Source of the DNA: an uncultured bacterium
Lineage (GTDB): Bacteria > Hydrothermota > Hydrothermia > UBA1063 > CAJXJZ01
Assembly (NCBI GenBank): GCA_913055745.1
Contig: CAJXJZ010000001.1
Span: 66,798 to 130,797 of the forward strand
Reading direction: 5' to 3'
Length of the DNA: 64,000 nucleotides
The notes under the pieces are model-generated. The model made no database searches and had not been told where the DNA came from. It saw nothing but the letters and a program-made list of their open reading frames with translations. Position numbers and translations under genes: made by a program. Below are positions 1 through 64,000 of this stretch, piece after piece. Each line of letters opens with the position of its first letter. The stretch's first letter is position 1.

Positions 1-1434
1 GAAATAAGCGGTATTTTTGAGAAAGACAATAAAGAAGAGATAATCGTAAAGAGATTAATTGTTCCAAAGAGTAAGAGAAGCAGATTTTTAATTAACGATT
101 CACCAGTTGTAAGGGAAACTGTTATAAAAGAGATAGGTAGTTTCATAGAAATATCTTCACAGCATGAGCAGTCTTCACTCTTAAATGAGGCAAGTCACAT
201 AGACTACTATGATATACTCGCAGGGCTTTTGAATGAAAGAAAAGCATATCAAAGGGTCTATAAAAATTTTATACAATTAAAAAAAGAACTTGAAATAGAA
301 CAAAAAAGGCTGCAAGAACTTATAGAGAGAAAAAACTACCTACAATTTAAATTGAAGGAACTTGAGAAACTCAATACCTATGAGGGGGAAGAGAGGGAAC
401 TTGAGGATACTATATTTAGACTTGAGCATCTTGAAAGCCTTAAAATGGCATTTGAAGATGGTATAATGACTTTTTATGAAGGGGAAGGGAGCGTATATGA
501 AAAGACATCTTCTTTTATAAGGGCGTATTCTGACATGCTTGAAAAAGACGCAGAGGGGAAAAAACTACTCCCAATCTTGGATAATATACTTGTATCATCA
601 GAAGAGATTTTCACACGATTGCAAGAGGGCTTGTCTTTGCTTGAACTTGACCCAAAAGACCTTGAGAATAAAAGGGAAAGGCTATTTAAGATAAAAGAGA
701 TTATGTTGAGGTATGGCCTTCCATCAACCAGTAAAATCCTTGAAGAGATACAACACATAAAGGAACAATTGTCCAATTTAAAAATAAAAGAGGATGACAT
801 TGCGCATAAAAAGAAAGAACTCGAAGATTGCTATAAAGAACTAAAAGAAAAAGGTAATATGCTTAGCAAGAAAAGACTTGCCGCAAAACATCATATAGAG
901 AAAAAGATAATAAATGAATTGAAAAAACTTGGATTTAAGCATGTTCAGTTTAGTGTCATGCAAAGTGTATCAGAATTGGGTGAAAAGGGAAAGGATAGAA
1001 TACATTTTTATTTTTCTACAACAGACGCACCTCCTGCACCTATAAAAAAAATAGCATCAGGGGGAGAACTTTCACGCATTCTCCTTGCATTGAAAACACT
1101 CTCCTTAGGAAATGAAAGTGAAAAAGTCCTCATATTTGATGAAATTGATACAGGGATAGGCGGGAAAACAGCAAGGGTGGTGGGGAAAAACCTTAAAGAA
1201 CTCTCTAAATACAATCAGGTTATTGTCATTACGCATCTTCCTCAAATTGCATCCCTTGCAGATGCCCATTTCTTAGTAAAAAGAGAGGATGAAGAAAAAA
1301 CCCGAATAAAAATAAAAGAACTTAAGGAGAAAGAGCGTATTTTAGAGATTGCAAGGATGTTATCCGGCGATAGGATAACAGATAGTGCACTCAATCATGC
1401 AAAAACGCTAATGGAGGATAAGGAAGATGGATAA
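1..1434 (+). CDS. recN: DNA repair ATPase RecN, 3' part (5' end outside window)
   Basis: RecN is an SMC-like ATPase that acts early in double-strand break repair. The reading frame is open from base 1, so the ORF-track TTG start at 229 is not real; the upstream codons read like RecN, with SSQHEQSSLL just before it. The visible 477 residues hold a long coiled coil and then the C-terminal ATPase half: ABC signature SGGELSR, Walker B VLIFDEIDTGIGG and the switch region VITHLPQIASLAD. The N-terminal Walker A lies left of the window. The last 8 bases overlap rsfS, so the two are probably co-transcribed. The family call is secure; only completeness is unknown. Confidence 0.95.
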   Translation, partial: EISGIFEKDNKEEIIVKRLIVPKSKRSRFLINDSPVVRETVIKEIGSFIEISSQHEQSSLLNEASHIDYYDILAGLLNERKAYQRVYKNFIQLKKELEIEQKRLQELIERKNYLQFKLKELEKLNTYEGEERELEDTIFRLEHLESLKMAFEDGIMTFYEGEGSVYEKTSSFIRAYSDMLEKDAEGKKLLPILDNILVSSEEIFTRLQEGLSLLELDPKDLENKRERLFKIKEIMLRYGLPSTSKILEEIQHIKEQLSNLKIKEDDIAHKKKELEDCYKELKEKGNMLSKKRLAAKHHIEKKIINELKKLGFKHVQFSVMQSVSELGEKGKDRIHFYFSTTDAPPAPIKKIASGGELSRILLALKTLSLGNESEKVLIFDEIDTGIGGKTARVVGKNLKELSKYNQVIVITHLPQIASLADAHFLVKREDEEKTRIKIKELKEKERILEIARMLSGDRITDSALNHAKTLMEDKEDG

Positions 1435-1789
1435 AATTATAGAAACAACCATCAATGCAATACTTGAAAAAAAAGGTGAAGATGTGGTATTACTTGACTT
1501 CAGAGAGATGCAACGGCATTTTGTGGACTTTTTTGTTATAGCCACATGCGAAAATTTTGACCATATGGAAGCAGTATCCCAAAATATTCAGGAAAAACTT
1601 GACGAGATGAGTATTTTGCCACATCATATAGAACGTAAAAGAGGTGGTAAATGGTATCTTATGGATTTTGGATATTTTATTGTCCATCTCTTTACAAAAG
1701 AAGGCAGAGAGTTTTATGCCTTAGAAACCCTCTGGGGTGGAGCAAAAAGGAGAGTGTTTAAAGATGGCGAAGATACCTCGAAATCTTAA
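1427..1789 (+). CDS. rsfS: Ribosomal silencing factor RsfS (Iojap/YbeB)
   Basis: RsfS binds ribosomal protein uL14 and blocks joining of the ribosomal subunits when nutrients are short. At 120 residues it has the normal family length. Family landmarks are LLDFREMQ near the start, FVDFFVIAT, KWYLMDFGYFIVHLF and ALETLWG at the end. The ATG lies inside the end of recN, and the reading frame ends 26 bases past the argS start, so translation of the three genes is probably coupled. Confidence 0.93.
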   Translation: MDKIIETTINAILEKKGEDVVLLDFREMQRHFVDFFVIATCENFDHMEAVSQNIQEKLDEMSILPHHIERKRGGKWYLMDFGYFIVHLFTKEGREFYALETLWGGAKRRVFKDGEDTSKS

Positions 1790-3389
1790 ACATTATCTTG
1801 AAAACATCGTTAAGGAAACATTAAAAACAGCATTTAATATAGATACAGAGGTAATTTTTGAAGAAACACCAAAACCAGAATTTGGAGATTACTCATCCAA
1901 TTTTCTTTTTAGACTAAAAAAAGAACTCCCTCAGCCAATACAAACCGTGGGGGATATAATCACCCTTGAAGTTTTAAAAAAACTTCAACATATAGCCGAT
2001 GAAGTGAGTACACAAACTGGTTTCCTCAATATAAAACTCTCTAACAAGACCCTACACAACATTCTTCTGGAAATAAACAACAATCCTGATGAATACGGAA
2101 AAACCAACGTAGGAAATGGAAAATACATAAACCTTGAGTTTGTATCAGCCAATCCCACAGGCCCCTTAAACATCGTAAGTGCACGTGCTGCATCCATAGG
2201 CGACTCATTAAAAAGGATAATGAATTATGCAGGATATAAGGCAGAAAGCGAGTTCTATTCCAACAACGCAGGACAGCAGGTAAAACACCTTGTAGATTCT
2301 GTTAAATGGTGGATAAAAAAACTACAAGGCATCAATGAGGTATTCCCACCAGATGGATACAGGGGAGAATACTTAAAAGACATAGCAAAGATGGTAATAG
2401 AAAAAGGTATTGAGGAAGAGAAACTCCCTAAATTTATAACAGATACGATACTCAATGAGCAATTAGAGACATTAAAAGCGTTTGATGTTCATTATGACCA
2501 TGTAACAGGGGAGGATTTTATAAGAGAGAGCAAATTCCCAGGGCTTGTGCTAAGAGTCCTTAAGGATGAAAAGTTTCTCTTTTTTGAGGATGGGGCTACC
2601 TTTTTCAGGTCCACTGACTTTGGTGATACCGAACCGAGAGTTATCATACGAAGGGATGGAACAGGAACCTATTTCTTCTACGACCTCGCATATCACCTTT
2701 ATAAATTGCACCGCGGTTATGACGAACTTATTGATATACTTGGGCCAGACCATCACGGATACATTAAGAGAATGGAAGCAGGACTTTCTGCTCTGGGTTA
2801 TCCTGGAAAATTAAAGATTATTATTGCTCAGCAGGTTAGCCTTCTTAAAAATGGTGAGAAAATAAAAATGTCTAAACGCAGGGGTGAGTATTACACCTTA
2901 AGGGAACTTCTACGAGAAGTAAAAAAGGATGCTGCAAGGTTTTTCTTCCTTATGAGAACCAGGGATGCACATCTTGATTTTGACATAGACCTTGCAAAAA
3001 AGATAGGAAAAGAAAACCCTGTTTATTATGTGCAGTACATGCATGCAAGGAGTAATTCCCTTCTAAAGCATGGGAGAGAGCACTCCATCATCCCTAAATG
3101 CAATAATCTTAGACTACTAAGATTGCCTGAAGAACGCCTTCTCATGAGAAGACTCATGTACTTTCCTGATACTGTAGAAAGGGCTGCCCAAAGGATGGAG
3201 CCACATGAGATACCAAGATACCTCATCAAACTTGCTGATATATTCCATAACTATTACCAGAAAAACCGCATAATAGATCCCAAAAAACCAGAACTTTCAG
3301 GTGCAAGGCTATACCTTGTGCTTGCTGTTAAAAATGTAGTGAAAAAAGCCCTCTATCTCATAGGGGTAAATGCACCAGAAGAGATGTGA
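1764..3389 (+). CDS. argS: Arginyl-tRNA synthetase
   Basis: Class I synthetase charging tRNA-Arg. The ATG at 1764 (MAKIPRN) is preferred over the ORF-track start at 1737 because an AAGGAG lies about 10 bases upstream; this gives 541 residues, normal for bacterial ArgRS. It has an N-terminal Add1-like domain, the ANPTGPL block at about residue 129, and the KMSKR loop at about residue 367. The all-helical anticodon-binding domain with YVQYMHAR and a KNVVKKALYLIGV tail is present. Odd point: the class I HIGH signature after ANPTGPL reads NIVSAR rather than H-x-GHAR. The rest is complete, so the enzyme is probably active, with a lineage variant of the motif. It overlaps rsfS upstream and nearly touches rph downstream. 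Confidence 0.95.
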   Translation: MAKIPRNLKHYLENIVKETLKTAFNIDTEVIFEETPKPEFGDYSSNFLFRLKKELPQPIQTVGDIITLEVLKKLQHIADEVSTQTGFLNIKLSNKTLHNILLEINNNPDEYGKTNVGNGKYINLEFVSANPTGPLNIVSARAASIGDSLKRIMNYAGYKAESEFYSNNAGQQVKHLVDSVKWWIKKLQGINEVFPPDGYRGEYLKDIAKMVIEKGIEEEKLPKFITDTILNEQLETLKAFDVHYDHVTGEDFIRESKFPGLVLRVLKDEKFLFFEDGATFFRSTDFGDTEPRVIIRRDGTGTYFFYDLAYHLYKLHRGYDELIDILGPDHHGYIKRMEAGLSALGYPGKLKIIIAQQVSLLKNGEKIKMSKRRGEYYTLRELLREVKKDAARFFFLMRTRDAHLDFDIDLAKKIGKENPVYYVQYMHARSNSLLKHGREHSIIPKCNNLRLLRLPEERLLMRRLMYFPDTVERAAQRMEPHEIPRYLIKLADIFHNYYQKNRIIDPKKPELSGARLYLVLAVKNVVKKALYLIGVNAPEEM

Positions 3390-3391
3390 AA

Positions 3392-4120
3392 ATGAGTGAT
3401 TTAACACTTAGACCATTTAAAATAACAAGGAATTTTATGAAGAACGCAGAGGGCTCATGCCTCGTGGAAATGGGCAACACAAAGGTTATATGCTCTGCAA
3501 GTGTAAGCGAGCAAGTGCCCCACTGGATGAAAAATGCTGGCATGGGCTGGGTCACCGCTGAATACGCAATGCTTCCACGTTCAACCCATGAAAGAAAGCC
3601 CAGAGAATCCCGACTCGGAAGGCTTGATTCAAGATCTGTTGAAATATCAAGAATAATAGGACGTGCATTAAGAGGTGTTATTGACTTACGTAAACTTGAC
3701 GGTTTTACTATTGTCATTGATTGCGATGTCCTTCAGGCAGATGGTGGAACAAGAACCGCATCTATTAATGGAGGCTTTTCAGCCCTCTACGACGCTATAA
3801 CCTTTCTACTTGAAAAGAAACTCATAAAAGAGAACCCTATCAAAGAATTTATTGGCGCTGTTTCAGTAGGTAAAGTGGGGAGAAAATTTGTCGTTGACCT
3901 TTGCTATGAAGAGGACTCTCGTGCAGATGTAGACTTAAATGTAACAATGAGTGAATCGGGTAAAATCATTGATATACAAGGAACAGGTGAGAGAAGTGGG
4001 TTTAAAATAGAAGAACTCAATCAGATGCTTTCACTTGCTGAAAAAGCAATTAAAGAAATTATAGCATATCAGAAAAAAAATCTTTTAGGAGACCATTTAA
4101 ACAGAATGATGAAAAGATAA
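3392..4120 (+). CDS. rph: Ribonuclease PH
   Basis: Phosphorolytic 3'-to-5' exoribonuclease that trims tRNA 3' ends. Family blocks are [59 protein letters not shown] and LDFN-like [14 protein letters not shown] at 3392 (MSDLTLRPF) is preferred over the GTG at 3386, which overlaps the argS stop. The protein, 242 residues, lacks the usual MRxDGR lead-in, so its N-terminus is slightly shorter than typical. A transaldolase with a strong ribosome binding site follows after 13 bases. Confidence 0.95.
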
Positions 4121-4133
4121 AAGGAGGTATTGG

Positions 4134-4784
4134 ATGAAGATTTTTATAGATACAGCAAATCTTGAAGATATTAGGGAAATTGCAAAATGGGGCATCTTAG
4201 AAGGGGCAACCACAAATCCAACACTTCTGTCAAGAGAAGGCAAAGACCCTGAAAAGGTATTAAAAGAGATATGTGAACTTGTGCCAGGACCTGTATCTGC
4301 TGAGGTTACATCCGAGGTAGCAGAAGACATGGTGAAAGAGGCACAAAAACTTGCAAAAATCCACAAAAACATTGTAATAAAAATACCTTTTACCGTAGAG
4401 GGATTGAAGGCAGTAAGAGCTCTTAAGGAAGAAGGTATAAAAACCAATGTAACTCTTGTTTTCACCCCGGTGCAGGCACTTCTTGCAGCAAAGGCAGGAG
4501 CAAGTTTCGTATCACCCTTTGTTGGAAGATTAGATGATATACAGGCTAATGGGATGGAAATGGTAGAGGATATAATAACCATTTTTGAAAACTACGACAT
4601 CCAAACAGAAGTGATAGTTGCATCAATAAGGCATCCCATGCATGTTCTTGAGGCAGCATTAGTGGGAGCACATATAGCAACAATACCACCAAAGGTGATT
4701 CGCCAGATGGTAAAGCACCCACTTACCGATATAGGTATTCAAAGGTTCCTTGAGGATTGGAAAAAACTAAATAAAAAAGGATGA
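4134..4784 (+). CDS. fsa: Transaldolase / fructose-6-phosphate aldolase (TalC-MipB family)
   Basis: Small class I aldolase of the pentose phosphate pathway or of fructose-6-phosphate cleavage. The 216 residues match the short TalC/MipB family rather than the longer classical transaldolase. [13 protein letters not shown] and GATTNPTLL open the protein and the Schiff-base lysine lies in NIVIKIPFT, close to residue 86. [12 protein letters not shown] and [10 protein letters not shown] are at the C-terminus. An AAAGGAGGT sits 6 bases before the ATG. Sequence alone does not separate transaldolase from F6P aldolase activity. Its stop overlaps the next gene by ATGA. Confidence 0.92.
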
Positions 4785-6196
4785 ACGTCAACAAGTTTAA
4801 TCTATTACTACTTGGTATCTTTACCCTTTTTACAGGTTGTAATAGGAAACATCCGTCCAAAAATATATCACTTATAGATACACTCTATGCAAAAGAACAT
4901 GACCTTTCCTCTTCAAGACGCACGGCTATTGTTGAAGCAACAGAAAAAGTAAGCAAAGCCGTGGTCTCAATTACCTCTCAAAGCACTCAAATTGTGGCAG
5001 AATCCCCATTTTTCAACGACCCATTCTTTGATTTTTGGCGGGGTTTTTTCCCGCCTTCATACAGGAAAGAACAAATAAAATCTCTTGGCTCTGGGGTTAT
5101 CGTTTCGCCAGATGGGTACATAATCACCAACCAGCATGTTGTAAACGGAGGCGATAAGATAACAGTGACATTGGAAGATGGTAGAACATTTAAAGCAAAG
5201 ATTGTGGGGCAGGATGAAAGATTGGATCTTGCACTTTTAAAGATAGATGCACAAGACCTTCCATTTGCAAGGTTTTTTAACTCTGACAGTCTGTATATTG
5301 GCGAATGGGCAATAGCCATCGGTAATCCCTTTGGCTTTCTTCTTGAAGATCTATCACCCACAGTAACGCAGGGAGTTGTATCGGCATTGCATAGAACAAT
5401 TAGAGGTAAAAATTCAGAACACGAATACAGAGACATGATTCAGACTGATGCATCAATTAATCCAGGCAATTCAGGAGGGCCACTTGTAAATGCATTAGGA
5501 CTGGTAATAGGGATCAACACCTTTATAATATCAAAGTCAGGAGGCAATGAGGGTATTGGCTTTGCAATCCCTTCAAATACGGTAGTTAAAGTAATAAAAG
5601 AATTAAAAGAGTACCATAAGGTAAGGCGTGCTTTCTGGGGATTTTCAGCACAAAACCTCACACCCTCCCTCAAAAAAGCGCTCTCTTATAAAAAAGTTGG
5701 TGGCATACTTGTTAATAATGTGTTTTTCAAGGACACAAAATTAAAAGAAGGAGATGTTATAACGCATATCAATGGTCGGAGGATATTCAATACCGGAGAC
5801 TTAGAAGATATCACTTACGCTTTATTACCCAAAGAGGTGCTTAAAATAAGATATATAAGAGCAGGACATATAGGAACGGCTACAATCAGAGCACGAGAAT
5901 TAAGGTATAACGAGGTTAATATTGAAAAACTACGCATTAAATGCACCAGATTAACACAAGAACTTGCGGCATTCTTAAAAATACCATATTCAAATGGCAT
6001 TCTGATTACAGAAGTAGACCCTTCTGGCTATGGCATGCAGTTTGGGCTTCAAAAAAACGATATTATATTCCAAATAAACAATAAAAAAATACAAAACCCT
6101 GATGACTTGAATAGAGAACTTAAAAAACCCGGGAGAAAAATATTGTTTGTAGACAGGGGTGGAGAGAAGTTCACACTGAGTTTTGTGGTATACTAA
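4781..6196 (+). CDS. HtrA/DegP-type serine protease with two PDZ domains, probable lipoprotein
   Basis: Envelope protein quality-control protease. A hydrophobic N-terminus ending LFTGC (Cys20) looks like a lipobox, so the protein is probably anchored as a lipoprotein rather than free in the periplasm. The trypsin-like domain has the full triad: His119 in ITNQHVV, Asp149 in RLDLALLK and Ser231 in NPGNSGGP. Two PDZ domains follow, about residues 280-360 and 380-470. Length 471 matches DegP/DegQ. The ATGA overlap with the transaldolase gene implies coupled translation. No heat-shock type promoter was seen, since it lies inside an operon. Confidence 0.92.
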
Positions 6197-6976
6197 ATGG
6201 ATAGAGAAACGAAGGTAGGACTTACTCTTATAACGCTTTTTGCCATCTTCATATTTGGCTATTTGTGGCTAACAAATTTCAAAATAAGAGCAAAAAGACA
6301 CTACTATTTCATAAAATTCAAAGAGGTTGGCTGGATAAAAAAAGGTGACCCTGTCACCGTATTAGGCGTTCCCAATGGAAAGGTGGAGGATGTTAAACTC
6401 TATCCAGATAGCGTTATTGTAAAGATTTCAATAAACGACTTAAGACTAACAAAAGGAACCATAGCCTACATAGAATCACAAGGCATCATTGGGCAGATGC
6501 GCATTTCACTTAAACTGGGAAAAGGCAAGCCCCTTGAGGATAAGAGCACTATTTTGGGCATAAAGCGAAAAGACCTTGCAGACATCATCGCATTCTTAGG
6601 TGATGCATCAGACAGCATTATGCATATTATCCATAATCTCAATATCGGAATAAAAAAAATGGATACAACCCTTACATCAACAAAATACGATATACAAACA
6701 TTTTTAATGCGTACATCCTCCCATCTTGACACCCTCAAAGCGCTTCTTTCATCAGAAAAAACAAACCTTGATACAACCCACAAGATGCTAAACAAACTAC
6801 TTGCAGATTATGATACCGTTGCAATAATACTCAAACTCAGCAACGGAAGCCTCATAAAATTTATACAGGAAGATTCACTTTACAGGCACATGGATTCAAC
6901 AATCAATGTACTTAATGGCCTATTAAAGGACTTAAAAGAACATCCAGAAAAATATCTTAAAATTTCTGTATTCTAA
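6197..6976 (+). CDS. MCE/MlaD-family lipid-binding protein
   Basis: Single N-terminal membrane anchor (about residues 9-27, LITLFAIFIFGYLWL) followed by one MCE domain (about 35-115) with the family pattern GDPVTVLGVPNGKVEDVKL and the later GIIGQMRISL. A long helical C-terminus follows. MCE proteins form rings that carry lipids between membranes as part of Mla-type ABC systems. No MlaE permease or MlaF ATPase is adjacent, so partners must be elsewhere. It starts one base after the protease stop and its own stop overlaps radA (TAATG). Confidence 0.85.
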   Translation: MDRETKVGLTLITLFAIFIFGYLWLTNFKIRAKRHYYFIKFKEVGWIKKGDPVTVLGVPNGKVEDVKLYPDSVIVKISINDLRLTKGTIAYIESQGIIGQMRISLKLGKGKPLEDKSTILGIKRKDLADIIAFLGDASDSIMHIIHNLNIGIKKMDTTLTSTKYDIQTFLMRTSSHLDTLKALLSSEKTNLDTTHKMLNKLLADYDTVAIILKLSNGSLIKFIQEDSLYRHMDSTINVLNGLLKDLKEHPEKYLKISVF

Positions 6977-8313
6977 TGGCAAAAACAAAAACTGTTTTCA
7001 TTTGTGAAAACTGTGGTTATGAGAGCCCACGATGGCTTGGAAGATGTCCTTCATGCGGTGCATGGAACTCTTTTAAAGAAGTTAAAATAGAGGATAGAAA
7101 ATCATGGATTGAACACGATGAGCACCTGCCCTCCCCTACCCCACTCAAGGATATACAGAATACATATAAGGTTAAAATCCCAACAAACATAGAGGAATTA
7201 GACCGCGTTCTTGGTGGTGGCCTTACAAAATCATCATACACATTAATTGCTGGAGAGCCTGGAATAGGCAAATCCACTTTAATCCTTCAGATGGCATTTA
7301 ACCTTGCAAAACAAGGCACGGTTTTATATGTATCAGGCGAGGAATCGAAAGAGCAAATAAAATCGCGTGCAGAGAGAATTGGCTATATACCGTCCAATGT
7401 ATTTGTTCTTTCTGCACTATCTCTTGAACAGATCACAAAAATTGCACTTGAAAACAAGGCAGATTTCCTTATAATAGACTCCATCCAGACCATTTATTCA
7501 GAGAAATTAGAACAGGCACCACAAAGCGTGGCACAACTTAGGGAATGTGGAGGCGAGCTCTTAAGGTTCACCAAAAAAACAGGCATAACCACACTTATCA
7601 TAGGACATATAACAAAAGTGGGTGATATTGCAGGGCCTAAAATACTTGAACACATGGTTGATGTGGTTCTTTTACTTGAGGGCGATAAAAACACAGGTTT
7701 CCGCATATTAAGAGCACAGAAAAACAGGTTTGGACCTACCGATGAGGTTGGGTTATTTGAAATGACCCCAAAAGGCCTTGTTCCCGTCTCACCACACACA
7801 CTTTTAGAACTCCATAAACACAACCTTCCCATAGGAAGCACTATATGTCCTGTACTTGAGGGCACAAGGGTCTTTTTAGTGGAAATCCAAGCACTTTTGA
7901 CCCCTACACCATTTTCAATGCCCATAAGAAATGTAAGTGGTTATGATATAAAAAGGCTACAGATACTCCTCGCTGTTATAGAAAACAATCTTTCATTACA
8001 TCTAAGAGGCATGGATACATTTATAAATATAACAGGAGGATTAAAGATAAAGGATACATCAACTGACCTTGCCGTCATAGGTGCGATACTCTCATCTTTT
8101 CGTAAAAAACAGCCTTTTTCAAGAATAGGACTTTTAGGCGAGGTGGGTCTTTCAGGAGAGATTAGAAAGGTGAAAAAAATTGAAAAAAGATTAGAAGAAC
8201 TAAAAAGGTTTGGCTTTAAGGGTGCTATTGTTCCAGATATCCGACTTGATGTAGATGGATTAGAACTCTATCCAACAAAGAATATAAGGGAGGTTTATGA
8301 ACAATGGTTCTAA
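6976..8313 (+). CDS. radA: DNA repair protein RadA (Sms)
   Basis: RecA-like ATPase that drives branch migration during recombination. Domains in order: C4 zinc finger (CENCGYESPRWLGRCPSC, residues about 10-30), Walker A GEPGIGKS at about residue 92, the RadA-specific KNRFG motif (AQKNRFGPTDEVG), and a Lon-like C-terminal domain with GLLGEVGLSGEIR. At 445 residues it is full length. Start and stop overlap its neighbours, placing it firmly in the same operon. The radA then yacL-type order is also known from Firmicutes. Confidence 0.96.
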   Translation: MAKTKTVFICENCGYESPRWLGRCPSCGAWNSFKEVKIEDRKSWIEHDEHLPSPTPLKDIQNTYKVKIPTNIEELDRVLGGGLTKSSYTLIAGEPGIGKSTLILQMAFNLAKQGTVLYVSGEESKEQIKSRAERIGYIPSNVFVLSALSLEQITKIALENKADFLIIDSIQTIYSEKLEQAPQSVAQLRECGGELLRFTKKTGITTLIIGHITKVGDIAGPKILEHMVDVVLLLEGDKNTGFRILRAQKNRFGPTDEVGLFEMTPKGLVPVSPHTLLELHKHNLPIGSTICPVLEGTRVFLVEIQALLTPTPFSMPIRNVSGYDIKRLQILLAVIENNLSLHLRGMDTFINITGGLKIKDTSTDLAVIGAILSSFRKKQPFSRIGLLGEVGLSGEIRKVKKIEKRLEELKRFGFKGAIVPDIRLDVDGLELYPTKNIREVYEQWF

Positions 8314-9323
8314 GTAATATAATGAAAGTACTTTTTCTTGTGGTTTTTACTCTCGCTTCATTTGAGTTTGCAAGGTATTATAAAAAGCCTACACTACCTT
8401 ATGTTGGCGTAGCCATCTTATTGAGTATTATTGCGTTTTTAATTGAACGTCTTATAAAAAAGAAGAAACTTAAAGACCTTCTCATTGCATTCTTAGGTAT
8501 CACCATAGGGCTTACAACAGGAGCCATTGTAGGCATACTACTTTCTCTCATTCCAACATTTAAGCCAATATTGCCCCTTGTGTATATAGCATCAATACTA
8601 TTCTTCACATACATATCCTTTGTCCTCATTCTCTCCAAGAAGGATGAACTCTTTGAAGATCTCACATCAACACAAAAGCATAAGAGTACATCACACAAAA
8701 AACAGTATTATACAAAACATATCCCTTTGAAAATAGTGGATACAAGTGCAATAATTGACGGAAGGATTCTTGAGGCGGCAAAGATAGGCTTTATTGAAGG
8801 CACACTAATAATTCCAAAATTCGTTTTGCGAGAACTACAAAATATTGCAGACTCCAAGGAACACGATAGGAGATTAAAAGGAAGACACGGTCTTGAAATC
8901 ATAAAGAAACTTAAGGAATTGAAAGAACCAGAGATATGGTTCCCAGACGATGATTTTCCACACATAAAAGAAGTAGACCAAAAACTCATTGAACTTGCAA
9001 AAAGGAAGCATGCTAAACTCATTACAACAGATTATAATCTTCAAGAACTTGCAGAAATTAGGGGAATTAAGGTTCTAAATATAAATCAACTGGCACTTAG
9101 CATAAAGCCACCCCTTCAGGCAGGCGATAACATAAAAATAAAGATAGTAAGAGAAGGAAAAGACAAAGGTCAGGGTATAGGGTATTTAATAGATGGAACA
9201 ATGGTTGTTGTTGACGATGCAGCATCTTATATAGGAAAAGAAATAGAATGCACTGTGCATTCAATAATTCAACAGGATACAGGCAGAATCGTTTTTGCCC
9301 GTATTAAAGGGAGGGAAAAATGA
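8304..9323 (+). CDS. PIN-TRAM membrane protein (YacL family)
   Basis: Four predicted membrane helices in the first ~115 residues, then a PIN nuclease domain from about residue 142 (VDTSAIIDGRIL with acidic residues, and LITTDYNLQELAEI), and a C-terminal TRAM RNA-binding domain (about 275-335). This is the layout of Bacillus YacL, whose gene also lies next to radA. PIN domains are Mg-dependent RNases; whether this one cuts RNA is untested in the family as far as I can say. ATG at 8304 has GGAGGT nine bases upstream; an internal ATG at 8322 is a weaker option. Confidence 0.88.
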   Translation: MVLSNIMKVLFLVVFTLASFEFARYYKKPTLPYVGVAILLSIIAFLIERLIKKKKLKDLLIAFLGITIGLTTGAIVGILLSLIPTFKPILPLVYIASILFFTYISFVLILSKKDELFEDLTSTQKHKSTSHKKQYYTKHIPLKIVDTSAIIDGRILEAAKIGFIEGTLIIPKFVLRELQNIADSKEHDRRLKGRHGLEIIKKLKELKEPEIWFPDDDFPHIKEVDQKLIELAKRKHAKLITTDYNLQELAEIRGIKVLNINQLALSIKPPLQAGDNIKIKIVREGKDKGQGIGYLIDGTMVVVDDAASYIGKEIECTVHSIIQQDTGRIVFARIKGREK

Positions 9324-10510
9324 AATTTTATTACGCAAATGAAGATGAGATAAAACAGGGTAAAACAACAGATATATATTTTTTAAGGACAGAGGAGATA
9401 TTGAGAAAAAATCATGTGAAAAAGCATGTCCTTGCAGAATTCACAGTTCAAACACTTCCAGATAAATACGATTTCGCTGTGTTTTCAGGCCTGTATGAGG
9501 TGTTAAACCTTCTTGAAGGTCTTCCTGTCAATGTGTATGCAATGAAAGAGGGAACGATATTTAAGAGCGCAGATATAAACGGCATACCCGTTCCTGTGAT
9601 GTATATTGAAGGGGATTACAAAGAATTTGCAAAATACGAAACCCCTGCATTGGGCCTTATCTGTCAGGCATCAGGTATTGCTACCAAGTCGGCACGCATT
9701 AAAAGGGCAGCAGGAGATCTTATTGTGCTATCATTCGGTATAAGGAGAATGCACCCTGTACTTGCTCCATTTATAGATAGAAACGCATACATAGGAGGAT
9801 GTGATGGTGTATCAAGTATAAAAGGTGCAGAGGTGATAAAACAAAACCCCAGGGGAACTATGCCACATGCACTTATGCTGACAATGGGTGAAAAAGAGGC
9901 ATGGATGAGTTATGATGAAATTCTTGATGATAGCCTGCCCAGAATCGCATTGATTGATACCTTCTGTGATGAGAAAACATCTGCCATAAAGGCGGCAGAG
10001 GTATTTAAAAAACTTGATGCTGTAAGATTAGATACACCAGGCACAAGGAGAGGTAACTTTGCCAAGATAGTAAGAGAGACAAGATGGGAACTTGATGTGC
10101 GTGGATTTAAAGATGTTGGCATCATCGTCTCAGGTGGTCTTGATGAGGAAAGTGTAAAAGAGTTAAAAGAGGCAGGAGCCACTGGGTTTGGCGTTGGAAC
10201 ATCTATATCTAATGCTAAAACCATTGACTTTGCCATGGATATAGTAGAAATAGAACATAGACCCATTGCAAAAAGAGGCAAGTTTTCCAAACGGAAAGAG
10301 GTTTATAGATGCACAGATTGTGGTGAATATATTGTCCTTCCTTATGGGGAACACATAAAAGAATGCCCTGTGTGCGGTGGTAAGGTGGAAAAGGTATTAC
10401 ATAAGGTAATGGAAGGCGGAAAGAAACTTTCATACTTTGAAGATAACCCAGAGGAAATTAGAAATTATGTTTTGGAGCAGTTGAAGGTTTATAAAAATAC
10501 GGAGCATTAA
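9320..10510 (+). CDS. pncB: Nicotinate phosphoribosyltransferase with C-terminal zinc ribbon
   Basis: Converts nicotinate and PRPP to nicotinate mononucleotide in the NAD salvage route. Recognised from the type II phosphoribosyltransferase barrel: YEVLNLLEGLPVNVYAMKEG near the N-terminus, SFGIRRMHP, IGGCDGVSS and the C-terminal IIVSGGLDEESVKEL followed by GVGTSI. Length is 396. The last ~70 residues carry a two-CxxC zinc ribbon (CTDCGEY and CPVCGGK), an added module seen in some bacterial and archaeal homologues and of unknown role. Starts by ATGA overlap with the PIN-TRAM gene. Confidence 0.88.
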   Translation: MKFYYANEDEIKQGKTTDIYFLRTEEILRKNHVKKHVLAEFTVQTLPDKYDFAVFSGLYEVLNLLEGLPVNVYAMKEGTIFKSADINGIPVPVMYIEGDYKEFAKYETPALGLICQASGIATKSARIKRAAGDLIVLSFGIRRMHPVLAPFIDRNAYIGGCDGVSSIKGAEVIKQNPRGTMPHALMLTMGEKEAWMSYDEILDDSLPRIALIDTFCDEKTSAIKAAEVFKKLDAVRLDTPGTRRGNFAKIVRETRWELDVRGFKDVGIIVSGGLDEESVKELKEAGATGFGVGTSISNAKTIDFAMDIVEIEHRPIAKRGKFSKRKEVYRCTDCGEYIVLPYGEHIKECPVCGGKVEKVLHKVMEGGKKLSYFEDNPEEIRNYVLEQLKVYKNTEH

Positions 10511-10513
10511 AAC

Positions 10514-10981
10514 ATGCAATTAGAAGACTTCCCTAAGGTATCAGAATATATGTCAAAACTACCACCTGTATCACCATCAACCCCTCTAAAAGATGTAGCA
10601 AAACATTTCAAAAAGTATAAAATCCCTATAGTGGCTGTCACTGATAACACAAATGTAATCCTTGGTGCCATATACATCTCAACACTCATAAAGCCCTTTA
10701 TACCCGATTTTATTGACTATATTGACAACTTTGGTTTCATTAGTAATCTCGGCGCACTTGAACACAAGATCTTTTCAGGAGAAATGAGTGCTCTTTTCCT
10801 TGCTCAAGATGTAATGGATACGAATTACCCCTCCATAGAAGAAACAGATTCTACAGTAAAGGCACTATTTGCTATGCATAGGGAGAAAGTTACAGGTCTA
10901 ATCGTGAAAAAAGGGAACCTATATAGGGGTATAATCGTAAGGTGTGATTTATTGGAGTTTCTCTATGGCACTAATAAGTAG
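10514..10981 (+). CDS. CBS-domain pair protein
   Basis: A 155-residue protein made of two CBS domains (about 9-60 and 95-150), with the typical VSEYMSKLPPVSPSTPL and AQDVMDTNYPSIEETDSTVKALFAM openings. CBS pairs bind adenine nucleotides or S-adenosyl compounds and regulate attached or partner proteins. It overlaps the permease gene immediately downstream by 17 bases, so it is plausibly a regulatory subunit for that transporter. That is an inference from position only. Confidence 0.85.
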   Translation: MQLEDFPKVSEYMSKLPPVSPSTPLKDVAKHFKKYKIPIVAVTDNTNVILGAIYISTLIKPFIPDFIDYIDNFGFISNLGALEHKIFSGEMSALFLAQDVMDTNYPSIEETDSTVKALFAMHREKVTGLIVKKGNLYRGIIVRCDLLEFLYGTNK

Positions 10982-12218
10982 TTTTATACTGGTAGCATAC
11001 ATTCTCATTGCATTGGAAAAATGGCATAGAACCACTATTGTATTTTTCTTTGCAGCACTAACAGTGGCTCTTGGACTTCTTACACCAGAGGAGGCATGGC
11101 ATGCAATTGACTATAATACCATAGGTTTGCTAATTGGTATGATGATAATCGTCAATATCATGAAACAAACAGGCATATTTAAGTATTTAGCATTGAAGGC
11201 AGTAAAGGCATCAAAGGGAAATATCTTCTTAATCTTTGTTATGATTACAGGTATTACAGGTGCCCTCTCTGCTTTTTTAGACAATGTAACAATGGTCATA
11301 CTTATAACACCAATATCCATTTTCATTGCTGAAACAATGGGCATATCACCATTTCCATTTTTTATAGGAGAGATAATAGCATCAAATATGGGTGGTACTG
11401 CAACCCTCATAGGAGACCCACCAAATGTAATGATTGGAAGCGCTGCTCATCTTTCCTTTTTTGACTTTTTTGTTCATCTTACACCACTCGTTTTATTGGC
11501 CTATGGTGTATTTATACTTTACTTTAAAGTCTTTGAAAGTAAAAAACTCGGCATCTTTGGTACATTTGACATTGACAGATTAAACATTATGCCCGAAAAA
11601 GCGCTAAAAAATAAGAAACTCCTTAAAAAATCTCTATTTGTTTTTGCGCTCGTTTTATTGGGTTTCTTCTTCCACCCCTTACTCAAACTCGAGCCATCAG
11701 TGGTAGCACTTACAGGAGCAGCATTATTACTTGTTCTATCAAAGCATAATCCTGAGGATGTATTAAAAGAGGTTGAATGGGCAACACTGGTATTTCTTGC
11801 GGGATTCTTCATACTGGTTGGGGGACTTGAAAAATTTGGTGTTATTACCTATCTTGCAAAATGGATAGTATCCATCACTTCAAATATAAAAATCCTTGCT
11901 ATCATTATCCTTATAATATCAGCTTTCGTATCTTCTATATTGGACAACATCCCATTTGTTGCTGCTATGATACCCATTATAGCCACGGTGAATGCAAAAC
12001 TCGGTATTCATACAAATACACTCTGGTGGGCTCTTTCTCTTGGCGCATGTCTTGGTGGAAATGGGACACTAATCGGTGCTTCTGCAAATGTGGTCGTGGC
12101 TAGTATGTCAACAAAGACGGAAACGCCCCTTACCTTTAAAAACTATCTAAGGTACGGACCTTTAGCAACTCTCATATCCATAACACTTTCAGCACTATAC
12201 ATCTGGTTCTTTTTGTAA
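10965..12218 (+). CDS. ArsB/NhaD-superfamily ion transporter
   Basis: Polytopic permease with about 11 hydrophobic segments and two inverted repeats, each carrying the family signature: GGTATLIGDPPNVMIG in the first half and GGNGTLIGASANVVVAS in the second. An asparagine-rich LDNVTMV/LDNIPFVAAM pair marks the discontinuous helices of the fold. The superfamily includes sodium/proton antiporters, arsenite pumps and dicarboxylate carriers; the substrate cannot be set here. ATG at 10965 (MALISSF) has TTGGAG upstream and is preferred over the GTG at 10944. It overlaps the CBS gene. Confidence 0.85.
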   Translation: MALISSFILVAYILIALEKWHRTTIVFFFAALTVALGLLTPEEAWHAIDYNTIGLLIGMMIIVNIMKQTGIFKYLALKAVKASKGNIFLIFVMITGITGALSAFLDNVTMVILITPISIFIAETMGISPFPFFIGEIIASNMGGTATLIGDPPNVMIGSAAHLSFFDFFVHLTPLVLLAYGVFILYFKVFESKKLGIFGTFDIDRLNIMPEKALKNKKLLKKSLFVFALVLLGFFFHPLLKLEPSVVALTGAALLLVLSKHNPEDVLKEVEWATLVFLAGFFILVGGLEKFGVITYLAKWIVSITSNIKILAIIILIISAFVSSILDNIPFVAAMIPIIATVNAKLGIHTNTLWWALSLGACLGGNGTLIGASANVVVASMSTKTETPLTFKNYLRYGPLATLISITLSALYIWFFL

Positions 12219-12220
12219 AC

Positions 12221-12337
12221 ATGCCAAAAAATAACGAACACATCATCTATCCTGACACTGCTACAATACTCTCTGGAACATATATTGTTAAAGTTGATTT
12301 TTATTCTGATAATGTAAGTAGTTTAATAAGAAGTTAG
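12221..12337 (+). CDS. Possible 38-residue ORF, or gene remnant
   Basis: Too short for the ORF track. The frame runs from ATG at 12221 to TAG at 12335 and reads like ordinary protein (SGTYIVKVDFYSDNV), but no ribosome binding site precedes it and it starts three bases after the permease stop. It could be a translationally coupled small protein or the decayed tail of a lost gene. I do not recognise it. Confidence 0.2.
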   Translation: MPKNNEHIIYPDTATILSGTYIVKVDFYSDNVSSLIRS

Positions 12338-12347
12338 GTATATGAAA

Positions 12348-12369
12348 GCCCGCTATGGCGGGATTTTTT
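12348..12369 (+). terminator. Rho-independent terminator after the permease operon
   Basis: A stem CCCGC/GCGGG with a TATG loop is followed at once by ATTTTTT. It ends the long rightward operon that enters the window with recN. Confidence 0.85.
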
Positions 12370-12414
12370 AATTTCATCACTTATGCCTTAAAATTATTCT
12401 AAAGGAGGTATAAA

Positions 12415-12882
12415 ATGCTGAGAATAGGGGATACAGCACCATCTTTCTGTCTTCTGGATGCAGATGATAGAGAAGTTTGCCTTAAGGACTTTGAAAATAG
12501 GTACATTGTTTTATACTTCTATCCAAAAGATAATACTTCCGGCTGTACAAAGGAGGCTATTGGTTTTTCTGATCACATAGAAGAAATAAGAGCACTGGGT
12601 GGAGAAGTCATAGGTATATCAAAAGACTCCACAAAGAGCCACAAAAACTTTATAAACAAGCACAACCTTAAAATCATACTACTTTCCGACCCAGAACATA
12701 AGGTTATAGAGATGTATGGAGCATGGCAACTCAAGAAAAGATACGGAAGAGAGTATTATGGCATTACAAGAAGCACATTCATCATAGACAAAAAAGGGAA
12801 GATCGCTTATGTCTGGCCAAATGTAAAGGTTAAAGGGCATGTTGAGGATGTTATTAACAAACTAAAGGAGATCGTTTCATAA
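12415..12882 (+). CDS. bcp: Bcp/PrxQ-type thiol peroxidase
   Basis: Thioredoxin-fold peroxiredoxin that reduces hydroperoxides. The peroxidatic Cys44 is in PKDNTSGCTKEA, the PrxQ hallmark. The usual resolving cysteine five residues later is isoleucine (EAIGFSD), so this member cannot use the classical intramolecular disulfide. Cys12 and Cys22 remain as possible alternatives, or the enzyme works as a 1-Cys type. TFIIDKKGKIAYVW near the end is typical. Normal length at 155. AAAGGAGGT precedes the ATG and the gene starts a new unit behind the terminator. Confidence 0.92.
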   Translation: MLRIGDTAPSFCLLDADDREVCLKDFENRYIVLYFYPKDNTSGCTKEAIGFSDHIEEIRALGGEVIGISKDSTKSHKNFINKHNLKIILLSDPEHKVIEMYGAWQLKKRYGREYYGITRSTFIIDKKGKIAYVWPNVKVKGHVEDVINKLKEIVS

Positions 12883-12916
12883 GGCTTTAGTATTGATATA
12901 AAGAAGGAGGAAAAAA

Positions 12917-14110
12917 TTGGCAGATATAGGGACGCGTATTGCTGGTATTGAATTTAAAAATCCTGTTCTTACTGCAGCAGGACCACCTGTAAGGGATGCA
13001 CAATCAATAATAAAATGTGTAGAAAGCGGTGTAGGAGGTATTGTAACTAAAACCATATCAACAAAACCCGCACCTGTTCCGAGACCGAATATGGCTGCCT
13101 TAAACAGGGCAAGAATCCTCCAAATGTATAATACAGTTAAAAACGGCAATCAACAATTCTATGTGAAAACCGCTTATAGGATGGACCAGGGATTTATTAA
13201 CACAGAACTTTGGACTGAACTTTCTCTTGAGCAATGGATAGATAAAGAACTACCCATGTTAAAAGACCTTGGTGTGCCACTTATTGTCTCAGTGGGATAT
13301 ACGCCAGAGGATATGAAAAAAATCGTCCCTTTACTGCGCGAGTTTAATATAGATGCCATTGAATTTTCCACACACTACATAACTCCTGGCATAATTACAG
13401 ACATTATTAAAACCATCAAAAGCATAATGGACATACCTGTTTTTCCAAAACTCTCTCCACACCATACAGACCTCCTTGTAGAGCAAGCAAAGGAGGCAGA
13501 AAAGTCTGGTGCAGATGCAATTGTTGCCATAAATTCCTTTGGACCAACACTTTCCTTTGACATTTATACAAGAAGGCCTTATATGGGTTCTGAATTTGGC
13601 TTTGGATGGCTAAGTGGACCACCTATTAAACCTCTTGCAGTTAGGGCTGTTTTTGATATTGCAAGAGCAGTAAATATTCCTGTTATCGGTGTTGGTGGTA
13701 TATCCACTGGCAAAGATGCAATAGAACACATTATGGCAGGTGCAAGCGCTGTTGGTGTTTGCACACAAGGTATTATTGAAGGGAAAAAGGCATTTGGGAG
13801 GATAGCACAGGAGATACAAGATGAATTGGATAAAATGGGCTTTTCTTCCTTAGAGGAAATAAAGGGTCTATACATTAAAGAGATGGGTATGGGTCAAAAA
13901 ATTAAAACAGAAGGTGGCATAGCAAAACTGATAGAACAAAAATGCACAGGATGTAAATTATGCGAAAGGGTCTGTCAATATGAAGCAATTTCAATGGTAA
14001 AAAAAGAAGGCATACGCCACCTTTTTCCTGAGATTAACGAAGAAAAATGTGCAGCATGTGGCCTCTGCGTTTCAATATGCCCCACAGAGGCATTGTATCT
14101 TGAATTTTAA
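12917..14110 (+). CDS. Dihydroorotate/dihydropyrimidine dehydrogenase-like flavoprotein with C-terminal 2x[4Fe-4S] domain
   Basis: TIM-barrel FMN domain (about residues 1-310) of the DHOD/PreA family: MADIGTRIAGIEFKNPVLTAAGP, PVFPKLSPH, GWLSGPPIKPLAVR and the phosphate-binding GVGGISTGKDAIEHIMAGA. A bacterial ferredoxin domain follows (CTGCKLCERVC, CAACGLCVSIC). This fusion resembles PreA and the C-terminal half of mammalian DPD. The catalytic-loop block (normally N-x-SCPH) is replaced by FSTHYITP, and no PreT partner is nearby, so the substrate is uncertain. The start is a TTG with AAGGAGG six bases upstream; no ATG fits. Confidence 0.82.
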   Translation: MADIGTRIAGIEFKNPVLTAAGPPVRDAQSIIKCVESGVGGIVTKTISTKPAPVPRPNMAALNRARILQMYNTVKNGNQQFYVKTAYRMDQGFINTELWTELSLEQWIDKELPMLKDLGVPLIVSVGYTPEDMKKIVPLLREFNIDAIEFSTHYITPGIITDIIKTIKSIMDIPVFPKLSPHHTDLLVEQAKEAEKSGADAIVAINSFGPTLSFDIYTRRPYMGSEFGFGWLSGPPIKPLAVRAVFDIARAVNIPVIGVGGISTGKDAIEHIMAGASAVGVCTQGIIEGKKAFGRIAQEIQDELDKMGFSSLEEIKGLYIKEMGMGQKIKTEGGIAKLIEQKCTGCKLCERVCQYEAISMVKKEGIRHLFPEINEEKCAACGLCVSICPTEALYLEF

Positions 14111-14121
14111 GGAGGTATTAT

Positions 14122-15687
14122 ATGCATATAATATTGGCATTTTTTATTGCTCTATATCCTCATCTAAAAATTGAGGCATACACTGACAGCACAGGACCAT
14201 ACTTTGTGGTCCATGCGCCACATATTTCTACAGACTTTACCCTGTATGTAACAGATCTATCCTACTCTAAGGATAGCGTGCTTAATGTGTCTTATCCTGA
14301 TTTTGACCTATGGGATAGAAAAAAGACAGAAGACAGCGTTTTTGTTTTTAGACCAACAAAAAGAAGAACATTTAGAAAAAACACACTGTATGCAATAAGA
14401 CCCTCTGCCTTTGACCTAAAGGACAAAAATACGCTACTTGGCACATATTACTTTTTTAGATTAAATAAAAAAGGAAAGATCGGCATTGCTCCATACATAT
14501 TCCCTGTTATGCAACTTCTATCAAAGGATACCTTAGGTATTTTCTTTGAAGGAAACAAGAAATCCTATGCATCAATTACCCTATTTTACAAAAAGGAGAG
14601 CCCCAAAACCATAACACATAATAAAAAATGCAGAAGGCATGAGTTCAAAATACCATACCAAAAAGACCTTCTATATTATAGGTTTTCCCTTTATACAAAG
14701 TATGATACATTTACATCACATCTTGTGCCTATAAAATACAGAGGGAAAATTGAAACATTTGCCATCTTTGGCGATACAAGAGCAAACTGGGCAATGCCAT
14801 CAGAACGGGGAAGGACAGATGGGGTAAATGAAGAAGTTATTAACAACATCCTGCGTGCCATATACAAAGACGAACCTGATTTTGTAGAAATAAACGGAGA
14901 CCTTATTTCAGGGTATACAAACAGTAAAGAAGACGCTTTAATGCAGTATTATGCATTTTTGAAGTCCCTATATCCATATGCATCATCCATCCCATTTCTT
15001 TTCACGCCAGGAAACCACGATATGACAGCACCGATGGATGGTGATAGAAGATCTCACAAAGACCCCACACCTCCACAAAGTGCTGAAGACCTATGGAAGA
15101 ATCTCTTTATGCAACCAGAAAACGGTCCAATAGAACAAAAGGGTATGCCTCCATATAAAGAAAATGTCTATTTTTTGGATGCAGGCAATTGGGGTATATT
15201 CTTTTTAAACAGCGATTATAACTATGCAAAGGAAAACAGAAAGAGGATAAGTGGCAATATTACAAGTGAAGAAATGACATGGTTTCTTCAAAAAAGTAGA
15301 TATTTTAAACATAGCATTGTGATATTTCATGAGCCACTTTATTCAAATACACCCATTAAAGGACACGCCCTTGATTATGATATAGTAAAAAGGGATAGCC
15401 TGCTAAATGCATTTTTGAGGTCTGGAGCTTCGCTTATCTTAACGAGCCATGAACACCTCTATGCAAGGAGGAAAATAGCTGATGGAAAGGCACACAAATG
15501 GATATATCAGGTAACATTGGGGACAGGTGGTGCACCCATTTACAATGTGCCCAAAGAAAAAAGAACAGGCATTGATGCATTCTCCAAAGAGACAACATAC
15601 GGGCTAATACATTTAAAAAAGAACAAAGTGATAGGCCTTGTAAAAAACATAAACGGATTTGTGGTTGATAGTTTTAAAATAAATTAA
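14122..15687 (+). CDS. Secreted metallophosphoesterase with N-terminal beta domain
   Basis: A signal-like hydrophobic start (MHIILAFFIALYP) points to export. About 200 residues with a beta-rich look precede a calcineurin-like phosphoesterase domain with the five metal motifs: FGDTRANW at about residue 215, NGDLIS, TPGNHDM at about 296, IFHEPLY and TSHEHLYAR at about 442. The arrangement resembles purple acid phosphatases. The usual GHxH is SHEH, keeping both histidines. AAGGAGG precedes the ATG. Its TAA overlaps the recJ stop on the other strand. Confidence 0.82.
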   Translation: MHIILAFFIALYPHLKIEAYTDSTGPYFVVHAPHISTDFTLYVTDLSYSKDSVLNVSYPDFDLWDRKKTEDSVFVFRPTKRRTFRKNTLYAIRPSAFDLKDKNTLLGTYYFFRLNKKGKIGIAPYIFPVMQLLSKDTLGIFFEGNKKSYASITLFYKKESPKTITHNKKCRRHEFKIPYQKDLLYYRFSLYTKYDTFTSHLVPIKYRGKIETFAIFGDTRANWAMPSERGRTDGVNEEVINNILRAIYKDEPDFVEINGDLISGYTNSKEDALMQYYAFLKSLYPYASSIPFLFTPGNHDMTAPMDGDRRSHKDPTPPQSAEDLWKNLFMQPENGPIEQKGMPPYKENVYFLDAGNWGIFFLNSDYNYAKENRKRISGNITSEEMTWFLQKSRYFKHSIVIFHEPLYSNTPIKGHALDYDIVKRDSLLNAFLRSGASLILTSHEHLYARRKIADGKAHKWIYQVTLGTGGAPIYNVPKEKRTGIDAFSKETTYGLIHLKKNKVIGLVKNINGFVVDSFKIN

Positions 15688-17336
15688 GTAGATGGATTTG
15701 CATCAATTAACTGTATAATTTTTTTTGAATAGAACTTATCCTCCCTTAAGGTGAATACAATATCACTCTTTGGGGAGGATTTAAGTATTCTAATTACTTC
15801 GCCATTTCCACCATAAATGGCTGTGTGAATATCACCATTTATATCCACATTGAACTTATAAAAATTCTTCTTCAATGTGGTAATCTCACCTGTTCTCCTG
15901 GCACCTCTATACAAAAAACTCGGTTTTGTATTACCCATACCAAAGGGCTTAAACAAATCAAAATTATTAAAGAGTTCTTCTCTATTATAGATCTCTGATA
16001 TATCCACATCAATCTCAATCTCCCTTTCAAGGTCATCTGAGGTTAAAACACTCTTAGCATACTCATTTATTCCCTGTTCAAATATGTCAAGTTTATCAGG
16101 CTTAAGGCTCAATCCGGCTGCATATTTATGACCACCAAATGAAAGAAGGTGGTCTTCCTGTGATGATATGGCCTGGAAGATATTAAATGTGGGTATGCTC
16201 CTTGCAGAGCCTTTTAAAATCTCACCCTTACGAGTGAGCAAAATAGCCGGGCGATAGAATCTCTCCACGACCCTTGATGCCACTATGCCAACAACACCTT
16301 CATGCCAATGTTCATTATAAAGCACATAAACGAGACTGTCCTTCTTTCGCTCTGCCATATTCATTGCCTCTTCAACAATCCTCTGCTCCACCCTCTGTCT
16401 TTTCAAATTTAGATTGTTTAACAAAGCGGCATACTGCCTTGCAGAAACACCATCGGTGGCAACAAGTAGCCGGAAAGCCTTTATTGCATCCTCCATTCTT
16501 CCTGCTGCATTGAGCCTTGGTGCTAAAATGAAACTAATATGATATGTATCTATTTTGTCCTTTATGCGGGCTATGCTTCGGAGTGCCTTAAGCCCTGCCT
16601 TTTTTGTCTGATTAAGAATAGAGAGCCCGGATTTTGTCAATATCCTATTTTCATCAACCAATGGAACAAGGTCTGACACTGTTCCAAGTGCCACAAGATC
16701 AAGGTCCCAATAGAGTTCTGTTTTATCCTTCTTCAATTTTTCGTATAAACCCTCAAGTAGTTTAAATGCAACTCCAACACCTGCAAGATTATCGTATGGA
16801 TAATCGCCCAATCTTGGATTTATTATGGCATAAGATAAAGGAATGTTATCTTTTACCTCATGATGGTCTGTTATTATAACATCCATTTTCAACGAGTTGG
16901 CATATTCTATTTCTTTGAAGGATGTAATACCACAATCAACTGTTATAATAAGCGTGGCACCTATACTCGCTGCCTTTTCTATGCCATGTCTTGACACGCC
17001 ATATCCATCGTCAAACCTATTTGGAACATAGGCAAAAACCTTAAATCCAAGCCTTTTTAAAGCCCTATACATGAGAGCAAGAGAACTTACACCATCCACA
17101 TCATAATCACCATGTATGAAAACCGTTTCCCTTCTTTTTAAGGCAAGTATTAGCCTATCCACTGCCTTTTCCATATCTTTAAATTCATAGGGTGAATAAA
17201 GGGAACCAAGCCGTGGTGAAAGATAAAACTTCGCAACATCAGGACTTATACCACGAGCAGATAAAAGCGATGCTACGATAGGGGATGTCTCATATCTATC
17301 CAATGGGAAAACAGGACTCTTTATTCTCCAACGCAT
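15684..17336 (-). CDS. recJ: Single-strand-specific exonuclease RecJ
   Basis: 5'-to-3' single-strand exonuclease for recombination and mismatch repair. DHH-family motifs: HGDYDVDGVSSL, ITDHHEV, INPRLGDYPYDNLAGVGV, and the later LAPRLNAAGRM. The DHHA1 and OB-like C-terminal parts are present with GHKYAAGLSL and FGMGNTKP. At 550 residues it is near the short end of RecJ. The ATG lacks a ribosome binding site; a promoter six bases upstream suggests a leaderless mRNA. Confidence 0.95.
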   Translation of the reverse strand: MRWRIKSPVFPLDRYETSPIVASLLSARGISPDVAKFYLSPRLGSLYSPYEFKDMEKAVDRLILALKRRETVFIHGDYDVDGVSSLALMYRALKRLGFKVFAYVPNRFDDGYGVSRHGIEKAASIGATLIITVDCGITSFKEIEYANSLKMDVIITDHHEVKDNIPLSYAIINPRLGDYPYDNLAGVGVAFKLLEGLYEKLKKDKTELYWDLDLVALGTVSDLVPLVDENRILTKSGLSILNQTKKAGLKALRSIARIKDKIDTYHISFILAPRLNAAGRMEDAIKAFRLLVATDGVSARQYAALLNNLNLKRQRVEQRIVEEAMNMAERKKDSLVYVLYNEHWHEGVVGIVASRVVERFYRPAILLTRKGEILKGSARSIPTFNIFQAISSQEDHLLSFGGHKYAAGLSLKPDKLDIFEQGINEYAKSVLTSDDLEREIEIDVDISEIYNREELFNNFDLFKPFGMGNTKPSFLYRGARRTGEITTLKKNFYKFNVDINGDIHTAIYGGNGEVIRILKSSPKSDIVFTLREDKFYSKKIIQLIDANPST

Positions 17337-17342
17337 ATATTT

Positions 17343-17371
17343 AGTTTACATTCAAACAAAAGGGCATGCAA
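17343..17371 (-). promoter_or_regulatory. recJ promoter, leaderless arrangement
   Basis: On the minus strand TTGCAT, 17 bases, then TAAACT, followed by only AAATAT before the recJ ATG. Transcription would start on or next to the start codon. Confidence 0.5.
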
Positions 17372-17450
17372 TAAAAAGTCTCAATTAAGTGAAATTAACC
17401 ATCTTTTAAGAACTGTCCGCAATGCTAAGAATATATAAATCAATAAAAAC

Positions 17451-17479
17451 TTGAATGAACACAAGGAATATGTTATAAT
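17451..17479 (+). promoter_or_regulatory. marR operon promoter
   Basis: TTGAAT at 17451, a 17-base spacer and TATAAT at 17474: a near-consensus sigma70-type promoter about 30 bases before the marR start. Confidence 0.75.
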
Positions 17480-17489
17480 GTTAGCATTA
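17476..17489 (+). promoter_or_regulatory. Candidate MarR operator
   Basis: Inverted repeat TAATG-TTAG-CATTA overlapping the -10 box and the expected transcription start. This is where an autorepressing MarR dimer would bind; the sequence is seen, the role is inferred. Confidence 0.5.
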
Positions 17490-17508
17490 CGAACAAAGGA
17501 GGTGTAAT

Positions 17509-17934
17509 ATGATTGAAAGGGAAATAGAGAATGTACTGCGCAGTGTATACTTCAAAATAACCGTAAAAGGAAGAACTGCATTGAACGAGATTAAAATCAC
17601 TCCACCGCAATTCAGGCTTATGACCCATGTATATTTTAATGGTCCTATGAATCAAACCACCTTGTCAAAGGACCTTTTTCTTGCAAAAAGCACTATTTCT
17701 GGCATAGTGGAAAGACTTCGGAAGAGAAGGTTCGTAAAAATGGCAAAGAGGGAAAAAGACTTAAGGAATGAGATTGTTATGCTTACTCCTGCAGGGGAAG
17801 AGGTTATTAAAAGGGTGATAGATAAAAGGGTGGATTATATTCACAAACTCCTCTATGATTTTACTGAAGAAGATAAAGAGAAACTCCTTGAACTTTTAAT
17901 ACAAATGGATGAGACATCCAAAAAACTTGAATAA
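17509..17934 (+). CDS. MarR-family transcriptional regulator
   Basis: Winged helix-turn-helix repressor, 141 residues. The recognition region is NQTTLSKDLFLAKSTISGIVERLRKRRFV, followed by the wing with KREKDLRNEIVMLTPAGEEV. MarR proteins usually repress a neighbouring efflux or detoxification operon and release it on binding a small aromatic or oxidised ligand. Here it is the first gene of a unit continuing into a DUF401 permease and two ABC exporter halves. AAAGGAGGTG lies seven bases before the ATG. Confidence 0.9.
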   Translation: MIEREIENVLRSVYFKITVKGRTALNEIKITPPQFRLMTHVYFNGPMNQTTLSKDLFLAKSTISGIVERLRKRRFVKMAKREKDLRNEIVMLTPAGEEVIKRVIDKRVDYIHKLLYDFTEEDKEKLLELLIQMDETSKKLE

Positions 17935-17937
17935 TCT

Positions 17938-19083
17938 GTGAAAAAGACCCAAATAGGTAAAGTACTAAGTGTTGCCATACCTGTGGTTTTGATAATCATT
18001 TTCCTTTTTGTAAGTCCAGTAAATATTAACCTGCTTATGTCGGGGTTTTTCTCAAAAACGATAATAAAGGTTATCATTGCAGTAATTTTAGTTCAGGTAT
18101 TTTCAAAAACCATGAAACTCGCAGGCTATGACAAAAAACTCCATGATGCAATCCGCATGCTCACTAAAAGTAAGAGGCTCGGCACAATAGTGCCATCCAT
18201 GCTTTTTGGACTCTTACCTATGCCTGCAGGGGCATTAGTGTCTGCTCCATTTGTTGAAAAAGGTGCCTCATATCTTGGTTTATCAAAGGAAAAAACCTTC
18301 TTCATCAACTACTGGTTCAGGCACATATGGGAATACTCATGGCCTTTGTACGCAGGTGTAATCTTAGCCTCTGGTATAATGAAGATGTCTATTGCACATT
18401 TTGCACTTATTCAATCTCCATTGGTCCTTCTATCCTTTATTGTGGGTGCCGCGGCGCTTCTTATGTGGACAAGAGACCAAAAAGAGAAGGCACATGAAAG
18501 TCTCGTGCCATTTAATTGGAAAACCATAACAGAGGTCTTCCTCCCGGTTCTTCTTCTCTTTATACTTGCCCTTGTCTTTGGTATAAATATCAACATCGCC
18601 CTCTTAGTTGTTATATTCCTTGTATATCTTATGTCTAAGGTGCATCTTTCAAACTTCTTAATTTCACTAAAGGACTCCATATTCTCTTTCACAACACTCC
18701 TCATTATAACGGTACTATTTTTAAAGACCGTTATAGAAAAAACTGGGATATTAACCCCTGTATATAACTCATTGGTAAAAAGTGGCATTCCACCTATTAT
18801 CGTCGGTACGGGCATAGCATACATATCTGGATTCTTCACAGGCATTACTCAAGCATCTGTGGGCATTAGTTTTCCTGTTTTCCTTTCAGGACTTATTAAA
18901 AATCCATATCTTGCCCCACTTCTTTATACAACAGGTTTCATGGGGGTTATGGTATCCCCATTTCATCTCTGCTATCTTACGACAAAGGAATACTTTAATG
19001 TATCCTTTAAAGACACTTATCCTATCATCATTCCACCCACAATTATAATGATACTTTCAAGCCTCTTTTACCTTTTAATATAG
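17938..19083 (+). CDS. DUF401-family membrane permease
   Basis: About ten hydrophobic segments over 381 residues; recognised as DUF401 from PSMLFGLLPMPAGALVSAPFVE, INYWFRHIWEYSWPLYAG and FFTGITQASVGISFPV. The family is distantly related to GntP/CitM-type carriers and has no assigned substrate. The start is GTG three bases after the marR stop, with no clear ribosome binding site, so translation is probably coupled. It sits between the regulator and the exporter genes and is likely co-regulated with them. Confidence 0.8.
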   Translation: MKKTQIGKVLSVAIPVVLIIIFLFVSPVNINLLMSGFFSKTIIKVIIAVILVQVFSKTMKLAGYDKKLHDAIRMLTKSKRLGTIVPSMLFGLLPMPAGALVSAPFVEKGASYLGLSKEKTFFINYWFRHIWEYSWPLYAGVILASGIMKMSIAHFALIQSPLVLLSFIVGAAALLMWTRDQKEKAHESLVPFNWKTITEVFLPVLLLFILALVFGININIALLVVIFLVYLMSKVHLSNFLISLKDSIFSFTTLLIITVLFLKTVIEKTGILTPVYNSLVKSGIPPIIVGTGIAYISGFFTGITQASVGISFPVFLSGLIKNPYLAPLLYTTGFMGVMVSPFHLCYLTTKEYFNVSFKDTYPIIIPPTIIMILSSLFYLLI

Positions 19084-19084
19084 C

Positions 19085-20815
19085 ATGAAGAACCTTCTTA
19101 AGTGGATATTCAAATACAAAACACGCGTTATCATCGGCATTATTATTTTGCTTTTTGTAGACCTATTTCAACTTGTAATTCCACTTGTTTTAAGAAAATT
19201 AATCAACCTCTTAGAGAGAGGAAGTGCAACTGGCGCCATTATAGTCAAATTCTCTCTATATATACTCCTGCTTGCCTTACTCACTGCAGTCTTTAGGTTT
19301 TTCTGGAGACTGTTCATCGTTGGTAATGCAAGAAAGATTGAAGAGGAACTCAGAAACGCACTGTATAACCATATTACTATGTTATCACCATCATTCTTTA
19401 CACGGACTGACACAGGCGACATTATGGCTCGCGCCACAAATGACATTGATGCCATAAGAAGGGCAAGCATAATGGGTGTTGTGGGTTCTTTTGATACCTT
19501 GTACTATGGTGTATTCAGTATAGTTGCAATGCTTAAACTATCAACAAAACTCGCAATATACATTCTCATTCCTTTACCTTTGCTCGCAATCATCATATTC
19601 ATCTTCTCAAAACTTATTTACCGATACTTTAGCGAGGTACAGGCAGCATTTTCAAACATTACAGAGAGTGTTAGGGAAAGCGTGGCGGGCATAAGGGTCA
19701 TAAGGGCATACGCGCAGGAAGATGGAGCAACACGAGAATTCGCTGATATAAATAGAGATTATCTCAATAAAAACATGCGATTGGTCAAGATCTTTGGTGG
19801 ATTTCAACCTATTATAAACCTTTTTGCAGGCATATCCATGTTTCTTATACTCTACTTAGGCGGTAGAAAAACCATTATAGGCGAGATGAGACTTGGGGAC
19901 CTTGTTGCTTTCTCAAGTTATATGGGCATGCTCATATGGCCCATGATCGCTATAGGATGGGTAACCAATGTACTCCAAAGAGGTGCAGCATCAATGGAAA
20001 GGGTACAAAAATTCCTTGAGGAAAAGCCTGATATTATTGAGCCCACGCATCCAAAAAAGCCTGATATAAAAGGTAATATTGAGATAAAGGATTTATCCTT
20101 TGAATATATTAAGGATAAACCAGTTTTAAAGCATATCAATTTAACAGTCAAAGAGGGAGAGCGGATAGGCATACTCGGCAAAACAGGGTGTGGAAAGACC
20201 ACTCTCATAAAACTTCTATTAAAACTATACAATGTGCCCCCTCATACAATCTTCTATGAGAATATTCCTATTGAGGAGATACACTCAGAGCATTTAAGGA
20301 GGTTTATCGGAATTGTGCCTCAGGAAACAGTCCTGTTCACAGAAACTATTAAAAACAACATTTGCTTTGGTCTTAAAGAAGAAGAATGTACCATGGAAAA
20401 GGTCATTGAGGCAGCCAGAATTGCAGAAATACACAATGAAATTATGGAATTTCCTTTGGGTTATGACACCGTCATAGGTGAACGCGGCATAACACTCTCA
20501 GGGGGGCAAAAACAGAGAATAGGAATTGCAAGGGCTATTATAAAGAGGCCTCACATAATTATTTTTGATGATGCTCTCTCAGCAGTAGACGCAAGAACAG
20601 AGAGGAAAATCCTTGACAACCTAAAAGGATTTTTAAAAGGTAGGACATCTATAATAATATCCCAGAGAATAGTAGCACTTAAGGATTCTGATTATATTTA
20701 TGTAATGCAAGATGGTGAAATCACTGACCAGGGAAGGCATGAAGAACTTATCAAAAAAGCAGGTATTTACAAGACCATATATGAACTTCAAAAGACAACG
20801 GAGCAAGTTGAATGA
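19085..20815 (+). CDS. ABC exporter half, degenerate-site subunit
   Basis: Type IV ABC exporter subunit: six membrane helices (about 1-310) then a nucleotide-binding domain with Walker A GKTGCGKTT, Q-loop VPQETVLF, signature LSGGQKQR and Walker B IIIFDDALSAVD. The catalytic glutamate after Walker B is aspartate and the switch histidine is glutamine (IISQRIVAL). Together with the abnormal signature in the next gene this makes one consensus and one dead ATP site, the pattern of heterodimers such as TM287/288. Starts two bases after the DUF401 stop and overlaps the partner gene by ATGA. Confidence 0.92.
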   Translation: MKNLLKWIFKYKTRVIIGIIILLFVDLFQLVIPLVLRKLINLLERGSATGAIIVKFSLYILLLALLTAVFRFFWRLFIVGNARKIEEELRNALYNHITMLSPSFFTRTDTGDIMARATNDIDAIRRASIMGVVGSFDTLYYGVFSIVAMLKLSTKLAIYILIPLPLLAIIIFIFSKLIYRYFSEVQAAFSNITESVRESVAGIRVIRAYAQEDGATREFADINRDYLNKNMRLVKIFGGFQPIINLFAGISMFLILYLGGRKTIIGEMRLGDLVAFSSYMGMLIWPMIAIGWVTNVLQRGAASMERVQKFLEEKPDIIEPTHPKKPDIKGNIEIKDLSFEYIKDKPVLKHINLTVKEGERIGILGKTGCGKTTLIKLLLKLYNVPPHTIFYENIPIEEIHSEHLRRFIGIVPQETVLFTETIKNNICFGLKEEECTMEKVIEAARIAEIHNEIMEFPLGYDTVIGERGITLSGGQKQRIGIARAIIKRPHIIIFDDALSAVDARTERKILDNLKGFLKGRTSIIISQRIVALKDSDYIYVMQDGEITDQGRHEELIKKAGIYKTIYELQKTTEQVE

Positions 20816-22890
20816 GAAGGCATTTTGATGTATTAGAAGAAAAACGCATAGGTAAGATTAAGGACATAGATATTTTTAGAAAACTCATTGAGTTTTCTAA
20901 GCCTTATAAACATATCTTCATATTCTGTGTTTTACTTATATTTGCTACAACATTTTTTCAACTCGGTATGCCATATATAATGAAAGCCGCTATTGACAGA
21001 GGACTTATGCCAACTTCAAAAAAACTGATAAAAACAGATGCATTTACACAAAAAATCAGAAAAAAATATCCAAAGGCATTTGTTGGAAACTTTGCTTTAC
21101 TCCCTGCCCTACCAAGAGCCATAAAAAAGGACATGGAGGTAAAAAAATATTTTAGCCCTGCCTCATACTTTGCCCTTTCAGAAAATGCCAAGGTGGACTC
21201 TATTTTAAATATAACCAACCTTTCTCATATAACACAAAACAATATGGTTTTTATTCCACAAAACCAGATGTACAAACTATCTCCACACAATCTTGGGATA
21301 TTAAGATGGGAACACTACAGGACTCTATTGAAATACTCCCTTATCTATTTAGGCTTTTTACTCTTAAGTTTTATTTTCACCTTTTTGCAGGTGTATTTCT
21401 TGCAGTATTTTGGTCAATTGGTCATTTATGACCTTAGAATGGCTATATATAAAAAGATAATGAAACTCCCTATAAGTTATTTTGACAAAAATCCCACTGG
21501 TAGAATAGTGACAAGGGCAACAAACGATGTAAATGCTATAAATGAAATGTTCTCCTCTGTACTTGTTTACACAATAAAAGACTTCTTCCTCCTATCCGGC
21601 ATTCTCATTATAATGTTTAAACTATCTCCTTCCCTCTCTATAAAAATATTGCTTTTGGTACCATTTATCATTGGCCTTTCCTTTGTATTTCAAAAATACG
21701 CAAGGAAGGCATATAGAAATGTTAGGATGAAACTTTCAAAACTCAACGCCTTTACACAGGAGAGTGTATCCGGTATTGAAGTTGTTCATATTTTTTATGC
21801 AATGAAGAAGATGATAAAGAGGTACAAAAACATAAATCATGAACTCTATAAAGCGAATATAGAACAGATGTATGTCTATGCATTTTTTAGGCCACTTATG
21901 GAAATGATGAGGGTAGTTGCTGTTGCCATGATAGTATATTTTGGAGGGAGAGGCATTTTATCCAATTACATAACCTTTGGTACCTTAGTAGCATTTTTAT
22001 CTTATATTGATATGTTCTTCTCTCCTATTAGAGACCTTGCAGAAAAATACAATATCCTACAATCATCCTTTGCAGCGGGTGAGCGTATAATCTTACTCCT
22101 GAATGAGGAAGAAGAAAAGCAGGAGGGCAAAATAGAAAGAGATATTCAAGGTGAAATTGAATTTGATCATGTGTGGTTTTCCTATAACAATGACAGGTGG
22201 ATTTTAAAAGATGTCTCCTTTAAGGTGGATAAAGGAAAAACAGTTGCCATAGTTGGCCCTACAGGTGCAGGAAAAACATCCACAATAAGCCTCCTTGCAA
22301 GATTCTATGATAACCAGAAAGGGAAAATAAAAATAGACGATGAAAGATTAAAGGACTATAATATACAAAAACTACGGAGAGAGATGGCCTTTGTTTTCCA
22401 GGATGTTTTTATTTTCAAAAAAGATGTGAAAAAGAACATAGCACTATGGGATGACATTGATGACAAAGAAATAGAAGAGGCTCTAAAAATAACCTATTCA
22501 AAGGAATTCGTTGAAAGATTGCCGCAAGGCATTCATACAAAACTTGGAGAGAGGGGAATAACCCTTTCAATGGGACAGAGACAACTTTTATCTTTTGCAA
22601 GGGCACTTGTTAGAAAGCCCAAGATACTTGTTCTTGATGAGGCAACAAGCAATATTGATACTTATACTGAACACTTAATTGAAAAGGCTTTGAGGAACCT
22701 TATAAAAGACAGAACATCAATTATTATTGCACATAGACTATCAACCATTAAAAACGCTAACAAAATAATGGTCATACTTGAAGGCAAACTGGTTGAGGAA
22801 GGGACGCACCAAGAACTGATGAAGAAAAATGGAGTTTATGCAAAACTCTACAAAATACAGTTTGAACTTTCACAAAAAGAGGCTGTTTAA
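20812..22890 (+). CDS. ABC exporter half, catalytic-site subunit with large extracytoplasmic insert
   Basis: Partner of the preceding gene. The nucleotide-binding domain has Walker A GPTGAGKTS, Walker B ILVLDEATSNID with the catalytic glutamate, and the switch IIAHRLSTI. Its signature is LSMGQRQ instead of LSGGQ, as expected for the subunit that completes the degenerate site. At 692 residues it is about 110 longer than normal. The excess lies between the first and second membrane helices (about residues 60-185, LMPTSKKLI to GILRWEHYR), which would form a domain outside the membrane. Substrate unknown; a drug, lipid or peptide is possible. Confidence 0.92.
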   Translation: MRRHFDVLEEKRIGKIKDIDIFRKLIEFSKPYKHIFIFCVLLIFATTFFQLGMPYIMKAAIDRGLMPTSKKLIKTDAFTQKIRKKYPKAFVGNFALLPALPRAIKKDMEVKKYFSPASYFALSENAKVDSILNITNLSHITQNNMVFIPQNQMYKLSPHNLGILRWEHYRTLLKYSLIYLGFLLLSFIFTFLQVYFLQYFGQLVIYDLRMAIYKKIMKLPISYFDKNPTGRIVTRATNDVNAINEMFSSVLVYTIKDFFLLSGILIIMFKLSPSLSIKILLLVPFIIGLSFVFQKYARKAYRNVRMKLSKLNAFTQESVSGIEVVHIFYAMKKMIKRYKNINHELYKANIEQMYVYAFFRPLMEMMRVVAVAMIVYFGGRGILSNYITFGTLVAFLSYIDMFFSPIRDLAEKYNILQSSFAAGERIILLLNEEEEKQEGKIERDIQGEIEFDHVWFSYNNDRWILKDVSFKVDKGKTVAIVGPTGAGKTSTISLLARFYDNQKGKIKIDDERLKDYNIQKLRREMAFVFQDVFIFKKDVKKNIALWDDIDDKEIEEALKITYSKEFVERLPQGIHTKLGERGITLSMGQRQLLSFARALVRKPKILVLDEATSNIDTYTEHLIEKALRNLIKDRTSIIIAHRLSTIKNANKIMVILEGKLVEEGTHQELMKKNGVYAKLYKIQFELSQKEAV

Positions 22891-23555
22891 ATATAGCCTT
22901 TTGCTTTAATTTCCTTTATTTTATCACTAAATAATCTGAGGTCTTCTTTTATGGCATTCTGGGCAAACTCACGCCAATTTGCATTCCTTGCGTGATCAAC
23001 AGTGGACGGATGATAAGTCACCAAGAGGGGAACATCAAAACGTGAAGTAAGTACCTTACCCCTTATCTCTCTCATTTGAGGTGTATTTTTTAGACCTAAT
23101 AACCACTTTGCAGCATATCTTCCAAGGGCAAGAAACAACTTGGGTTTTATAATTTCTATTTGAGCCTTAAGATACACTTCACACGCCATTATTTCATCCT
23201 CCTTAGGGTCCCTATTATTCGGTGGGCGACATTTAACAACATTGGTAATATAAAAATCTCTATCCCTGTCTATTCCGTACTCCCTTAGTATTTGAGAGAA
23301 CCTCTCACCCGCTTTGCCGATAAACGGCTTGCCATATATATCCTCATTACCTCCCGGCGCTTCACCTATTACCATTACCCTTGATGTGATATTGCCAAAT
23401 CCAAATACAACCTGCGTCCTCGTTTTATGCAGTCTGCATCTTTTACACCTTTCTGCTATGGATTTTATTCTATAAAACCTATGAAACGGTGACTCACTTT
23501 GGGTGTATATCTCCTCAAGTTCTAAAAAATCAATAAGGGTATTTCTATGTGACAA
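22887..23555 (-). CDS. Uracil-DNA glycosylase, family 4 (4Fe-4S type)
   Basis: Removes uracil from DNA. Family 4 marks: iron-sulfur cysteines in RCKRCRLHKTR, then NVVKCRPPNNRDP and MACEVYL; motif 1 GEAPGGNEDIYGKPFIGKAG; and motif 2 around TYHPSTV. The 222 residues include about 30 extra N-terminal residues. It is last in the leftward operon CT398-like, rpoZ, coaBC, udg, overlapping coaBC by 11 bases. Its stop overlaps the stop of the ABC gene in a shared TTAA. Confidence 0.9.
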   Translation of the reverse strand: MSHRNTLIDFLELEEIYTQSESPFHRFYRIKSIAERCKRCRLHKTRTQVVFGFGNITSRVMVIGEAPGGNEDIYGKPFIGKAGERFSQILREYGIDRDRDFYITNVVKCRPPNNRDPKEDEIMACEVYLKAQIEIIKPKLFLALGRYAAKWLLGLKNTPQMREIRGKVLTSRFDVPLLVTYHPSTVDHARNANWREFAQNAIKEDLRLFSDKIKEIKAKGYI

Positions 23556-24708
23556 ATCCTAAAACCTCTCTCAATATCAAAGTTGCAACCCTCTCCTTTG
23601 GCATGTCATTAAACAATAGCCTTTTTCCACCTTTTGTGAGTATAAAACCCGTTGATTTTCCACTTTCCATTGAGGATATGCGATTGGCAACTATCATATC
23701 CAAATGCTTTTCAATGAGTTTTTTCTCTGCCACATGTTCAATATCATCTGAAAGAGCAAAACCAACAAATATTTTGTTCTTTTTAAATTCCTTTAAGGTC
23801 TTTAAAATGTCCTCTGTCTTTTCAAGAGATACGTTCAAAAGAGCATGTTCCTCTCTCCTTATTTTCCCTCTTTCTCTTTTTGAAGGCTTAAAGTCCGACA
23901 CAGCAGCGGCCATAATGAGGATATCTACATCTTCTATCTTATCACAAATAGCGTTTTTCATCTCTTCTGTGGTACTTACATGTATAACCTCGTCTCTCTT
24001 ATATTCTTCTACCTCTTTTTTCCCAACAATCTGAATAAGATACCCACCATTCCTCTTTATCTCCTTTGCAAGGGCAAGTCCCATTTTTCCACTTGATCTA
24101 TTGGTCAGCACTCGAACATCATCTAAAGGCTCCTCTGTTCTACCATAGACAAGAAGTATCTTTCTACCCTCTAAGGGAAAGCCTCTATATGCCGCGTGTA
24201 CATCATCTATAATATACTCAATCTCCTCTAATCTACCTATGCCCTTATCACCACTTAAAAGTTCACCAGAATCAGGCCCTGAAAAATAATACCCTTTGCT
24301 TCTTAGGTACTTTACCTTATCCTGCAAAATAGGATTATTCCACATCACATCGTGCATACTTGGTGCAAATAAGACAGGCCCCCTAAAGGATGATATGGTA
24401 GTGCTAACTATATCATCAGATATTCCCGATGCGACTTTACCAATTATATTATAGTCCGCGGGAGCGACAAGAAGTACATCCCCCCATTTAGAAAGTTCAA
24501 TATGCAGAGATGTCTTCTCATGAAAATACGCATTGCCTACTATAGGCTTTTCTCCTGAAAGTAGGGTTATAACTTCCTCTGTTACAAAATGTGTTGCATT
24601 CTCGGTAAGAACTACTCTTGTTTCATGCCCCTCTTTTTTTAATGCTCTTATGAGATATGGGATCTTATATGCGGCGATACTACTCGTAATCGCCAGTACT
24701 ATCTTCAT
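23545..24708 (-). CDS. coaBC: Phosphopantothenoylcysteine decarboxylase/synthase, with altered decarboxylase residues
   Basis: Bifunctional coenzyme A enzyme: N-terminal flavin CoaC domain (about 1-180) and C-terminal CoaB synthetase (about 185-387). Aligning by eye to E. coli Dfp, the CoaC His75 is kept (SLHIELSKWGD). The active-site PAMN motif is PSMH, and the redox cysteine of the ACGD-G-GRM motif (Cys158 in E. coli) is serine in LLSGDKGIGRL. The CoaB side keeps NRSSGKMG, AAAVSDFKP, KIRR and VGFALSDD in diverged form. So the synthetase may work while the decarboxylase may be impaired or use other chemistry. Overlaps rpoZ by 29 bases. Confidence 0.9.
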   Translation of the reverse strand: MKIVLAITSSIAAYKIPYLIRALKKEGHETRVVLTENATHFVTEEVITLLSGEKPIVGNAYFHEKTSLHIELSKWGDVLLVAPADYNIIGKVASGISDDIVSTTISSFRGPVLFAPSMHDVMWNNPILQDKVKYLRSKGYYFSGPDSGELLSGDKGIGRLEEIEYIIDDVHAAYRGFPLEGRKILLVYGRTEEPLDDVRVLTNRSSGKMGLALAKEIKRNGGYLIQIVGKKEVEEYKRDEVIHVSTTEEMKNAICDKIEDVDILIMAAAVSDFKPSKRERGKIRREEHALLNVSLEKTEDILKTLKEFKKNKIFVGFALSDDIEHVAEKKLIEKHLDMIVANRISSMESGKSTGFILTKGGKRLLFNDMPKERVATLILREVLGFVT

Positions 24709-24946
24709 CCTCTATATTTATATCAGTTTTAACTTTTGTCTCTCTTGAACTAAATGTGTATTCAACATTTCCCTTTAAAACCTCTTTAAGTGCCATAATA
24801 GTGGGTTTTTCAGGAAGGTGCTTCCCCTCCTCTCTGGCTTTTCTCGCAATAAGTCTTGCCTTCTTGGCAGCAAGCACAATGGCAAAAAATTTATTAGGGT
24901 ATTTTTTCCATAATTCGTCAAGTGGTATAAATTCTATTTTATCCAT
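24680..24946 (-). CDS. rpoZ: RNA polymerase omega subunit
   Basis: Small subunit that helps assemble RNA polymerase. The core FFAIVLAAKKARLIARKA and KPTIMALKEVLKGNVEY match omega. The start at 24946 (MDKIEF) follows AAGGAGG by six bases; the ORF-track start at 24994 would lie inside the upstream gene and ahead of this site. The gene, 88 residues, starts inside the end of the CT398-like gene and ends inside coaBC. The rpoZ-coaBC pairing is common in bacteria. Confidence 0.9.
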   Translation of the reverse strand: MDKIEFIPLDELWKKYPNKFFAIVLAAKKARLIARKAREEGKHLPEKPTIMALKEVLKGNVEYTFSSRETKVKTDINIEDEDSTGDYE

Positions 24947-25694
24947 CATTCTCCTCCTTTTCTTCAAAATAAAGAAACCTTCCACAGTTCTCACATCTCA
25001 AAAATGCCTCCCCCTCCCTTACTTTAAGGGATATTTCAAAGGGTACCGTTGAGTTACAACCTGTACACACATACGCCTCCTCACCCTCCATCCCCAAAAT
25101 CCTCTTAATTGGGACAAGCACTTTGTTAAAGCCTTTTTTTCTTAACCGTTCATATTTTCTAAGATACGATACCTTTATATTTTCCTCAATTTTTTCCCTC
25201 TTTTTAAGTAATGTGGATACCCTCTCTTTAAGTACGCCCTCTTTGTTCCTCGTTTTTTCAAGTTCTTCCACTTTTTCTGATATCTGTTTTTGTATAGCAT
25301 TCTTTTTTTCAGGAAGTACGCGTTTAAACTCCTCCAACTCTTCATCCACTTCTATTATATCATTCTCTCGTTTTTCTACAACCTTCTTCTGGTTTTCTAT
25401 CTGCTGAAGCATAGCACGATACTCATCATTGTTCTTTATCTCAAGTAGTTGCTTTTTAAACCTCTCAAGTTTTTCTCGCTCAGCATTGTATTCAGCATTC
25501 TTTTCTCTAAGTGAAACTTCTTTTTTCTTAAGTTCTTCATCCAAGCCACTGAATGCCTTTTTAAGACTCTCAATCTCATTATTTATTCTGTTCAGTTTTT
25601 CAGGTAAGTCCCTGATTTCTTTTTCAAGGGTATCAATTTTGTTATCAAGTTTTTGAAGTTCTATAAGATGGGCATAATCCTCTGGATATTGCAT
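24939..25694 (-). CDS. Coiled-coil protein with C4 zinc ribbon (CT398/zf-RING_7 family)
   Basis: About 200 residues of continuous charged heptads (LEKEIRDLPEKL to KREKIEENIKVS) form a long helical hairpin; the tail is a zinc ribbon with CTGC and CENC. This is the CT398-like family found across bacteria, with suspected roles in protein secretion or nucleic-acid handling but no firm function. First gene of the rpoZ-coaBC-udg operon. The ATG has no ribosome binding site and a promoter lies six bases upstream. Confidence 0.83.
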   Translation of the reverse strand: MQYPEDYAHLIELQKLDNKIDTLEKEIRDLPEKLNRINNEIESLKKAFSGLDEELKKKEVSLREKNAEYNAEREKLERFKKQLLEIKNNDEYRAMLQQIENQKKVVEKRENDIIEVDEELEEFKRVLPEKKNAIQKQISEKVEELEKTRNKEGVLKERVSTLLKKREKIEENIKVSYLRKYERLRKKGFNKVLVPIKRILGMEGEEAYVCTGCNSTVPFEISLKVREGEAFLRCENCGRFLYFEEKEENDG

Positions 25695-25700
25695 ATATAA

Positions 25701-25729
25701 ATGTTAAAATAAAACCCATGGATGGTCAA
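25701..25729 (-). promoter_or_regulatory. Promoter of the CT398-rpoZ-coaBC-udg operon, leaderless arrangement
   Basis: On the minus strand TTGACC, 17 bases, TAACAT, then TTATAT directly before the ATG. The expected transcription start coincides with the start codon. Confidence 0.55.
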
Positions 25730-25791
25730 TTTATACGCAAAATGTTTTGTGTTCTCGAATTTCATTTTATCATATAAAAAAGGAGGAAAAA

Positions 25792-26514
25792 ATAATCACA
25801 TTATCTTTTATACTATTTAGTCTTTCAGAAACCGTAATTAAGGCGGACTCTTTTTTCTGGAGTATGAATTACGACAGTGCGAAGGTGTACTACACAAAGG
25901 CCCTCATTGAAGATTCAACCAGTTATTATGATGTTCATTGGAAACTGGCACGGCTTTATTGCAATATAGGTGATGTATTAAACAAAAAAGACAGTACAGA
26001 GAGCATGTATGATATGGCATTAAAACACGCAGATAAGGCCATATCAGAGGATAGCACAAGATATGAAGGGTATGTATGGAAATCTGCTGCTTTGGGTGAT
26101 AAGGCTCTGTTTCTGGGTGGGAAGAAAAAAATTGAGTATGCATTTCTTGTAAAAGATAATGCTGAAAAAGCACTTAGATTAAACCCTCAATGTGCGCTCT
26201 GCTATTTTATACTCGGTGAATACCAAAGAGAAGCAGCCACATTGGGGTCCATTTTACGAAGATTAGCCAAAACACTCTATGGAAAAGTACCAGAAGGCAC
26301 TTTGGATAGTTCACTCGTTCTATTATCAAAGGCAATAAAACTGGACTCCACTGAGATAAAGTATTATCTTGGCCGTGGAAAGACCTATATGAAAATGAAG
26401 GCATACGATCTTGCAAAAAAGGACTTTAATAGAGTGTTATCTTTAAAAGAAAAATACCAGGTGGACAGAAAATACAAAAAAGAGGCAAGGTATTTTCTTA
26501 AAAAACTTAAGTAA
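25792..26514 (+). CDS. Exported TPR-repeat protein, probable non-ATG start
   Basis: Tetratricopeptide repeats spread over the protein (for instance YDMALKHADKAISEDSTRYEGYVWKSAALGD and IKYYLGRGKTYMKMKAYDLAKKDFNRVL), giving a protein-binding scaffold. A hydrophobic start (TLSFILFSLSETVIKA) looks like a signal peptide. The start is odd: a perfect AAGGAGG is followed by ATA at 25792 and ATC at 25795, with no ATG/GTG/TTG in range. The ORF-track TTG at 25747 lies upstream of that site. Initiation at AUA or AUC is proposed; a sequencing error is the other explanation. Function unknown. Confidence 0.65.
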   Translation: MITLSFILFSLSETVIKADSFFWSMNYDSAKVYYTKALIEDSTSYYDVHWKLARLYCNIGDVLNKKDSTESMYDMALKHADKAISEDSTRYEGYVWKSAALGDKALFLGGKKKIEYAFLVKDNAEKALRLNPQCALCYFILGEYQREAATLGSILRRLAKTLYGKVPEGTLDSSLVLLSKAIKLDSTEIKYYLGRGKTYMKMKAYDLAKKDFNRVLSLKEKYQVDRKYKKEARYFLKKLK

Positions 26515-26517
26515 AGA

Positions 26518-27513
26518 TTATTCTGACAAAAAGCGCATAGATGATGCAAAAATCTGCATTCTTAGAAGATATTGGACTTTTCTCCTCTTTTCTGGCGCAT
26601 ATAATCCCATATCAATCATATAAAAGCCTCTATCAGAAATAAAGGCAATTGTTCTAAATGGGCCTCCAACATACTCTTTTGGGTCCTGCCATGCACCTGT
26701 TAATACAAGGGCATTGTATTTTCCCAAAAATTGCAAACTATCTGTTTTTACTGAACTTTTTACCACCTTATCCCCTCCATAGTACAAAGAAGCAATAGAA
26801 TCCCTTATTTTTATAAGTAAATCCTCATCAAAATACCTTATATCAGGCCTGTGGTAGAAGAACATGAATCTTTCAGGATAATGCTTTGTTATACCAAAAA
26901 TGTCGTCAAATTTCATTATTGTATCTTTAAGTTTTATGTAAGTCCATCCTGCAGGTACATCAAGGGAAATACCGTATTTTTTGGCAATTTCCTTCTTCAT
27001 CCAATCATTTTTTCCAGCAAAGTAAACAAGTTTTTTAAGATGCTTCATATAGGCGTTATATAGCATCCTTTTCACCTGGGTAGAGTACTTTTTCATAAAG
27101 GCCTCTAAGAGTTCTGGTCCCGGTGCACAAACCCCTATAACAAAATCCCCTTCTGAAAAGGCATTTTCCTTTGAATAAATGCCCGGTCCTTTATCGCCAA
27201 AGGCTATTTTGAAAAACGCATAAGATGTAAGTTGAGGCGCTGTCAAAATAAATACAAATGGATAGCCTGCATCAAGTTGAAACTGCTCTGGCGTAAACCC
27301 ATCAACATCAAAAACAGCATCAGGTATAGGGTCGTAAAAGGTATCATTTAATGCATTCTCAACCAATGGGGCAAAATTTATAGCACTTTCATCAATTATA
27401 TAGGCTACCTTATCTCTCTTTTTTCTTATTTTGTATTTAGGTCCTTTATTTCCACACCCAGAAAATAACACCAAAAGGGCAAAAAACACATGGGCAAAGA
27501 TTTTACGCGACAT
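26518..27513 (-). CDS. DUF4837 family lipoprotein
   Basis: Signal peptide ending in the lipobox LFSGCG, then a ~300-residue domain typical of DUF4837: an early ESAINFAPLVENAL segment, a middle ISLDVPAGWTYIKL, and the late block VLTGAWQDPKEYVGGPFRTIAF followed by GLYAPEKRRKVQYLLRMQ. DUF4837 is found mainly in Bacteroidetes and relatives and has no known function. It overlaps recG by 11 bases and is last in the moxR operon. It faces the TPR gene, whose stop is three bases away. Confidence 0.75.
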   Translation of the reverse strand: MSRKIFAHVFFALLVLFSGCGNKGPKYKIRKKRDKVAYIIDESAINFAPLVENALNDTFYDPIPDAVFDVDGFTPEQFQLDAGYPFVFILTAPQLTSYAFFKIAFGDKGPGIYSKENAFSEGDFVIGVCAPGPELLEAFMKKYSTQVKRMLYNAYMKHLKKLVYFAGKNDWMKKEIAKKYGISLDVPAGWTYIKLKDTIMKFDDIFGITKHYPERFMFFYHRPDIRYFDEDLLIKIRDSIASLYYGGDKVVKSSVKTDSLQFLGKYNALVLTGAWQDPKEYVGGPFRTIAFISDRGFYMIDMGLYAPEKRRKVQYLLRMQIFASSMRFLSE

Positions 27514-29599
27514 AATATGCCTCCTTAAGTTTTTCTCTTAAACTAATAAGTTTGTTTTTCTCTTCTTGACTAAGTGGCAATTTTCCATTTTGCACAAGTT
27601 TAACATAGTCTCTCACCTTTTCAATAATATCCTGGTCCTTGTAAAAATGGAACACCCTAAACCCTGAAAAACCATGTTGTTTCGTTCCAAGTATTTCTCC
27701 TGGTCCCCTCATTTTAAGATCAAACTCTGCAAGGTCAAAACCACTGTCATACATCTTAAGTGCCTTAATCCTTTTCATACCTTCTTGAGAGGTGTTCTCA
27801 GACATAATAAGTATACAAAAAGACTTTTTCTTTCCCCTTCCTACCCTTCCTCTAAGTTGATGAAGTTGTGCAAGTCCAAACCTATCTGCGTGTTCTATTA
27901 CCATCAAGGTGGCATCTTTTACATCAATACCAACCTCAATGACAGTAGTAGAAAGCAATACATTGAATTCACCATCGCGAAACTTCTCCATCACGCTCCG
28001 TTTTTCCAATGGCTTCATCCTTCCGTGTAATAGGCCTATCCTCACCCCATCGCTTTTCATTTTATTGAGATACTCGTACATATTATAGAGGTCCTTCATA
28101 CCCTGCTTTTTTGTAAAATCGCTTTCTTCTATAAAAGGTACAACGATATACGCCTTTTCACCATTTTCAACCTTTTTAAAAACCCATCTGTACACCTCAT
28201 CCCTATTTTTTTCAACCTTTACCACTGTTTCTATCTTCCCTCTACCAGGAGGCTTTTCTGTAAGTAAAGAGAGTTCAAGATTGCCATAAAGGGTAAGTGC
28301 AAGACTCCTTGGAATAGGCGTTGCTGTCATGAGAAGAAGGTGTGGAGTAAATTCATCACCCTTTTTCCACAGGTTATATCGCTGTAATACACCAAACTTG
28401 TGTTGTTCATCAATTACAATAAGACCAAGTTTATAAAAATTCACATTCTCTGTTAAAAGTGCATGCGTACCAACCAAAATATCTATATCACCATTTGAAA
28501 GATAACCCAAAATCTGTCTTCTTTTTGCAGACCGAGTGCTACTTTTCAAAAGTTCCATTTTTAAAGGAAGACCACTTATAAAATTTGATAGCACCAAAAA
28601 CACCTGGTCAGCAAGGGTCTCTGTGGGCGCCATAAACGCTGCCTGCATACCGTTTTCAACAGCCCTTAGCATAGTATATATTGCAATTACTGTTTTTCCT
28701 GAACCCACATCCCCCTGAAGAAGCCTCTGCATTGGAACACTTTTTTCAAGGTCTTTATCAATCTCTTCAATAACCTTTTTCTGTCCCAATGTGAGAGAAA
28801 ACGGTAGTTTTTTTATAAAATCTAAAGAGAGTTCGCCTTTTTGCTTAAAGGGATAGGCCCTTTTAATATCCTCTTTTTTAATATTTATCTTATAAAAAAA
28901 CTGAAAGAGTTCATTAAACGCTATGACCTTCCTCGCCCTCTCCCCTTCCAAAACACTATCAGGAAAGTGCATTTTACTTATCGCTTCATGCAAAGGATAA
29001 AGGCGTTCTTTTTTTCTTATCACCTCTGGAACATAGTCTGTAAGATGAATATCCTCTTTTAAGAGTTCATATATGAGTTTTCGTATAAACCTTGAATCAA
29101 GACCCTCTGTTTGAGGATAAACAGGTATTACCATCCCGGCAATAATTTCATCATCACTATTTTTACCAATAATTGCATACTCTGGATGGACAAAAATAGG
29201 CTTATTATAATACTTGTCAAACTCAACCTTACCGCTTATTATAATTTCATCCCCTATCCTGAAAAGTTTCTGCATGTTCTTTACAAAAAACACCACCTCA
29301 ATCCAACCTGTGCCATCATCAACAATAATTCCAAAGCCCTCCTTCCCATAAAGACGCCTTCTTCCCCTTAATGTTATCCTCCCTTTAATAGTGACAAACT
29401 CCCCTGGGATCACATCACTGATAGATACTATTTTAGTTCTATCCTCATACCTTCTTGGTGCCAAAAACAAGAGGTCTTTTACAGTTTTTACACCTATTCT
29501 CTTAAAAAGCGCCTGTTTCTTAGGTCCTACGCCCTTGAGATACCTTATATCCCTATCTAATAAATCCCTTTTTTTTATCTTATCTGATTCGCTTGCCAT
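27503..29599 (-). CDS. recG: ATP-dependent DNA helicase RecG
   Basis: Branched-DNA helicase that reverses stalled forks. The wedge/OB domain is N-terminal (YLKGVGPKKQALFKRIGVKT, then VTIKGRITLRGRR). The helicase core follows with LLQGDVGSGKTVIA (motif I), VIDEQHKFGVLQR (motif II), MTATPIPRSLALTLYG (motif III) and LHQLRGRVGRG (motif VI). C-terminal residues include MRGPGEILGTKQHG. At 698 residues it is standard. Overlaps the dppA-like gene at its start. Confidence 0.96.
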   Translation of the reverse strand: MASESDKIKKRDLLDRDIRYLKGVGPKKQALFKRIGVKTVKDLLFLAPRRYEDRTKIVSISDVIPGEFVTIKGRITLRGRRRLYGKEGFGIIVDDGTGWIEVVFFVKNMQKLFRIGDEIIISGKVEFDKYYNKPIFVHPEYAIIGKNSDDEIIAGMVIPVYPQTEGLDSRFIRKLIYELLKEDIHLTDYVPEVIRKKERLYPLHEAISKMHFPDSVLEGERARKVIAFNELFQFFYKINIKKEDIKRAYPFKQKGELSLDFIKKLPFSLTLGQKKVIEEIDKDLEKSVPMQRLLQGDVGSGKTVIAIYTMLRAVENGMQAAFMAPTETLADQVFLVLSNFISGLPLKMELLKSSTRSAKRRQILGYLSNGDIDILVGTHALLTENVNFYKLGLIVIDEQHKFGVLQRYNLWKKGDEFTPHLLLMTATPIPRSLALTLYGNLELSLLTEKPPGRGKIETVVKVEKNRDEVYRWVFKKVENGEKAYIVVPFIEESDFTKKQGMKDLYNMYEYLNKMKSDGVRIGLLHGRMKPLEKRSVMEKFRDGEFNVLLSTTVIEVGIDVKDATLMVIEHADRFGLAQLHQLRGRVGRGKKKSFCILIMSENTSQEGMKRIKALKMYDSGFDLAEFDLKMRGPGEILGTKQHGFSGFRVFHFYKDQDIIEKVRDYVKLVQNGKLPLSQEEKNKLISLREKLKEAYYVA

Positions 29600-30411
29600 G
29601 CAATAATAGATGAGGCAACAATAAACCTATAAATTTCTTTAAAATCCTGTGCAACATACTTTATGGTACGTCCTGAAATCCTCTCTACCTGTGGTAAAAT
29701 AGAAACAAGGTCACACCTTAATGTATCCTTCAAAGTAATTAAAAGCGTATAGGGTGGGTTAAATACAGGATTATTCTCAACAAATGTCTTAAACCTCCCC
29801 TCTTTTAGTTTCTTAAATGCATTTTCCAAAGATTTTATCCTATTACTAAAGACCCTATCCCTTTCAAGCAACCACACTGCATTATGCCCTATGGACTTCT
29901 TTGTTATAAGAAATTCTGTTTCAGGGAAAAACTTGGAGGAAAAATCAAAAAGCGCACTATCACCAGATATAAAGATAACAGGCACATTAAACAAGGAAGC
30001 AAAAATAGCATTTATTTCACTCTCCCCTACCACCTGACCATTTATCTTTATCTCAAAGAAACTTGAAGATGAGTATGTATGGTCCATCGCTCCTTTTTCT
30101 AAACCCACAGGAGCATGATAACCCACAAAAAGTGCTGCATCAAAGGTATTATCAAGGCCTTCCATCATATAGAACTTGCGCGGGAAACCCCTTATAAGTT
30201 CTATGTTCACACCAAGATTTTCAGGATAAATATTTGTCCCAAAGGCATGTGAATCACATACCACTATCTTAGCTCGCGAATCAAGGTCAGATAAAATCTG
30301 TGCCACATGTTCAAGTTCCTGTGTCATGAGTTTACCAATCCTATCCCAAGGCTCTGAAAAATGGCTTATGCCCCATATACCCTCCATATCAATAGAAATA
30401 AAATATTTCAT
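29575..30411 (-). CDS. M55-family D-aminopeptidase (DppA-like)
   Basis: Zinc peptidase family known from Bacillus DppA, which releases D-alanine from D-Ala peptides. The metal-binding signature SIDMEGIWG opens the protein, with VVCDSHAFG, FVGYHAP, GAMDHTYSS and the later ISGDSALFDF. The 278 residues match the family. A TAGGAGGT lies before the ATG. It sits between dgt and recG in a leftward operon; a role in cell-wall peptide recycling is likely from the family, not shown here. Confidence 0.88.
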   Translation of the reverse strand: MKYFISIDMEGIWGISHFSEPWDRIGKLMTQELEHVAQILSDLDSRAKIVVCDSHAFGTNIYPENLGVNIELIRGFPRKFYMMEGLDNTFDAALFVGYHAPVGLEKGAMDHTYSSSSFFEIKINGQVVGESEINAIFASLFNVPVIFISGDSALFDFSSKFFPETEFLITKKSIGHNAVWLLERDRVFSNRIKSLENAFKKLKEGRFKTFVENNPVFNPPYTLLITLKDTLRCDLVSILPQVERISGRTIKYVAQDFKEIYRFIVASSIIAWQANQIR

Positions 30412-30420
30412 TTTAACCTC

Positions 30421-31461
30421 CTAAAAAATCGTCCATGGTGCTGGAATAAACAGTTCATTAAAAATCTCTATGGCATACCTATCTGTCATCCCAGATATAT
30501 AATCCCTGACAGCCTGCCAGGGCAGATAGTTTTTCTTCCTCTTTTTTATATCTTTATAAAACGGTATTTTGTCAAGGTGTTTCATAAAGTAGTTGAACAT
30601 AAACTCAATAATGTTTTTTGCCTTATCAGATTCAGACTTCACATATGGATTGAGATAAACCCTTTCCTTAAGAAAGTCCCTCATCTTCTTTACCATCTTA
30701 TCCATCTCTTCATCATAAGCCACCCTTTCATAATCATACTTTATAGTGGTTTCAATAATATTGGATACTATGGTAGAAATCCGCTCTCCATGTGTTCTTC
30801 CAAAAAAGTCAAGGAGTTCATCTGGCACATCCTCTATACTCAACACCTTGGCCCTTATTGCGTCATCCAAGTCATGGTTTAAATATGCCGCTATATCAGA
30901 TATCCTGACAACCTGACCTTCAAGCGTCCTGGGTACATCAGCATTCAAAATCTCCCCAAAACCCTTTGAATGCTTAACAATGCCCTCACGAACCTCCCAT
31001 GTAAGGTTAAGACCTATGCCATCTTTTTCTATATAATCCACCACCCTAAGGGACTGATAAGGATGGCGAAATCCACCATGTTCCTTTAAAAGTTCATTAA
31101 GAACAGCCTCTCCAGTATGTCCAAATGGCGTATGTCCAAGGTCATGACCAAGCGCTATAGCCTCTATTAAATCCTCATTCAATCTGAGTGCCCTTCCTAT
31201 GGTTCTTGCAATCTGAGCAACCTCAAGGGTATGGGTAAGCCTTGTTCTGTAATGGTCACCCACTGGCGATAAAAACACCTGTGTTTTGTGCTTTAGCCTT
31301 CTGAATGCCTTTGAATGAATAATCCTGTCTCTGTCTCTCTGATACTCGGTTCTAAATCTGCATGGAAGTTCTTTCCTTTTCCTTCCCCTTGTTTTATGAG
31401 ATTTTTGTGCCCTGGGATGTAGGAACTTCTCTTCTATCTCTTCATACCTTTCTCTGTACAT
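30421..31461 (-). CDS. dgt: dGTP triphosphohydrolase-like HD protein
   Basis: HD-domain nucleotidase: [20 protein letters not shown], then [15 protein letters not shown] and [17 protein letters not shown] with the metal-binding H...HD...D set, and later [18 protein letters not shown]. This is the deoxyguanosinetriphosphate triphosphohydrolase-like family that controls dNTP pools. ATG at 31461 is favoured over the TTG at 31467, with AGGTG upstream. It overlaps moxR by 20 bases. Length 347 is normal for this subtype. Confidence 0.92.
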
Positions 31462-32425
31462 ACTCAAGCACCTTTGAAATTATATCTTCTTTCTTTATCC
31501 CTTCTGCCTCTGCCCTGTAATTCAAAATCAATCTATGACGCAAGACATCGTATGCTATCTCATTTACCTCTTTTGTCGTAGCAACAGGCTTTCCATACAA
31601 AAGAGCAAGGGCTTTGGACGCAAGAATAAGATACTGAGAAGCACGAGGGCCTGCGCCATAAAGCACATAGTCTTTTACCTCTTTAATATGAGAATATAAG
31701 GGCCTTGTTTCTCTGGCTATATTAACTGCATATTCTGTCACATGCCTACCCACAGGCATAGAAAGCACAAGTTTTTGGTATGCAACAATATCCTCCTTCT
31801 TTACAATACGATGAATATCCTTTTCTTCGACTTGAGTAGTAAGTTCCACCACCTTGATCTCATCATCAAAATCAGGATAATCAATCACAATCTCAAGCAT
31901 AAATCTATCAAGTTGAGCCTCAGGCAAAGGATATGTGCCTTCCTGTTCTATAGGGTTTTGCGTTGCAATCACAGTAAATGGCCTGGGAAGTTCATAGGTT
32001 TTACCCTGCACTGTCACCCTTCTTTCCTGCATCGCCTCCAATAGTGCGGATTGGGTTTTAGGAGGCGTTCTATTTATCTCATCAGCAAGAATAAAATTAG
32101 CAAAAACAGGCCCCTTTACAAACCTAAAAAATCTCCTCCCTTTTTCGTCAGTATCAAGGATTTCAGTTCCAATTATATCAGATGGCATAAGGTCTGGTGT
32201 AAATTGAATACGGGAAAAATCAAGGTCAAGTATTTCAGAAAGTGTCTTTATCATACGGGTTTTTGCAAGGCCTGGCACGCCTGTTATAATAGAATGCCCC
32301 TCGCAGAGTAATGTTACAACAATCCTTTTAATAACTTCCTTCTGGCCAATAATCCTTTTTTCAATTTCTCTATTAAGGCCAGTCCAGAGTTTTGTAGCGT
32401 GTTCTATCTTCTCTTCTATATTCAT
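31442..32425 (-). CDS. MoxR-type AAA+ ATPase
   Basis: AAA+ chaperone of the MoxR branch: Walker [13 protein letters not shown], Walker [30 protein letters not shown], sensor 1 [26 protein letters not shown], and sensor 2 GPRASQ. MoxR proteins help mature metalloenzymes or envelope complexes, normally with a VWA-domain partner, which is not found here. First gene of the leftward operon moxR, dgt, dppA, recG, DUF4837. No ribosome binding site before the ATG. Confidence 0.92.
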
Positions 32426-32432
32426 GTTTTCT

Positions 32433-32438
32433 ATTATA
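32433..32438 (-). promoter_or_regulatory. -10 box close to the moxR start
   Basis: On the minus strand a perfect TATAAT ends seven bases before the moxR ATG; the -35 region is poor (TTAGAG at 17 bases). This spacing implies a leaderless or nearly leaderless mRNA. Confidence 0.45.
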
Positions 32439-32526
32439 AAGGCAAATAGACAAAACTCTAAAAAACATCATTAAGAATACCAAAAAGAAAAATCCCATAG
32501 CCATTTTTGAGAAAACTTGTGCATAT

Positions 32527-32567
32527 CAAAAGCATTTGTATAAAATTCTATGCTTTTGCCTTATAAT
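32527..32567 (+). promoter_or_regulatory. Promoter region of the restriction-modification operon with a 9-bp inverted repeat
   Basis: A perfect TATAAT at 32562 precedes mod by about 24 bases. Immediately upstream is the inverted repeat CAAAAGCAT ... ATGCTTTTG with a 14-base spacer (32527-32535 and 32550-32558), covering the -35 region. No good -35 hexamer is present, which would suit activator or repressor control. The regulator is unknown. Confidence 0.5.
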
Positions 32568-32590
32568 ATCATAACTTGGAGGTATAAATT

Positions 32591-35437
32591 ATGACAAACA
32601 ATAGCGAAAACTTAAAAGAAAAACTAAAAAGCAAACTTAGGGAGATTTTTCAGTTTGAAAATGAAGATTTAGATTTTGGCATATATAGGATAATGAATTA
32701 CAAGCGAAAAGAAATTGAGAAATTTATTGAAGAAGAATTGATAGATAAAATTAAAAAACAGTTATCGTTATTGAGTGAAGAAGAAAGGAATAAGATTGAA
32801 GAGCAATTAAATGAGATCTCCTCTAAAAATGGCGTTAAGAAGTATTTAGAAGCACTTGAAAAAGGAGATGAAAATAGGACAAAGATTTATAGAGAAGACT
32901 TCACAGAGGATATTAAGAAGTATGAAAAACTAAAAAAACAGATGGAAGAAATTAGAATCTCAGAAGGTTTAGAAAAAGAGATTTACAATCACCTGATTAA
33001 TTTCTTTACAAGATACTATGACAATGGAGATTTTATAAGCAAGAGAAGGTATGGAAGGAAAATAAAGTATGTTGTCCCATACAATGGAGAAGAAGTTATT
33101 TTACACTGGGCAAATAAAGATCAATATTACATAAAAACTACTGAGTATTTTAGAAAATACACTTTTAGTGCCAAAGAATTAACTGTTAATTTCAGGGTTG
33201 TAGAAGCAGAAGAAGAGAAAGGCAATGCTAAAGCACAGGAAAAGAAGTTTTTTGTTTTGAATGAAAAGGTGTTTGATTTTAATGATGATAAGAAAGAGTT
33301 GAACATATATTTTGAGTATAGGGCTTTAACTGATGAGGAGAAAGAAAAATACAAGCAAGGCAATACGGTGTCTCAGGATAAAGCCAATGAGGAAACAGTA
33401 AAGATTTTGGAAGAGAAAATCCCGCAGAACAGTTTAGCAAGACTAATTTTTGAAAAAGAAGGAGATAAAACATTTATTGAAAGGCATCTTTACCGATACA
33501 CAAGAAGAAATACAACCGATTACTTTATTCATAAAGACTTAAAAGGTTTCTTAGAAAAGGAATTAGACTTCTACATTAAAAATGAGTTTTTACAATTGGA
33601 GGATTTACAGGTTTTGGACCAAAGCGGTTATTTTGATAAGTTAAGGCTTTACCTAATTGGAGTAAGGGCATTTAGGAATATTGCACTGAAGATAATTGAA
33701 TTTCTGGCACAGATAGAGAACTTTCAGAAGAAGATATGGGAGAAGAAGAAGTTTGTTATTGACACCCACTATGTAATAACTCTGGACAAAATAAAGGAAT
33801 ACGCAGGAGAGGAATTTTTAGAGAGTATTGTAGATGAGATTTTGAGCAATAAAAAGCAGTTAAAAGAATGGAAGGAACTGTTTGGAATTGAGGTTAAAAA
33901 GAAGGAAAATTTAATTAAAAATAATGGACAGTTGGAATTAAATGGAAAAAAATGGAAGAAATTGCCGATAGATACAAAATATTTTGATGAAGAGTTTAAG
34001 TGGAAGTTGCTGATTGCTTTATCAAAAAACAATAATTTAGACGATATATTAGACGGAGTTTTAATAAAATCAGAAAACTGGCAGGCTTTGAACTTGCTTT
34101 TTAATAAGTATTATGAAAAAGTGCAGACGATTTATATTGACCCGCCATTCAATACAGGAAGGGACTTTTTATATAAAGATAAATACAAAGATAGTAGCTG
34201 GTTAACTTTAATGGAGAACAGGATAAATTTATCTAAAGATTTGTTAAATGAAAAAGGAAGTATTTATGTTCATTTGGATTGGCATATGGAGCATCATGGA
34301 AAGATATTGATGGATGAGATTTTTGGGAAGGAGAATTTTAGGAATGAAATTATTTGGTATTACCCTGATAATTTTCAAGGGAACGTAAATAGATTTCCAA
34401 TAAATCATAACATTATATTTTTTTATACAAAAACTGATGATTACTTTTACCAAAGAATAAAAGAAAAGTTAGCTAAACCGATAAAGAGACCTACTCGTAT
34501 ATGGAATAAAAAAACTGAAAAACTTGAAATTCTAAGAGATAGAGAAGGAGATCCAATATATAAGGAATATAATGAAAAGTTTATTGATGATGTATGGATT
34601 ATAGCTCAAAGATCTACTGTTGTTTCTTCTAATAGTGAATTTTGGCCATTTGATACTCAAAAACCCGAAATTCTTCTCAAACGTGTCATAAAATCTACAT
34701 CCAACGAAGGAGATTTGGTTATGGACTTCTTCCTTGGTTCTGGTACAACAACAGCAGTAGCACATAAGATTAAAAGAAAATGGATTGGTGTAGAGATGGG
34801 AGAACATTTTTATAGTATAGTTTTACCAAGAATGAAAAAGGTTCTGTATTATGATAAATCTGGAATATCAAAGGAAAAAGATGTCAAAGAAATATACAAT
34901 CCAAAAACAGCAGGGGGATTTTTCAAATACCACACCTTAGAGCAATACGAAGATGCTTTAGAAAACATTGAATTTGAAGAGCCAAATAGTATGTTTTATA
35001 ATCTTCCTGATTACTTTGTTAAATACATGCTTGATTGGGAGACAAAGCAAAGCAAAACATTTCTCAATATTGATGAATTAAAAGATCCATTCAAGTATAA
35101 ACTTAAGATTATAGAAAATTATCAGCAAAAAATTGTTAACGTTGATTTAATAGAAACTTTTAACTATCTTTTAGGATTGGAGGTTAAAGCATACAAAGTC
35201 TTAAAAGATAATGAAAGAAAGTATATTTTTGTATTTGGCGAAAAAGAAGGGAAAAGAATAACGGTAGTTTGGAGAAGTGTAGAAAACATTGATTTTGAGA
35301 AAGACAAAGAAGTTATTGAAAAACATATAATGGATTTTAATCCAGATGATGTCTATATCAATGGAGATGCGGTGATTAAGAACTTTAAACCAATAGAACC
35401 TGAATTTAAATCGTTAATGATGGGAGGGTTAGAATGA
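32591..35437 (+). CDS. Type III restriction-modification methyltransferase (Mod)
   Basis: Adenine-N6 methyltransferase of the beta class: the catalytic DPPF motif (YIDPPFNTG, about residue 516) comes before the SAM-binding FxGxG motif (DFFLGSGTTTAVAHKIKRKWIGVEM, about 712). The segment between them, about 575-690, is the likely target-recognition domain. A long N-terminal part of about 450 residues and a C-terminal extension make it 948 residues, larger than EcoP15I Mod. TTGGAGGT precedes the ATG. Codon use is more AT-rich than the preceding operon, consistent with acquisition. It overlaps the next gene by ATGA. Confidence 0.92.
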   Translation: MTNNSENLKEKLKSKLREIFQFENEDLDFGIYRIMNYKRKEIEKFIEEELIDKIKKQLSLLSEEERNKIEEQLNEISSKNGVKKYLEALEKGDENRTKIYREDFTEDIKKYEKLKKQMEEIRISEGLEKEIYNHLINFFTRYYDNGDFISKRRYGRKIKYVVPYNGEEVILHWANKDQYYIKTTEYFRKYTFSAKELTVNFRVVEAEEEKGNAKAQEKKFFVLNEKVFDFNDDKKELNIYFEYRALTDEEKEKYKQGNTVSQDKANEETVKILEEKIPQNSLARLIFEKEGDKTFIERHLYRYTRRNTTDYFIHKDLKGFLEKELDFYIKNEFLQLEDLQVLDQSGYFDKLRLYLIGVRAFRNIALKIIEFLAQIENFQKKIWEKKKFVIDTHYVITLDKIKEYAGEEFLESIVDEILSNKKQLKEWKELFGIEVKKKENLIKNNGQLELNGKKWKKLPIDTKYFDEEFKWKLLIALSKNNNLDDILDGVLIKSENWQALNLLFNKYYEKVQTIYIDPPFNTGRDFLYKDKYKDSSWLTLMENRINLSKDLLNEKGSIYVHLDWHMEHHGKILMDEIFGKENFRNEIIWYYPDNFQGNVNRFPINHNIIFFYTKTDDYFYQRIKEKLAKPIKRPTRIWNKKTEKLEILRDREGDPIYKEYNEKFIDDVWIIAQRSTVVSSNSEFWPFDTQKPEILLKRVIKSTSNEGDLVMDFFLGSGTTTAVAHKIKRKWIGVEMGEHFYSIVLPRMKKVLYYDKSGISKEKDVKEIYNPKTAGGFFKYHTLEQYEDALENIEFEEPNSMFYNLPDYFVKYMLDWETKQSKTFLNIDELKDPFKYKLKIIENYQQKIVNVDLIETFNYLLGLEVKAYKVLKDNERKYIFVFGEKEGKRITVVWRSVENIDFEKDKEVIEKHIMDFNPDDVYINGDAVIKNFKPIEPEFKSLMMGGLE

Positions 35438-35877
35438 ATAAAAAATATTTTGCTTATGGCTCCAATATGGATCAAGATCAGATGAAAAGTAGGTGTCCAG
35501 ATTCTAAATTTTTAACAGTTGTTTACCTTGAAAATTATAAGTTTGTTTATGATGGATATTCCAAAACATGGAAAGGTAGTGCAGCCAATATAGTACCTGA
35601 AAATGGCTCAATAGTTTGGGGCGTTTTATATTCTATCTCTGAAAATGATGAAAAAAACCTGGATGAAAAAGAGGGATACCGAAAAAATATATATAACAAG
35701 AAAGAAGTTATAGTAAAAGATAAAGATGGAAACAGTTATAAAGCTCTCGCTTATCTAAGACCACCCAAACCAAAGGGAAAACCATCAGATGCTTATGAAA
35801 AAAAGATAGTAGATGCCGCTAAAAAATTAAATTTTCCTGAACAATATATAAAAAAATACCTTATAGTAAGTGAATAG
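35434..35877 (+). CDS. Gamma-glutamylcyclotransferase-like protein inside the restriction operon
   Basis: GGCT/AIG2-like fold, 147 residues. The substrate-binding loop YFAYGSNM is at residues 5-12, and Glu80 in NLDEKEGYRKN fits the catalytic acid. The family cyclises gamma-glutamyl amines or peptides to 5-oxoproline. It lies exactly between mod (ATGA overlap) and res (2-base gap), so it must be co-transcribed and probably co-translated with both. A role in the restriction system, for example self-control or an added toxic activity, is an inference. The C-terminal FPEQYIKKYL is like small bacterial GGCTs. Confidence 0.82.
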   Translation: MNKKYFAYGSNMDQDQMKSRCPDSKFLTVVYLENYKFVYDGYSKTWKGSAANIVPENGSIVWGVLYSISENDEKNLDEKEGYRKNIYNKKEVIVKDKDGNSYKALAYLRPPKPKGKPSDAYEKKIVDAAKKLNFPEQYIKKYLIVSE

Positions 35878-35879
35878 CG

Positions 35880-38800
35880 ATGGAACTTGAAAGGCATTTA
35901 GTATTGAACAAATATTTTCTTAACCTCTTTGGTTTTAGCGATTTTAACGAGTTAAGAGAGAAATTAAAGGATACAGAAGAAGGTTATGATTCCAGAGGAA
36001 GAAGTTATTTTGTTGATGTATTGATAGGCTTAAAACCAGAATGGGAAGATTTACTTTTGAGATACGACGAAGCAATAAGAGAATATGTTGAAAGATTGAG
36101 ACACAACAGAAGGCAACCAAATTTCAATCTTAAATACTTTCAATATTTGGCTGTTCTATTCACTGAGATTTTCTTGGATAAGTATTATAACAATAGAGAC
36201 AGATTTATAAATGATCTAAATGAATTTTTAGAGAAATTTAATGATGAAAAGGGCATTGAAACACATCCTTTCACAGAAGAAGACCTAAGAAAGCTTGCCT
36301 TCTGGATGGCAACAGGAAGTGGGAAAACCCTTATAATGCACATAAACTACTGGCAGATTTTAAAGTATTCAAGGAATAATTGGGATAACATCATTCTCAT
36401 AACACCTAACGACGGATTATCAAGGCAACATTATGAAGAATTAAAATTAAGCGGTATTCCTTGCAAATTATATGATGGCAATATTAACAACTTAAAAACG
36501 AAAGATAAAGAGATTTTGGTTATAGATATTCATAAACTTACCAGGGAGAAAAAAGGTGAGGGAGTAAGTGTAGACATTTCTTATTTCGATGGTAAGAATT
36601 TAGTTTTCATTGATGAAGGGCATAAAGGAGCAGGAGGAGAAAAAGAAACAGGTTGGAAAAACATAAGAGAGGAAACAGCCAAGAATGGTTTTATTTTTGA
36701 ATACAGTGCTACCTTTGGCCAAATCATTGTATTTACAAAATCAGGGCGACCCAAGGGAGGAAAATCAAATCAAACCAACCTTGAACTGTATAATGAATAC
36801 ACCAAGGCAATAATTTTTAATTATTCTTACAAATACTTTTACACAGATGGATATGGCAAAGACTTTTATGTTTATAATATAAAAGAAGATGCATACACAG
36901 AAGAACAGAGGAACATGTTGCTTATTGCAGGTCTCTTATCTTTTTACGAACAACTTGTTATTTATAAAGAGCATAAAGAAGATTTAAGAGAATACAATAT
37001 AGAAAAACCATTATGGGTTTTCGTTGGCAGTAAAGTCACAGGAGAAGGTTTAAATTCAGATATCATAAAAATAATACAATTTTTCCATAAAATCATAAAA
37101 GATGAAAATTACTTGAAAGAGAATGCAGAGAAAATACTGAATGAAAAATCGGATCTTATTGATAATAAAGGAGATGATATTTTCAAAGGAAAGTTTGAAT
37201 ATATCAAAAACCGCAACATTGAAGATATCCTTGAAGATATTTATCAAAAAGTCTTTGGTGGAAAAGGTAGTTTGGAGGTTTATAACATAAAAAACGCAGA
37301 AGGAGAGATTGGACTCAAAACAGGTACCAGTGAGAAATATTTTGGTGTAATTAATGTAGGAGATACTAATGCCTTGAAAAAACTGATTTTAAAATCTGAT
37401 ATTGAAGTAAAAGAAGACCACTTCAGTCAGTCTCTGTTTTCTGAAATAAATGAAAATAGTTCGCATATAAATATTCTCATAGGTTCTAAAAAATTTATTG
37501 AAGGTTGGAACTCATGGCGTGTATCAAATATGGGATTGATTAACATGGGAAAAAGTGAAGGGCCACAAATTATTCAACTCTTTGGAAGAGGCGTGAGGCT
37601 TAAAGGAAAAGACTACTCTTTAAAAAGAGAACAAAATCCTGATTATACATTAAAGGTAATTCAAACCCTATTCATCTTTGGCTTGAACGCCGATTATATG
37701 AATGTATTCTTAAAGACAATAGAGAAGGAAGAAGTAGATTATGAAGAAATAACTATTCCAATAAGATTTAATATGCCAGAGAAATGGGAAGGGAAAATAT
37801 ACACTATAGAAACGAAAGACGATTTTGATTTTCTTAAGTATCCTGTCAAACTCACATTTGATGAAAATCTTCTCAAGAATATCAAAATAGATTTAAGGCC
37901 TAAAATCACAATGTCTCATGGATTAAAAGTTAAAGCAGTAGACACATCTATTGATCAATCCTTAGAAATACCAGAAAGTTTGCTTGATATGATTGACTGG
38001 AATGCCATTTATCTTGAAACAACAAGTTATAAAATAACAAAAGGATTTTATAACCTTACTCTTGATAAAAAAGTATTGAAAGAAATTATAAAGTCAAGAA
38101 AATATCAAGTTTTCATGAACAAAACAGATGGAATAGAAATTAAGAAAAGTAATAACAGATCTATTTTAGAAATAACATCTTTTGACGGCGTTATAAAATT
38201 ACACGAGATACTCCTTATGGTCATTAAAGACTACATCTTTAAATTCTACAGAAGAGAAGAAAAAAGAAAAACAATGGATTATTTAGAACCCAGGCCACTA
38301 ACAAGAGAGTATGAAAGTATGTTTCCAGAGAATAAAAAAATTATATTGAAAGTAAACAAAGAGATTATAAAAGACTTTGAAGACCTGATAAAGCAAATTG
38401 AAGAGTATAACAAGGATAAAAACAAAATACCAGATATTTTAAAATCAGATATTGATTATATTCCTACCATTTACTTTGATAAACACTTATATGCCCCATT
38501 AGTAACATACAAAGCAGGTAGAAAAGAAGATATTAAGTCAGTGCCTGTAAAACTGAATAGAGGTGAAACAAGTTTTATTAAAGATTTAAAGAACTTCATT
38601 AATCGTAACAAAAGTTTATTTGCAAACAATGAGATATTTTTACTGAGAAATCTTTCAAAAAGAGGTATAGGATTCTTTATGAGCGCTGGTTTCTATCCTG
38701 ATTTTATTATATGGGTCAAAGACAAAAACAAACAAAACATCATTTTTATTGACCCGAAAGGCATCAGGAATCTCGGTAATTTTGATGACGAAAAAATCCA

Positions 38801-39041
38801 GTTATGTGTTCATGATATTAAAGACATAGAGAGTAGAGTAAATGAGAAATTAAGCAATAAAAATGAAAAACTTAGCTTACACTTAGATGCCTTTATTATT
38901 TCTGTGTCTTCCTATGACGATGTTAAAACAACATTTGGAAATGGCGATTACTCCAAAGATGATTTTGAATCTCATAATATAATATTCCAGGAAAAGAGAG
39001 GATACATTGAAAAACTCTTTAAAAAGGCCAAAATATACTAA
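35880..39041 (+). CDS. Type III restriction endonuclease (Res)
   Basis: SF2 helicase-nuclease that cuts after ATP-driven communication between two sites. Motif I ATGSGKT at about residue 143, motif II FIDEGHKG (a DEAH variant) at about 244, motif III EYSATFGQ, motif VI QLFGRGVRLKGK at about 567. The C-terminal PD-(D/E)xK nuclease reads FYPDFIIWV then FIDPKG at about 938-957. Length 1,053 is usual. No ribosome binding site; translation probably relies on the upstream gene. Intact, so the system is likely functional. Confidence 0.93.
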   Translation: MELERHLVLNKYFLNLFGFSDFNELREKLKDTEEGYDSRGRSYFVDVLIGLKPEWEDLLLRYDEAIREYVERLRHNRRQPNFNLKYFQYLAVLFTEIFLDKYYNNRDRFINDLNEFLEKFNDEKGIETHPFTEEDLRKLAFWMATGSGKTLIMHINYWQILKYSRNNWDNIILITPNDGLSRQHYEELKLSGIPCKLYDGNINNLKTKDKEILVIDIHKLTREKKGEGVSVDISYFDGKNLVFIDEGHKGAGGEKETGWKNIREETAKNGFIFEYSATFGQIIVFTKSGRPKGGKSNQTNLELYNEYTKAIIFNYSYKYFYTDGYGKDFYVYNIKEDAYTEEQRNMLLIAGLLSFYEQLVIYKEHKEDLREYNIEKPLWVFVGSKVTGEGLNSDIIKIIQFFHKIIKDENYLKENAEKILNEKSDLIDNKGDDIFKGKFEYIKNRNIEDILEDIYQKVFGGKGSLEVYNIKNAEGEIGLKTGTSEKYFGVINVGDTNALKKLILKSDIEVKEDHFSQSLFSEINENSSHINILIGSKKFIEGWNSWRVSNMGLINMGKSEGPQIIQLFGRGVRLKGKDYSLKREQNPDYTLKVIQTLFIFGLNADYMNVFLKTIEKEEVDYEEITIPIRFNMPEKWEGKIYTIETKDDFDFLKYPVKLTFDENLLKNIKIDLRPKITMSHGLKVKAVDTSIDQSLEIPESLLDMIDWNAIYLETTSYKITKGFYNLTLDKKVLKEIIKSRKYQVFMNKTDGIEIKKSNNRSILEITSFDGVIKLHEILLMVIKDYIFKFYRREEKRKTMDYLEPRPLTREYESMFPENKKIILKVNKEIIKDFEDLIKQIEEYNKDKNKIPDILKSDIDYIPTIYFDKHLYAPLVTYKAGRKEDIKSVPVKLNRGETSFIKDLKNFINRNKSLFANNEIFLLRNLSKRGIGFFMSAGFYPDFIIWVKDKNKQNIIFIDPKGIRNLGNFDDEKIQLCVHDIKDIESRVNEKLSNKNEKLSLHLDAFIISVSSYDDVKTTFGNGDYSKDDFESHNIIFQEKRGYIEKLFKKAKIY

Positions 39042-39074
39042 AACTGATTTTTCGGAAAAATTGCTCATAGCATT

Positions 39075-39103
39075 TTGATAGTTCCTTTAAACTGGTATAT
39101 AAT
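39075..39103 (+). promoter_or_regulatory. lemA promoter, leaderless arrangement
   Basis: TTGATA, a 17-base spacer and TATAAT, with only six bases (TTTATT) before the lemA ATG at 39110. No ribosome binding site can fit. Confidence 0.65.
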
Positions 39104-39109
39104 TTTATT

Positions 39110-39655
39110 ATGGTCTATGTGATTGGCGTTTTAGTAGCATTAATAATTTACCTGATTATAATCTACAATTCCTTAGTCAAATTAAAAGTCAGAGTGAAAA
39201 ATGCATGGTCGCAGATAGATGTGCAATTAAAAAGAAGGCATGACCTTATCCCAAATCTTGTTAATACTGTTAAAGGTTATGCAAAACACGAGAGAGAACT
39301 CTTTGAAACCATTGCAAAATATAGGTCCATGGCTCAAAATGCAAAGAATATGAAAGAAATAGGAGAAAGTGAAGGGCACTTAACAGAAGCCATGCAAAAA
39401 CTCATTGCGATAGTTGAAAACTACCCCGAACTCAAGGCAAATGAAAACTTCTTACAACTCCAGGAGGAACTCGTATCAACAGAAAACAAAATAGCCTTTG
39501 CAAGACAGTTCTATAACGATACAGTAATGAAATACAACACCAGGATAGAGTCCTTCCCTTCAAACATCATAGCAGGGATGTTTAACTTTAAAAAGGCAGA
39601 CTTCTTGCTTTTCCCCGGTGAAAGGGAAAATGTGAATGTAAACTTTGCAGAATAA
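39110..39655 (+). CDS. lemA: LemA family membrane protein
   Basis: One N-terminal membrane helix (VIGVLVALIIYLIIIYNSLV) followed by the conserved helical bundle: VKNAWSQIDVQLKRRHDLIPNLVNTVKGYAKHE and LQEELVSTENKIAFARQFYND. LemA is often paired with HtpX or with rim-forming membrane proteins; its biochemical role is not known. The next gene is htpX, three bases on. Composition resembles the core genes again, so the pair is probably native to the genome and flanked by acquired DNA. Confidence 0.92.
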   Translation: MVYVIGVLVALIIYLIIIYNSLVKLKVRVKNAWSQIDVQLKRRHDLIPNLVNTVKGYAKHERELFETIAKYRSMAQNAKNMKEIGESEGHLTEAMQKLIAIVENYPELKANENFLQLQEELVSTENKIAFARQFYNDTVMKYNTRIESFPSNIIAGMFNFKKADFLLFPGERENVNVNFAE

Positions 39656-39657
39656 CT

Positions 39658-40599
39658 ATGGATTTTTATGAAATAGCAGAAAGAAATAAAAGAAGAACCA
39701 TTGTTCTAATCTTAATTTTTACAGCCATTTTAGCATTTTTAGGTTATGTTTTGGATTTTTATTACTTTGGCAATAGATTCCCTTATCTTACAATATTAGC
39801 CATTTTTATAGGTGGGTTTCAGGCTTTCATTGGTTATGTAGCAGGGGATAAGATGGTCCTTCATTCTGTACAGGCAAGGCCTGCAAACCCAAACAATCTC
39901 AAAGAAAAACAACTCATTAACATTGTTGAAGAACTTTCAATAGCAGCAGGATTGCCCACACCCAAGGTCTATGTAATGGATGACCCTTCGCCCAATGCCT
40001 TTGCAACAGGAAGAGATCCAGCCCATGCATCTGTATGTGCCACCACAGGCCTCTTAGAAATGATGAACAGAGAGGAACTTCAAGGGGTAATGGGACATGA
40101 ACTCACACATGTAAGAGAAAGAGACATCCTGACTATGACCATGGTTGCCGCATTGGCAGGTGCAATTGGCATACTTGCAGCCATATCAAGAAATCTTATG
40201 TATTTTGGAGTAGGAAGGAGAGACCGTGACGATGATGATAACGGCGGCGGAGAAGGTAGGCTTATAATATTTATTATTTACATCATTCTCGCCATTTTAG
40301 CACCACTAATTGCAAATATTTTAGCACTTGCTGTATCTCGCTCAAGGGAGTATGCAGCAGACGCAGGAAGTGCTGAACTTACAAGAAACCCACTTGCACT
40401 TGCAAGCGCATTAAGAAAAATAAAAGATGGGCCTCCTATGAAACACAAAAATCACGGAGTTGCACATCTTTTTATATCAGACCCACATAAAAAAGGCATA
40501 TCAGAAAAAGACTCTCTATGGGCAAACCTCTTTGCAACCCATCCCCCCATTGAAAAACGCATAGCAATCCTTGAAAACATGGCCCATAAATACGCCTAA
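39658..40599 (+). CDS. htpX: HtpX-like membrane zinc protease
   Basis: M48 family integral membrane metalloprotease that degrades misfolded membrane proteins. HExxH zinc site in GVMGHELTHVRERD, third ligand in SRSREYAADAGSAEL, and ATHPPIEKRIAIL at the C-terminus. Four hydrophobic segments, two N-terminal (VLILIFTAILAFLGY and LTILAIFIGGFQAFIGY) and two around the middle. A loop with GRRDRDDDDNGGGEG separates the later helices. Forms a two-gene unit with lemA, a common pairing. Confidence 0.94.
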   Translation: MDFYEIAERNKRRTIVLILIFTAILAFLGYVLDFYYFGNRFPYLTILAIFIGGFQAFIGYVAGDKMVLHSVQARPANPNNLKEKQLINIVEELSIAAGLPTPKVYVMDDPSPNAFATGRDPAHASVCATTGLLEMMNREELQGVMGHELTHVRERDILTMTMVAALAGAIGILAAISRNLMYFGVGRRDRDDDDNGGGEGRLIIFIIYIILAILAPLIANILALAVSRSREYAADAGSAELTRNPLALASALRKIKDGPPMKHKNHGVAHLFISDPHKKGISEKDSLWANLFATHPPIEKRIAILENMAHKYA

Positions 40600-40611
40600 G
40601 TGAAATAGGAC

Positions 40612-40640
40612 TTGACAATTCGGGCAAAATGCTTTATAAT
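40612..40640 (+). promoter_or_regulatory. Consensus promoter of the repeat-protein cluster
   Basis: TTGACA, exactly 17 bases, TATAAT: both hexamers are perfect consensus, the strongest promoter in the window. Transcription should start near 40647. Confidence 0.85.
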
Positions 40641-40835
40641 ATACATCTACACAAGGCATGCGATACATTTACTGGCAAATGTTCTTCTATAATTCACAAC
40701 AAATAAAGATAGCGAAACGGTGAACGCTCTCAACCCGAAAGTGTCATCAATAGGCGACCTCCTTTTAATTTTAGTTGTCATATTTTTAAAATGAGATAAA
40801 TATCTTTTTTAAAATTTTTAAAAAGGAGGTGTATT
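40641..40835 (+). ncRNA. Long 5' leader with an anti-Shine-Dalgarno arm (candidate RNA switch)
   Basis: About 190 untranslated nucleotides separate the promoter from the repeat-protein gene. Local hairpins are visible: ACATTT-ACTGGC-AAATGT at 40665 and AGCG...CGCT near 40721. ACCTCCTTTT at 40757-40766 is a perfect 10-base complement of the ribosome binding site AAAAGGAGGT at 40821-40830. Pairing would close translation of the first gene. I could not match it to a known riboswitch class. An AGATA-AA-TATCT hairpin lies in the intervening loop. Confidence 0.45.
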
Positions 40836-41171
40836 TTGGGGATAGAAATACAAGATAAAAATGGGTATAAACTGTATACCTACACAGGTAGCACAGTACA
40901 GGATAGAAATGGGCATACAATACTAAGAATCAGTGGAAATTATGTGCAAGATAAAAATGGTAATACTTTATACATATTCACAGGAAATGAAATAAAGGAT
41001 AGAAATGGTGGGACACTATATAGGTTTACAGGGAGTGAAATTCAGGATAGAAATGGAAGCAAACTCTATAAATATACAGGAACAGCACTCCAAGATAGAA
41101 ATGGATTTATATTATATAGGTTAACTGCACCTGTCCCACCTGTCATATTTGTAGCATTAGGACTTATCTAA
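40836..41171 (+). CDS. Small protein of six 16-residue repeats
   Basis: Not a recognised gene. After three residues the protein is six consecutive 16-residue units of the form x-[IV]-QD[RK]NG-xx-LYx[YF]TG-x, for example EIQDRNGSKLYKYTGT, ending in a short hydrophobic tail (PPVIFVALGLI). Alternating polar and aromatic positions with a central NG turn predict one beta hairpin per unit, as in beta-flower or WG-type repeat proteins. The start is TTG at 40836, six bases from AAAAGGAGGT. No signal peptide is seen. It is first in the cluster with two large paralogues, which share its upstream sequence style. Confidence 0.7.
   Translation: MGIEIQDKNGYKLYTYTGSTVQDRNGHTILRISGNYVQDKNGNTLYIFTGNEIKDRNGGTLYRFTGSEIQDRNGSKLYKYTGTALQDRNGFILYRLTAPVPPVIFVALGLI
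40845..41132 (+). repeat. Six tandem 48-bp coding repeats
   Basis: Each 48-bp unit encodes one 16-residue hairpin; CA(A/G)GATA(A/G)AAATGG recurs in most units. The units have diverged at third positions, so this is an old array kept by selection rather than a fresh expansion. Confidence 0.8.
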
Positions 41172-41299
41172 AATCGTAACCGCACTATCATTAGAACACT
41201 GTCAAAAATCGCTATAAGAGGCCTCATCAAAATAAACAGAGTAATTTTATGGTATATTTAATATTTTGTTTTTTTAAATTTTAAAAAGGAGGTGTTATA

Positions 41300-43492
41300 A
41301 TGTTCCCAATATGGAGTTATACAGATAAAGTTTATAACCATTTTGAAATTGAGCAATCAGAAAACTTAAAAGATTATTACTTTCTATTAAATGATACAGC
41401 AATAATGGAAGCACGTTATAAGATAAGTACACCCAAAAAACACATTGCAAAACAATACTATAAGGCAATGCAAATTCTCATGAAATCTCACCCTAAATGG
41501 AAGGCTTATTTAAAAGAAGTGGCAGAAGCCTTAAGGAATTTTTATAAAATAGATGACAGTAAAATTACTGACATTGTTATAAATTATGATGGTCATAATT
41601 ATGGAATGCCTAAGATAGAAAATGTGACCATTTACAGAGAAATATTAGCAGAAGGTTTTATTGGGAAGGTTGGACAATATATAAGAGAAAGAGTTCCATT
41701 CCTTATAGTAAGTGCTGATAAACAGTATCCTGACGAATTGGTTGATGCTGAAAATATATATTTTAAAAATGCATATAATATTGATTTATGGCATGTCAGT
41801 TTAGACGAATTACCCCAAAAATTATTAGATAATCCTGAAGATTTAAAGCAATTAAAAGCATTGGTAGAGATTATACCCATCGCAAAGAAAATAAAGGAAG
41901 AGACTGAAGGGATTGATGACCCAAAAAAGAAAAAGCAAATTAAAACCCTATATCATAAAAAGATTGACAAGGCAAGAAAAGAACTTGAAAAGAAAACAAA
42001 AAAGAAGTCGTCAACCAATGAAAATAAATCCGATGAAGAATTTGATTACAATTACATTGCAAAAAAGATAGATGAAATAAATAAAACCAGGAGAAATAGA
42101 CTTTTAAAAGTAATGAAAGAAAAATTTGATTTAAATGGATTACCCATATCAGGAGGATATCTTGGTAATGAGGAAGTTTATATTCCAGAAAATTCCTACA
42201 TATTTTTAGTAGATATTGAGCATCCCTTACATAAACCTTTTATAAAATATCATTTAGGGAATGATCCTACGCATAGGGCTACACTAAAATTTATTGATTT
42301 TATAAAATTCTTTGGTCATGATAGTTGGATTTCACAAGATTATGTCTTTGCTTTCATCAAACTTCCATTTCCTGATTTTTTCATTAGTTATTATCCACAC
42401 ACTGACTCAGGATTATTTTATGCACTATTGACTTCAGACCCAGCCCATGCCTATAAGTCTTCCCGCGATTGGACTATTAAGGAAATAATAAACATAAAAG
42501 AAAATAACAACGAGCAACCAAGAGAGGGTACTTATTTCCTAAAGAAACTAGAATTCCTGTATGTTCAAGTGGACCCTTTTATAGAAAAATCTAAAAAAGT
42601 AAAAAATCCCCTATTTGAACCTGATAAAGAAAAAGTAGTTAATAGTTATTTCATGCGAGGATACTTTGAAAGCGATATTCATTATATATGGAATGACTTT
42701 TTAGCCTTAGATTTAGATGATGATGGAAGGCCAATTCTCATTTACCTCAAAGAAATCCCTTCTCAAGACAAATCAAAAGAATGGATAGAAAAGAATCTCA
42801 AGCAATTGGGGTTTTCGTTGAGAAACGATAAGTGGGTTTATGTATTTCCGACTTCAGTTAAAAATATGGAGCAAATTTATGATAGTATCACAGACATTAT
42901 ATTCTACCTACATAATATGTATAATGTTTTTGAAAAAGGCGTGATAAAAAAAATAGACATAGATAAAATAAAAGACACAAGACAATACAATGAGGAAATT
43001 TCTAAAATTGAACTTATGAATAAACAAAAGGTTTCTTTGTTTCCTTATTTAGAAAAAGCAAAAGCCAGAGGTAAATCAATTTTCAAAACTCCAATAGATG
43101 TTATCTATGCAACTTACAAAGACCTTATATATGACATTATCATAAAAGTGTATCCCAAACTAAAGGAAAAAGGGTTGGATGAATACTATATATTGGTAGT
43201 AGATATGGCTACTGATGGCAATCCTCTTTTTATTATAGGAAAAGTTGTAGAAGCCTATCCAACTAATGCAAATAATAAAAAAGAGAGGTTACTTAATGAG
43301 GCAAAAATTGATTTTATAAAAAATAGATTGGGTTATTCAATGGAAGAAAAAAGGTGGGTAAAGAAGGTTAAAGCAAAAAATGTAGAAGATTTATATAATA
43401 AGGTTATGGGCGACACCAGAGAACTAAATAATTATGACTTTCTTATAGACGCCAAACCTTCTCTTTTGAAAAAATTGGCGCAAGAAATATAA
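41300..43492 (+). CDS. Unrecognised 730-residue protein, paralogue A
   Basis: No family recognised. N-terminal third with KQYYKAMQILMKSHPKWKAYL and ADKQYPDELVDAEN; then a charged linker (about 195-250: KKIKEETEGIDDPKKKKQIK) leading to DYNYIAKKIDEINK. The C-terminal half holds two related modules: LDLDDDGRPILIYL...GFSLRNDKWVYVFP and VDMATDGNPLFIIG...RLGYSMEEKRWVKKV, each with an acidic D-x-x-DG loop. There is no signal peptide or membrane helix, so it is probably cytoplasmic. AAAAGGAGGTG precedes the ATG. The next gene is a paralogue throughout its length. Composition is strongly AT-rich. Confidence 0.7.
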   Translation: MFPIWSYTDKVYNHFEIEQSENLKDYYFLLNDTAIMEARYKISTPKKHIAKQYYKAMQILMKSHPKWKAYLKEVAEALRNFYKIDDSKITDIVINYDGHNYGMPKIENVTIYREILAEGFIGKVGQYIRERVPFLIVSADKQYPDELVDAENIYFKNAYNIDLWHVSLDELPQKLLDNPEDLKQLKALVEIIPIAKKIKEETEGIDDPKKKKQIKTLYHKKIDKARKELEKKTKKKSSTNENKSDEEFDYNYIAKKIDEINKTRRNRLLKVMKEKFDLNGLPISGGYLGNEEVYIPENSYIFLVDIEHPLHKPFIKYHLGNDPTHRATLKFIDFIKFFGHDSWISQDYVFAFIKLPFPDFFISYYPHTDSGLFYALLTSDPAHAYKSSRDWTIKEIINIKENNNEQPREGTYFLKKLEFLYVQVDPFIEKSKKVKNPLFEPDKEKVVNSYFMRGYFESDIHYIWNDFLALDLDDDGRPILIYLKEIPSQDKSKEWIEKNLKQLGFSLRNDKWVYVFPTSVKNMEQIYDSITDIIFYLHNMYNVFEKGVIKKIDIDKIKDTRQYNEEISKIELMNKQKVSLFPYLEKAKARGKSIFKTPIDVIYATYKDLIYDIIIKVYPKLKEKGLDEYYILVVDMATDGNPLFIIGKVVEAYPTNANNKKERLLNEAKIDFIKNRLGYSMEEKRWVKKVKAKNVEDLYNKVMGDTRELNNYDFLIDAKPSLLKKLAQEI
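41840..41973 (+). repeat. Near-identical tract shared by the two paralogues, copy 1
   Basis: 134 bases matching 44079-44212 with only three mismatches; the last 92 bases (41882-41973) are identical. The flanking parts of the two genes are clearly more diverged. Confidence 0.85.
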
Positions 43493-43526
43493 AAATGTAT
43501 TTTTTAAATAAAAAAGGAGGTGTATA

Positions 43527-45761
43527 ATGGTTTTAGGATATGGACTTTATACTTCTCGTGCAACAGCTATATGGCAATATAGAAGTAAACTTGGTTATTA
43601 TTATGAGATAATTAAATATGAAGGGGGAAGAAATCTTTTTTTTGTGCGTGCTAACCCATTTATGGACGCACATGGAGGGCGTAATAGTTTTGCAAAACAA
43701 TATTATAAAGCGATGCTTATCTTGATGAACTATCATCCCATTTGGAGACTTCACTTTAAAGAGACTATCAAAGCACTTAAGGATTTTTACAAAATAAATG
43801 ACAGCAAAATTGCTTCTGTTAAGGTTAAATATACTCCAGAAATGACGGAAATAGGAGGCGTTTCTTTTTGGACAGTAGAAAAATTTCTGGAACCACTATC
43901 GAGAGAATACATGCAATATCTCAAAAGGGATGAGCCTTTTATCATAGCAAGTGCAAATAAATGTTATCCTGATGAATTGGTTGATGCTGAAAATAAATAT
44001 TTTCAAAAAGAATACAATGTTGATTTATGGCATCTCAATTTGGATGAATTGCCTAAAAAACTACTAAATAAGCCAACAGATTTAAAGCAATTAAAAGCAT
44101 TGATAGAGATTATGCCCATTGCAAAGAAAATAAAGGAAGAGACTGAAGGGATTGATGACCCAAAAAAGAAAAAGCAAATTAAAACCCTATATCATAAAAA
44201 GATTGACAAGGCGAGGGAAGGACTTAAAAAGAAGTCTTCAACCAATAAAAATAAATCAGATAAAGAATTTGATTACAATTATATTGCGAAAAAGATAGAG
44301 GAAATAAATAAAATAAGAAAAAATAGACTCTCAAAAGTAATGAGAAAAAAATTCGGATTAAATGGATCACCTATAACAGAAGGACAGCTTTATAAAAAAA
44401 CAAATTCAAGTAATGATAAAAAAATAGATATTGAAGAAAATTCCTACATATTTTTTATTAGCCCTCAACATCCTTTATTTAACATTTTTCAAAAGATTCA
44501 ATATTACAAAAACAAGAATATTTTTAAAGAGGCAGAGCAACCATATATTGATTTAATCAAATTTTTTGATTATGATAATTGGACTTCTCAAGATTCTGTA
44601 TTTGTTTATCTTGGACATTCAACTGAATCCTCATCTTATGTATATATGATAGGGACAGGAGAGCCTAACAAACCTAAGAGTAAATTTTATGATTGGAGCA
44701 TTTCATCATTTGAATCAGCCAAAAAAATTCAATTTCCTATTGATAAAGACATATTTTATTTAGAGATATTATTTACCTTAGGTGTAGATACAAAGCCATT
44801 TCTTGAAAAATGCCTTCATCTTAAAGACGAAGAAGAGCCATTTATTCTATCTCAATATGAGAAAAATGCAAACTCAAAAGAGGGATACAAAAAACTATTT
44901 CAGGAAACAATTAAAAAATTAGAAGAGAAAAAAGCAAATCCTGATGAATACTTTAAACCACATATATTGGCATTTGATTTAGATGAACATAATAGACCTA
45001 TTCTTATCTATATTGAAAAAATACCCACTGAAATAAAAGCACAGAAATGGGTACAAGATACTCTAAAACAACTTGGGTTCTCTTTTGAAAATGGCAAATG
45101 GATTTATAGAATTCCAGATCACATCAAAAATCTTGAGGAATTTTTTGATGATATAAAAGATATACTGTTCCATTTAAATAAAATGAAAGAGAATATTGAG
45201 AAAAACGTATTACAAAACATAGATAAAATAGAGGACATTAAGCAATTCAATTACGAGTTAGATAAAATTGAGTTATTAAATAACCGAGATATTTGCTTAC
45301 TCCCCTATTTAGAAAAAGCCAAAACCAAAGGAAGCAATATATTTAAAACTCCTGCAGACATTCTGTATAATGCCTATATCAATAAATATCCAGAAGAGAA
45401 AAAACTAATGGATGAAGGTAGTTTATTAGATGATCTTTTTGTCCTAATAGTAGATATGGATTCTGATGGTAAACCTCTTCTTATTATAGGACTGGGTGCG
45501 GAATTATACCCATTTAAAGAAGATACCAAAAAAGGAGAAGCAATTTGGAAAGCAAAAGTTTATTTTGTAGAAATAGAACTGGATTATGACAAAGAAAACG
45601 GCCTGTGGGTAAAAAGGATTGAACCAAAAGATCTAAATGATTTTTGGAATAAAGTTTTTAGCAATGCTGTAGAATTACAGAGACACAGGGTTCATACAGA
45701 GGTTATAGACCTTCCCTGGGCTGACCCGTGGGAGGTCAATTACAGGGCATATATAATATAA
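43527..45761 (+). CDS. Unrecognised 744-residue protein, paralogue B
   Basis: Tandem duplicate of the preceding gene with the same order of parts: KQYYKAMLILMNYHPIW, ANKCYPDELVDAENKYF, the charged linker, DYNYIAKKIEEINK, and the two C-terminal modules (FDLDEHNRPILIYI...GFSFENGKWIYRIP and VDMDSDGKPLLIIG...KENGLWVKRI). The last ~25 residues (LPWADPWEVNYRAYII) are extra. AAAAAGGAGGTGT lies seven bases before the ATG at 43527. Function unknown; conserved acidic loops such as DMDSDG could bind metal, which is speculation from the pattern. Confidence 0.7.
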   Translation: MVLGYGLYTSRATAIWQYRSKLGYYYEIIKYEGGRNLFFVRANPFMDAHGGRNSFAKQYYKAMLILMNYHPIWRLHFKETIKALKDFYKINDSKIASVKVKYTPEMTEIGGVSFWTVEKFLEPLSREYMQYLKRDEPFIIASANKCYPDELVDAENKYFQKEYNVDLWHLNLDELPKKLLNKPTDLKQLKALIEIMPIAKKIKEETEGIDDPKKKKQIKTLYHKKIDKAREGLKKKSSTNKNKSDKEFDYNYIAKKIEEINKIRKNRLSKVMRKKFGLNGSPITEGQLYKKTNSSNDKKIDIEENSYIFFISPQHPLFNIFQKIQYYKNKNIFKEAEQPYIDLIKFFDYDNWTSQDSVFVYLGHSTESSSYVYMIGTGEPNKPKSKFYDWSISSFESAKKIQFPIDKDIFYLEILFTLGVDTKPFLEKCLHLKDEEEPFILSQYEKNANSKEGYKKLFQETIKKLEEKKANPDEYFKPHILAFDLDEHNRPILIYIEKIPTEIKAQKWVQDTLKQLGFSFENGKWIYRIPDHIKNLEEFFDDIKDILFHLNKMKENIEKNVLQNIDKIEDIKQFNYELDKIELLNNRDICLLPYLEKAKTKGSNIFKTPADILYNAYINKYPEEKKLMDEGSLLDDLFVLIVDMDSDGKPLLIIGLGAELYPFKEDTKKGEAIWKAKVYFVEIELDYDKENGLWVKRIEPKDLNDFWNKVFSNAVELQRHRVHTEVIDLPWADPWEVNYRAYII
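44079..44212 (+). repeat. Near-identical tract shared by the two paralogues, copy 2
   Basis: Partner of 41840-41973; identical over 44121-44212. It encodes the PIAKKIKEETEGIDDPKKKK linker. Confidence 0.85.
45708..45737 (+). other. GC-rich hairpin at the 3' end of paralogue B
   Basis: GACCT-T-CCC pairs with GGGAGGTC with a one-base bulge, and an inner GGG-CTGA-CCC closes the loop. It stands out in an AT-rich gene, codes for DLPWADPWEV, and lies just before the stop codon. No T-run follows, so it is not a classical terminator. Confidence 0.45.
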
Positions 45762-46022
45762 TGTAAAAAGAGGGAGGGGGATGTTTCAACCGAATATGCT
45801 CTTTCAATATTCTCAACATAATACTCAATGCATTTTTGCATTCTCATCTTAAAGAAATAGATGCCCTTCCCTCCAATTTTTATTTTGAAGAAACAATAAA
45901 CAATACACCATCACTTGGATTATTTTTGAGGAATCTTGTATGCACATATGTTTGATTGTTTATTTGTATTGATGTATAATTTGTAATATGTATATTTGCA
46001 TCCTTAAAACATGGAGGATGAT
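45762..46022 (+). promoter_or_regulatory. Intergenic region with the hdrA operon promoter
   Basis: A promoter TTGATT-17-TATAAT lies at 45952-45980, giving a transcription start near 45987 and a ~36-base leader to hdrA with GGAGG at 46013. The 5' half holds only an A/G-rich run (GAGGGAGGGGG) and a GCATTTTTGC hairpin, with no clear terminator. On the minus strand a protein-like stretch ends at a stop at 45880-45882 (see findings). Confidence 0.75.
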
Positions 46023-49000
46023 ATGGCCGCAAAAGTTCTTATAATTGGAGGGGGAATTGCAGGAACACAATCATCCCTTCAACTAGCAGAGTATGGAGTT
46101 AAAGTAACCCTTCTTGACAGAGATTTCGCCATAGGTGGGACGATGAGCAAATTGGATAAGACATTTCCCACAAACGATTGTTCCATGTGTATTCTCTCCC
46201 CAAAGTTAGTAGAAGCAGGAAGGCATAAAAATATTGAACTTCTTACCTACTCTGAGGTTGTTGATGCGAAAAAAGAAGATGGTAAAATCAAAGTTAAGAT
46301 ACTTAAAAAGCCGAGGTATGTAGATACTGACAAGTGCAAAGGGTGTGGAGATTGTAGTGAGGCGTGTACTGTTATGCTGCCTGACTACTATAATGGGAAT
46401 ATATGCGAACGTACGGCAATCTTCAGACTATACGACCAGGCTGTCCCAAGTGCATTTGGAATTACAAAATGGGGCGATGCGCCATGTAGAGAAAAATGTC
46501 CAATACATGTAAATGCCCATGGGTATATTGCGCTTATTAGAAACAAAAAATACAAAGAAGCCCTCTCTCTCGTGAGAGAAAAAAACCCATTTCCACTTAT
46601 AACAGGTAGGATATGTACTCATCCATGCGAGGATGCATGTACAAGGGGAAGATTTGATGAGCCTGTGGCAATAGACCTTTTAAAAAGGTTTGTGGCAGAC
46701 CTTGAACTAAAAGAGATAGGTGATATTCCCATCCCAGAGATAAAGAATGAGAAGGACAAAAAGGTAGCCGTAATAGGTGCTGGTCCTTCAGGTCTTATGT
46801 GTGCTTACCAATTGAGGAAAGAGGGGTATAAGGTTGTTGTGTTTGAGAGATATGAAAGACCAGGTGGGATGCTCTACGTTGGTATTCCTTCTTATAGATT
46901 GCCAAGGGATATACTCTTTAAAGAGCTATCTATATTGGAAAAAATGGGTGTTGAGTTTAAATATGGCGTTGAAATAGGAAAAGATATTTCGTTTAGAGAT
47001 ATTTATACTCAGTATGATGCTGTATTTGTAGGGGTGGGAGCACACAGGTCAAAGAGATTGAATATAAAAGGAAAGGATCTTGATGGCATTCTTGGGGCAG
47101 TGGAATTTTTAAGAGAGGTTAATCTCGGCAAAAAGGTTCAAATAGGGAAGAAGGTGGCTGTTGTAGGTGGTGGTAATGCTGCAATGGATGCTGCGAGGGT
47201 TGCAAAAAGGCTTGGAAGTGATGTAGTAGTTTTGTATAGAAGGACGAAGAAGGAGATGCCCGCTAACAAAGAGGAGATACTTGAGGCAGAAGAAGAAGGA
47301 ATTAAGTTTGAGTTTCTCGTAAATCCTGTTGAATATATTGGAGATGATAAGGTAAGGTCTGTGAAACTTATCAGGATGAGATTGGGAGAGGTTGATGAAA
47401 CAGGAAGGAGAAGGCCTGTGCCTATAGAGGGAAGTGAATTTGAGATGGAGGTTGATACTATTATTGAGGCAGTAAGTCAGAAACCAGAAATAGACCCCTT
47501 TTATGAACTTGAAAAGACAGATTGGGGTACTGTGAAAATAGATAGCGTAAGTTTGAAAACAAATATTGACAATGTATTCGCAGGTGGAGACTGTGTTTTA
47601 GGTCCTTCTTCCTTTATAGATGCCATGTATCACGGGAAAGAGGCTGCAATATCCATAATGAGGATGTTTGAAGGAAAAGACCTATACTCAAATAGAGATA
47701 AAGGCTCCAAAGATGTGAAAGTTGACTATGATTTTACCAAAGAGGAGAGGAAGGAAAGGAAAAGACCTTACATGCAGGATGAAAAAGAGAGGGTAAAGAA
47801 CTTTGAAGAAGTGGTTAAGGGATTTTCAGAGGAAGACGCACTTTATGAGGCCTCAAGGTGCTTAAACTGCGTGGGTTGTTCTGAGTGTATGGAATGCGTA
47901 AAGGCATGTGAGCCAGGTGCTATTATTCATGATATGATACCTCAGATAGAGGAGAGGGAGTACGACGCTGTTATTGTATCTTTGGGATTTGATGAGTTTG
48001 AGGCAGAAGTATTAAAAGAGTATGGTTATGGGAGGTATAAGAACGTTATAACCAGCATCCAGTTTGAAAGGTTACTCTCTGCATCAGGTCCTACTAAAGG
48101 TGAACTTCTACGCCCTTCTGACAAAAAACATGCAAATAAAATCGCATTCTTGCAATGTGTAGGCTCAAGGGATGAAAAAATAGGCCATGGCTATTGTTCT
48201 TCTGTTTGCTGTATGTATGCAATAAAAGAAGCGGTTATTGCAAAGGAACATCAGAAAGAGGTTGAACCCCACATTTTCTTTATGGATATGAGAACCTATG
48301 GGAAAGATTTTGAAAAGTATTACGAACGTGCAAAAAGGGATATTGGAGTTAATTTTCATAGGGCAAGAGTGGCAAAAGTTGAGGAAGATGAAAAAAAGAA
48401 TCTTATAATATACTTTGAGGATGAGGATGGGAGATTAAAAAAGGAGAAGTTTGACCTTGTGGTTTTGTCTGTTGGTATGGAGCCTCCGAAAGATGCAAAG
48501 AAGTTAGCAAGTATATTTGGCATTAAACTAAATAAATACGGATTTGCGGAAAGGGACACCTTTGACCCCCTCTCTACCTCACAAGATGGAGTATATGTGG
48601 CAGGTGCATTTTCAAGCCCAAAGGATATTCCTGAAACTGTTGCAGAGGCATTGGGGGCTACAGGGTATGTAATGGAGAGAATAAAGGGTAAGAGAAAAGT
48701 AGAAGAGGAAGAAACAAGGGAAGAAAAAATAGTGGAAAGTGAAGAGCCAAGGGTTGGCGTGTTTATCTGCCATTGTGGAAAGAATATTGGGGGATATATA
48801 GATGTAAAAGAAGTAGTTGAGTATGCAAAGACCATTGAACATGTTGTTTATGCAGAAGACAATCTTTATACATGCTCTCAGGATACACAGGAAAAAATGA
48901 AGGATATCATTGAAAAATATGGTTTAAACCGTGTCATTGTTGCATCTTGTACACCAAGGACACATGAGCCACTTTTTAGGGAAACAATCAAGGATGCGGG

Positions 49001-50468
49001 ATTAAACAAGTATCTATTTGAGATGGCCAATATAAGGGACCAGGACTCATGGGTTCATATGCAGCAAAGGGAAGAAGCAACAGAAAAGGCAAAAGATTTA
49101 GTTCGGATGGCAGTGTATAAGGCTATAAGAAAAAGGCCTTTGAAGGAGTATAAGATCCCAGTAAACAAAGCAGCAGTTGTTATTGGTGGTGGCATTGCAG
49201 GACTTGAGTCTGCAAGGTCTTTGTCTAAGATGGGTCATAAGGTATATCTCATTGAGAAAAATAGTGTTCTTGGTGGACATGCGAGAAAAATAAAAGAGGG
49301 TGTATTTGGTGAGGATGTACAAAATTATCTAAAAAATCTAATAGAAAGTGTGAAAGAAGACAAAAATATTGAAGTGATCCTTAACGCAGAGATAGAGCGT
49401 GTTGAGGGTTTTGTTGGTAATTACAAAACATATATCAAAGGGATGGATAAACCCATTGAACATGGTGGTGTGATTATTGCCACTGGTGCAAGGGAGTATA
49501 AGCCAAAGGAGTTTATGTACGGGGAAGATGAAAGGGTTATAACACAGACAGAACTGGATGATTACATAGAAAATGGTAAGATTAAAACCGATGGGACATA
49601 TGTTATGATACAATGTGTTGGCTCAAGAAACGAGGAACATCCTTATTGCTCTCGCACATGTTGTTCGCATGCTATTCACAACGCCATCAAGTTAAAGGAG
49701 AAGGGAGCAGAGGTATATATCCTTTATAGGGACATAAGAACCTACGGATTTAGGGAAGAACTCTATACAGAAGCGAGAAAGAAAGGGATACTCTTTGTTA
49801 GGTTTGAAAAGGAAAATGAGCCGAAAGTAAAACAAGAAAATGGCGAGTTGGTGGTTTACACCTTTGACCCGATTTTAAAAACCAATCTGAGAATAAAATC
49901 AGATTATGTGGTATTGTCAACAGGTATAGAGCCTGATAAGGAAGGCAATGAGAAAATAGCAAAACTTTTCAAGGTCCCTCTCAATGAGGATGGTTTCTTC
50001 CTTGAAGCGCACATGAAACTTAGGCCTGTGGACTTTGCTACAGAGGGTGTATTCCTTGCAGGCCTTGCCCATGCCCCTAAGTTTGTAGATGAGAGTATTG
50101 TTCAGGCAAAGGCTGCTGCGGCACGATGCGCTACTTTGTTGTCAAAGCCTTATATTACCACACAAGGAGAGGTGGCAATAGTGGATGAGAAAAAGTGCAT
50201 TGGATGTGGACTCTGCGAGGATGTATGTGCCTTTGGTGCCATCTCCTTGAAAGAGAAGAAGGTATTGGGAGAGATTAAGAAGGTAGCAGAGGTGAATCCT
50301 GTTTTGTGTAAAGGTTGTGGGGCATGCACTGCAAGTTGTAGGCCTGCGGCCATTGACCTACTTGGATATTCTAACAGTGAAGTCTTAAGTAGTGAGTTCG
50401 CTCTTTATGTTGAGCAAAGGTCGTGGGATAAAGAAAAAGAGAAAATTATGGAACTTTTGGAGGCGTGA
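46023..50468 (+). CDS. hdrA: HdrA-type flavoprotein: double HdrA with a nested GltD-like NAD(P)H module
   Basis: A 1,481-residue electron-transfer protein. First HdrA: FAD site LIIGGGIAGTQ, HdrA block TFPTNDCSMC, iron-sulfur CKGCGDCSEAC at about 104. It is interrupted at about 150-590 by a glutamate-synthase-small-subunit-like module: CREKCPIH, GRICTHPCEDAC, FAD site VIGAGPSGL at ~249, NAD(P) site VVGGGNAAM at ~379. It then resumes with CLNCVGCSECMEC and CVGSRDEK. A second, complete HdrA begins at ~912 (VFICHCGKNIGG, VASCTPRTHE, VIGGGIAGLESA) and ends in a 2x[4Fe-4S] ferredoxin. ATG at 46023 follows GGAGG; 46011 is too early. Likely the bifurcating flavin core. Confidence 0.9.
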   Translation: MAAKVLIIGGGIAGTQSSLQLAEYGVKVTLLDRDFAIGGTMSKLDKTFPTNDCSMCILSPKLVEAGRHKNIELLTYSEVVDAKKEDGKIKVKILKKPRYVDTDKCKGCGDCSEACTVMLPDYYNGNICERTAIFRLYDQAVPSAFGITKWGDAPCREKCPIHVNAHGYIALIRNKKYKEALSLVREKNPFPLITGRICTHPCEDACTRGRFDEPVAIDLLKRFVADLELKEIGDIPIPEIKNEKDKKVAVIGAGPSGLMCAYQLRKEGYKVVVFERYERPGGMLYVGIPSYRLPRDILFKELSILEKMGVEFKYGVEIGKDISFRDIYTQYDAVFVGVGAHRSKRLNIKGKDLDGILGAVEFLREVNLGKKVQIGKKVAVVGGGNAAMDAARVAKRLGSDVVVLYRRTKKEMPANKEEILEAEEEGIKFEFLVNPVEYIGDDKVRSVKLIRMRLGEVDETGRRRPVPIEGSEFEMEVDTIIEAVSQKPEIDPFYELEKTDWGTVKIDSVSLKTNIDNVFAGGDCVLGPSSFIDAMYHGKEAAISIMRMFEGKDLYSNRDKGSKDVKVDYDFTKEERKERKRPYMQDEKERVKNFEEVVKGFSEEDALYEASRCLNCVGCSECMECVKACEPGAIIHDMIPQIEEREYDAVIVSLGFDEFEAEVLKEYGYGRYKNVITSIQFERLLSASGPTKGELLRPSDKKHANKIAFLQCVGSRDEKIGHGYCSSVCCMYAIKEAVIAKEHQKEVEPHIFFMDMRTYGKDFEKYYERAKRDIGVNFHRARVAKVEEDEKKNLIIYFEDEDGRLKKEKFDLVVLSVGMEPPKDAKKLASIFGIKLNKYGFAERDTFDPLSTSQDGVYVAGAFSSPKDIPETVAEALGATGYVMERIKGKRKVEEEETREEKIVESEEPRVGVFICHCGKNIGGYIDVKEVVEYAKTIEHVVYAEDNLYTCSQDTQEKMKDIIEKYGLNRVIVASCTPRTHEPLFRETIKDAGLNKYLFEMANIRDQDSWVHMQQREEATEKAKDLVRMAVYKAIRKRPLKEYKIPVNKAAVVIGGGIAGLESARSLSKMGHKVYLIEKNSVLGGHARKIKEGVFGEDVQNYLKNLIESVKEDKNIEVILNAEIERVEGFVGNYKTYIKGMDKPIEHGGVIIATGAREYKPKEFMYGEDERVITQTELDDYIENGKIKTDGTYVMIQCVGSRNEEHPYCSRTCCSHAIHNAIKLKEKGAEVYILYRDIRTYGFREELYTEARKKGILFVRFEKENEPKVKQENGELVVYTFDPILKTNLRIKSDYVVLSTGIEPDKEGNEKIAKLFKVPLNEDGFFLEAHMKLRPVDFATEGVFLAGLAHAPKFVDESIVQAKAAAARCATLLSKPYITTQGEVAIVDEKKCIGCGLCEDVCAFGAISLKEKKVLGEIKKVAEVNPVLCKGCGACTASCRPAAIDLLGYSNSEVLSSEFALYVEQRSWDKEKEKIMELLEA

Positions 50469-50890
50469 TGGATACAAAAGACCCTAAGATACTATCTTTT
50501 CTGTGTAATTGGTGTTCCTATGCAGGGGCAGACCTTGCAGGAACATCAAGGCTACAGTATCCACCTAATGTGAGGGTTATAAGAGTGCCATGTTCTGGAA
50601 GAGTAAATCCACAGTTTATAGTAAAGGCGCTAAGAGATGGGGCGGATGGTGTTTGGATTTCTGGTTGTCATCCAGGCGATTGTCATTACAACTCAGGGAA
50701 CTACTTTGCAAGAAGAAGATTTTACATTATGAAAGAACTCATTGAATTTGTTGGTATAGAACCAGAAAGACTCACATTCTCATGGGTTTCCGCTTCCGAA
50801 GGGAAAAAGTTTCAGGAAATGGCAATATATGTTACAGAGAGAGTAAAAAAGGTGAAGGATAAAAAAAGTCCTCTTTACAAGGAGATTTGA
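50468..50890 (+). CDS. flxD: MvhD/FlxD-type electron-transfer subunit
   Basis: Small [2Fe-2S]-type protein of the methyl-viologen-reducing hydrogenase delta family: FLCNWCSYAGADLAGTSRLQYP, VPCSGRVNP and ISGCHPGDCHY. In methanogens MvhD links hydrogenase to HdrA; in Flx-Hdr systems FlxD links the NADH-oxidising FlxABC to HdrA. Here it directly follows hdrA. ATG at 50468 is four bases after GGAGGC; the GTG at 50465 overlaps the hdrA stop and is less likely. Length 140. Confidence 0.92.
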   Translation: MDTKDPKILSFLCNWCSYAGADLAGTSRLQYPPNVRVIRVPCSGRVNPQFIVKALRDGADGVWISGCHPGDCHYNSGNYFARRRFYIMKELIEFVGIEPERLTFSWVSASEGKKFQEMAIYVTERVKKVKDKKSPLYKEI

Positions 50891-51817
50891 ATGGAAAAGG
50901 TCAAAGAAGAACTCAAAAGACTTTTACAAGAGGGTGAGATAAAAGGCGTTTTGGGGTTTGTTCCTTCTTCATCTCCCCAAAAGAACAGGGTATTTTATAC
51001 AGAGAATCCTGATGATGTATCACGTTTTACCGTCTCATTATTTAATACTCCAAATCTTACTACATACCTTTTTAGGTTTAAGGATAAAGGTAAGATTGCA
51101 CTTTTCTTAAGACCGTGTGAACAGAGAGCGCTTAATGTTCTTATATCCGAGGGAAAGATTAAAAGAGAGGATGTATTTGTGATAGGTGTTCCATGCCAGG
51201 GTGCTGTAGACCCTTTTAGATTAGAGGAGCAGGTAGATGCTGAAATAAATAGTGTTGAGGTAAAAGATGATAAGATTCTTGTAAACAATGCAATAAGTGT
51301 ATATATAAAAGAGGTTATGCCTTATTCTTGTAGGGTTTGCGAGGATGTGGAAGAGGATGTGGACATTAAAATAGATGGGGAGGATAAAAGGCCATCTCAT
51401 GAAGAATACAGCAAGATAGAGGATTTTGATAAGAAAACACCGTCCGAAAAATGGGCATTCTTTAAAGAGACATTTGAAAGATGCACGAGGTGCTATGCGT
51501 GTCGTGAGGTGTGCCCTATGTGCTATTGCGAACAGTGCTTTGTAGATTCATATGACCCACTCTGGGTGGAACCAGGTCTTTCTCTTCAGGATATTATGAG
51601 TTATCACCTCATAAAGATGTATCATATGGCAGGAAGATGCACAAACTGTGGAGCCTGTGAAAGGGCGTGTCCCGAAAACATTCCCCTTTCCCTTCTTACT
51701 TCCATGCTTGCTCATAGGCTAAAAAGGGATTTTGGCTATATAAGTGGGAAGAATGGGACGCAGAAGGTATTTTTGGGAGAATACCATTATGAGGACAAGG
51801 GGGATTTTATAAAATGA
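50891..51817 (+). CDS. Iron-sulfur electron-transfer subunit, FlxC-like
   Basis: 308 residues: an N-terminal domain related to the FrhB/HydB beta-subunit group (ALFLRPCEQRALNVL, GVPCQGAVDP), then two [4Fe-4S] cluster motifs, CTRCYACREVCPMCYCEQC and CTNCGACERACPENIP. It occupies the FlxC place in the order D-C-B-A. It should pass electrons between the flavin subunit FlxA and FlxD/HdrA. Starts one base after flxD and overlaps the next gene by ATGA. The exact subunit name is by position and domain, so moderately sure. Confidence 0.8.
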   Translation: MEKVKEELKRLLQEGEIKGVLGFVPSSSPQKNRVFYTENPDDVSRFTVSLFNTPNLTTYLFRFKDKGKIALFLRPCEQRALNVLISEGKIKREDVFVIGVPCQGAVDPFRLEEQVDAEINSVEVKDDKILVNNAISVYIKEVMPYSCRVCEDVEEDVDIKIDGEDKRPSHEEYSKIEDFDKKTPSEKWAFFKETFERCTRCYACREVCPMCYCEQCFVDSYDPLWVEPGLSLQDIMSYHLIKMYHMAGRCTNCGACERACPENIPLSLLTSMLAHRLKRDFGYISGKNGTQKVFLGEYHYEDKGDFIK

Positions 51818-52800
51818 AGAAGATAAAACTCAAGGATTTTAAAAAGGCACTTTCAAAGTGGGGAGAGGTTTACATAAGGACCCGAGATGGGTTTTTAAAG
51901 GAAGGTAGATTGTCTTCTAAGAAGAGCAAAAAAAGTCCGAAGGAGTTTTTACTCCCAAGAGAAGAGGTGCTACTTGCCATTCACAAAAAAGGTGCGGATA
52001 CAGAGGTTTTAGAAGCACACCCTTCTAAAAAAAAGGTGGTTATGGGTGCACTCCCCTGTGATATGAAAGGTCTTGAACTAACCACAAAAAACTTTTTAAA
52101 TAGCCCAGAAGACCCATATTACAAAAAGAGAGTGGAGAACACGCTTTTTGTATCTGAAATGTGTCAGTACCCTTCATCTTCCTGCTTTTGCACATCTTTT
52201 GATTATGGACCATCTTCAAAGATGGGAGATATTACATACTTTAGACTCAATGATGATAACGTTCTTTGTGAGCCGATCTCTGAAAAGGGTAAAAAGGCGC
52301 TTTTGTGGGAGCAGTATCCAGATGCTGGCGAAAAAGACCTTGAAATAATGGAAAAGATGCTAAGAGAAACAGCAAAAAGGTTACAAAAACTTAATATTTC
52401 TTATGATTTTTCAAGAGCGCGTGAGGTATATGCTTCTTCTGAGTTAAAGGATGCAGTATTTTCTTGCCTTAATTGCGGTGCATGCACATATGTCTGTCCT
52501 ACATGTTATTGCTTTGATATAAGGGATATAGAGAGAAAAGATTTTGTTTTAAGGGAAAGGGTCTGGGATTCGTGCATGTTCTTTGTATACTCCCTTGAGG
52601 CGTCAGGGCATAATCCTCGTAAAAATAGGTCGAAAAGGGCAGAAAACAGGTTTATGCACAAGTTCTTTTACCAGCCCCTTCAATACAAGGAGTTTGGGTG
52701 TACAGGGTGTGGAAGGTGCGTTGATGTATGTCCTGCAGGATACGATATAAGAGAAACAATAAGAAGTATCCAGAGTTTTATGGAGGGTAAAAATGGCTGA
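51814..52800 (+). CDS. flxB: Sulfhydrogenase beta-like iron-sulfur subunit (FlxB/HydB)
   Basis: Related to the beta subunit of Pyrococcus sulfhydrogenase: LLPREEVLLAIHKKG, VVMGALPCDMKGLE, CQYPSSSCFCTSF, then [4Fe-4S] sites CLNCGACTYVCPTCYC at about residue 218 and CTGCGRCVDVCPAG near 300. There is no hydrogenase large or small subunit in the window, which fits Flx rather than hydrogenase. The 328-residue length is normal. ATGA overlap with the previous gene and an 8-base overlap with the next show tight coupling. Confidence 0.87.
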   Translation: MKKIKLKDFKKALSKWGEVYIRTRDGFLKEGRLSSKKSKKSPKEFLLPREEVLLAIHKKGADTEVLEAHPSKKKVVMGALPCDMKGLELTTKNFLNSPEDPYYKKRVENTLFVSEMCQYPSSSCFCTSFDYGPSSKMGDITYFRLNDDNVLCEPISEKGKKALLWEQYPDAGEKDLEIMEKMLRETAKRLQKLNISYDFSRAREVYASSELKDAVFSCLNCGACTYVCPTCYCFDIRDIERKDFVLRERVWDSCMFFVYSLEASGHNPRKNRSKRAENRFMHKFFYQPLQYKEFGCTGCGRCVDVCPAGYDIRETIRSIQSFMEGKNG

Positions 52801-53626
52801 GTATATAAATCCATATTATCCACAAAAATCAAAGATACTGAATACCTATTTTGAGTCACAGGACAGGAGCCTAAAGACGTTTGATATAAAACCCATTGAG
52901 AGTAAAGTTCCAGAATTTATACCCGGGCAGTTCTGCGAGGTTTCTATAGGGGGGTATGGAGAGAGCCCTTTTGGTATTGCTACATCTCCAACAGAAAAAG
53001 ATTTTTTAAGGTTTACTGTCAACAAGGCTGGTTTTCTAACAAGCAAGTTGCATGAACTTTCTAAGGGAAGTTATGTAGGGATAAGAGGACCTCTGGGGAA
53101 CGGATACCCTCTGGATAGATTCAAAGGGAATAACATTGTAATAGTGGGTGGTGGTTTTGCATTTACAACCCTTCGCTCACTTTTAGTATTTATGCTTCAC
53201 AATCGTAATGATTTCAAGGACATCACTGTTTTATACGGCGCAAGGACCCCAGACCTATTTCTTTATAAGGATGAACTTAAAGAATGGGAAAAAAGGGATG
53301 ATGTTGATCTTGTCCTTACCATTGACAAACCTTACGAAGGATGGAATAAGAAGGTAGGACTTGTTCCTCCTGTTCTTGAAGAGATGTCCCCCTCTCCCGT
53401 TGAATCTTATGCTGTTGTTTGTGGCCCACCAATAATGATCAAATTTACACTTCCTGTTCTGTTTAAATTGGGGTTTAAACCAGATAGGATATATACCTCC
53501 CTGGAAAAGAGGATGAAGTGTGGGATTGGTAAATGTGGTAGGTGCAATGTGGGACACAAATACATATGTAAGGATGGCCCGGTGTTTTCTTTTGAAGAAC
53601 TCAATAAACTCCCGGAGGATTTGTGA
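52793..53626 (+). CDS. flxA: NAD(P)H/FAD oxidoreductase subunit (FlxA/HydG-like)
   Basis: Ferredoxin-NADP reductase fold: FAD-binding part with FIPGQFCEVSIGGYGESPFGIA, NAD(P)-binding part with IVIVGGGFAFTTLRSLL and VVCGPPIMIKFT, and a C-terminal [2Fe-2S] site MKCGIGKCGRCNVGHKYIC. It is the gamma subunit type of sulfhydrogenases and the NADH-oxidising subunit of Flx complexes. NADH is the likely cofactor but NADPH is not excluded. Length 277. It overlaps flxB and the second hdrA. Confidence 0.9.
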   Translation: MAEYINPYYPQKSKILNTYFESQDRSLKTFDIKPIESKVPEFIPGQFCEVSIGGYGESPFGIATSPTEKDFLRFTVNKAGFLTSKLHELSKGSYVGIRGPLGNGYPLDRFKGNNIVIVGGGFAFTTLRSLLVFMLHNRNDFKDITVLYGARTPDLFLYKDELKEWEKRDDVDLVLTIDKPYEGWNKKVGLVPPVLEEMSPSPVESYAVVCGPPIMIKFTLPVLFKLGFKPDRIYTSLEKRMKCGIGKCGRCNVGHKYICKDGPVFSFEELNKLPEDL

Positions 53627-56379
53627 TGAAGAATAAAACAGTGATTGTTGTGGGCTCTGGTATCGCGGGACTAAATACAGCATTCTCATTGGTTGAAAAG
53701 GGATACAGAGTAAAGGTTATTGAAAGGTCTTCATACATAGGGGGAAAACTAAGGCAACTGGATTTTCAATTCCCAAATGATGCCTGTGGCATGTGTCAGA
53801 TCTACCCACTTTATGATAGTAGCTTTTTGGATATGTGTATAAGGAGAGGCGTTTCCCATGAAGATATTGAGTTTTATACCAGGGCAGAGGTCATCTCGGT
53901 AGAGGGCAAAGAGGGCAACCTTAAAGTGAAAATAAGGAAACATCCACGCGGAGTAAATGAAAATTGCACATCCTGTGGAAAATGTGAAGAGGTTTGTCCA
54001 GAAAACAGATTTTCAGAGTTCAACTATATAACACAAAAAGCCATATATAGGGATTATGTAAGGAATTTTCCAGACATATATGCTATAGACTTTAATGCAT
54101 GCACGAGGTGTGGAAAATGCGTTGAGATATGTCCAGAAAATGCAATAAACTTAGAAGAGAAAGAAAAGGAAGAGACAATTGATGCAGCATATCTTTTTGT
54201 AGCATCTGGCATAAAAGAGAGGGATATAAGGTATTTAAAGGAATTTGGAGTGGGAATTTATCCCAATGTTATAATATCAACACATTTCGAGAGGCTCTTA
54301 TCTGGGAATCGTCCATCCCAAGGAGAATTAAAAAGACCATCTGATGGGAAAATGCCTAAGAAAATAGCATTTATACAATGTATGGGTTCAAGAGACAGGC
54401 AAAATCCACGATGCTCTTCAATATGCTGCATGTTTACCTTAAAAGAAGTGAGAATCTTAAAAGAGTACTTTCCTGAAGTAGAACCATGGGTCTTCTATAT
54501 GGACATGAGGACCTTCACAAAAGGTGGATACCGATATTTTAAAGAAACAGATGCAGTGTTCAAAAATGCAAGACCTGCAAAAATAGAAGAGGATGAAAAG
54601 CATAATCTCATACTGTACTTTGAAGAAGGTGGCAAATTCAGAAGAGAAGTTTTTGATCTGGTCGTTTTGTCTATAGGGACAGAGGTTGAGATTCCTTCCT
54701 ATGTAAACAAAAACGGCATTTACCTTCTCTATGATGAACCACTTGAGATAAGGGAGGCACTTATAAGGTCTTATGAGGCTACCTTGAATGTGCCTGTTTT
54801 AGAAAAGGAAAAAGAGGCGTTTAATTTTCCACTTAAGGATGAGTATGTTTTGGGTATTGTGGATACAACGGGTGAATATAAGAAAGAAGGCGACCATATA
54901 ATAAGGCACCCTCCACTCAGGAATAAAAAAGATGTGGATGCACTTTTAGAAAAACTCAAGAAAGAAGGCATAGACCTCTTCGTTCTCATAGCAAGGAGCA
55001 GATATACCACAGAAGGCTTATTGTCTTACAAAGTATCCCCTCTTGCCTTTGAAATTGTTGATAGTGAAAGGGAGAATGACCTTGATTTTGCCGTAAGAAG
55101 GTCTATTTTAAAGTTAAGATACAGAACCCCTTCCCTTAAAGATACTCAAAAGGTTGAAAAGAGTGTCCTTGTTGTAGGAGGTGGTGTTGCAGGTATGAGT
55201 GCCGCAGTAGAACTTGCAAAGAAAGGAGTGAGGGTTCATCTTGTGGAAAAGCGTTCGGAGTTAGGTGGTGAAGCACTTCATGTAAAAAGAAGAATAGATG
55301 GGACTCATGAGGATACCCCAAAGATGCTTATCAATAAGGTTAAAGAATTGGGTATACCGGTGTACCTAAAGAGCGAATTTTTGCGTATAAGAGGCATCCC
55401 AGGGGAGTATGTGGCAGATATAAGAAAGGGCAATGATGTAGTAAACATTGGTGCATCAGCAGTTGTGCTTACAACGGGCGCAAAGGCATATATCCCTTCT
55501 GAGTATAATTACAAAAACAGTGATAAGATTATAACACAGAGAGAGTTTGAAGAGAAATTTGATAATGTGAAGTCCTTAAAAAGTGTGGCCATGCTACAAT
55601 GTGTGGGCTCAAGGAACGCTGATTTCCCGGTATGTTCTGTCGTGTGTTGTAAAGATGCGTTAAAAAATGCCATCTACATAAAAGAAAAGAATCCTGCCTG
55701 TGAAGTGTATGTGCTATATAGAGATATGATGGCTTATGGCAAAAACGAAGAGTATTACACAGAAGCGAGAAAGAAGGGTGTTATATTTATAAGATACACT
55801 GAGGATATGCCACCAAGCTTAAGGATTGAATCTGATGGAGTAATATTAGATGTGCATGATAAAACCTTTGAAATGGATCTTGAGATAAAGCCTGATTTGG
55901 TCATACTATCTACAGGGTTTAGACCGAATAAGGAAAATAAGGAGATGGCTGAGAAGTTAGGTATTGATATTGATGAGGATGGGTTCTTTAATACACTGAA
56001 TGTTAAATTTAATCCCATACAGGCTAAGAATCCTGGTGTTTTTGTGGCAGGTACCGCGCTGGCACCTATGTCCATTGATGATGCTGTAACCAGTGGAAGG
56101 GCGGCCGCATCAAAAGTCCTTGATTTTCTGAACAACTTTGGGGTGCATAAAAGATATAGAACAAGTGATGTTAAAGAGAGGACTTGTGCAGGCTGTGGTT
56201 TATGCGTGGATGTTTGTCCCTTTGAGGCAAGATACATTGATGAGGATGAGAAGGTGGCAAAGGTTATCTATGACATTTGCCAGGGATGTGGGCTTTGTGT
56301 TGCTTCATGCCCATCAGGTTCTGCATATCTTGTAGGAGAAGAAACAAAGGGCATAATAAATGTCCTTTCAGAGATTTAG
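53626..56379 (+). CDS. hdrA: Second HdrA-type flavoprotein, tandem double-HdrA form
   Basis: 917 residues with two HdrA-like flavin units. Unit one: VVGSGIAGLNTA, FPNDACGMCQI, iron-sulfur CTSCGKCEEVC at about 114 and CTRCGKCVEIC at about 158, then CMGSRDRQNPRCSSICC. A middle section near 415-500 (DVDALLEKLKKEGIDLFVLI) replaces the N-terminal HdrA domain. Unit two: VVGGGVAGMSAAVELAKKG at ~516, CVGSRNADFPVCSVVCC, and a C-terminal ferredoxin with CAGCGLCVDVC and CQGCGLCVASC. It lies next to hdrC and hdrB and is probably their partner. ATG at 53626 follows GGAGGA by six bases. Confidence 0.9.
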   Translation: MKNKTVIVVGSGIAGLNTAFSLVEKGYRVKVIERSSYIGGKLRQLDFQFPNDACGMCQIYPLYDSSFLDMCIRRGVSHEDIEFYTRAEVISVEGKEGNLKVKIRKHPRGVNENCTSCGKCEEVCPENRFSEFNYITQKAIYRDYVRNFPDIYAIDFNACTRCGKCVEICPENAINLEEKEKEETIDAAYLFVASGIKERDIRYLKEFGVGIYPNVIISTHFERLLSGNRPSQGELKRPSDGKMPKKIAFIQCMGSRDRQNPRCSSICCMFTLKEVRILKEYFPEVEPWVFYMDMRTFTKGGYRYFKETDAVFKNARPAKIEEDEKHNLILYFEEGGKFRREVFDLVVLSIGTEVEIPSYVNKNGIYLLYDEPLEIREALIRSYEATLNVPVLEKEKEAFNFPLKDEYVLGIVDTTGEYKKEGDHIIRHPPLRNKKDVDALLEKLKKEGIDLFVLIARSRYTTEGLLSYKVSPLAFEIVDSERENDLDFAVRRSILKLRYRTPSLKDTQKVEKSVLVVGGGVAGMSAAVELAKKGVRVHLVEKRSELGGEALHVKRRIDGTHEDTPKMLINKVKELGIPVYLKSEFLRIRGIPGEYVADIRKGNDVVNIGASAVVLTTGAKAYIPSEYNYKNSDKIITQREFEEKFDNVKSLKSVAMLQCVGSRNADFPVCSVVCCKDALKNAIYIKEKNPACEVYVLYRDMMAYGKNEEYYTEARKKGVIFIRYTEDMPPSLRIESDGVILDVHDKTFEMDLEIKPDLVILSTGFRPNKENKEMAEKLGIDIDEDGFFNTLNVKFNPIQAKNPGVFVAGTALAPMSIDDAVTSGRAAASKVLDFLNNFGVHKRYRTSDVKERTCAGCGLCVDVCPFEARYIDEDEKVAKVIYDICQGCGLCVASCPSGSAYLVGEETKGIINVLSEI

Positions 56380-56388
56380 GAGGATAAA

Positions 56389-56895
56389 ATGGAAGAGGTA
56401 ATTGATCTATCAAAACTGGATAAAGATTTTAAATACCAGGTTGTTAGAGAACCTGGAGGGGAGGGACTTCTATCGTGCTTTGCCTGTGGAACATGTGCCG
56501 CTTCCTGCCCTGTAAGAGAGATTGATGATAGATTTAATCCAAGGAGATTAATAAGGATGGCTATCTTGGGCATGAAAGATAGAGTGCTTCAGGATGAGTT
56601 TATTTACCTGTGTTCAGGATGCTATCTCTGTCAGGAGAGATGTCCACAGGATGTAGGTATAACAGAACTTATGACAGCCCTAAGAAATATTGCAGTAAGG
56701 GAAGGGTATCTACATCCATCTTTTAAGGCACAACTGGAGTTTGTTTATGAATTTGGAAGACTTTATGAACTTACAGAGTTTGAAAACAAGAAGAGAAAAA
56801 AGAACGGCCTTCCCGAATTAAATGCAGTAATTGATGAGGTAAAAACCCTTCTTAAAGAAGCGGGTCTTTCAAAGTTTGTGGAGGTGAAAGAATGA
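56389..56895 (+). CDS. hdrC: Heterodisulfide reductase subunit C
   Basis: 168 residues with two [4Fe-4S] motifs, CFACGTCAASCPVR and CSGCYLCQERCPQDVGI, in the helical HdrC frame (RLIRMAILGMKDRVL and the tail TELMTALRNIAVREGY). HdrC carries electrons from HdrA to the catalytic HdrB. A TTAGGAGGAT precedes the ATG, nine bases after the second hdrA. Its stop overlaps hdrB by ATGA, the usual hdrCB order. Confidence 0.93.
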   Translation: MEEVIDLSKLDKDFKYQVVREPGGEGLLSCFACGTCAASCPVREIDDRFNPRRLIRMAILGMKDRVLQDEFIYLCSGCYLCQERCPQDVGITELMTALRNIAVREGYLHPSFKAQLEFVYEFGRLYELTEFENKKRKKNGLPELNAVIDEVKTLLKEAGLSKFVEVKE

Positions 56896-57776
56896 AGTAT
56901 GCACTGTTTCTTGGATGCACTATTCCTGTAAGGGGTCAGAACTATGAAATCTCTGCAAGAAGGGTGGCAAAAGAATTAGGCATAGAATTTGAAGATATAA
57001 AGGAGTTTTCTTGTTGTGGTTTTCCTATAAAGTCAATAGATAAAGAGGCTCAACTCCTTATTAGTGCAAGAAACCTTGCTATTGCCGAGGAAAGAGGGCT
57101 TGACATTATAACCCTCTGCAATGCATGTACTATAACATTGCAAGAAGCAAAAATGGAACTTGATGGTGATGAAGAACTCAAACGAAAAATAAACGAGAAA
57201 CTTAAAAAAATCGGTAAAGAGTATAAGGGCACAGTAAAGGTTAGGCATTTTGCCAGGTTTCTATACGAAGATTACACCGTAGATAAGATAAAAGAAAAGG
57301 TAAAGAAACCACTCTCAAATATAAAAGCAGCCGCCCATTATGGATGTCATTTTATAAGGCCAACAGAGGTTTACAGAGATTTTGACGACCCTGAACATCC
57401 AGAGAGTTTGGACAAACTCATAGAAGCAACTGGTGCAAAATCCCCAGACTATCCAGATAAGCAGAGATGCTGTGGAGGTGGTATTCTTGGGATAAAAGAG
57501 GAGGATGCACTTTTAATGACAAAGGAAAAATTAGACGATATAAAAGAAGTTGGTGCGGATTGCATGATTTCCATCTGTCCTTTCTGCTCTATAATGTATG
57601 ATGGCAACCAGAAGAAGATTGAGAAGACTTATGAAACAGAGTATAAGATACCAGTTCTTTATTATCCACAACTTTTAGGCCTCGCCCTGGGTATATCAGC
57701 GGAAGAATTAGGCTTTAAACAGAACAGGGTGAAGGCAAAGAAATTCCTTGAAAAGGTGGAAGGGAATGGCTCCTGA
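56892..57776 (+). CDS. hdrB: Heterodisulfide reductase subunit B
   Basis: Catalytic CCG-domain protein that binds two noncubane [4Fe-4S] clusters in methanogen HdrB. Both CCG sets are complete: LGCTIPVR, FSCCGFP, LCNAC, and then HYGCHFIRP, QRCCGGG, ICPFC. This means a thiol/disulfide active site is retained. The physiological substrate in a bacterium without coenzyme M/B is unknown; a protein disulfide, persulfide or bound thiol is likely given the downstream sulfur-carrier genes. Length 294 is normal. Confidence 0.92.
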   Translation: MKYALFLGCTIPVRGQNYEISARRVAKELGIEFEDIKEFSCCGFPIKSIDKEAQLLISARNLAIAEERGLDIITLCNACTITLQEAKMELDGDEELKRKINEKLKKIGKEYKGTVKVRHFARFLYEDYTVDKIKEKVKKPLSNIKAAAHYGCHFIRPTEVYRDFDDPEHPESLDKLIEATGAKSPDYPDKQRCCGGGILGIKEEDALLMTKEKLDDIKEVGADCMISICPFCSIMYDGNQKKIEKTYETEYKIPVLYYPQLLGLALGISAEELGFKQNRVKAKKFLEKVEGNGS

Positions 57777-58140
57777 AGGAAAAAATCACTTTGAGGAGAT
57801 AGAAAAAGAGCAGAAAATAATAAACAGGGGTCTTGTGAGGTTCAGAAAAAGAGGCAAAGAAAAGGTTAAATCTTTCCTTGATTTTTATAGGGATAGCCAG
57901 AAAGGTCCATCTCTTCCCAATAAATTTAGAGAACTTATAAGACTGTGTATTGTTGTTGAGGAAGGTTGCAAGCCCTGCATTTTAAAGCATCTTAAACTCT
58001 GTTTTGATGCAGGATGTAGTGAGGAAGAAATTGTGGATGCAATGATTGTCCTTCTTTCAATGAGGGGAGGGATGGTGTATGAGTATATAGGGTTTGTAAT
58101 GGAATCCGTGGAATATATAAAAGAAAAAAAGGAGGTGTAG
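57766..58140 (+). CDS. AhpD/carboxymuconolactone-decarboxylase-like protein
   Basis: All-helical AhpD fold with the redox motif VEEGCKPCILKHLKLCFDAGCSEEEI (E..C-x-x-C...H), as in AhpD-like disulfide reductases. AhpD itself uses lipoylated proteins as electron donor, and a GcvH-like lipoyl protein is encoded 2.4 kb downstream. ATG at 57766 (MAPEGKNHF) overlaps hdrB by 11 bases and has AGGTGGA upstream; the TTG at 57748 is less likely. It is 124 residues. A role in thiol transfer is inferred from context. Confidence 0.78.
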   Translation: MAPEGKNHFEEIEKEQKIINRGLVRFRKRGKEKVKSFLDFYRDSQKGPSLPNKFRELIRLCIVVEEGCKPCILKHLKLCFDAGCSEEEIVDAMIVLLSMRGGMVYEYIGFVMESVEYIKEKKEV

Positions 58141-58141
58141 A

Positions 58142-58381
58142 ATGCAGGCTAATAAAACCCTTGATACAAGGGGACTGGCATGCCCAATGCCAATAATAAA
58201 AACCAAAAAAACCATAGATGAACTAAACGAGGGGGAGATACTCCTCGTAATAGCAGATGACCCAGGGGCAAAGGAGGATTTTCCTGCATGGTGTGAGCAG
58301 ACAGGGAATGAACTTTTAAAAATGGAAGAGAAAGACGAAGACATTTATATCTACATAAAGAAGGGGGGCAAAAATGAGTGA
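58142..58381 (+). CDS. tusA: TusA-family sulfur carrier
   Basis: 79 residues: LDTRGLACPMPIIKTKKTIDEL is the TusA/SirA/YedF signature, with Cys14 in the CPxP motif as the persulfide carrier. TusA proteins receive sulfane sulfur and pass it to DsrE-type proteins or thiolation enzymes. It begins one base after the AhpD-like stop (AAGGAGGTG ahead) and overlaps the first DsrE-fold gene by 8 bases, which supports a direct sulfur relay. Confidence 0.92.
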   Translation: MQANKTLDTRGLACPMPIIKTKKTIDELNEGEILLVIADDPGAKEDFPAWCEQTGNELLKMEEKDEDIYIYIKKGGKNE

Positions 58382-58742
58382 GAAGAAAAAACTCTTTATA
58401 ATGGTTACGCATGGGCCTGAAAACCCAGAACTTGCAGTAATCCCATTTGTCATGGGCAATGCCGCACTTTCATCAGGCATAGATGTTGTCATGGGCTTTC
58501 AGGGCAATGGTGTAATGCTCATAAGAAAGGGGTGCCCAGAGCATGTGTTTGCTGCCAATTTTCCACCTCTTACTGAACTCATTGAGGCCTTTTTAGAACT
58601 TGGGGGAAAGATGTATGTATGCGGACCGTGTGTTAAGTCAAGAAAGATAGATAATAAAGACTTTATTGAAGGTGCCAAGGTCGTAAATGCTCCAACATTC
58701 ATAAATGAGATAATGACATCAGACAAATCATTGGTATATTAA
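58374..58742 (+). CDS. DsrE-fold protein 1
   Basis: 122 residues of the DsrE/DsrF-like alpha/beta fold: LFIMVTHGPENPELAVIPFVMGNAAL and the central GKMYVCGPCVKSRKI, whose cysteines match the persulfide-binding position of TusD/DsrE. Such proteins form hexamers that carry sulfane sulfur. First of five in a row behind tusA. Which DsrEFH subunit it matches cannot be fixed by eye. Confidence 0.83.
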   Translation: MSEKKKLFIMVTHGPENPELAVIPFVMGNAALSSGIDVVMGFQGNGVMLIRKGCPEHVFAANFPPLTELIEAFLELGGKMYVCGPCVKSRKIDNKDFIEGAKVVNAPTFINEIMTSDKSLVY

Positions 58743-58743
58743 A

Positions 58744-59154
58744 ATGGAAAAGTCAAAGAAAAAGATTGCAATAGTGGTCTCTGAAAACAGCCTTGATAAG
58801 GCTATGATGCCCATGATACTCGCTACAAGTGGGATAGCACTGGATGCAGAAGTGCATGTCTTCTTTACCTTCTGGGGGCTTGAACTTTTAAAGAAAAATT
58901 ATAAGCCAAAACTTAAAGGCATAATGAAGCCCTTTACAGGTATGATGGTGAAAAAGATGAAGGAGCAGAACATATCAAGTTTTGAGGAACTAAGGAGCCA
59001 ATGTATTGAACTTGGTGCAAAGTTCTATGCCTGTTCAACTTCAATGGCAATGATGGGGATAAAAGAGGATGATCTTATTGATGGGGTTCAAATATCAGGC
59101 GCAACAAAGTTCTTAAAGATAGCACTTAATGCTGATACTACCCTATTCATTTAG
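58744..59154 (+). CDS. DsrE2-like protein
   Basis: 136 residues. KIAIVVSENSLDKAMMPMILATSGIAL and HVFFTFWGLELLKK are typical of the DsrE2 (peroxiredoxin-family-like) group, which often is membrane-associated and sits beside TusA in sulfur-oxidiser and other anaerobe gene sets. The cysteine of GAKFYACSTSM aligns with the carrier cysteine of the neighbours. A methionine-rich middle (MKPFTGMMVKKMKEQ) is notable. Starts one base after DsrE 1. Confidence 0.83.
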   Translation: MEKSKKKIAIVVSENSLDKAMMPMILATSGIALDAEVHVFFTFWGLELLKKNYKPKLKGIMKPFTGMMVKKMKEQNISSFEELRSQCIELGAKFYACSTSMAMMGIKEDDLIDGVQISGATKFLKIALNADTTLFI

Positions 59155-59164
59155 GAGGTAAGGA

Positions 59165-59515
59165 ATGAAACTAAAATTCATGGTAAGAACAGGCCCATAC
59201 TCATATCAGAATATAGATACAGTTTATAATCTGGCAAAAAGGGCGGTTAAAAAGGGGCATGAGGTTTTTATTTTCCTTTATGAAGATGGCACCTTAAATG
59301 CCCAAGCAAATATAAGGTCATTAGAAGAAAGAAATATAGCAGAGAGAATGAAGGAACTGGTCAATTTGGGTGTTAAAATAGGTCTTTGCGGTACATGTGC
59401 AAAATTCAGAGGTCAGAGCAAAAAAGAGATTGTGGAAGGTATAAAATTCGGTGGTCTTGCTCTTTTAGTGAGAGAAATGCCAGATTGTGATAGGTTCGTG
59501 GTGTTTGGATATTAG
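59165..59515 (+). CDS. DsrE-fold protein 3
   Basis: 116 residues: MKLKFMVRTGPYSYQNIDTVYNLAKRAVKKGHEVFIFLYEDG is a DsrE opening, and VKIGLCGTCAKFRGQ carries two cysteines in a CxxC at the carrier position. AGGAGGTAAGGA precedes the ATG. Member of the five-gene sulfur-carrier run; a TusD-like role is plausible. Confidence 0.82.
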   Translation: MKLKFMVRTGPYSYQNIDTVYNLAKRAVKKGHEVFIFLYEDGTLNAQANIRSLEERNIAERMKELVNLGVKIGLCGTCAKFRGQSKKEIVEGIKFGGLALLVREMPDCDRFVVFGY

Positions 59516-59524
59516 GAGGTGAAA

Positions 59525-59890
59525 ATGAAGAGGGTGATGGTTTTGATAAATGCAGCACCCTATGGGACAGCAACGCCAGCAGAGGCATACAGGACCGTAC
59601 AAGGCCTTGCTGGTATGGGTATAGAAACAAGTTGTGTACTAATTGGCGATGGCGTTTTCATTCTTAAAAAGGGGCAAGAACCGCGAGAGATTGATATGCA
59701 GAAATTGTCTGATGCATATAAGGCATTATCAGAGTTTGATGTGAAAATATATGTGTGTTCAGATTCACTTAAAGAGAGAGGGTTGACTTTGGAGGATTTG
59801 GAAGGTCCCTTTGAATTGGTAGGATGTGAAGAAATGAATGCACTTTTAGACAAACATGACTGTGTTCTTACTTTTACATCAGGAGGATAA
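59525..59890 (+). CDS. DsrE-fold protein 4 (TusC/DsrF-like)
   Basis: 121 residues; KRVMVLINAAPYGTATPAEAYRTVQGLAGMG and the variable DGVFILKKGQ are DsrE/F-type, with a single carrier cysteine in VKIYVCSDSLKERG. ATG at 59525 sits four bases after AGGAGGT; the ORF-track GTG at 59519 is inside that site and is rejected. Followed two bases later by the DsrH-like gene, reproducing the E/F/H order of DsrEFH. Confidence 0.82.
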   Translation: MKRVMVLINAAPYGTATPAEAYRTVQGLAGMGIETSCVLIGDGVFILKKGQEPREIDMQKLSDAYKALSEFDVKIYVCSDSLKERGLTLEDLEGPFELVGCEEMNALLDKHDCVLTFTSGG

Positions 59891-59892
59891 AA

Positions 59893-60189
59893 ATGGCAAA
59901 CCTTTTCATAATAAGTACATCTCCTTTTAAAAGAAGAGAACATAACATGCATCTCTATCTTGCTAAGGAAAATGACGCTGTAATCTTCATTCAAAACGGT
60001 GTGTATATTGCACAAGGTATGCCACCTGACTTAAAATCTATAATTGAGGAGAAGAAAAAGCAAAAAGTTAAGTTCTATGCATTAAAAGAAGATATGAAAG
60101 CGAGGGGAATTAAAGGTTTTTTTGGAGATATAGTAGACTATGATGGTTTTCTTGAACTTATTGAAACCTATGATAAGGTAATACATTAA
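59893..60189 (+). CDS. DsrH/TusB-like protein lacking the carrier cysteine
   Basis: 98 residues: MANLFIISTSPFKRREHNMHLYLAKENDAVIFIQNGVY is DsrH/TusB-like. At the position of the neighbours' cysteine it reads VKFYALKEDMKARGI, so leucine replaces cysteine and the protein has no cysteine at all. It is therefore probably a structural partner in a DsrEFH-type hexamer rather than a sulfur carrier. Confidence 0.78.
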   Translation: MANLFIISTSPFKRREHNMHLYLAKENDAVIFIQNGVYIAQGMPPDLKSIIEEKKKQKVKFYALKEDMKARGIKGFFGDIVDYDGFLELIETYDKVIH

Positions 60190-60202
60190 AAGGAGGAGAA
60201 AC

Positions 60203-60628
60203 ATGGAGGTAAAAGGCTATAATATGCCTGATGAACTATACTACCATAAGGAGCATATGTGGGTAAAGGTAGAAGGAGACAAAGCAAAGGTTGGCATTAC
60301 AGACTTTGCACAAAAACTGGCAGGAGAGATCTCCTTTATAGAACTTCCTGAAGAGGGAGATGAAGTGGAGAAGGACAGTGTTGTAGGTTCCTATGAAACA
60401 GGAAAATGGCTTGGTAAGGTTTATGCGCCCATCTCTGGAGAGGTAATAAGCGTTAATGAGGAAGTTGATGATGACCCTGCTATTATAAATGAAGATCCTT
60501 ATGGAAAGGGATGGCTTTTTGAGGTTAAAATAAGCGACATGTCAGAACTTGATACCCTTATGAAGGGGGAGGAAGCAAAGAACTGGCTTTTAGAGGAGAT
60601 AAACAAGCACGAAGAAGAGCAAAAATAA
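60203..60628 (+). CDS. GcvH-like lipoyl carrier protein
   Basis: 141 residues with the GcvH fold: YYHKEHMWVKVEGDKAKVGITDFAQKLAGEISFIELPEEGDEV, then the lipoyl site ETGKWLGKVYAPISGEV. Lys68 aligns with the lipoylated lysine of E. coli GcvH (ESVKA). No glycine cleavage T- or P-protein gene is near; instead it follows hdr, tusA and dsrE genes. GcvH-like LbpA proteins serve the sHdr sulfur-oxidation pathway in other bacteria, so a role as carrier of sulfur or thiol intermediates is more likely than glycine cleavage. AAAGGAGGAG precedes the ATG. Confidence 0.88.
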   Translation: MEVKGYNMPDELYYHKEHMWVKVEGDKAKVGITDFAQKLAGEISFIELPEEGDEVEKDSVVGSYETGKWLGKVYAPISGEVISVNEEVDDDPAIINEDPYGKGWLFEVKISDMSELDTLMKGEEAKNWLLEEINKHEEEQK

Positions 60629-60629
60629 G

Positions 60630-61139
60630 ATGGATGTTTTTGAATGTATCAAAACAAGAAGGAGCATACGGGCATATAAGAGCAAACCCATTGAAGAGGA
60701 AAAACTCATGAAGATAATGGAAGCCGCCCGTCTTGCTCCTTCAGCACATAATCATCAACCATGGAAGTTTATCTTAGTAAGGGACGATAAGAAGAAAAAA
60801 GCCCTTTCACTTGCGTGCTGTGGTCAAAAATTTGTAAAAGATGCAGATACCATTGTTGTGGGGCTTGGGCTTAAAAAACACAGATTCAGAAATGGCATAA
60901 ATAGTAATGCAATAGATGTGACAATCGCACTTGAGCATATAGTACTTGAGGCGTGGGAACTTGGCATTGGTTCATGCTGGATTTTGGCGTTCTTCCCGGA
61001 TAAGGTAAGGAAAATTTTGAAAATTCCAAACGATATAGATATTGTCGGTATTTTAACATTGGGATACCCAGAGGAAATGCCAGATCAACGTCCTAGGAAG
61101 GATATTAAGGAGATTTTATGTAAAGAAGAGTTCTGCTAA
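60630..61139 (+). CDS. Nitroreductase-family FMN oxidoreductase
   Basis: 169 residues: FECIKTRRSIRAYKSKPIEEEKLMKIMEAARLAPSAHNHQPWKFI is the classic nitroreductase start, with flavin-contact residues RRSIR and SAHNHQPW, and later ELGIGSCWILAFFPDKVR and GILTLGYP. The substrate is unknown; such proteins move electrons from NAD(P)H to quinones, nitro compounds or flavins. It starts one base after the GcvH-like gene and ends the electron/sulfur operon. Confidence 0.87.
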   Translation: MDVFECIKTRRSIRAYKSKPIEEEKLMKIMEAARLAPSAHNHQPWKFILVRDDKKKKALSLACCGQKFVKDADTIVVGLGLKKHRFRNGINSNAIDVTIALEHIVLEAWELGIGSCWILAFFPDKVRKILKIPNDIDIVGILTLGYPEEMPDQRPRKDIKEILCKEEFC

Positions 61140-61291
61140 CAGCGGCCTCTTGCCATTACGGCAATACATTTTAGCAACGAAAGTATGCTCTTTTATACCT
61201 CATTTCATTATGAAGCCCAATCTACAAATAAAGATATGTTAAATATTCTTAGGATTTACCTTTTATAAATAGGACAACACTAAAACTTTTT

Positions 61292-61318
61292 GGGCATCGT
61301 AAGAGATGCCCTCTTTAT
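61292..61318 (+). terminator. Probable terminator of the hdr-flx-dsr operon
   Basis: Stem GGGCATC/GATGCCC with loop GTAAGA, preceded by ACTTTTT and followed by the pyrimidine run TCTTTATC. The T-run is imperfect, so termination may be partial. Confidence 0.55.
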
Positions 61319-61373
61319 CTGCAATTTTATCCAAGTATGTGCTTACACCTTTCCTCTCAAAGCACATCAAAAA

Positions 61374-61402
61374 TTGACCATACAGGCAATTTAGCATAAA
61401 AT
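61374..61402 (+). promoter_or_regulatory. Malic enzyme promoter
   Basis: TTGACC, 17 bases, TAAAAT; transcription would start near 61409, leaving a ~20-base leader that contains CTGGAGGT. Confidence 0.7.
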
Positions 61403-61427
61403 ATCTATGTTTAAACTGGAGGTAAAA

Positions 61428-62765
61428 ATGAAAGAGGAAGAGTTGAACAAACTTCTGAAAAAGGCTGAGAAACCGCAGGAAGATGCTCTAAAACTTCATC
61501 CCTATTATGAAGGTAAAATAGAGACTGTTAGCAAGGTACCAGTGAGAGATTCAAAAGACTTTGCAATCTGGTATACCCCAGGAGTTGCAGCGCCATGCAA
61601 AGAAATACAGAAAAACAAAGATTTAGTATGGGAATACACTGCGAAAGGGAATACTATTGCAGTTGTTTCTGATGGTACAAGAATATTGGGACTTGGAGAT
61701 ATAGGTCCATGGGCAGGATTGCCTGTTATGGAAGGTAAAGCACTTATCTTTAAGCACCTTGGTGGAGTGGACGCAGTGCCAATCTGTCTAAATGAAAAGG
61801 ATCCAGATAAATTCATAGAAATTGTTAAGGCCCTTGAACCTTCTTTTGGGGGAATAAATCTTGAGGATATTGCAAAACCCAAGTGTTTTTACATACTTGA
61901 AAGGCTTAGAAAAGAAATGGATATACCAGTATGGCATGATGACCAGCAGGGAACAGCCGCTGTAACAGTAGCAGGCATGATAAATGCAGCGAAACTAACA
62001 GGAAGAGATTTTAAGAAATTAAAGATTGTAATGATAGGGACAGGTGCAGCGGGCCTTGCGACACTCAGGCTTTTAGTGCTTGCCGGGGTTGATCCTGGTA
62101 ATATAATTTTAGTTGACAGGCATGGTATAGTATATAAAGATAGAGAAGACCTCAAGGAAAAGTTTCCTTACAATTATGATCTTGTGATAAAAACCAATGC
62201 AGAACAAAGGCGCGGAGGGATTGATGAAGCCTTTGAAGGGATGGAAGCCTTCATAGGTTATTCATCAGCAGGTTCTGTTTCAAAAAAACATATCCAGAGC
62301 ATGGCTAAAGACCCCATAGTATTCGCATGTGCAAATCCTGTACCTGAGATATGGCCATGGGAGGCAAAGGAGGCAGGTGCGAAGGTAGTTGCAACAGGCC
62401 GCTCAGACTTTCCCAATCAAGTTAATAACTCCTTAGGGTTTCCTGGCATATTCAGAGGAACTCTTGATGTTAGGGCAAAGACCATAACGGACGAAATGTG
62501 TCTTGCTGCGACTTTTGAACTTGCGAAAGTTGCGGAAGACAAGGGTTTAAGGGAAGACTATATTATTCCAAGCATGGACGAGTGGGAGGTTTATCCGAGA
62601 GAGGCTGTTAAAGTTGCCATGAAGGCCATTGAACAGAAGGTAGCGAGAAGGATTTATTCAGAAGATGAACTCTATAAAATGGCAGAGGAGAAGATACGCC
62701 GCGCCCGCCAGATGACAAAGGTTCATATGGATAAATTTATAAAACCCATGCCAGAAGGCATTTAG
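61428..62765 (+). CDS. NAD(P)-dependent malic enzyme
   Basis: Oxidative decarboxylation of malate to pyruvate. Short bacterial type, 445 residues: YYEGKIETVSKVPV, AIWYTPGVAAPCKEI, the metal/malate site VWHDDQQGTAAV, the dinucleotide site MIGTGAAGLATLRLL and FPNQVNNSLGFPGIFRG. ATG at 61428 (MKEEELN) follows CTGGAGGT by five bases; the ORF-track ATG at 61407 would sit before that site and at the expected transcript end. Has its own promoter and a downstream terminator, so it is a single-gene unit. Confidence 0.93.
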   Translation: MKEEELNKLLKKAEKPQEDALKLHPYYEGKIETVSKVPVRDSKDFAIWYTPGVAAPCKEIQKNKDLVWEYTAKGNTIAVVSDGTRILGLGDIGPWAGLPVMEGKALIFKHLGGVDAVPICLNEKDPDKFIEIVKALEPSFGGINLEDIAKPKCFYILERLRKEMDIPVWHDDQQGTAAVTVAGMINAAKLTGRDFKKLKIVMIGTGAAGLATLRLLVLAGVDPGNIILVDRHGIVYKDREDLKEKFPYNYDLVIKTNAEQRRGGIDEAFEGMEAFIGYSSAGSVSKKHIQSMAKDPIVFACANPVPEIWPWEAKEAGAKVVATGRSDFPNQVNNSLGFPGIFRGTLDVRAKTITDEMCLAATFELAKVAEDKGLREDYIIPSMDEWEVYPREAVKVAMKAIEQKVARRIYSEDELYKMAEEKIRRARQMTKVHMDKFIKPMPEGI

Positions 62766-62786
62766 AAAGATTACAAGAACCATTCA

Positions 62787-62814
62787 AAAAGCCCTCCATA
62801 TGGAGGGCTTTTTT
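62787..62814. terminator. Bidirectional terminator
   Basis: Perfect inverted repeat AAAAGCCCTCC-ATAT-GGAGGGCTTTT between two convergent genes, with A-run and T-run on the two sides; it works in both directions. Confidence 0.93.
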
Positions 62815-62819
62815 ATAAT

Positions 62820-64000
62820 TTAAATATCAGGATTGATGGATACAACCTTATTGCCACCTTCCATTTTGGCAGTTTTAACAGCCTGCTGTGCTCTTTGTAT
62901 TAGGCTTTTCAAAGTATCCTTCTTAAATGCTGAAGATGATGTAACCCCAATGCTAACAGTAATCTTTTCTCTTGGAAAAGGATAATTCTCCACTCTCTTT
63001 TTAACCTTTTGAGCAAGCACAACTGCCTGCTCAAGCGTTGTTCTTGGAAGTAAAATGGCAAATTGAGCATTCCCCACTCTTGCAATGGTATCTTGTCCTC
63101 TCAAAGTTCTTGAAAGAATAGTACCAATGGCTTTTATAACGCTGTTTGCATCTTCCTCAGTATAACTTTCCACATATTCCTGAAACCCATCAACATCAAG
63201 TACCATCATAGAGAGAGGATATCCAGCACTATGAGAGAGGTCAAGTTCTTCTTTCGCAATATTCACAAAGTATTTCATATTAAAGACATAACTAACAGGG
63301 TCAAGGAAAGCTATTCTTCTTAACATCTTTATGGTTTCTAAACGTGATATAGAAAGTCCAAGTATAGAACCAAATAAGGTTGCAGCAGCATAAACTGGGT
63401 GCTCTCTATGAAATGGTATTTTTGAAAGAAATACTATCCACCCAACCTTCACTCCTTTCTCTATTGGAATTGGTGCTACTATAACAAAGTGTTTCACTCC
63501 TGATGCGCCCATTGTTTCTTCCTGTTTGAAATCAACATGCATAATTTCGTTCATGAATATTGAAGGATCCTTAGACTCAGGGTATTTTGTAACGATAGAA
63601 AGATCACTATCAAGAACGCAAGCACCAACAAATCCATATCTCGTGCAGAATGTTTTCAAAACATTCTCTAAACTTGTTTTTTCATTACCTGGAGCTATTC
63701 CAAGCAGAGTTGAAGATAAATAGGAAAAGTTATAAAGAAAGTTCTTTTCTCTAATATTTTCGTGTGCCAAAGCCTCCATCTGCGAGAGAAAACCAGCCCA
63801 AATAAAAATAAACACTGTAATAAGGATAAATAGAACAACAGTGAAATAGAGTGGCCCCTTACTGAGAACAGGCAGTGTTATCTTTGGAACAACTATTATA
63901 TCAAATTCACCAAATTTAACAGACTTATATGAGTTTTTAGGAAAGAAAGCATTTATCCTATCTTTTATTTGAGGAAACTTACTTTCATTGGCAGATATGA
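62820..64000 (-). CDS. Membrane protein with degenerate GGDEF domain, 5' part outside window
   Basis: The minus-strand frame stays open to the window edge, so the ORF-track GTG at 63815 is internal. Upstream codons encode an extracytoplasmic segment (FPKNSYKSVKFGEFDIIVVPK) and a membrane helix (LYFTVVLFILITVFIFIWAGF). A GAF-like region follows (FCTRYGFVGACVLDSDLSIVTKYPE), then a GGDEF fold: FLDPVSYVFNMKYFV, MMVLDVDGFQEYVESY and, in place of GGDEF, ARVGNAQFAILLPRT. The cyclase signature is thus GNAQF and DxLTGLxNR is lost. It is probably a sensor without diguanylate cyclase activity. Confidence 0.85.
   Translation of the reverse strand, partial: ISANESKFPQIKDRINAFFPKNSYKSVKFGEFDIIVVPKITLPVLSKGPLYFTVVLFILITVFIFIWAGFLSQMEALAHENIREKNFLYNFSYLSSTLLGIAPGNEKTSLENVLKTFCTRYGFVGACVLDSDLSIVTKYPESKDPSIFMNEIMHVDFKQEETMGASGVKHFVIVAPIPIEKGVKVGWIVFLSKIPFHREHPVYAAATLFGSILGLSISRLETIKMLRRIAFLDPVSYVFNMKYFVNIAKEELDLSHSAGYPLSMMVLDVDGFQEYVESYTEEDANSVIKAIGTILSRTLRGQDTIARVGNAQFAILLPRTTLEQAVVLAQKVKKRVENYPFPREKITVSIGVTSSSAFKKDTLKSLIQRAQQAVKTAKMEGGNKVVSINPDI

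Follow-up and report, generated by a model that had tools for sequence, protein, structure and literature searches.

The β-flower fold (clan CL0395) was defined in 2023 by Durairaj et al. from structure predictions (PMC10584680). Its hairpin repeats, the tips of which carry the semiconserved motif [DNEQ]xxG, form 8, 10 or 12 short antiparallel strands in a shallow closed barrel, and in many members the fold encloses a hydrophobic C-terminal helix. β-flowers resemble Tubby-type lipid-binding domains, the clan members of which bind phosphoinositides or act as scramblases; they have no match in the PDB, and no function is known for the fold (PMC10584680).

Two other kinds of described system invite comparison with the locus considered here: leaders that sequester a ribosome-binding site, among them riboswitches, RNA thermometers and autogenous leaders, and type III restriction-modification systems. 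The locus lies in a 64-kb stretch of DNA (the window; position 1 is its first letter) from a genome of 1.79 Mb. An ORF check of the window confirmed three ORFs, all on the same strand (Table 1). Because the gaps between them measure 128 and 34 bp, and no terminator-like site was found between them on the + strand, they probably share a single transcript.

Table 1. Positions of the cluster features and of the nearby restriction genes in the window.
Feature	Position	Strand	Remark
mod, type III restriction	32591-35437		
res, type III restriction	35880-39041		
Sigma-70-type promoter, perfect, TTGACA-17-TATAAT	40612-40640	+	Sole such site in window; 0.14 expected
Leader, ~190 nt	40647-40835	+	Transcription start inferred from promoter
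T/A-rich block and ribosome-binding site, first gene	40806-40835	+	Motif search
111-aa β-flower-fold protein (by sequence and model), TTG start	40836-41171	+	Six 16-aa hairpin repeats, [ILV][QK]D[RK]NG.., and hydrophobic C-terminal helix
T/A-rich block and ribosome-binding site, second gene	41266-41295	+	Motif search
Paralogue 1, 730-aa orphan protein	41300-43492	+	
Centre of putative gene-converted tract, paralogue 1	41882-41973	+	92 bp identical to paralogue 2
Degenerate T/A-rich block and ribosome-binding site, third gene	43495-43523	+	Motif search
Paralogue 2, 744-aa orphan protein	43527-45761	+	

The small protein and the two large paralogues

The initial annotation had described the 111-residue protein as carrying six repeats, and six 16-residue repeats were indeed found, with the tip D-x-N-G (D[RK]NG) invariant in all of them at a period of 16. 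As a correction to that description, the protein has a recognisable fold. It matches Pfam PF21785 (Bflower_2) with E=1.4e-8, and its AlphaFold model, run without an alignment (pLDDT 84.6), has 12 strands and a C-terminal helix. The six tips are of the [DNEQ]xxG type, the agreement with the barrel is one of strand count only, and the helix (102-109, residues APVPPVIFVALGLI; local pLDDT ~52-64) is hydrophobic. The Pfam score of 35 bits falls 3 bits short of the curated cut-off of 38 bits, and the protein is therefore filed under the β-flower fold, which it fits in sequence and model, and not as a certified member of PF21785. Besides this shortfall, it differs from described β-flowers in having no lipoprotein signal. 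A Foldseek search of the model against the PDB and BFVD gave nothing significant, which for the PDB agrees with the 2023 paper's own result (PMC10584680).

PF21785-type matches occur in 7 of 147 genomes of the phylum, the genome of the window counted. Seven intact relatives in the phylum all share the six 16-residue repeats and the hydrophobic C-terminal segment. A profile made from these seven ranks the window's protein at the top of the non-members (E 9e-5, the next being 0.11).

The two large proteins are 44-48% identical, in keeping with the paralogy claimed for them. Outside residues 140-275 they show dN 0.51 and dS 1.22 (dN/dS ~0.4), and in residues 466-505 identity amounts to 93% at second and 45% at third codon positions. 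Judged by these codon statistics, the paralogues are real genes under purifying selection. In codons 140-275, dS drops to 0.34 and the two genes agree at every position over 92 bp, a contrast with the remainder that points to gene conversion in the centre of the genes. Self-comparison of the two-row profile revealed an internal repeat in the C-terminal half (~412-545 vs 581-711, E about 2e-5 to 3e-5), with the motif [VL]DxDxDGxPLxI followed by LG[FY]SxENxxW[VI]. The AlphaFold model from the two-row alignment is of low confidence (mean pLDDT 45); in it, each repeat unit would adopt the order strand-strand-helix-strand-strand-helix. A PDB fold search with this model found nothing significant.

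For the paralogues, the absence of recognisable domains and membrane helices stands: Pfam, NCBIfam and PHROG profiles and PDB sequences gave no significant match, and the highest 19-residue Kyte-Doolittle means (1.19 and 1.27) are too weak for a membrane helix. None of the three cluster proteins matched PADLOC-DB 2.0 at E up to 1, and the analysis turned up neither a catalytic motif nor a toxin domain.

Relatives of the paralogues were found neither in 100 genomes by protein search nor in 147 genomes of the phylum, three congeners included, by profile search. Pattern-plus-tblastn scans of GTDB genome contigs and of 2.9 million viral contigs yielded none either; these contig scans use a few exact peptide patterns and reach mainly close relatives, so that distant ones may escape them. 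Phages and plasmids likewise contained no relatives (P0002 against plasmids and phages and P0001 against plasmids gave nothing useful). At the seven other β-flower loci of the phylum, the neighbours are unrelated and none resembles the paralogues; among the β-flower loci examined, only the window's gene precedes two large orphan paralogues.

Some of these neighbourhoods have features of their own. In L044 and L048 (genomes G056 and G077), the β-flower gene is followed by a secreted-looking protein of ~665 aa and two further proteins of ~180-207 and ~660 aa, a small conserved neighbourhood. In L045 and L047 (G069 and G050), it lies upstream of a ~420-aa protein that is metallophosphatase-like by eye.

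The co-occurrence of repeat gene and paralogues in other genomes, to which the initial annotation had looked, did not emerge, the window being the single instance beside seven β-flower loci of the phylum that lack the paralogues. Its term "undescribed system" thus keeps its first half, given paralogues with no detectable relatives and a fold with no known function. The second half is weakened, as the three-gene arrangement was found once in the collections searched, which does not amount to a conserved system.

A variable region around lemA and htpX

The cluster lies in A+T-rich DNA, as had been noted, with a GC content of 30-34% (GC3 22-25%) compared with 40% in htpX and hdr; the paralogues and the type III restriction genes both have 30%. 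The housekeeping pair lemA-htpX (39110-40599) is kept in sibling genomes, and here it has A+T-rich insertions on both sides. In the sibling G001, genes matching window positions 25747-32425 are followed by lemA and htpX, another gene and yebC-ruvC (named by eye from the sequence), without the two insertions. The order in the window is restriction cassette (32591-39041), lemA, htpX, β-flower cluster and hdr, with yebC on another contig, and the upstream neighbours of the hdr operon differ in G001 and G003. By these comparisons of gene order, the region is a variable site that has seen at least two insertions and one rearrangement, and the cluster sits where synteny is broken, between htpX and hdr.

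The cluster had been placed next to the type III restriction system. It does occupy the same variable region and has the same low GC, but it is a neighbour only at a distance, on the other side of lemA-htpX, and shares no protein with that system. Cassette and cluster reflect separate insertions flanking lemA-htpX, which shows a variable site and not a shared function. The restriction system itself carries, between mod and res, a gene of the GGACT/AIG2-like gamma-glutamylcyclotransferase family (35434-35877; Pfam E 7.5e-20).

The low GC, the synteny break and the absence from sibling species (the three congeners lack the cluster) make an accessory, acquired nature well supported by comparative sequence data. 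We tentatively favour the reading that the cluster is a laterally acquired, lineage-restricted accessory operon, most likely for conflict with other elements; as a whole, this is a serious possibility that stops short of being probable.

Another origin would account for the same A+T-rich orphan genes at the same break, namely plasmid or virus cargo stranded at a rearrangement breakpoint, encoded by the element and useless to the host. Large soluble lysine-rich orphan proteins, to which the paralogues correspond, are common in mobile elements. This origin is nevertheless somewhat unlikely: the frames are open and have diverged under purifying selection, a tRNA scan of the window found none, no integrase was noticed beside the cluster, and viral contigs, phages and plasmids hold no relatives within the reach of the scans, which is mainly that of close relatives.

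Promoter, ribosome-binding blocks and leader

The perfect consensus promoter and the long leader described earlier were both recovered, the promoter as one occurrence in the window against a chance expectation of 0.14. The sequence AAAAGGAGGTGT stands upstream of all three starts (at 40821, 41284 and 43512) and has a count of 4 in the window, where 0.01 would be expected. As a ribosome-binding site, its core, AAGGAGGT, is nothing unusual in this genome, where it is common. The extended block, a T-run and A/T-run ending in AAAAAGGAGGTG, was found in the whole 1.79-Mb genome (≤3 mismatches allowed) only before the first and second cluster genes, and the third gene has a degenerate version. The shared blocks that the initial annotation ascribed to all three genes are confirmed, in degenerate form for the third.

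These blocks bear on whether the genes belong together at all. The β-flower gene and the paralogues could be unrelated neighbours at an insertion hot spot, sharing a block for compositional reasons only; the commonness of AAGGAGGT would agree with this, as would the different, unrelated genes adjoining the other β-flower genes of the phylum. Such a chance association is unlikely in view of the extended block restricted to the first two genes, the common strand, the short gaps and the lack of a terminator-like site between the genes. It is quite improbable that the cluster is a host operon for membrane or envelope stress, with a lipid-binding β-flower (as the Tubby-type members of the clan might suggest; PMC10584680) and paralogues acting with LemA and HtpX in membrane protein quality control, because the cluster, which does directly follow htpX in the same orientation, is preceded by a perfect promoter of its own and has a very different base composition, and all siblings have lemA-htpX without it.

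Like leaders that sequester a ribosome-binding site, the leader of the cluster contains, from 40757 (ACCUCCUUUUAAUUUU...), a segment complementary to the first gene's ribosome-binding region (40806-40835). The predicted duplex has -18.0 kcal/mol, and 4 of 2000 dinucleotide-shuffled leaders were as stable (mean -10.7, sd 2.0); in the folding model, the ribosome-binding site is >98% paired at 37 °C. The folding energy of the whole leader is ordinary (z -1.25), and as this is a single sequence it allows no covariation comparison. According to these predictions, the leader hairpin can bury the first ribosome-binding site and is a candidate regulatory element. It differs from the described leaders in that Rfam gave no credible match at gathering or relaxed thresholds and in that the modelled pairing extends up to 80 °C. 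An RNA thermometer was considered as its identity and set aside; the modelled pairing of the site, still ~89% at 80 °C, argues against a simple one.

On the minus strand, 40757-40781 reads ATGACAACTAAAATTAAAAGGAGGT, which is similar to the ribosome-binding leader belonging to a different gene in the genome (G000:C39:3473-3500, L006; 28 bp at 93%). Because of this resemblance, the complementarity in the leader may have arisen by inverted insertion of a segment like a ribosome-binding leader. The leader also contains a possible ORF of 21 codons (ATGCGATAC...TGA, 40658-40723), the ribosome-binding site of which is poorly spaced.

Proposed role of the cluster

The sequence data support well a cluster with one strong promoter, a small β-flower-fold protein with a hydrophobic C-terminal helix and two large soluble paralogues, which arose by tandem duplication and remained under purifying selection with partial homogenisation by gene conversion. 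If it is an acquired accessory operon, as we prefer, the leader hairpin would bury the first ribosome-binding site and keep translation low until it is opened. By analogy with its Tubby-type relatives in the clan, the β-flower may contact lipids or the membrane as an anchor or sensor, and the two large proteins may work with it in the cytoplasm. The evidence for co-function of the three genes is the operon structure, in one instance in the collections searched.

The likeliest class of task would be conflict with other elements, for example phage defence. This guess from context is favoured because the genes are orphan and A+T-rich and lie in a region that also acquired a restriction cassette. 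A defence or conflict role, already considered in the initial annotation, is thus plausible for A+T-rich orphan genes in a variable region; the lack of a PADLOC match and the separate insertion of the restriction cassette speak against it. A storage role, considered there as well, is supported by no observation. A bolder version, in which the cluster would be a new conflict or membrane-surveillance system, with the β-flower sensing or contacting the membrane and controlling two paralogues of new fold while the leader hairpin shuts off translation of the sensor, must be regarded as a long shot.

The β-flower fold has been known since 2023; new, as far as the sequences in the collections searched go, is its pairing with two orphan paralogues that have no detectable relatives there. 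The repeated domain of these paralogues would be well worth a structure determination. With a β-flower gene that seems to share an operon with two large orphans, in a strain-variable region, the locus offers a genetic handle on the function of the fold.
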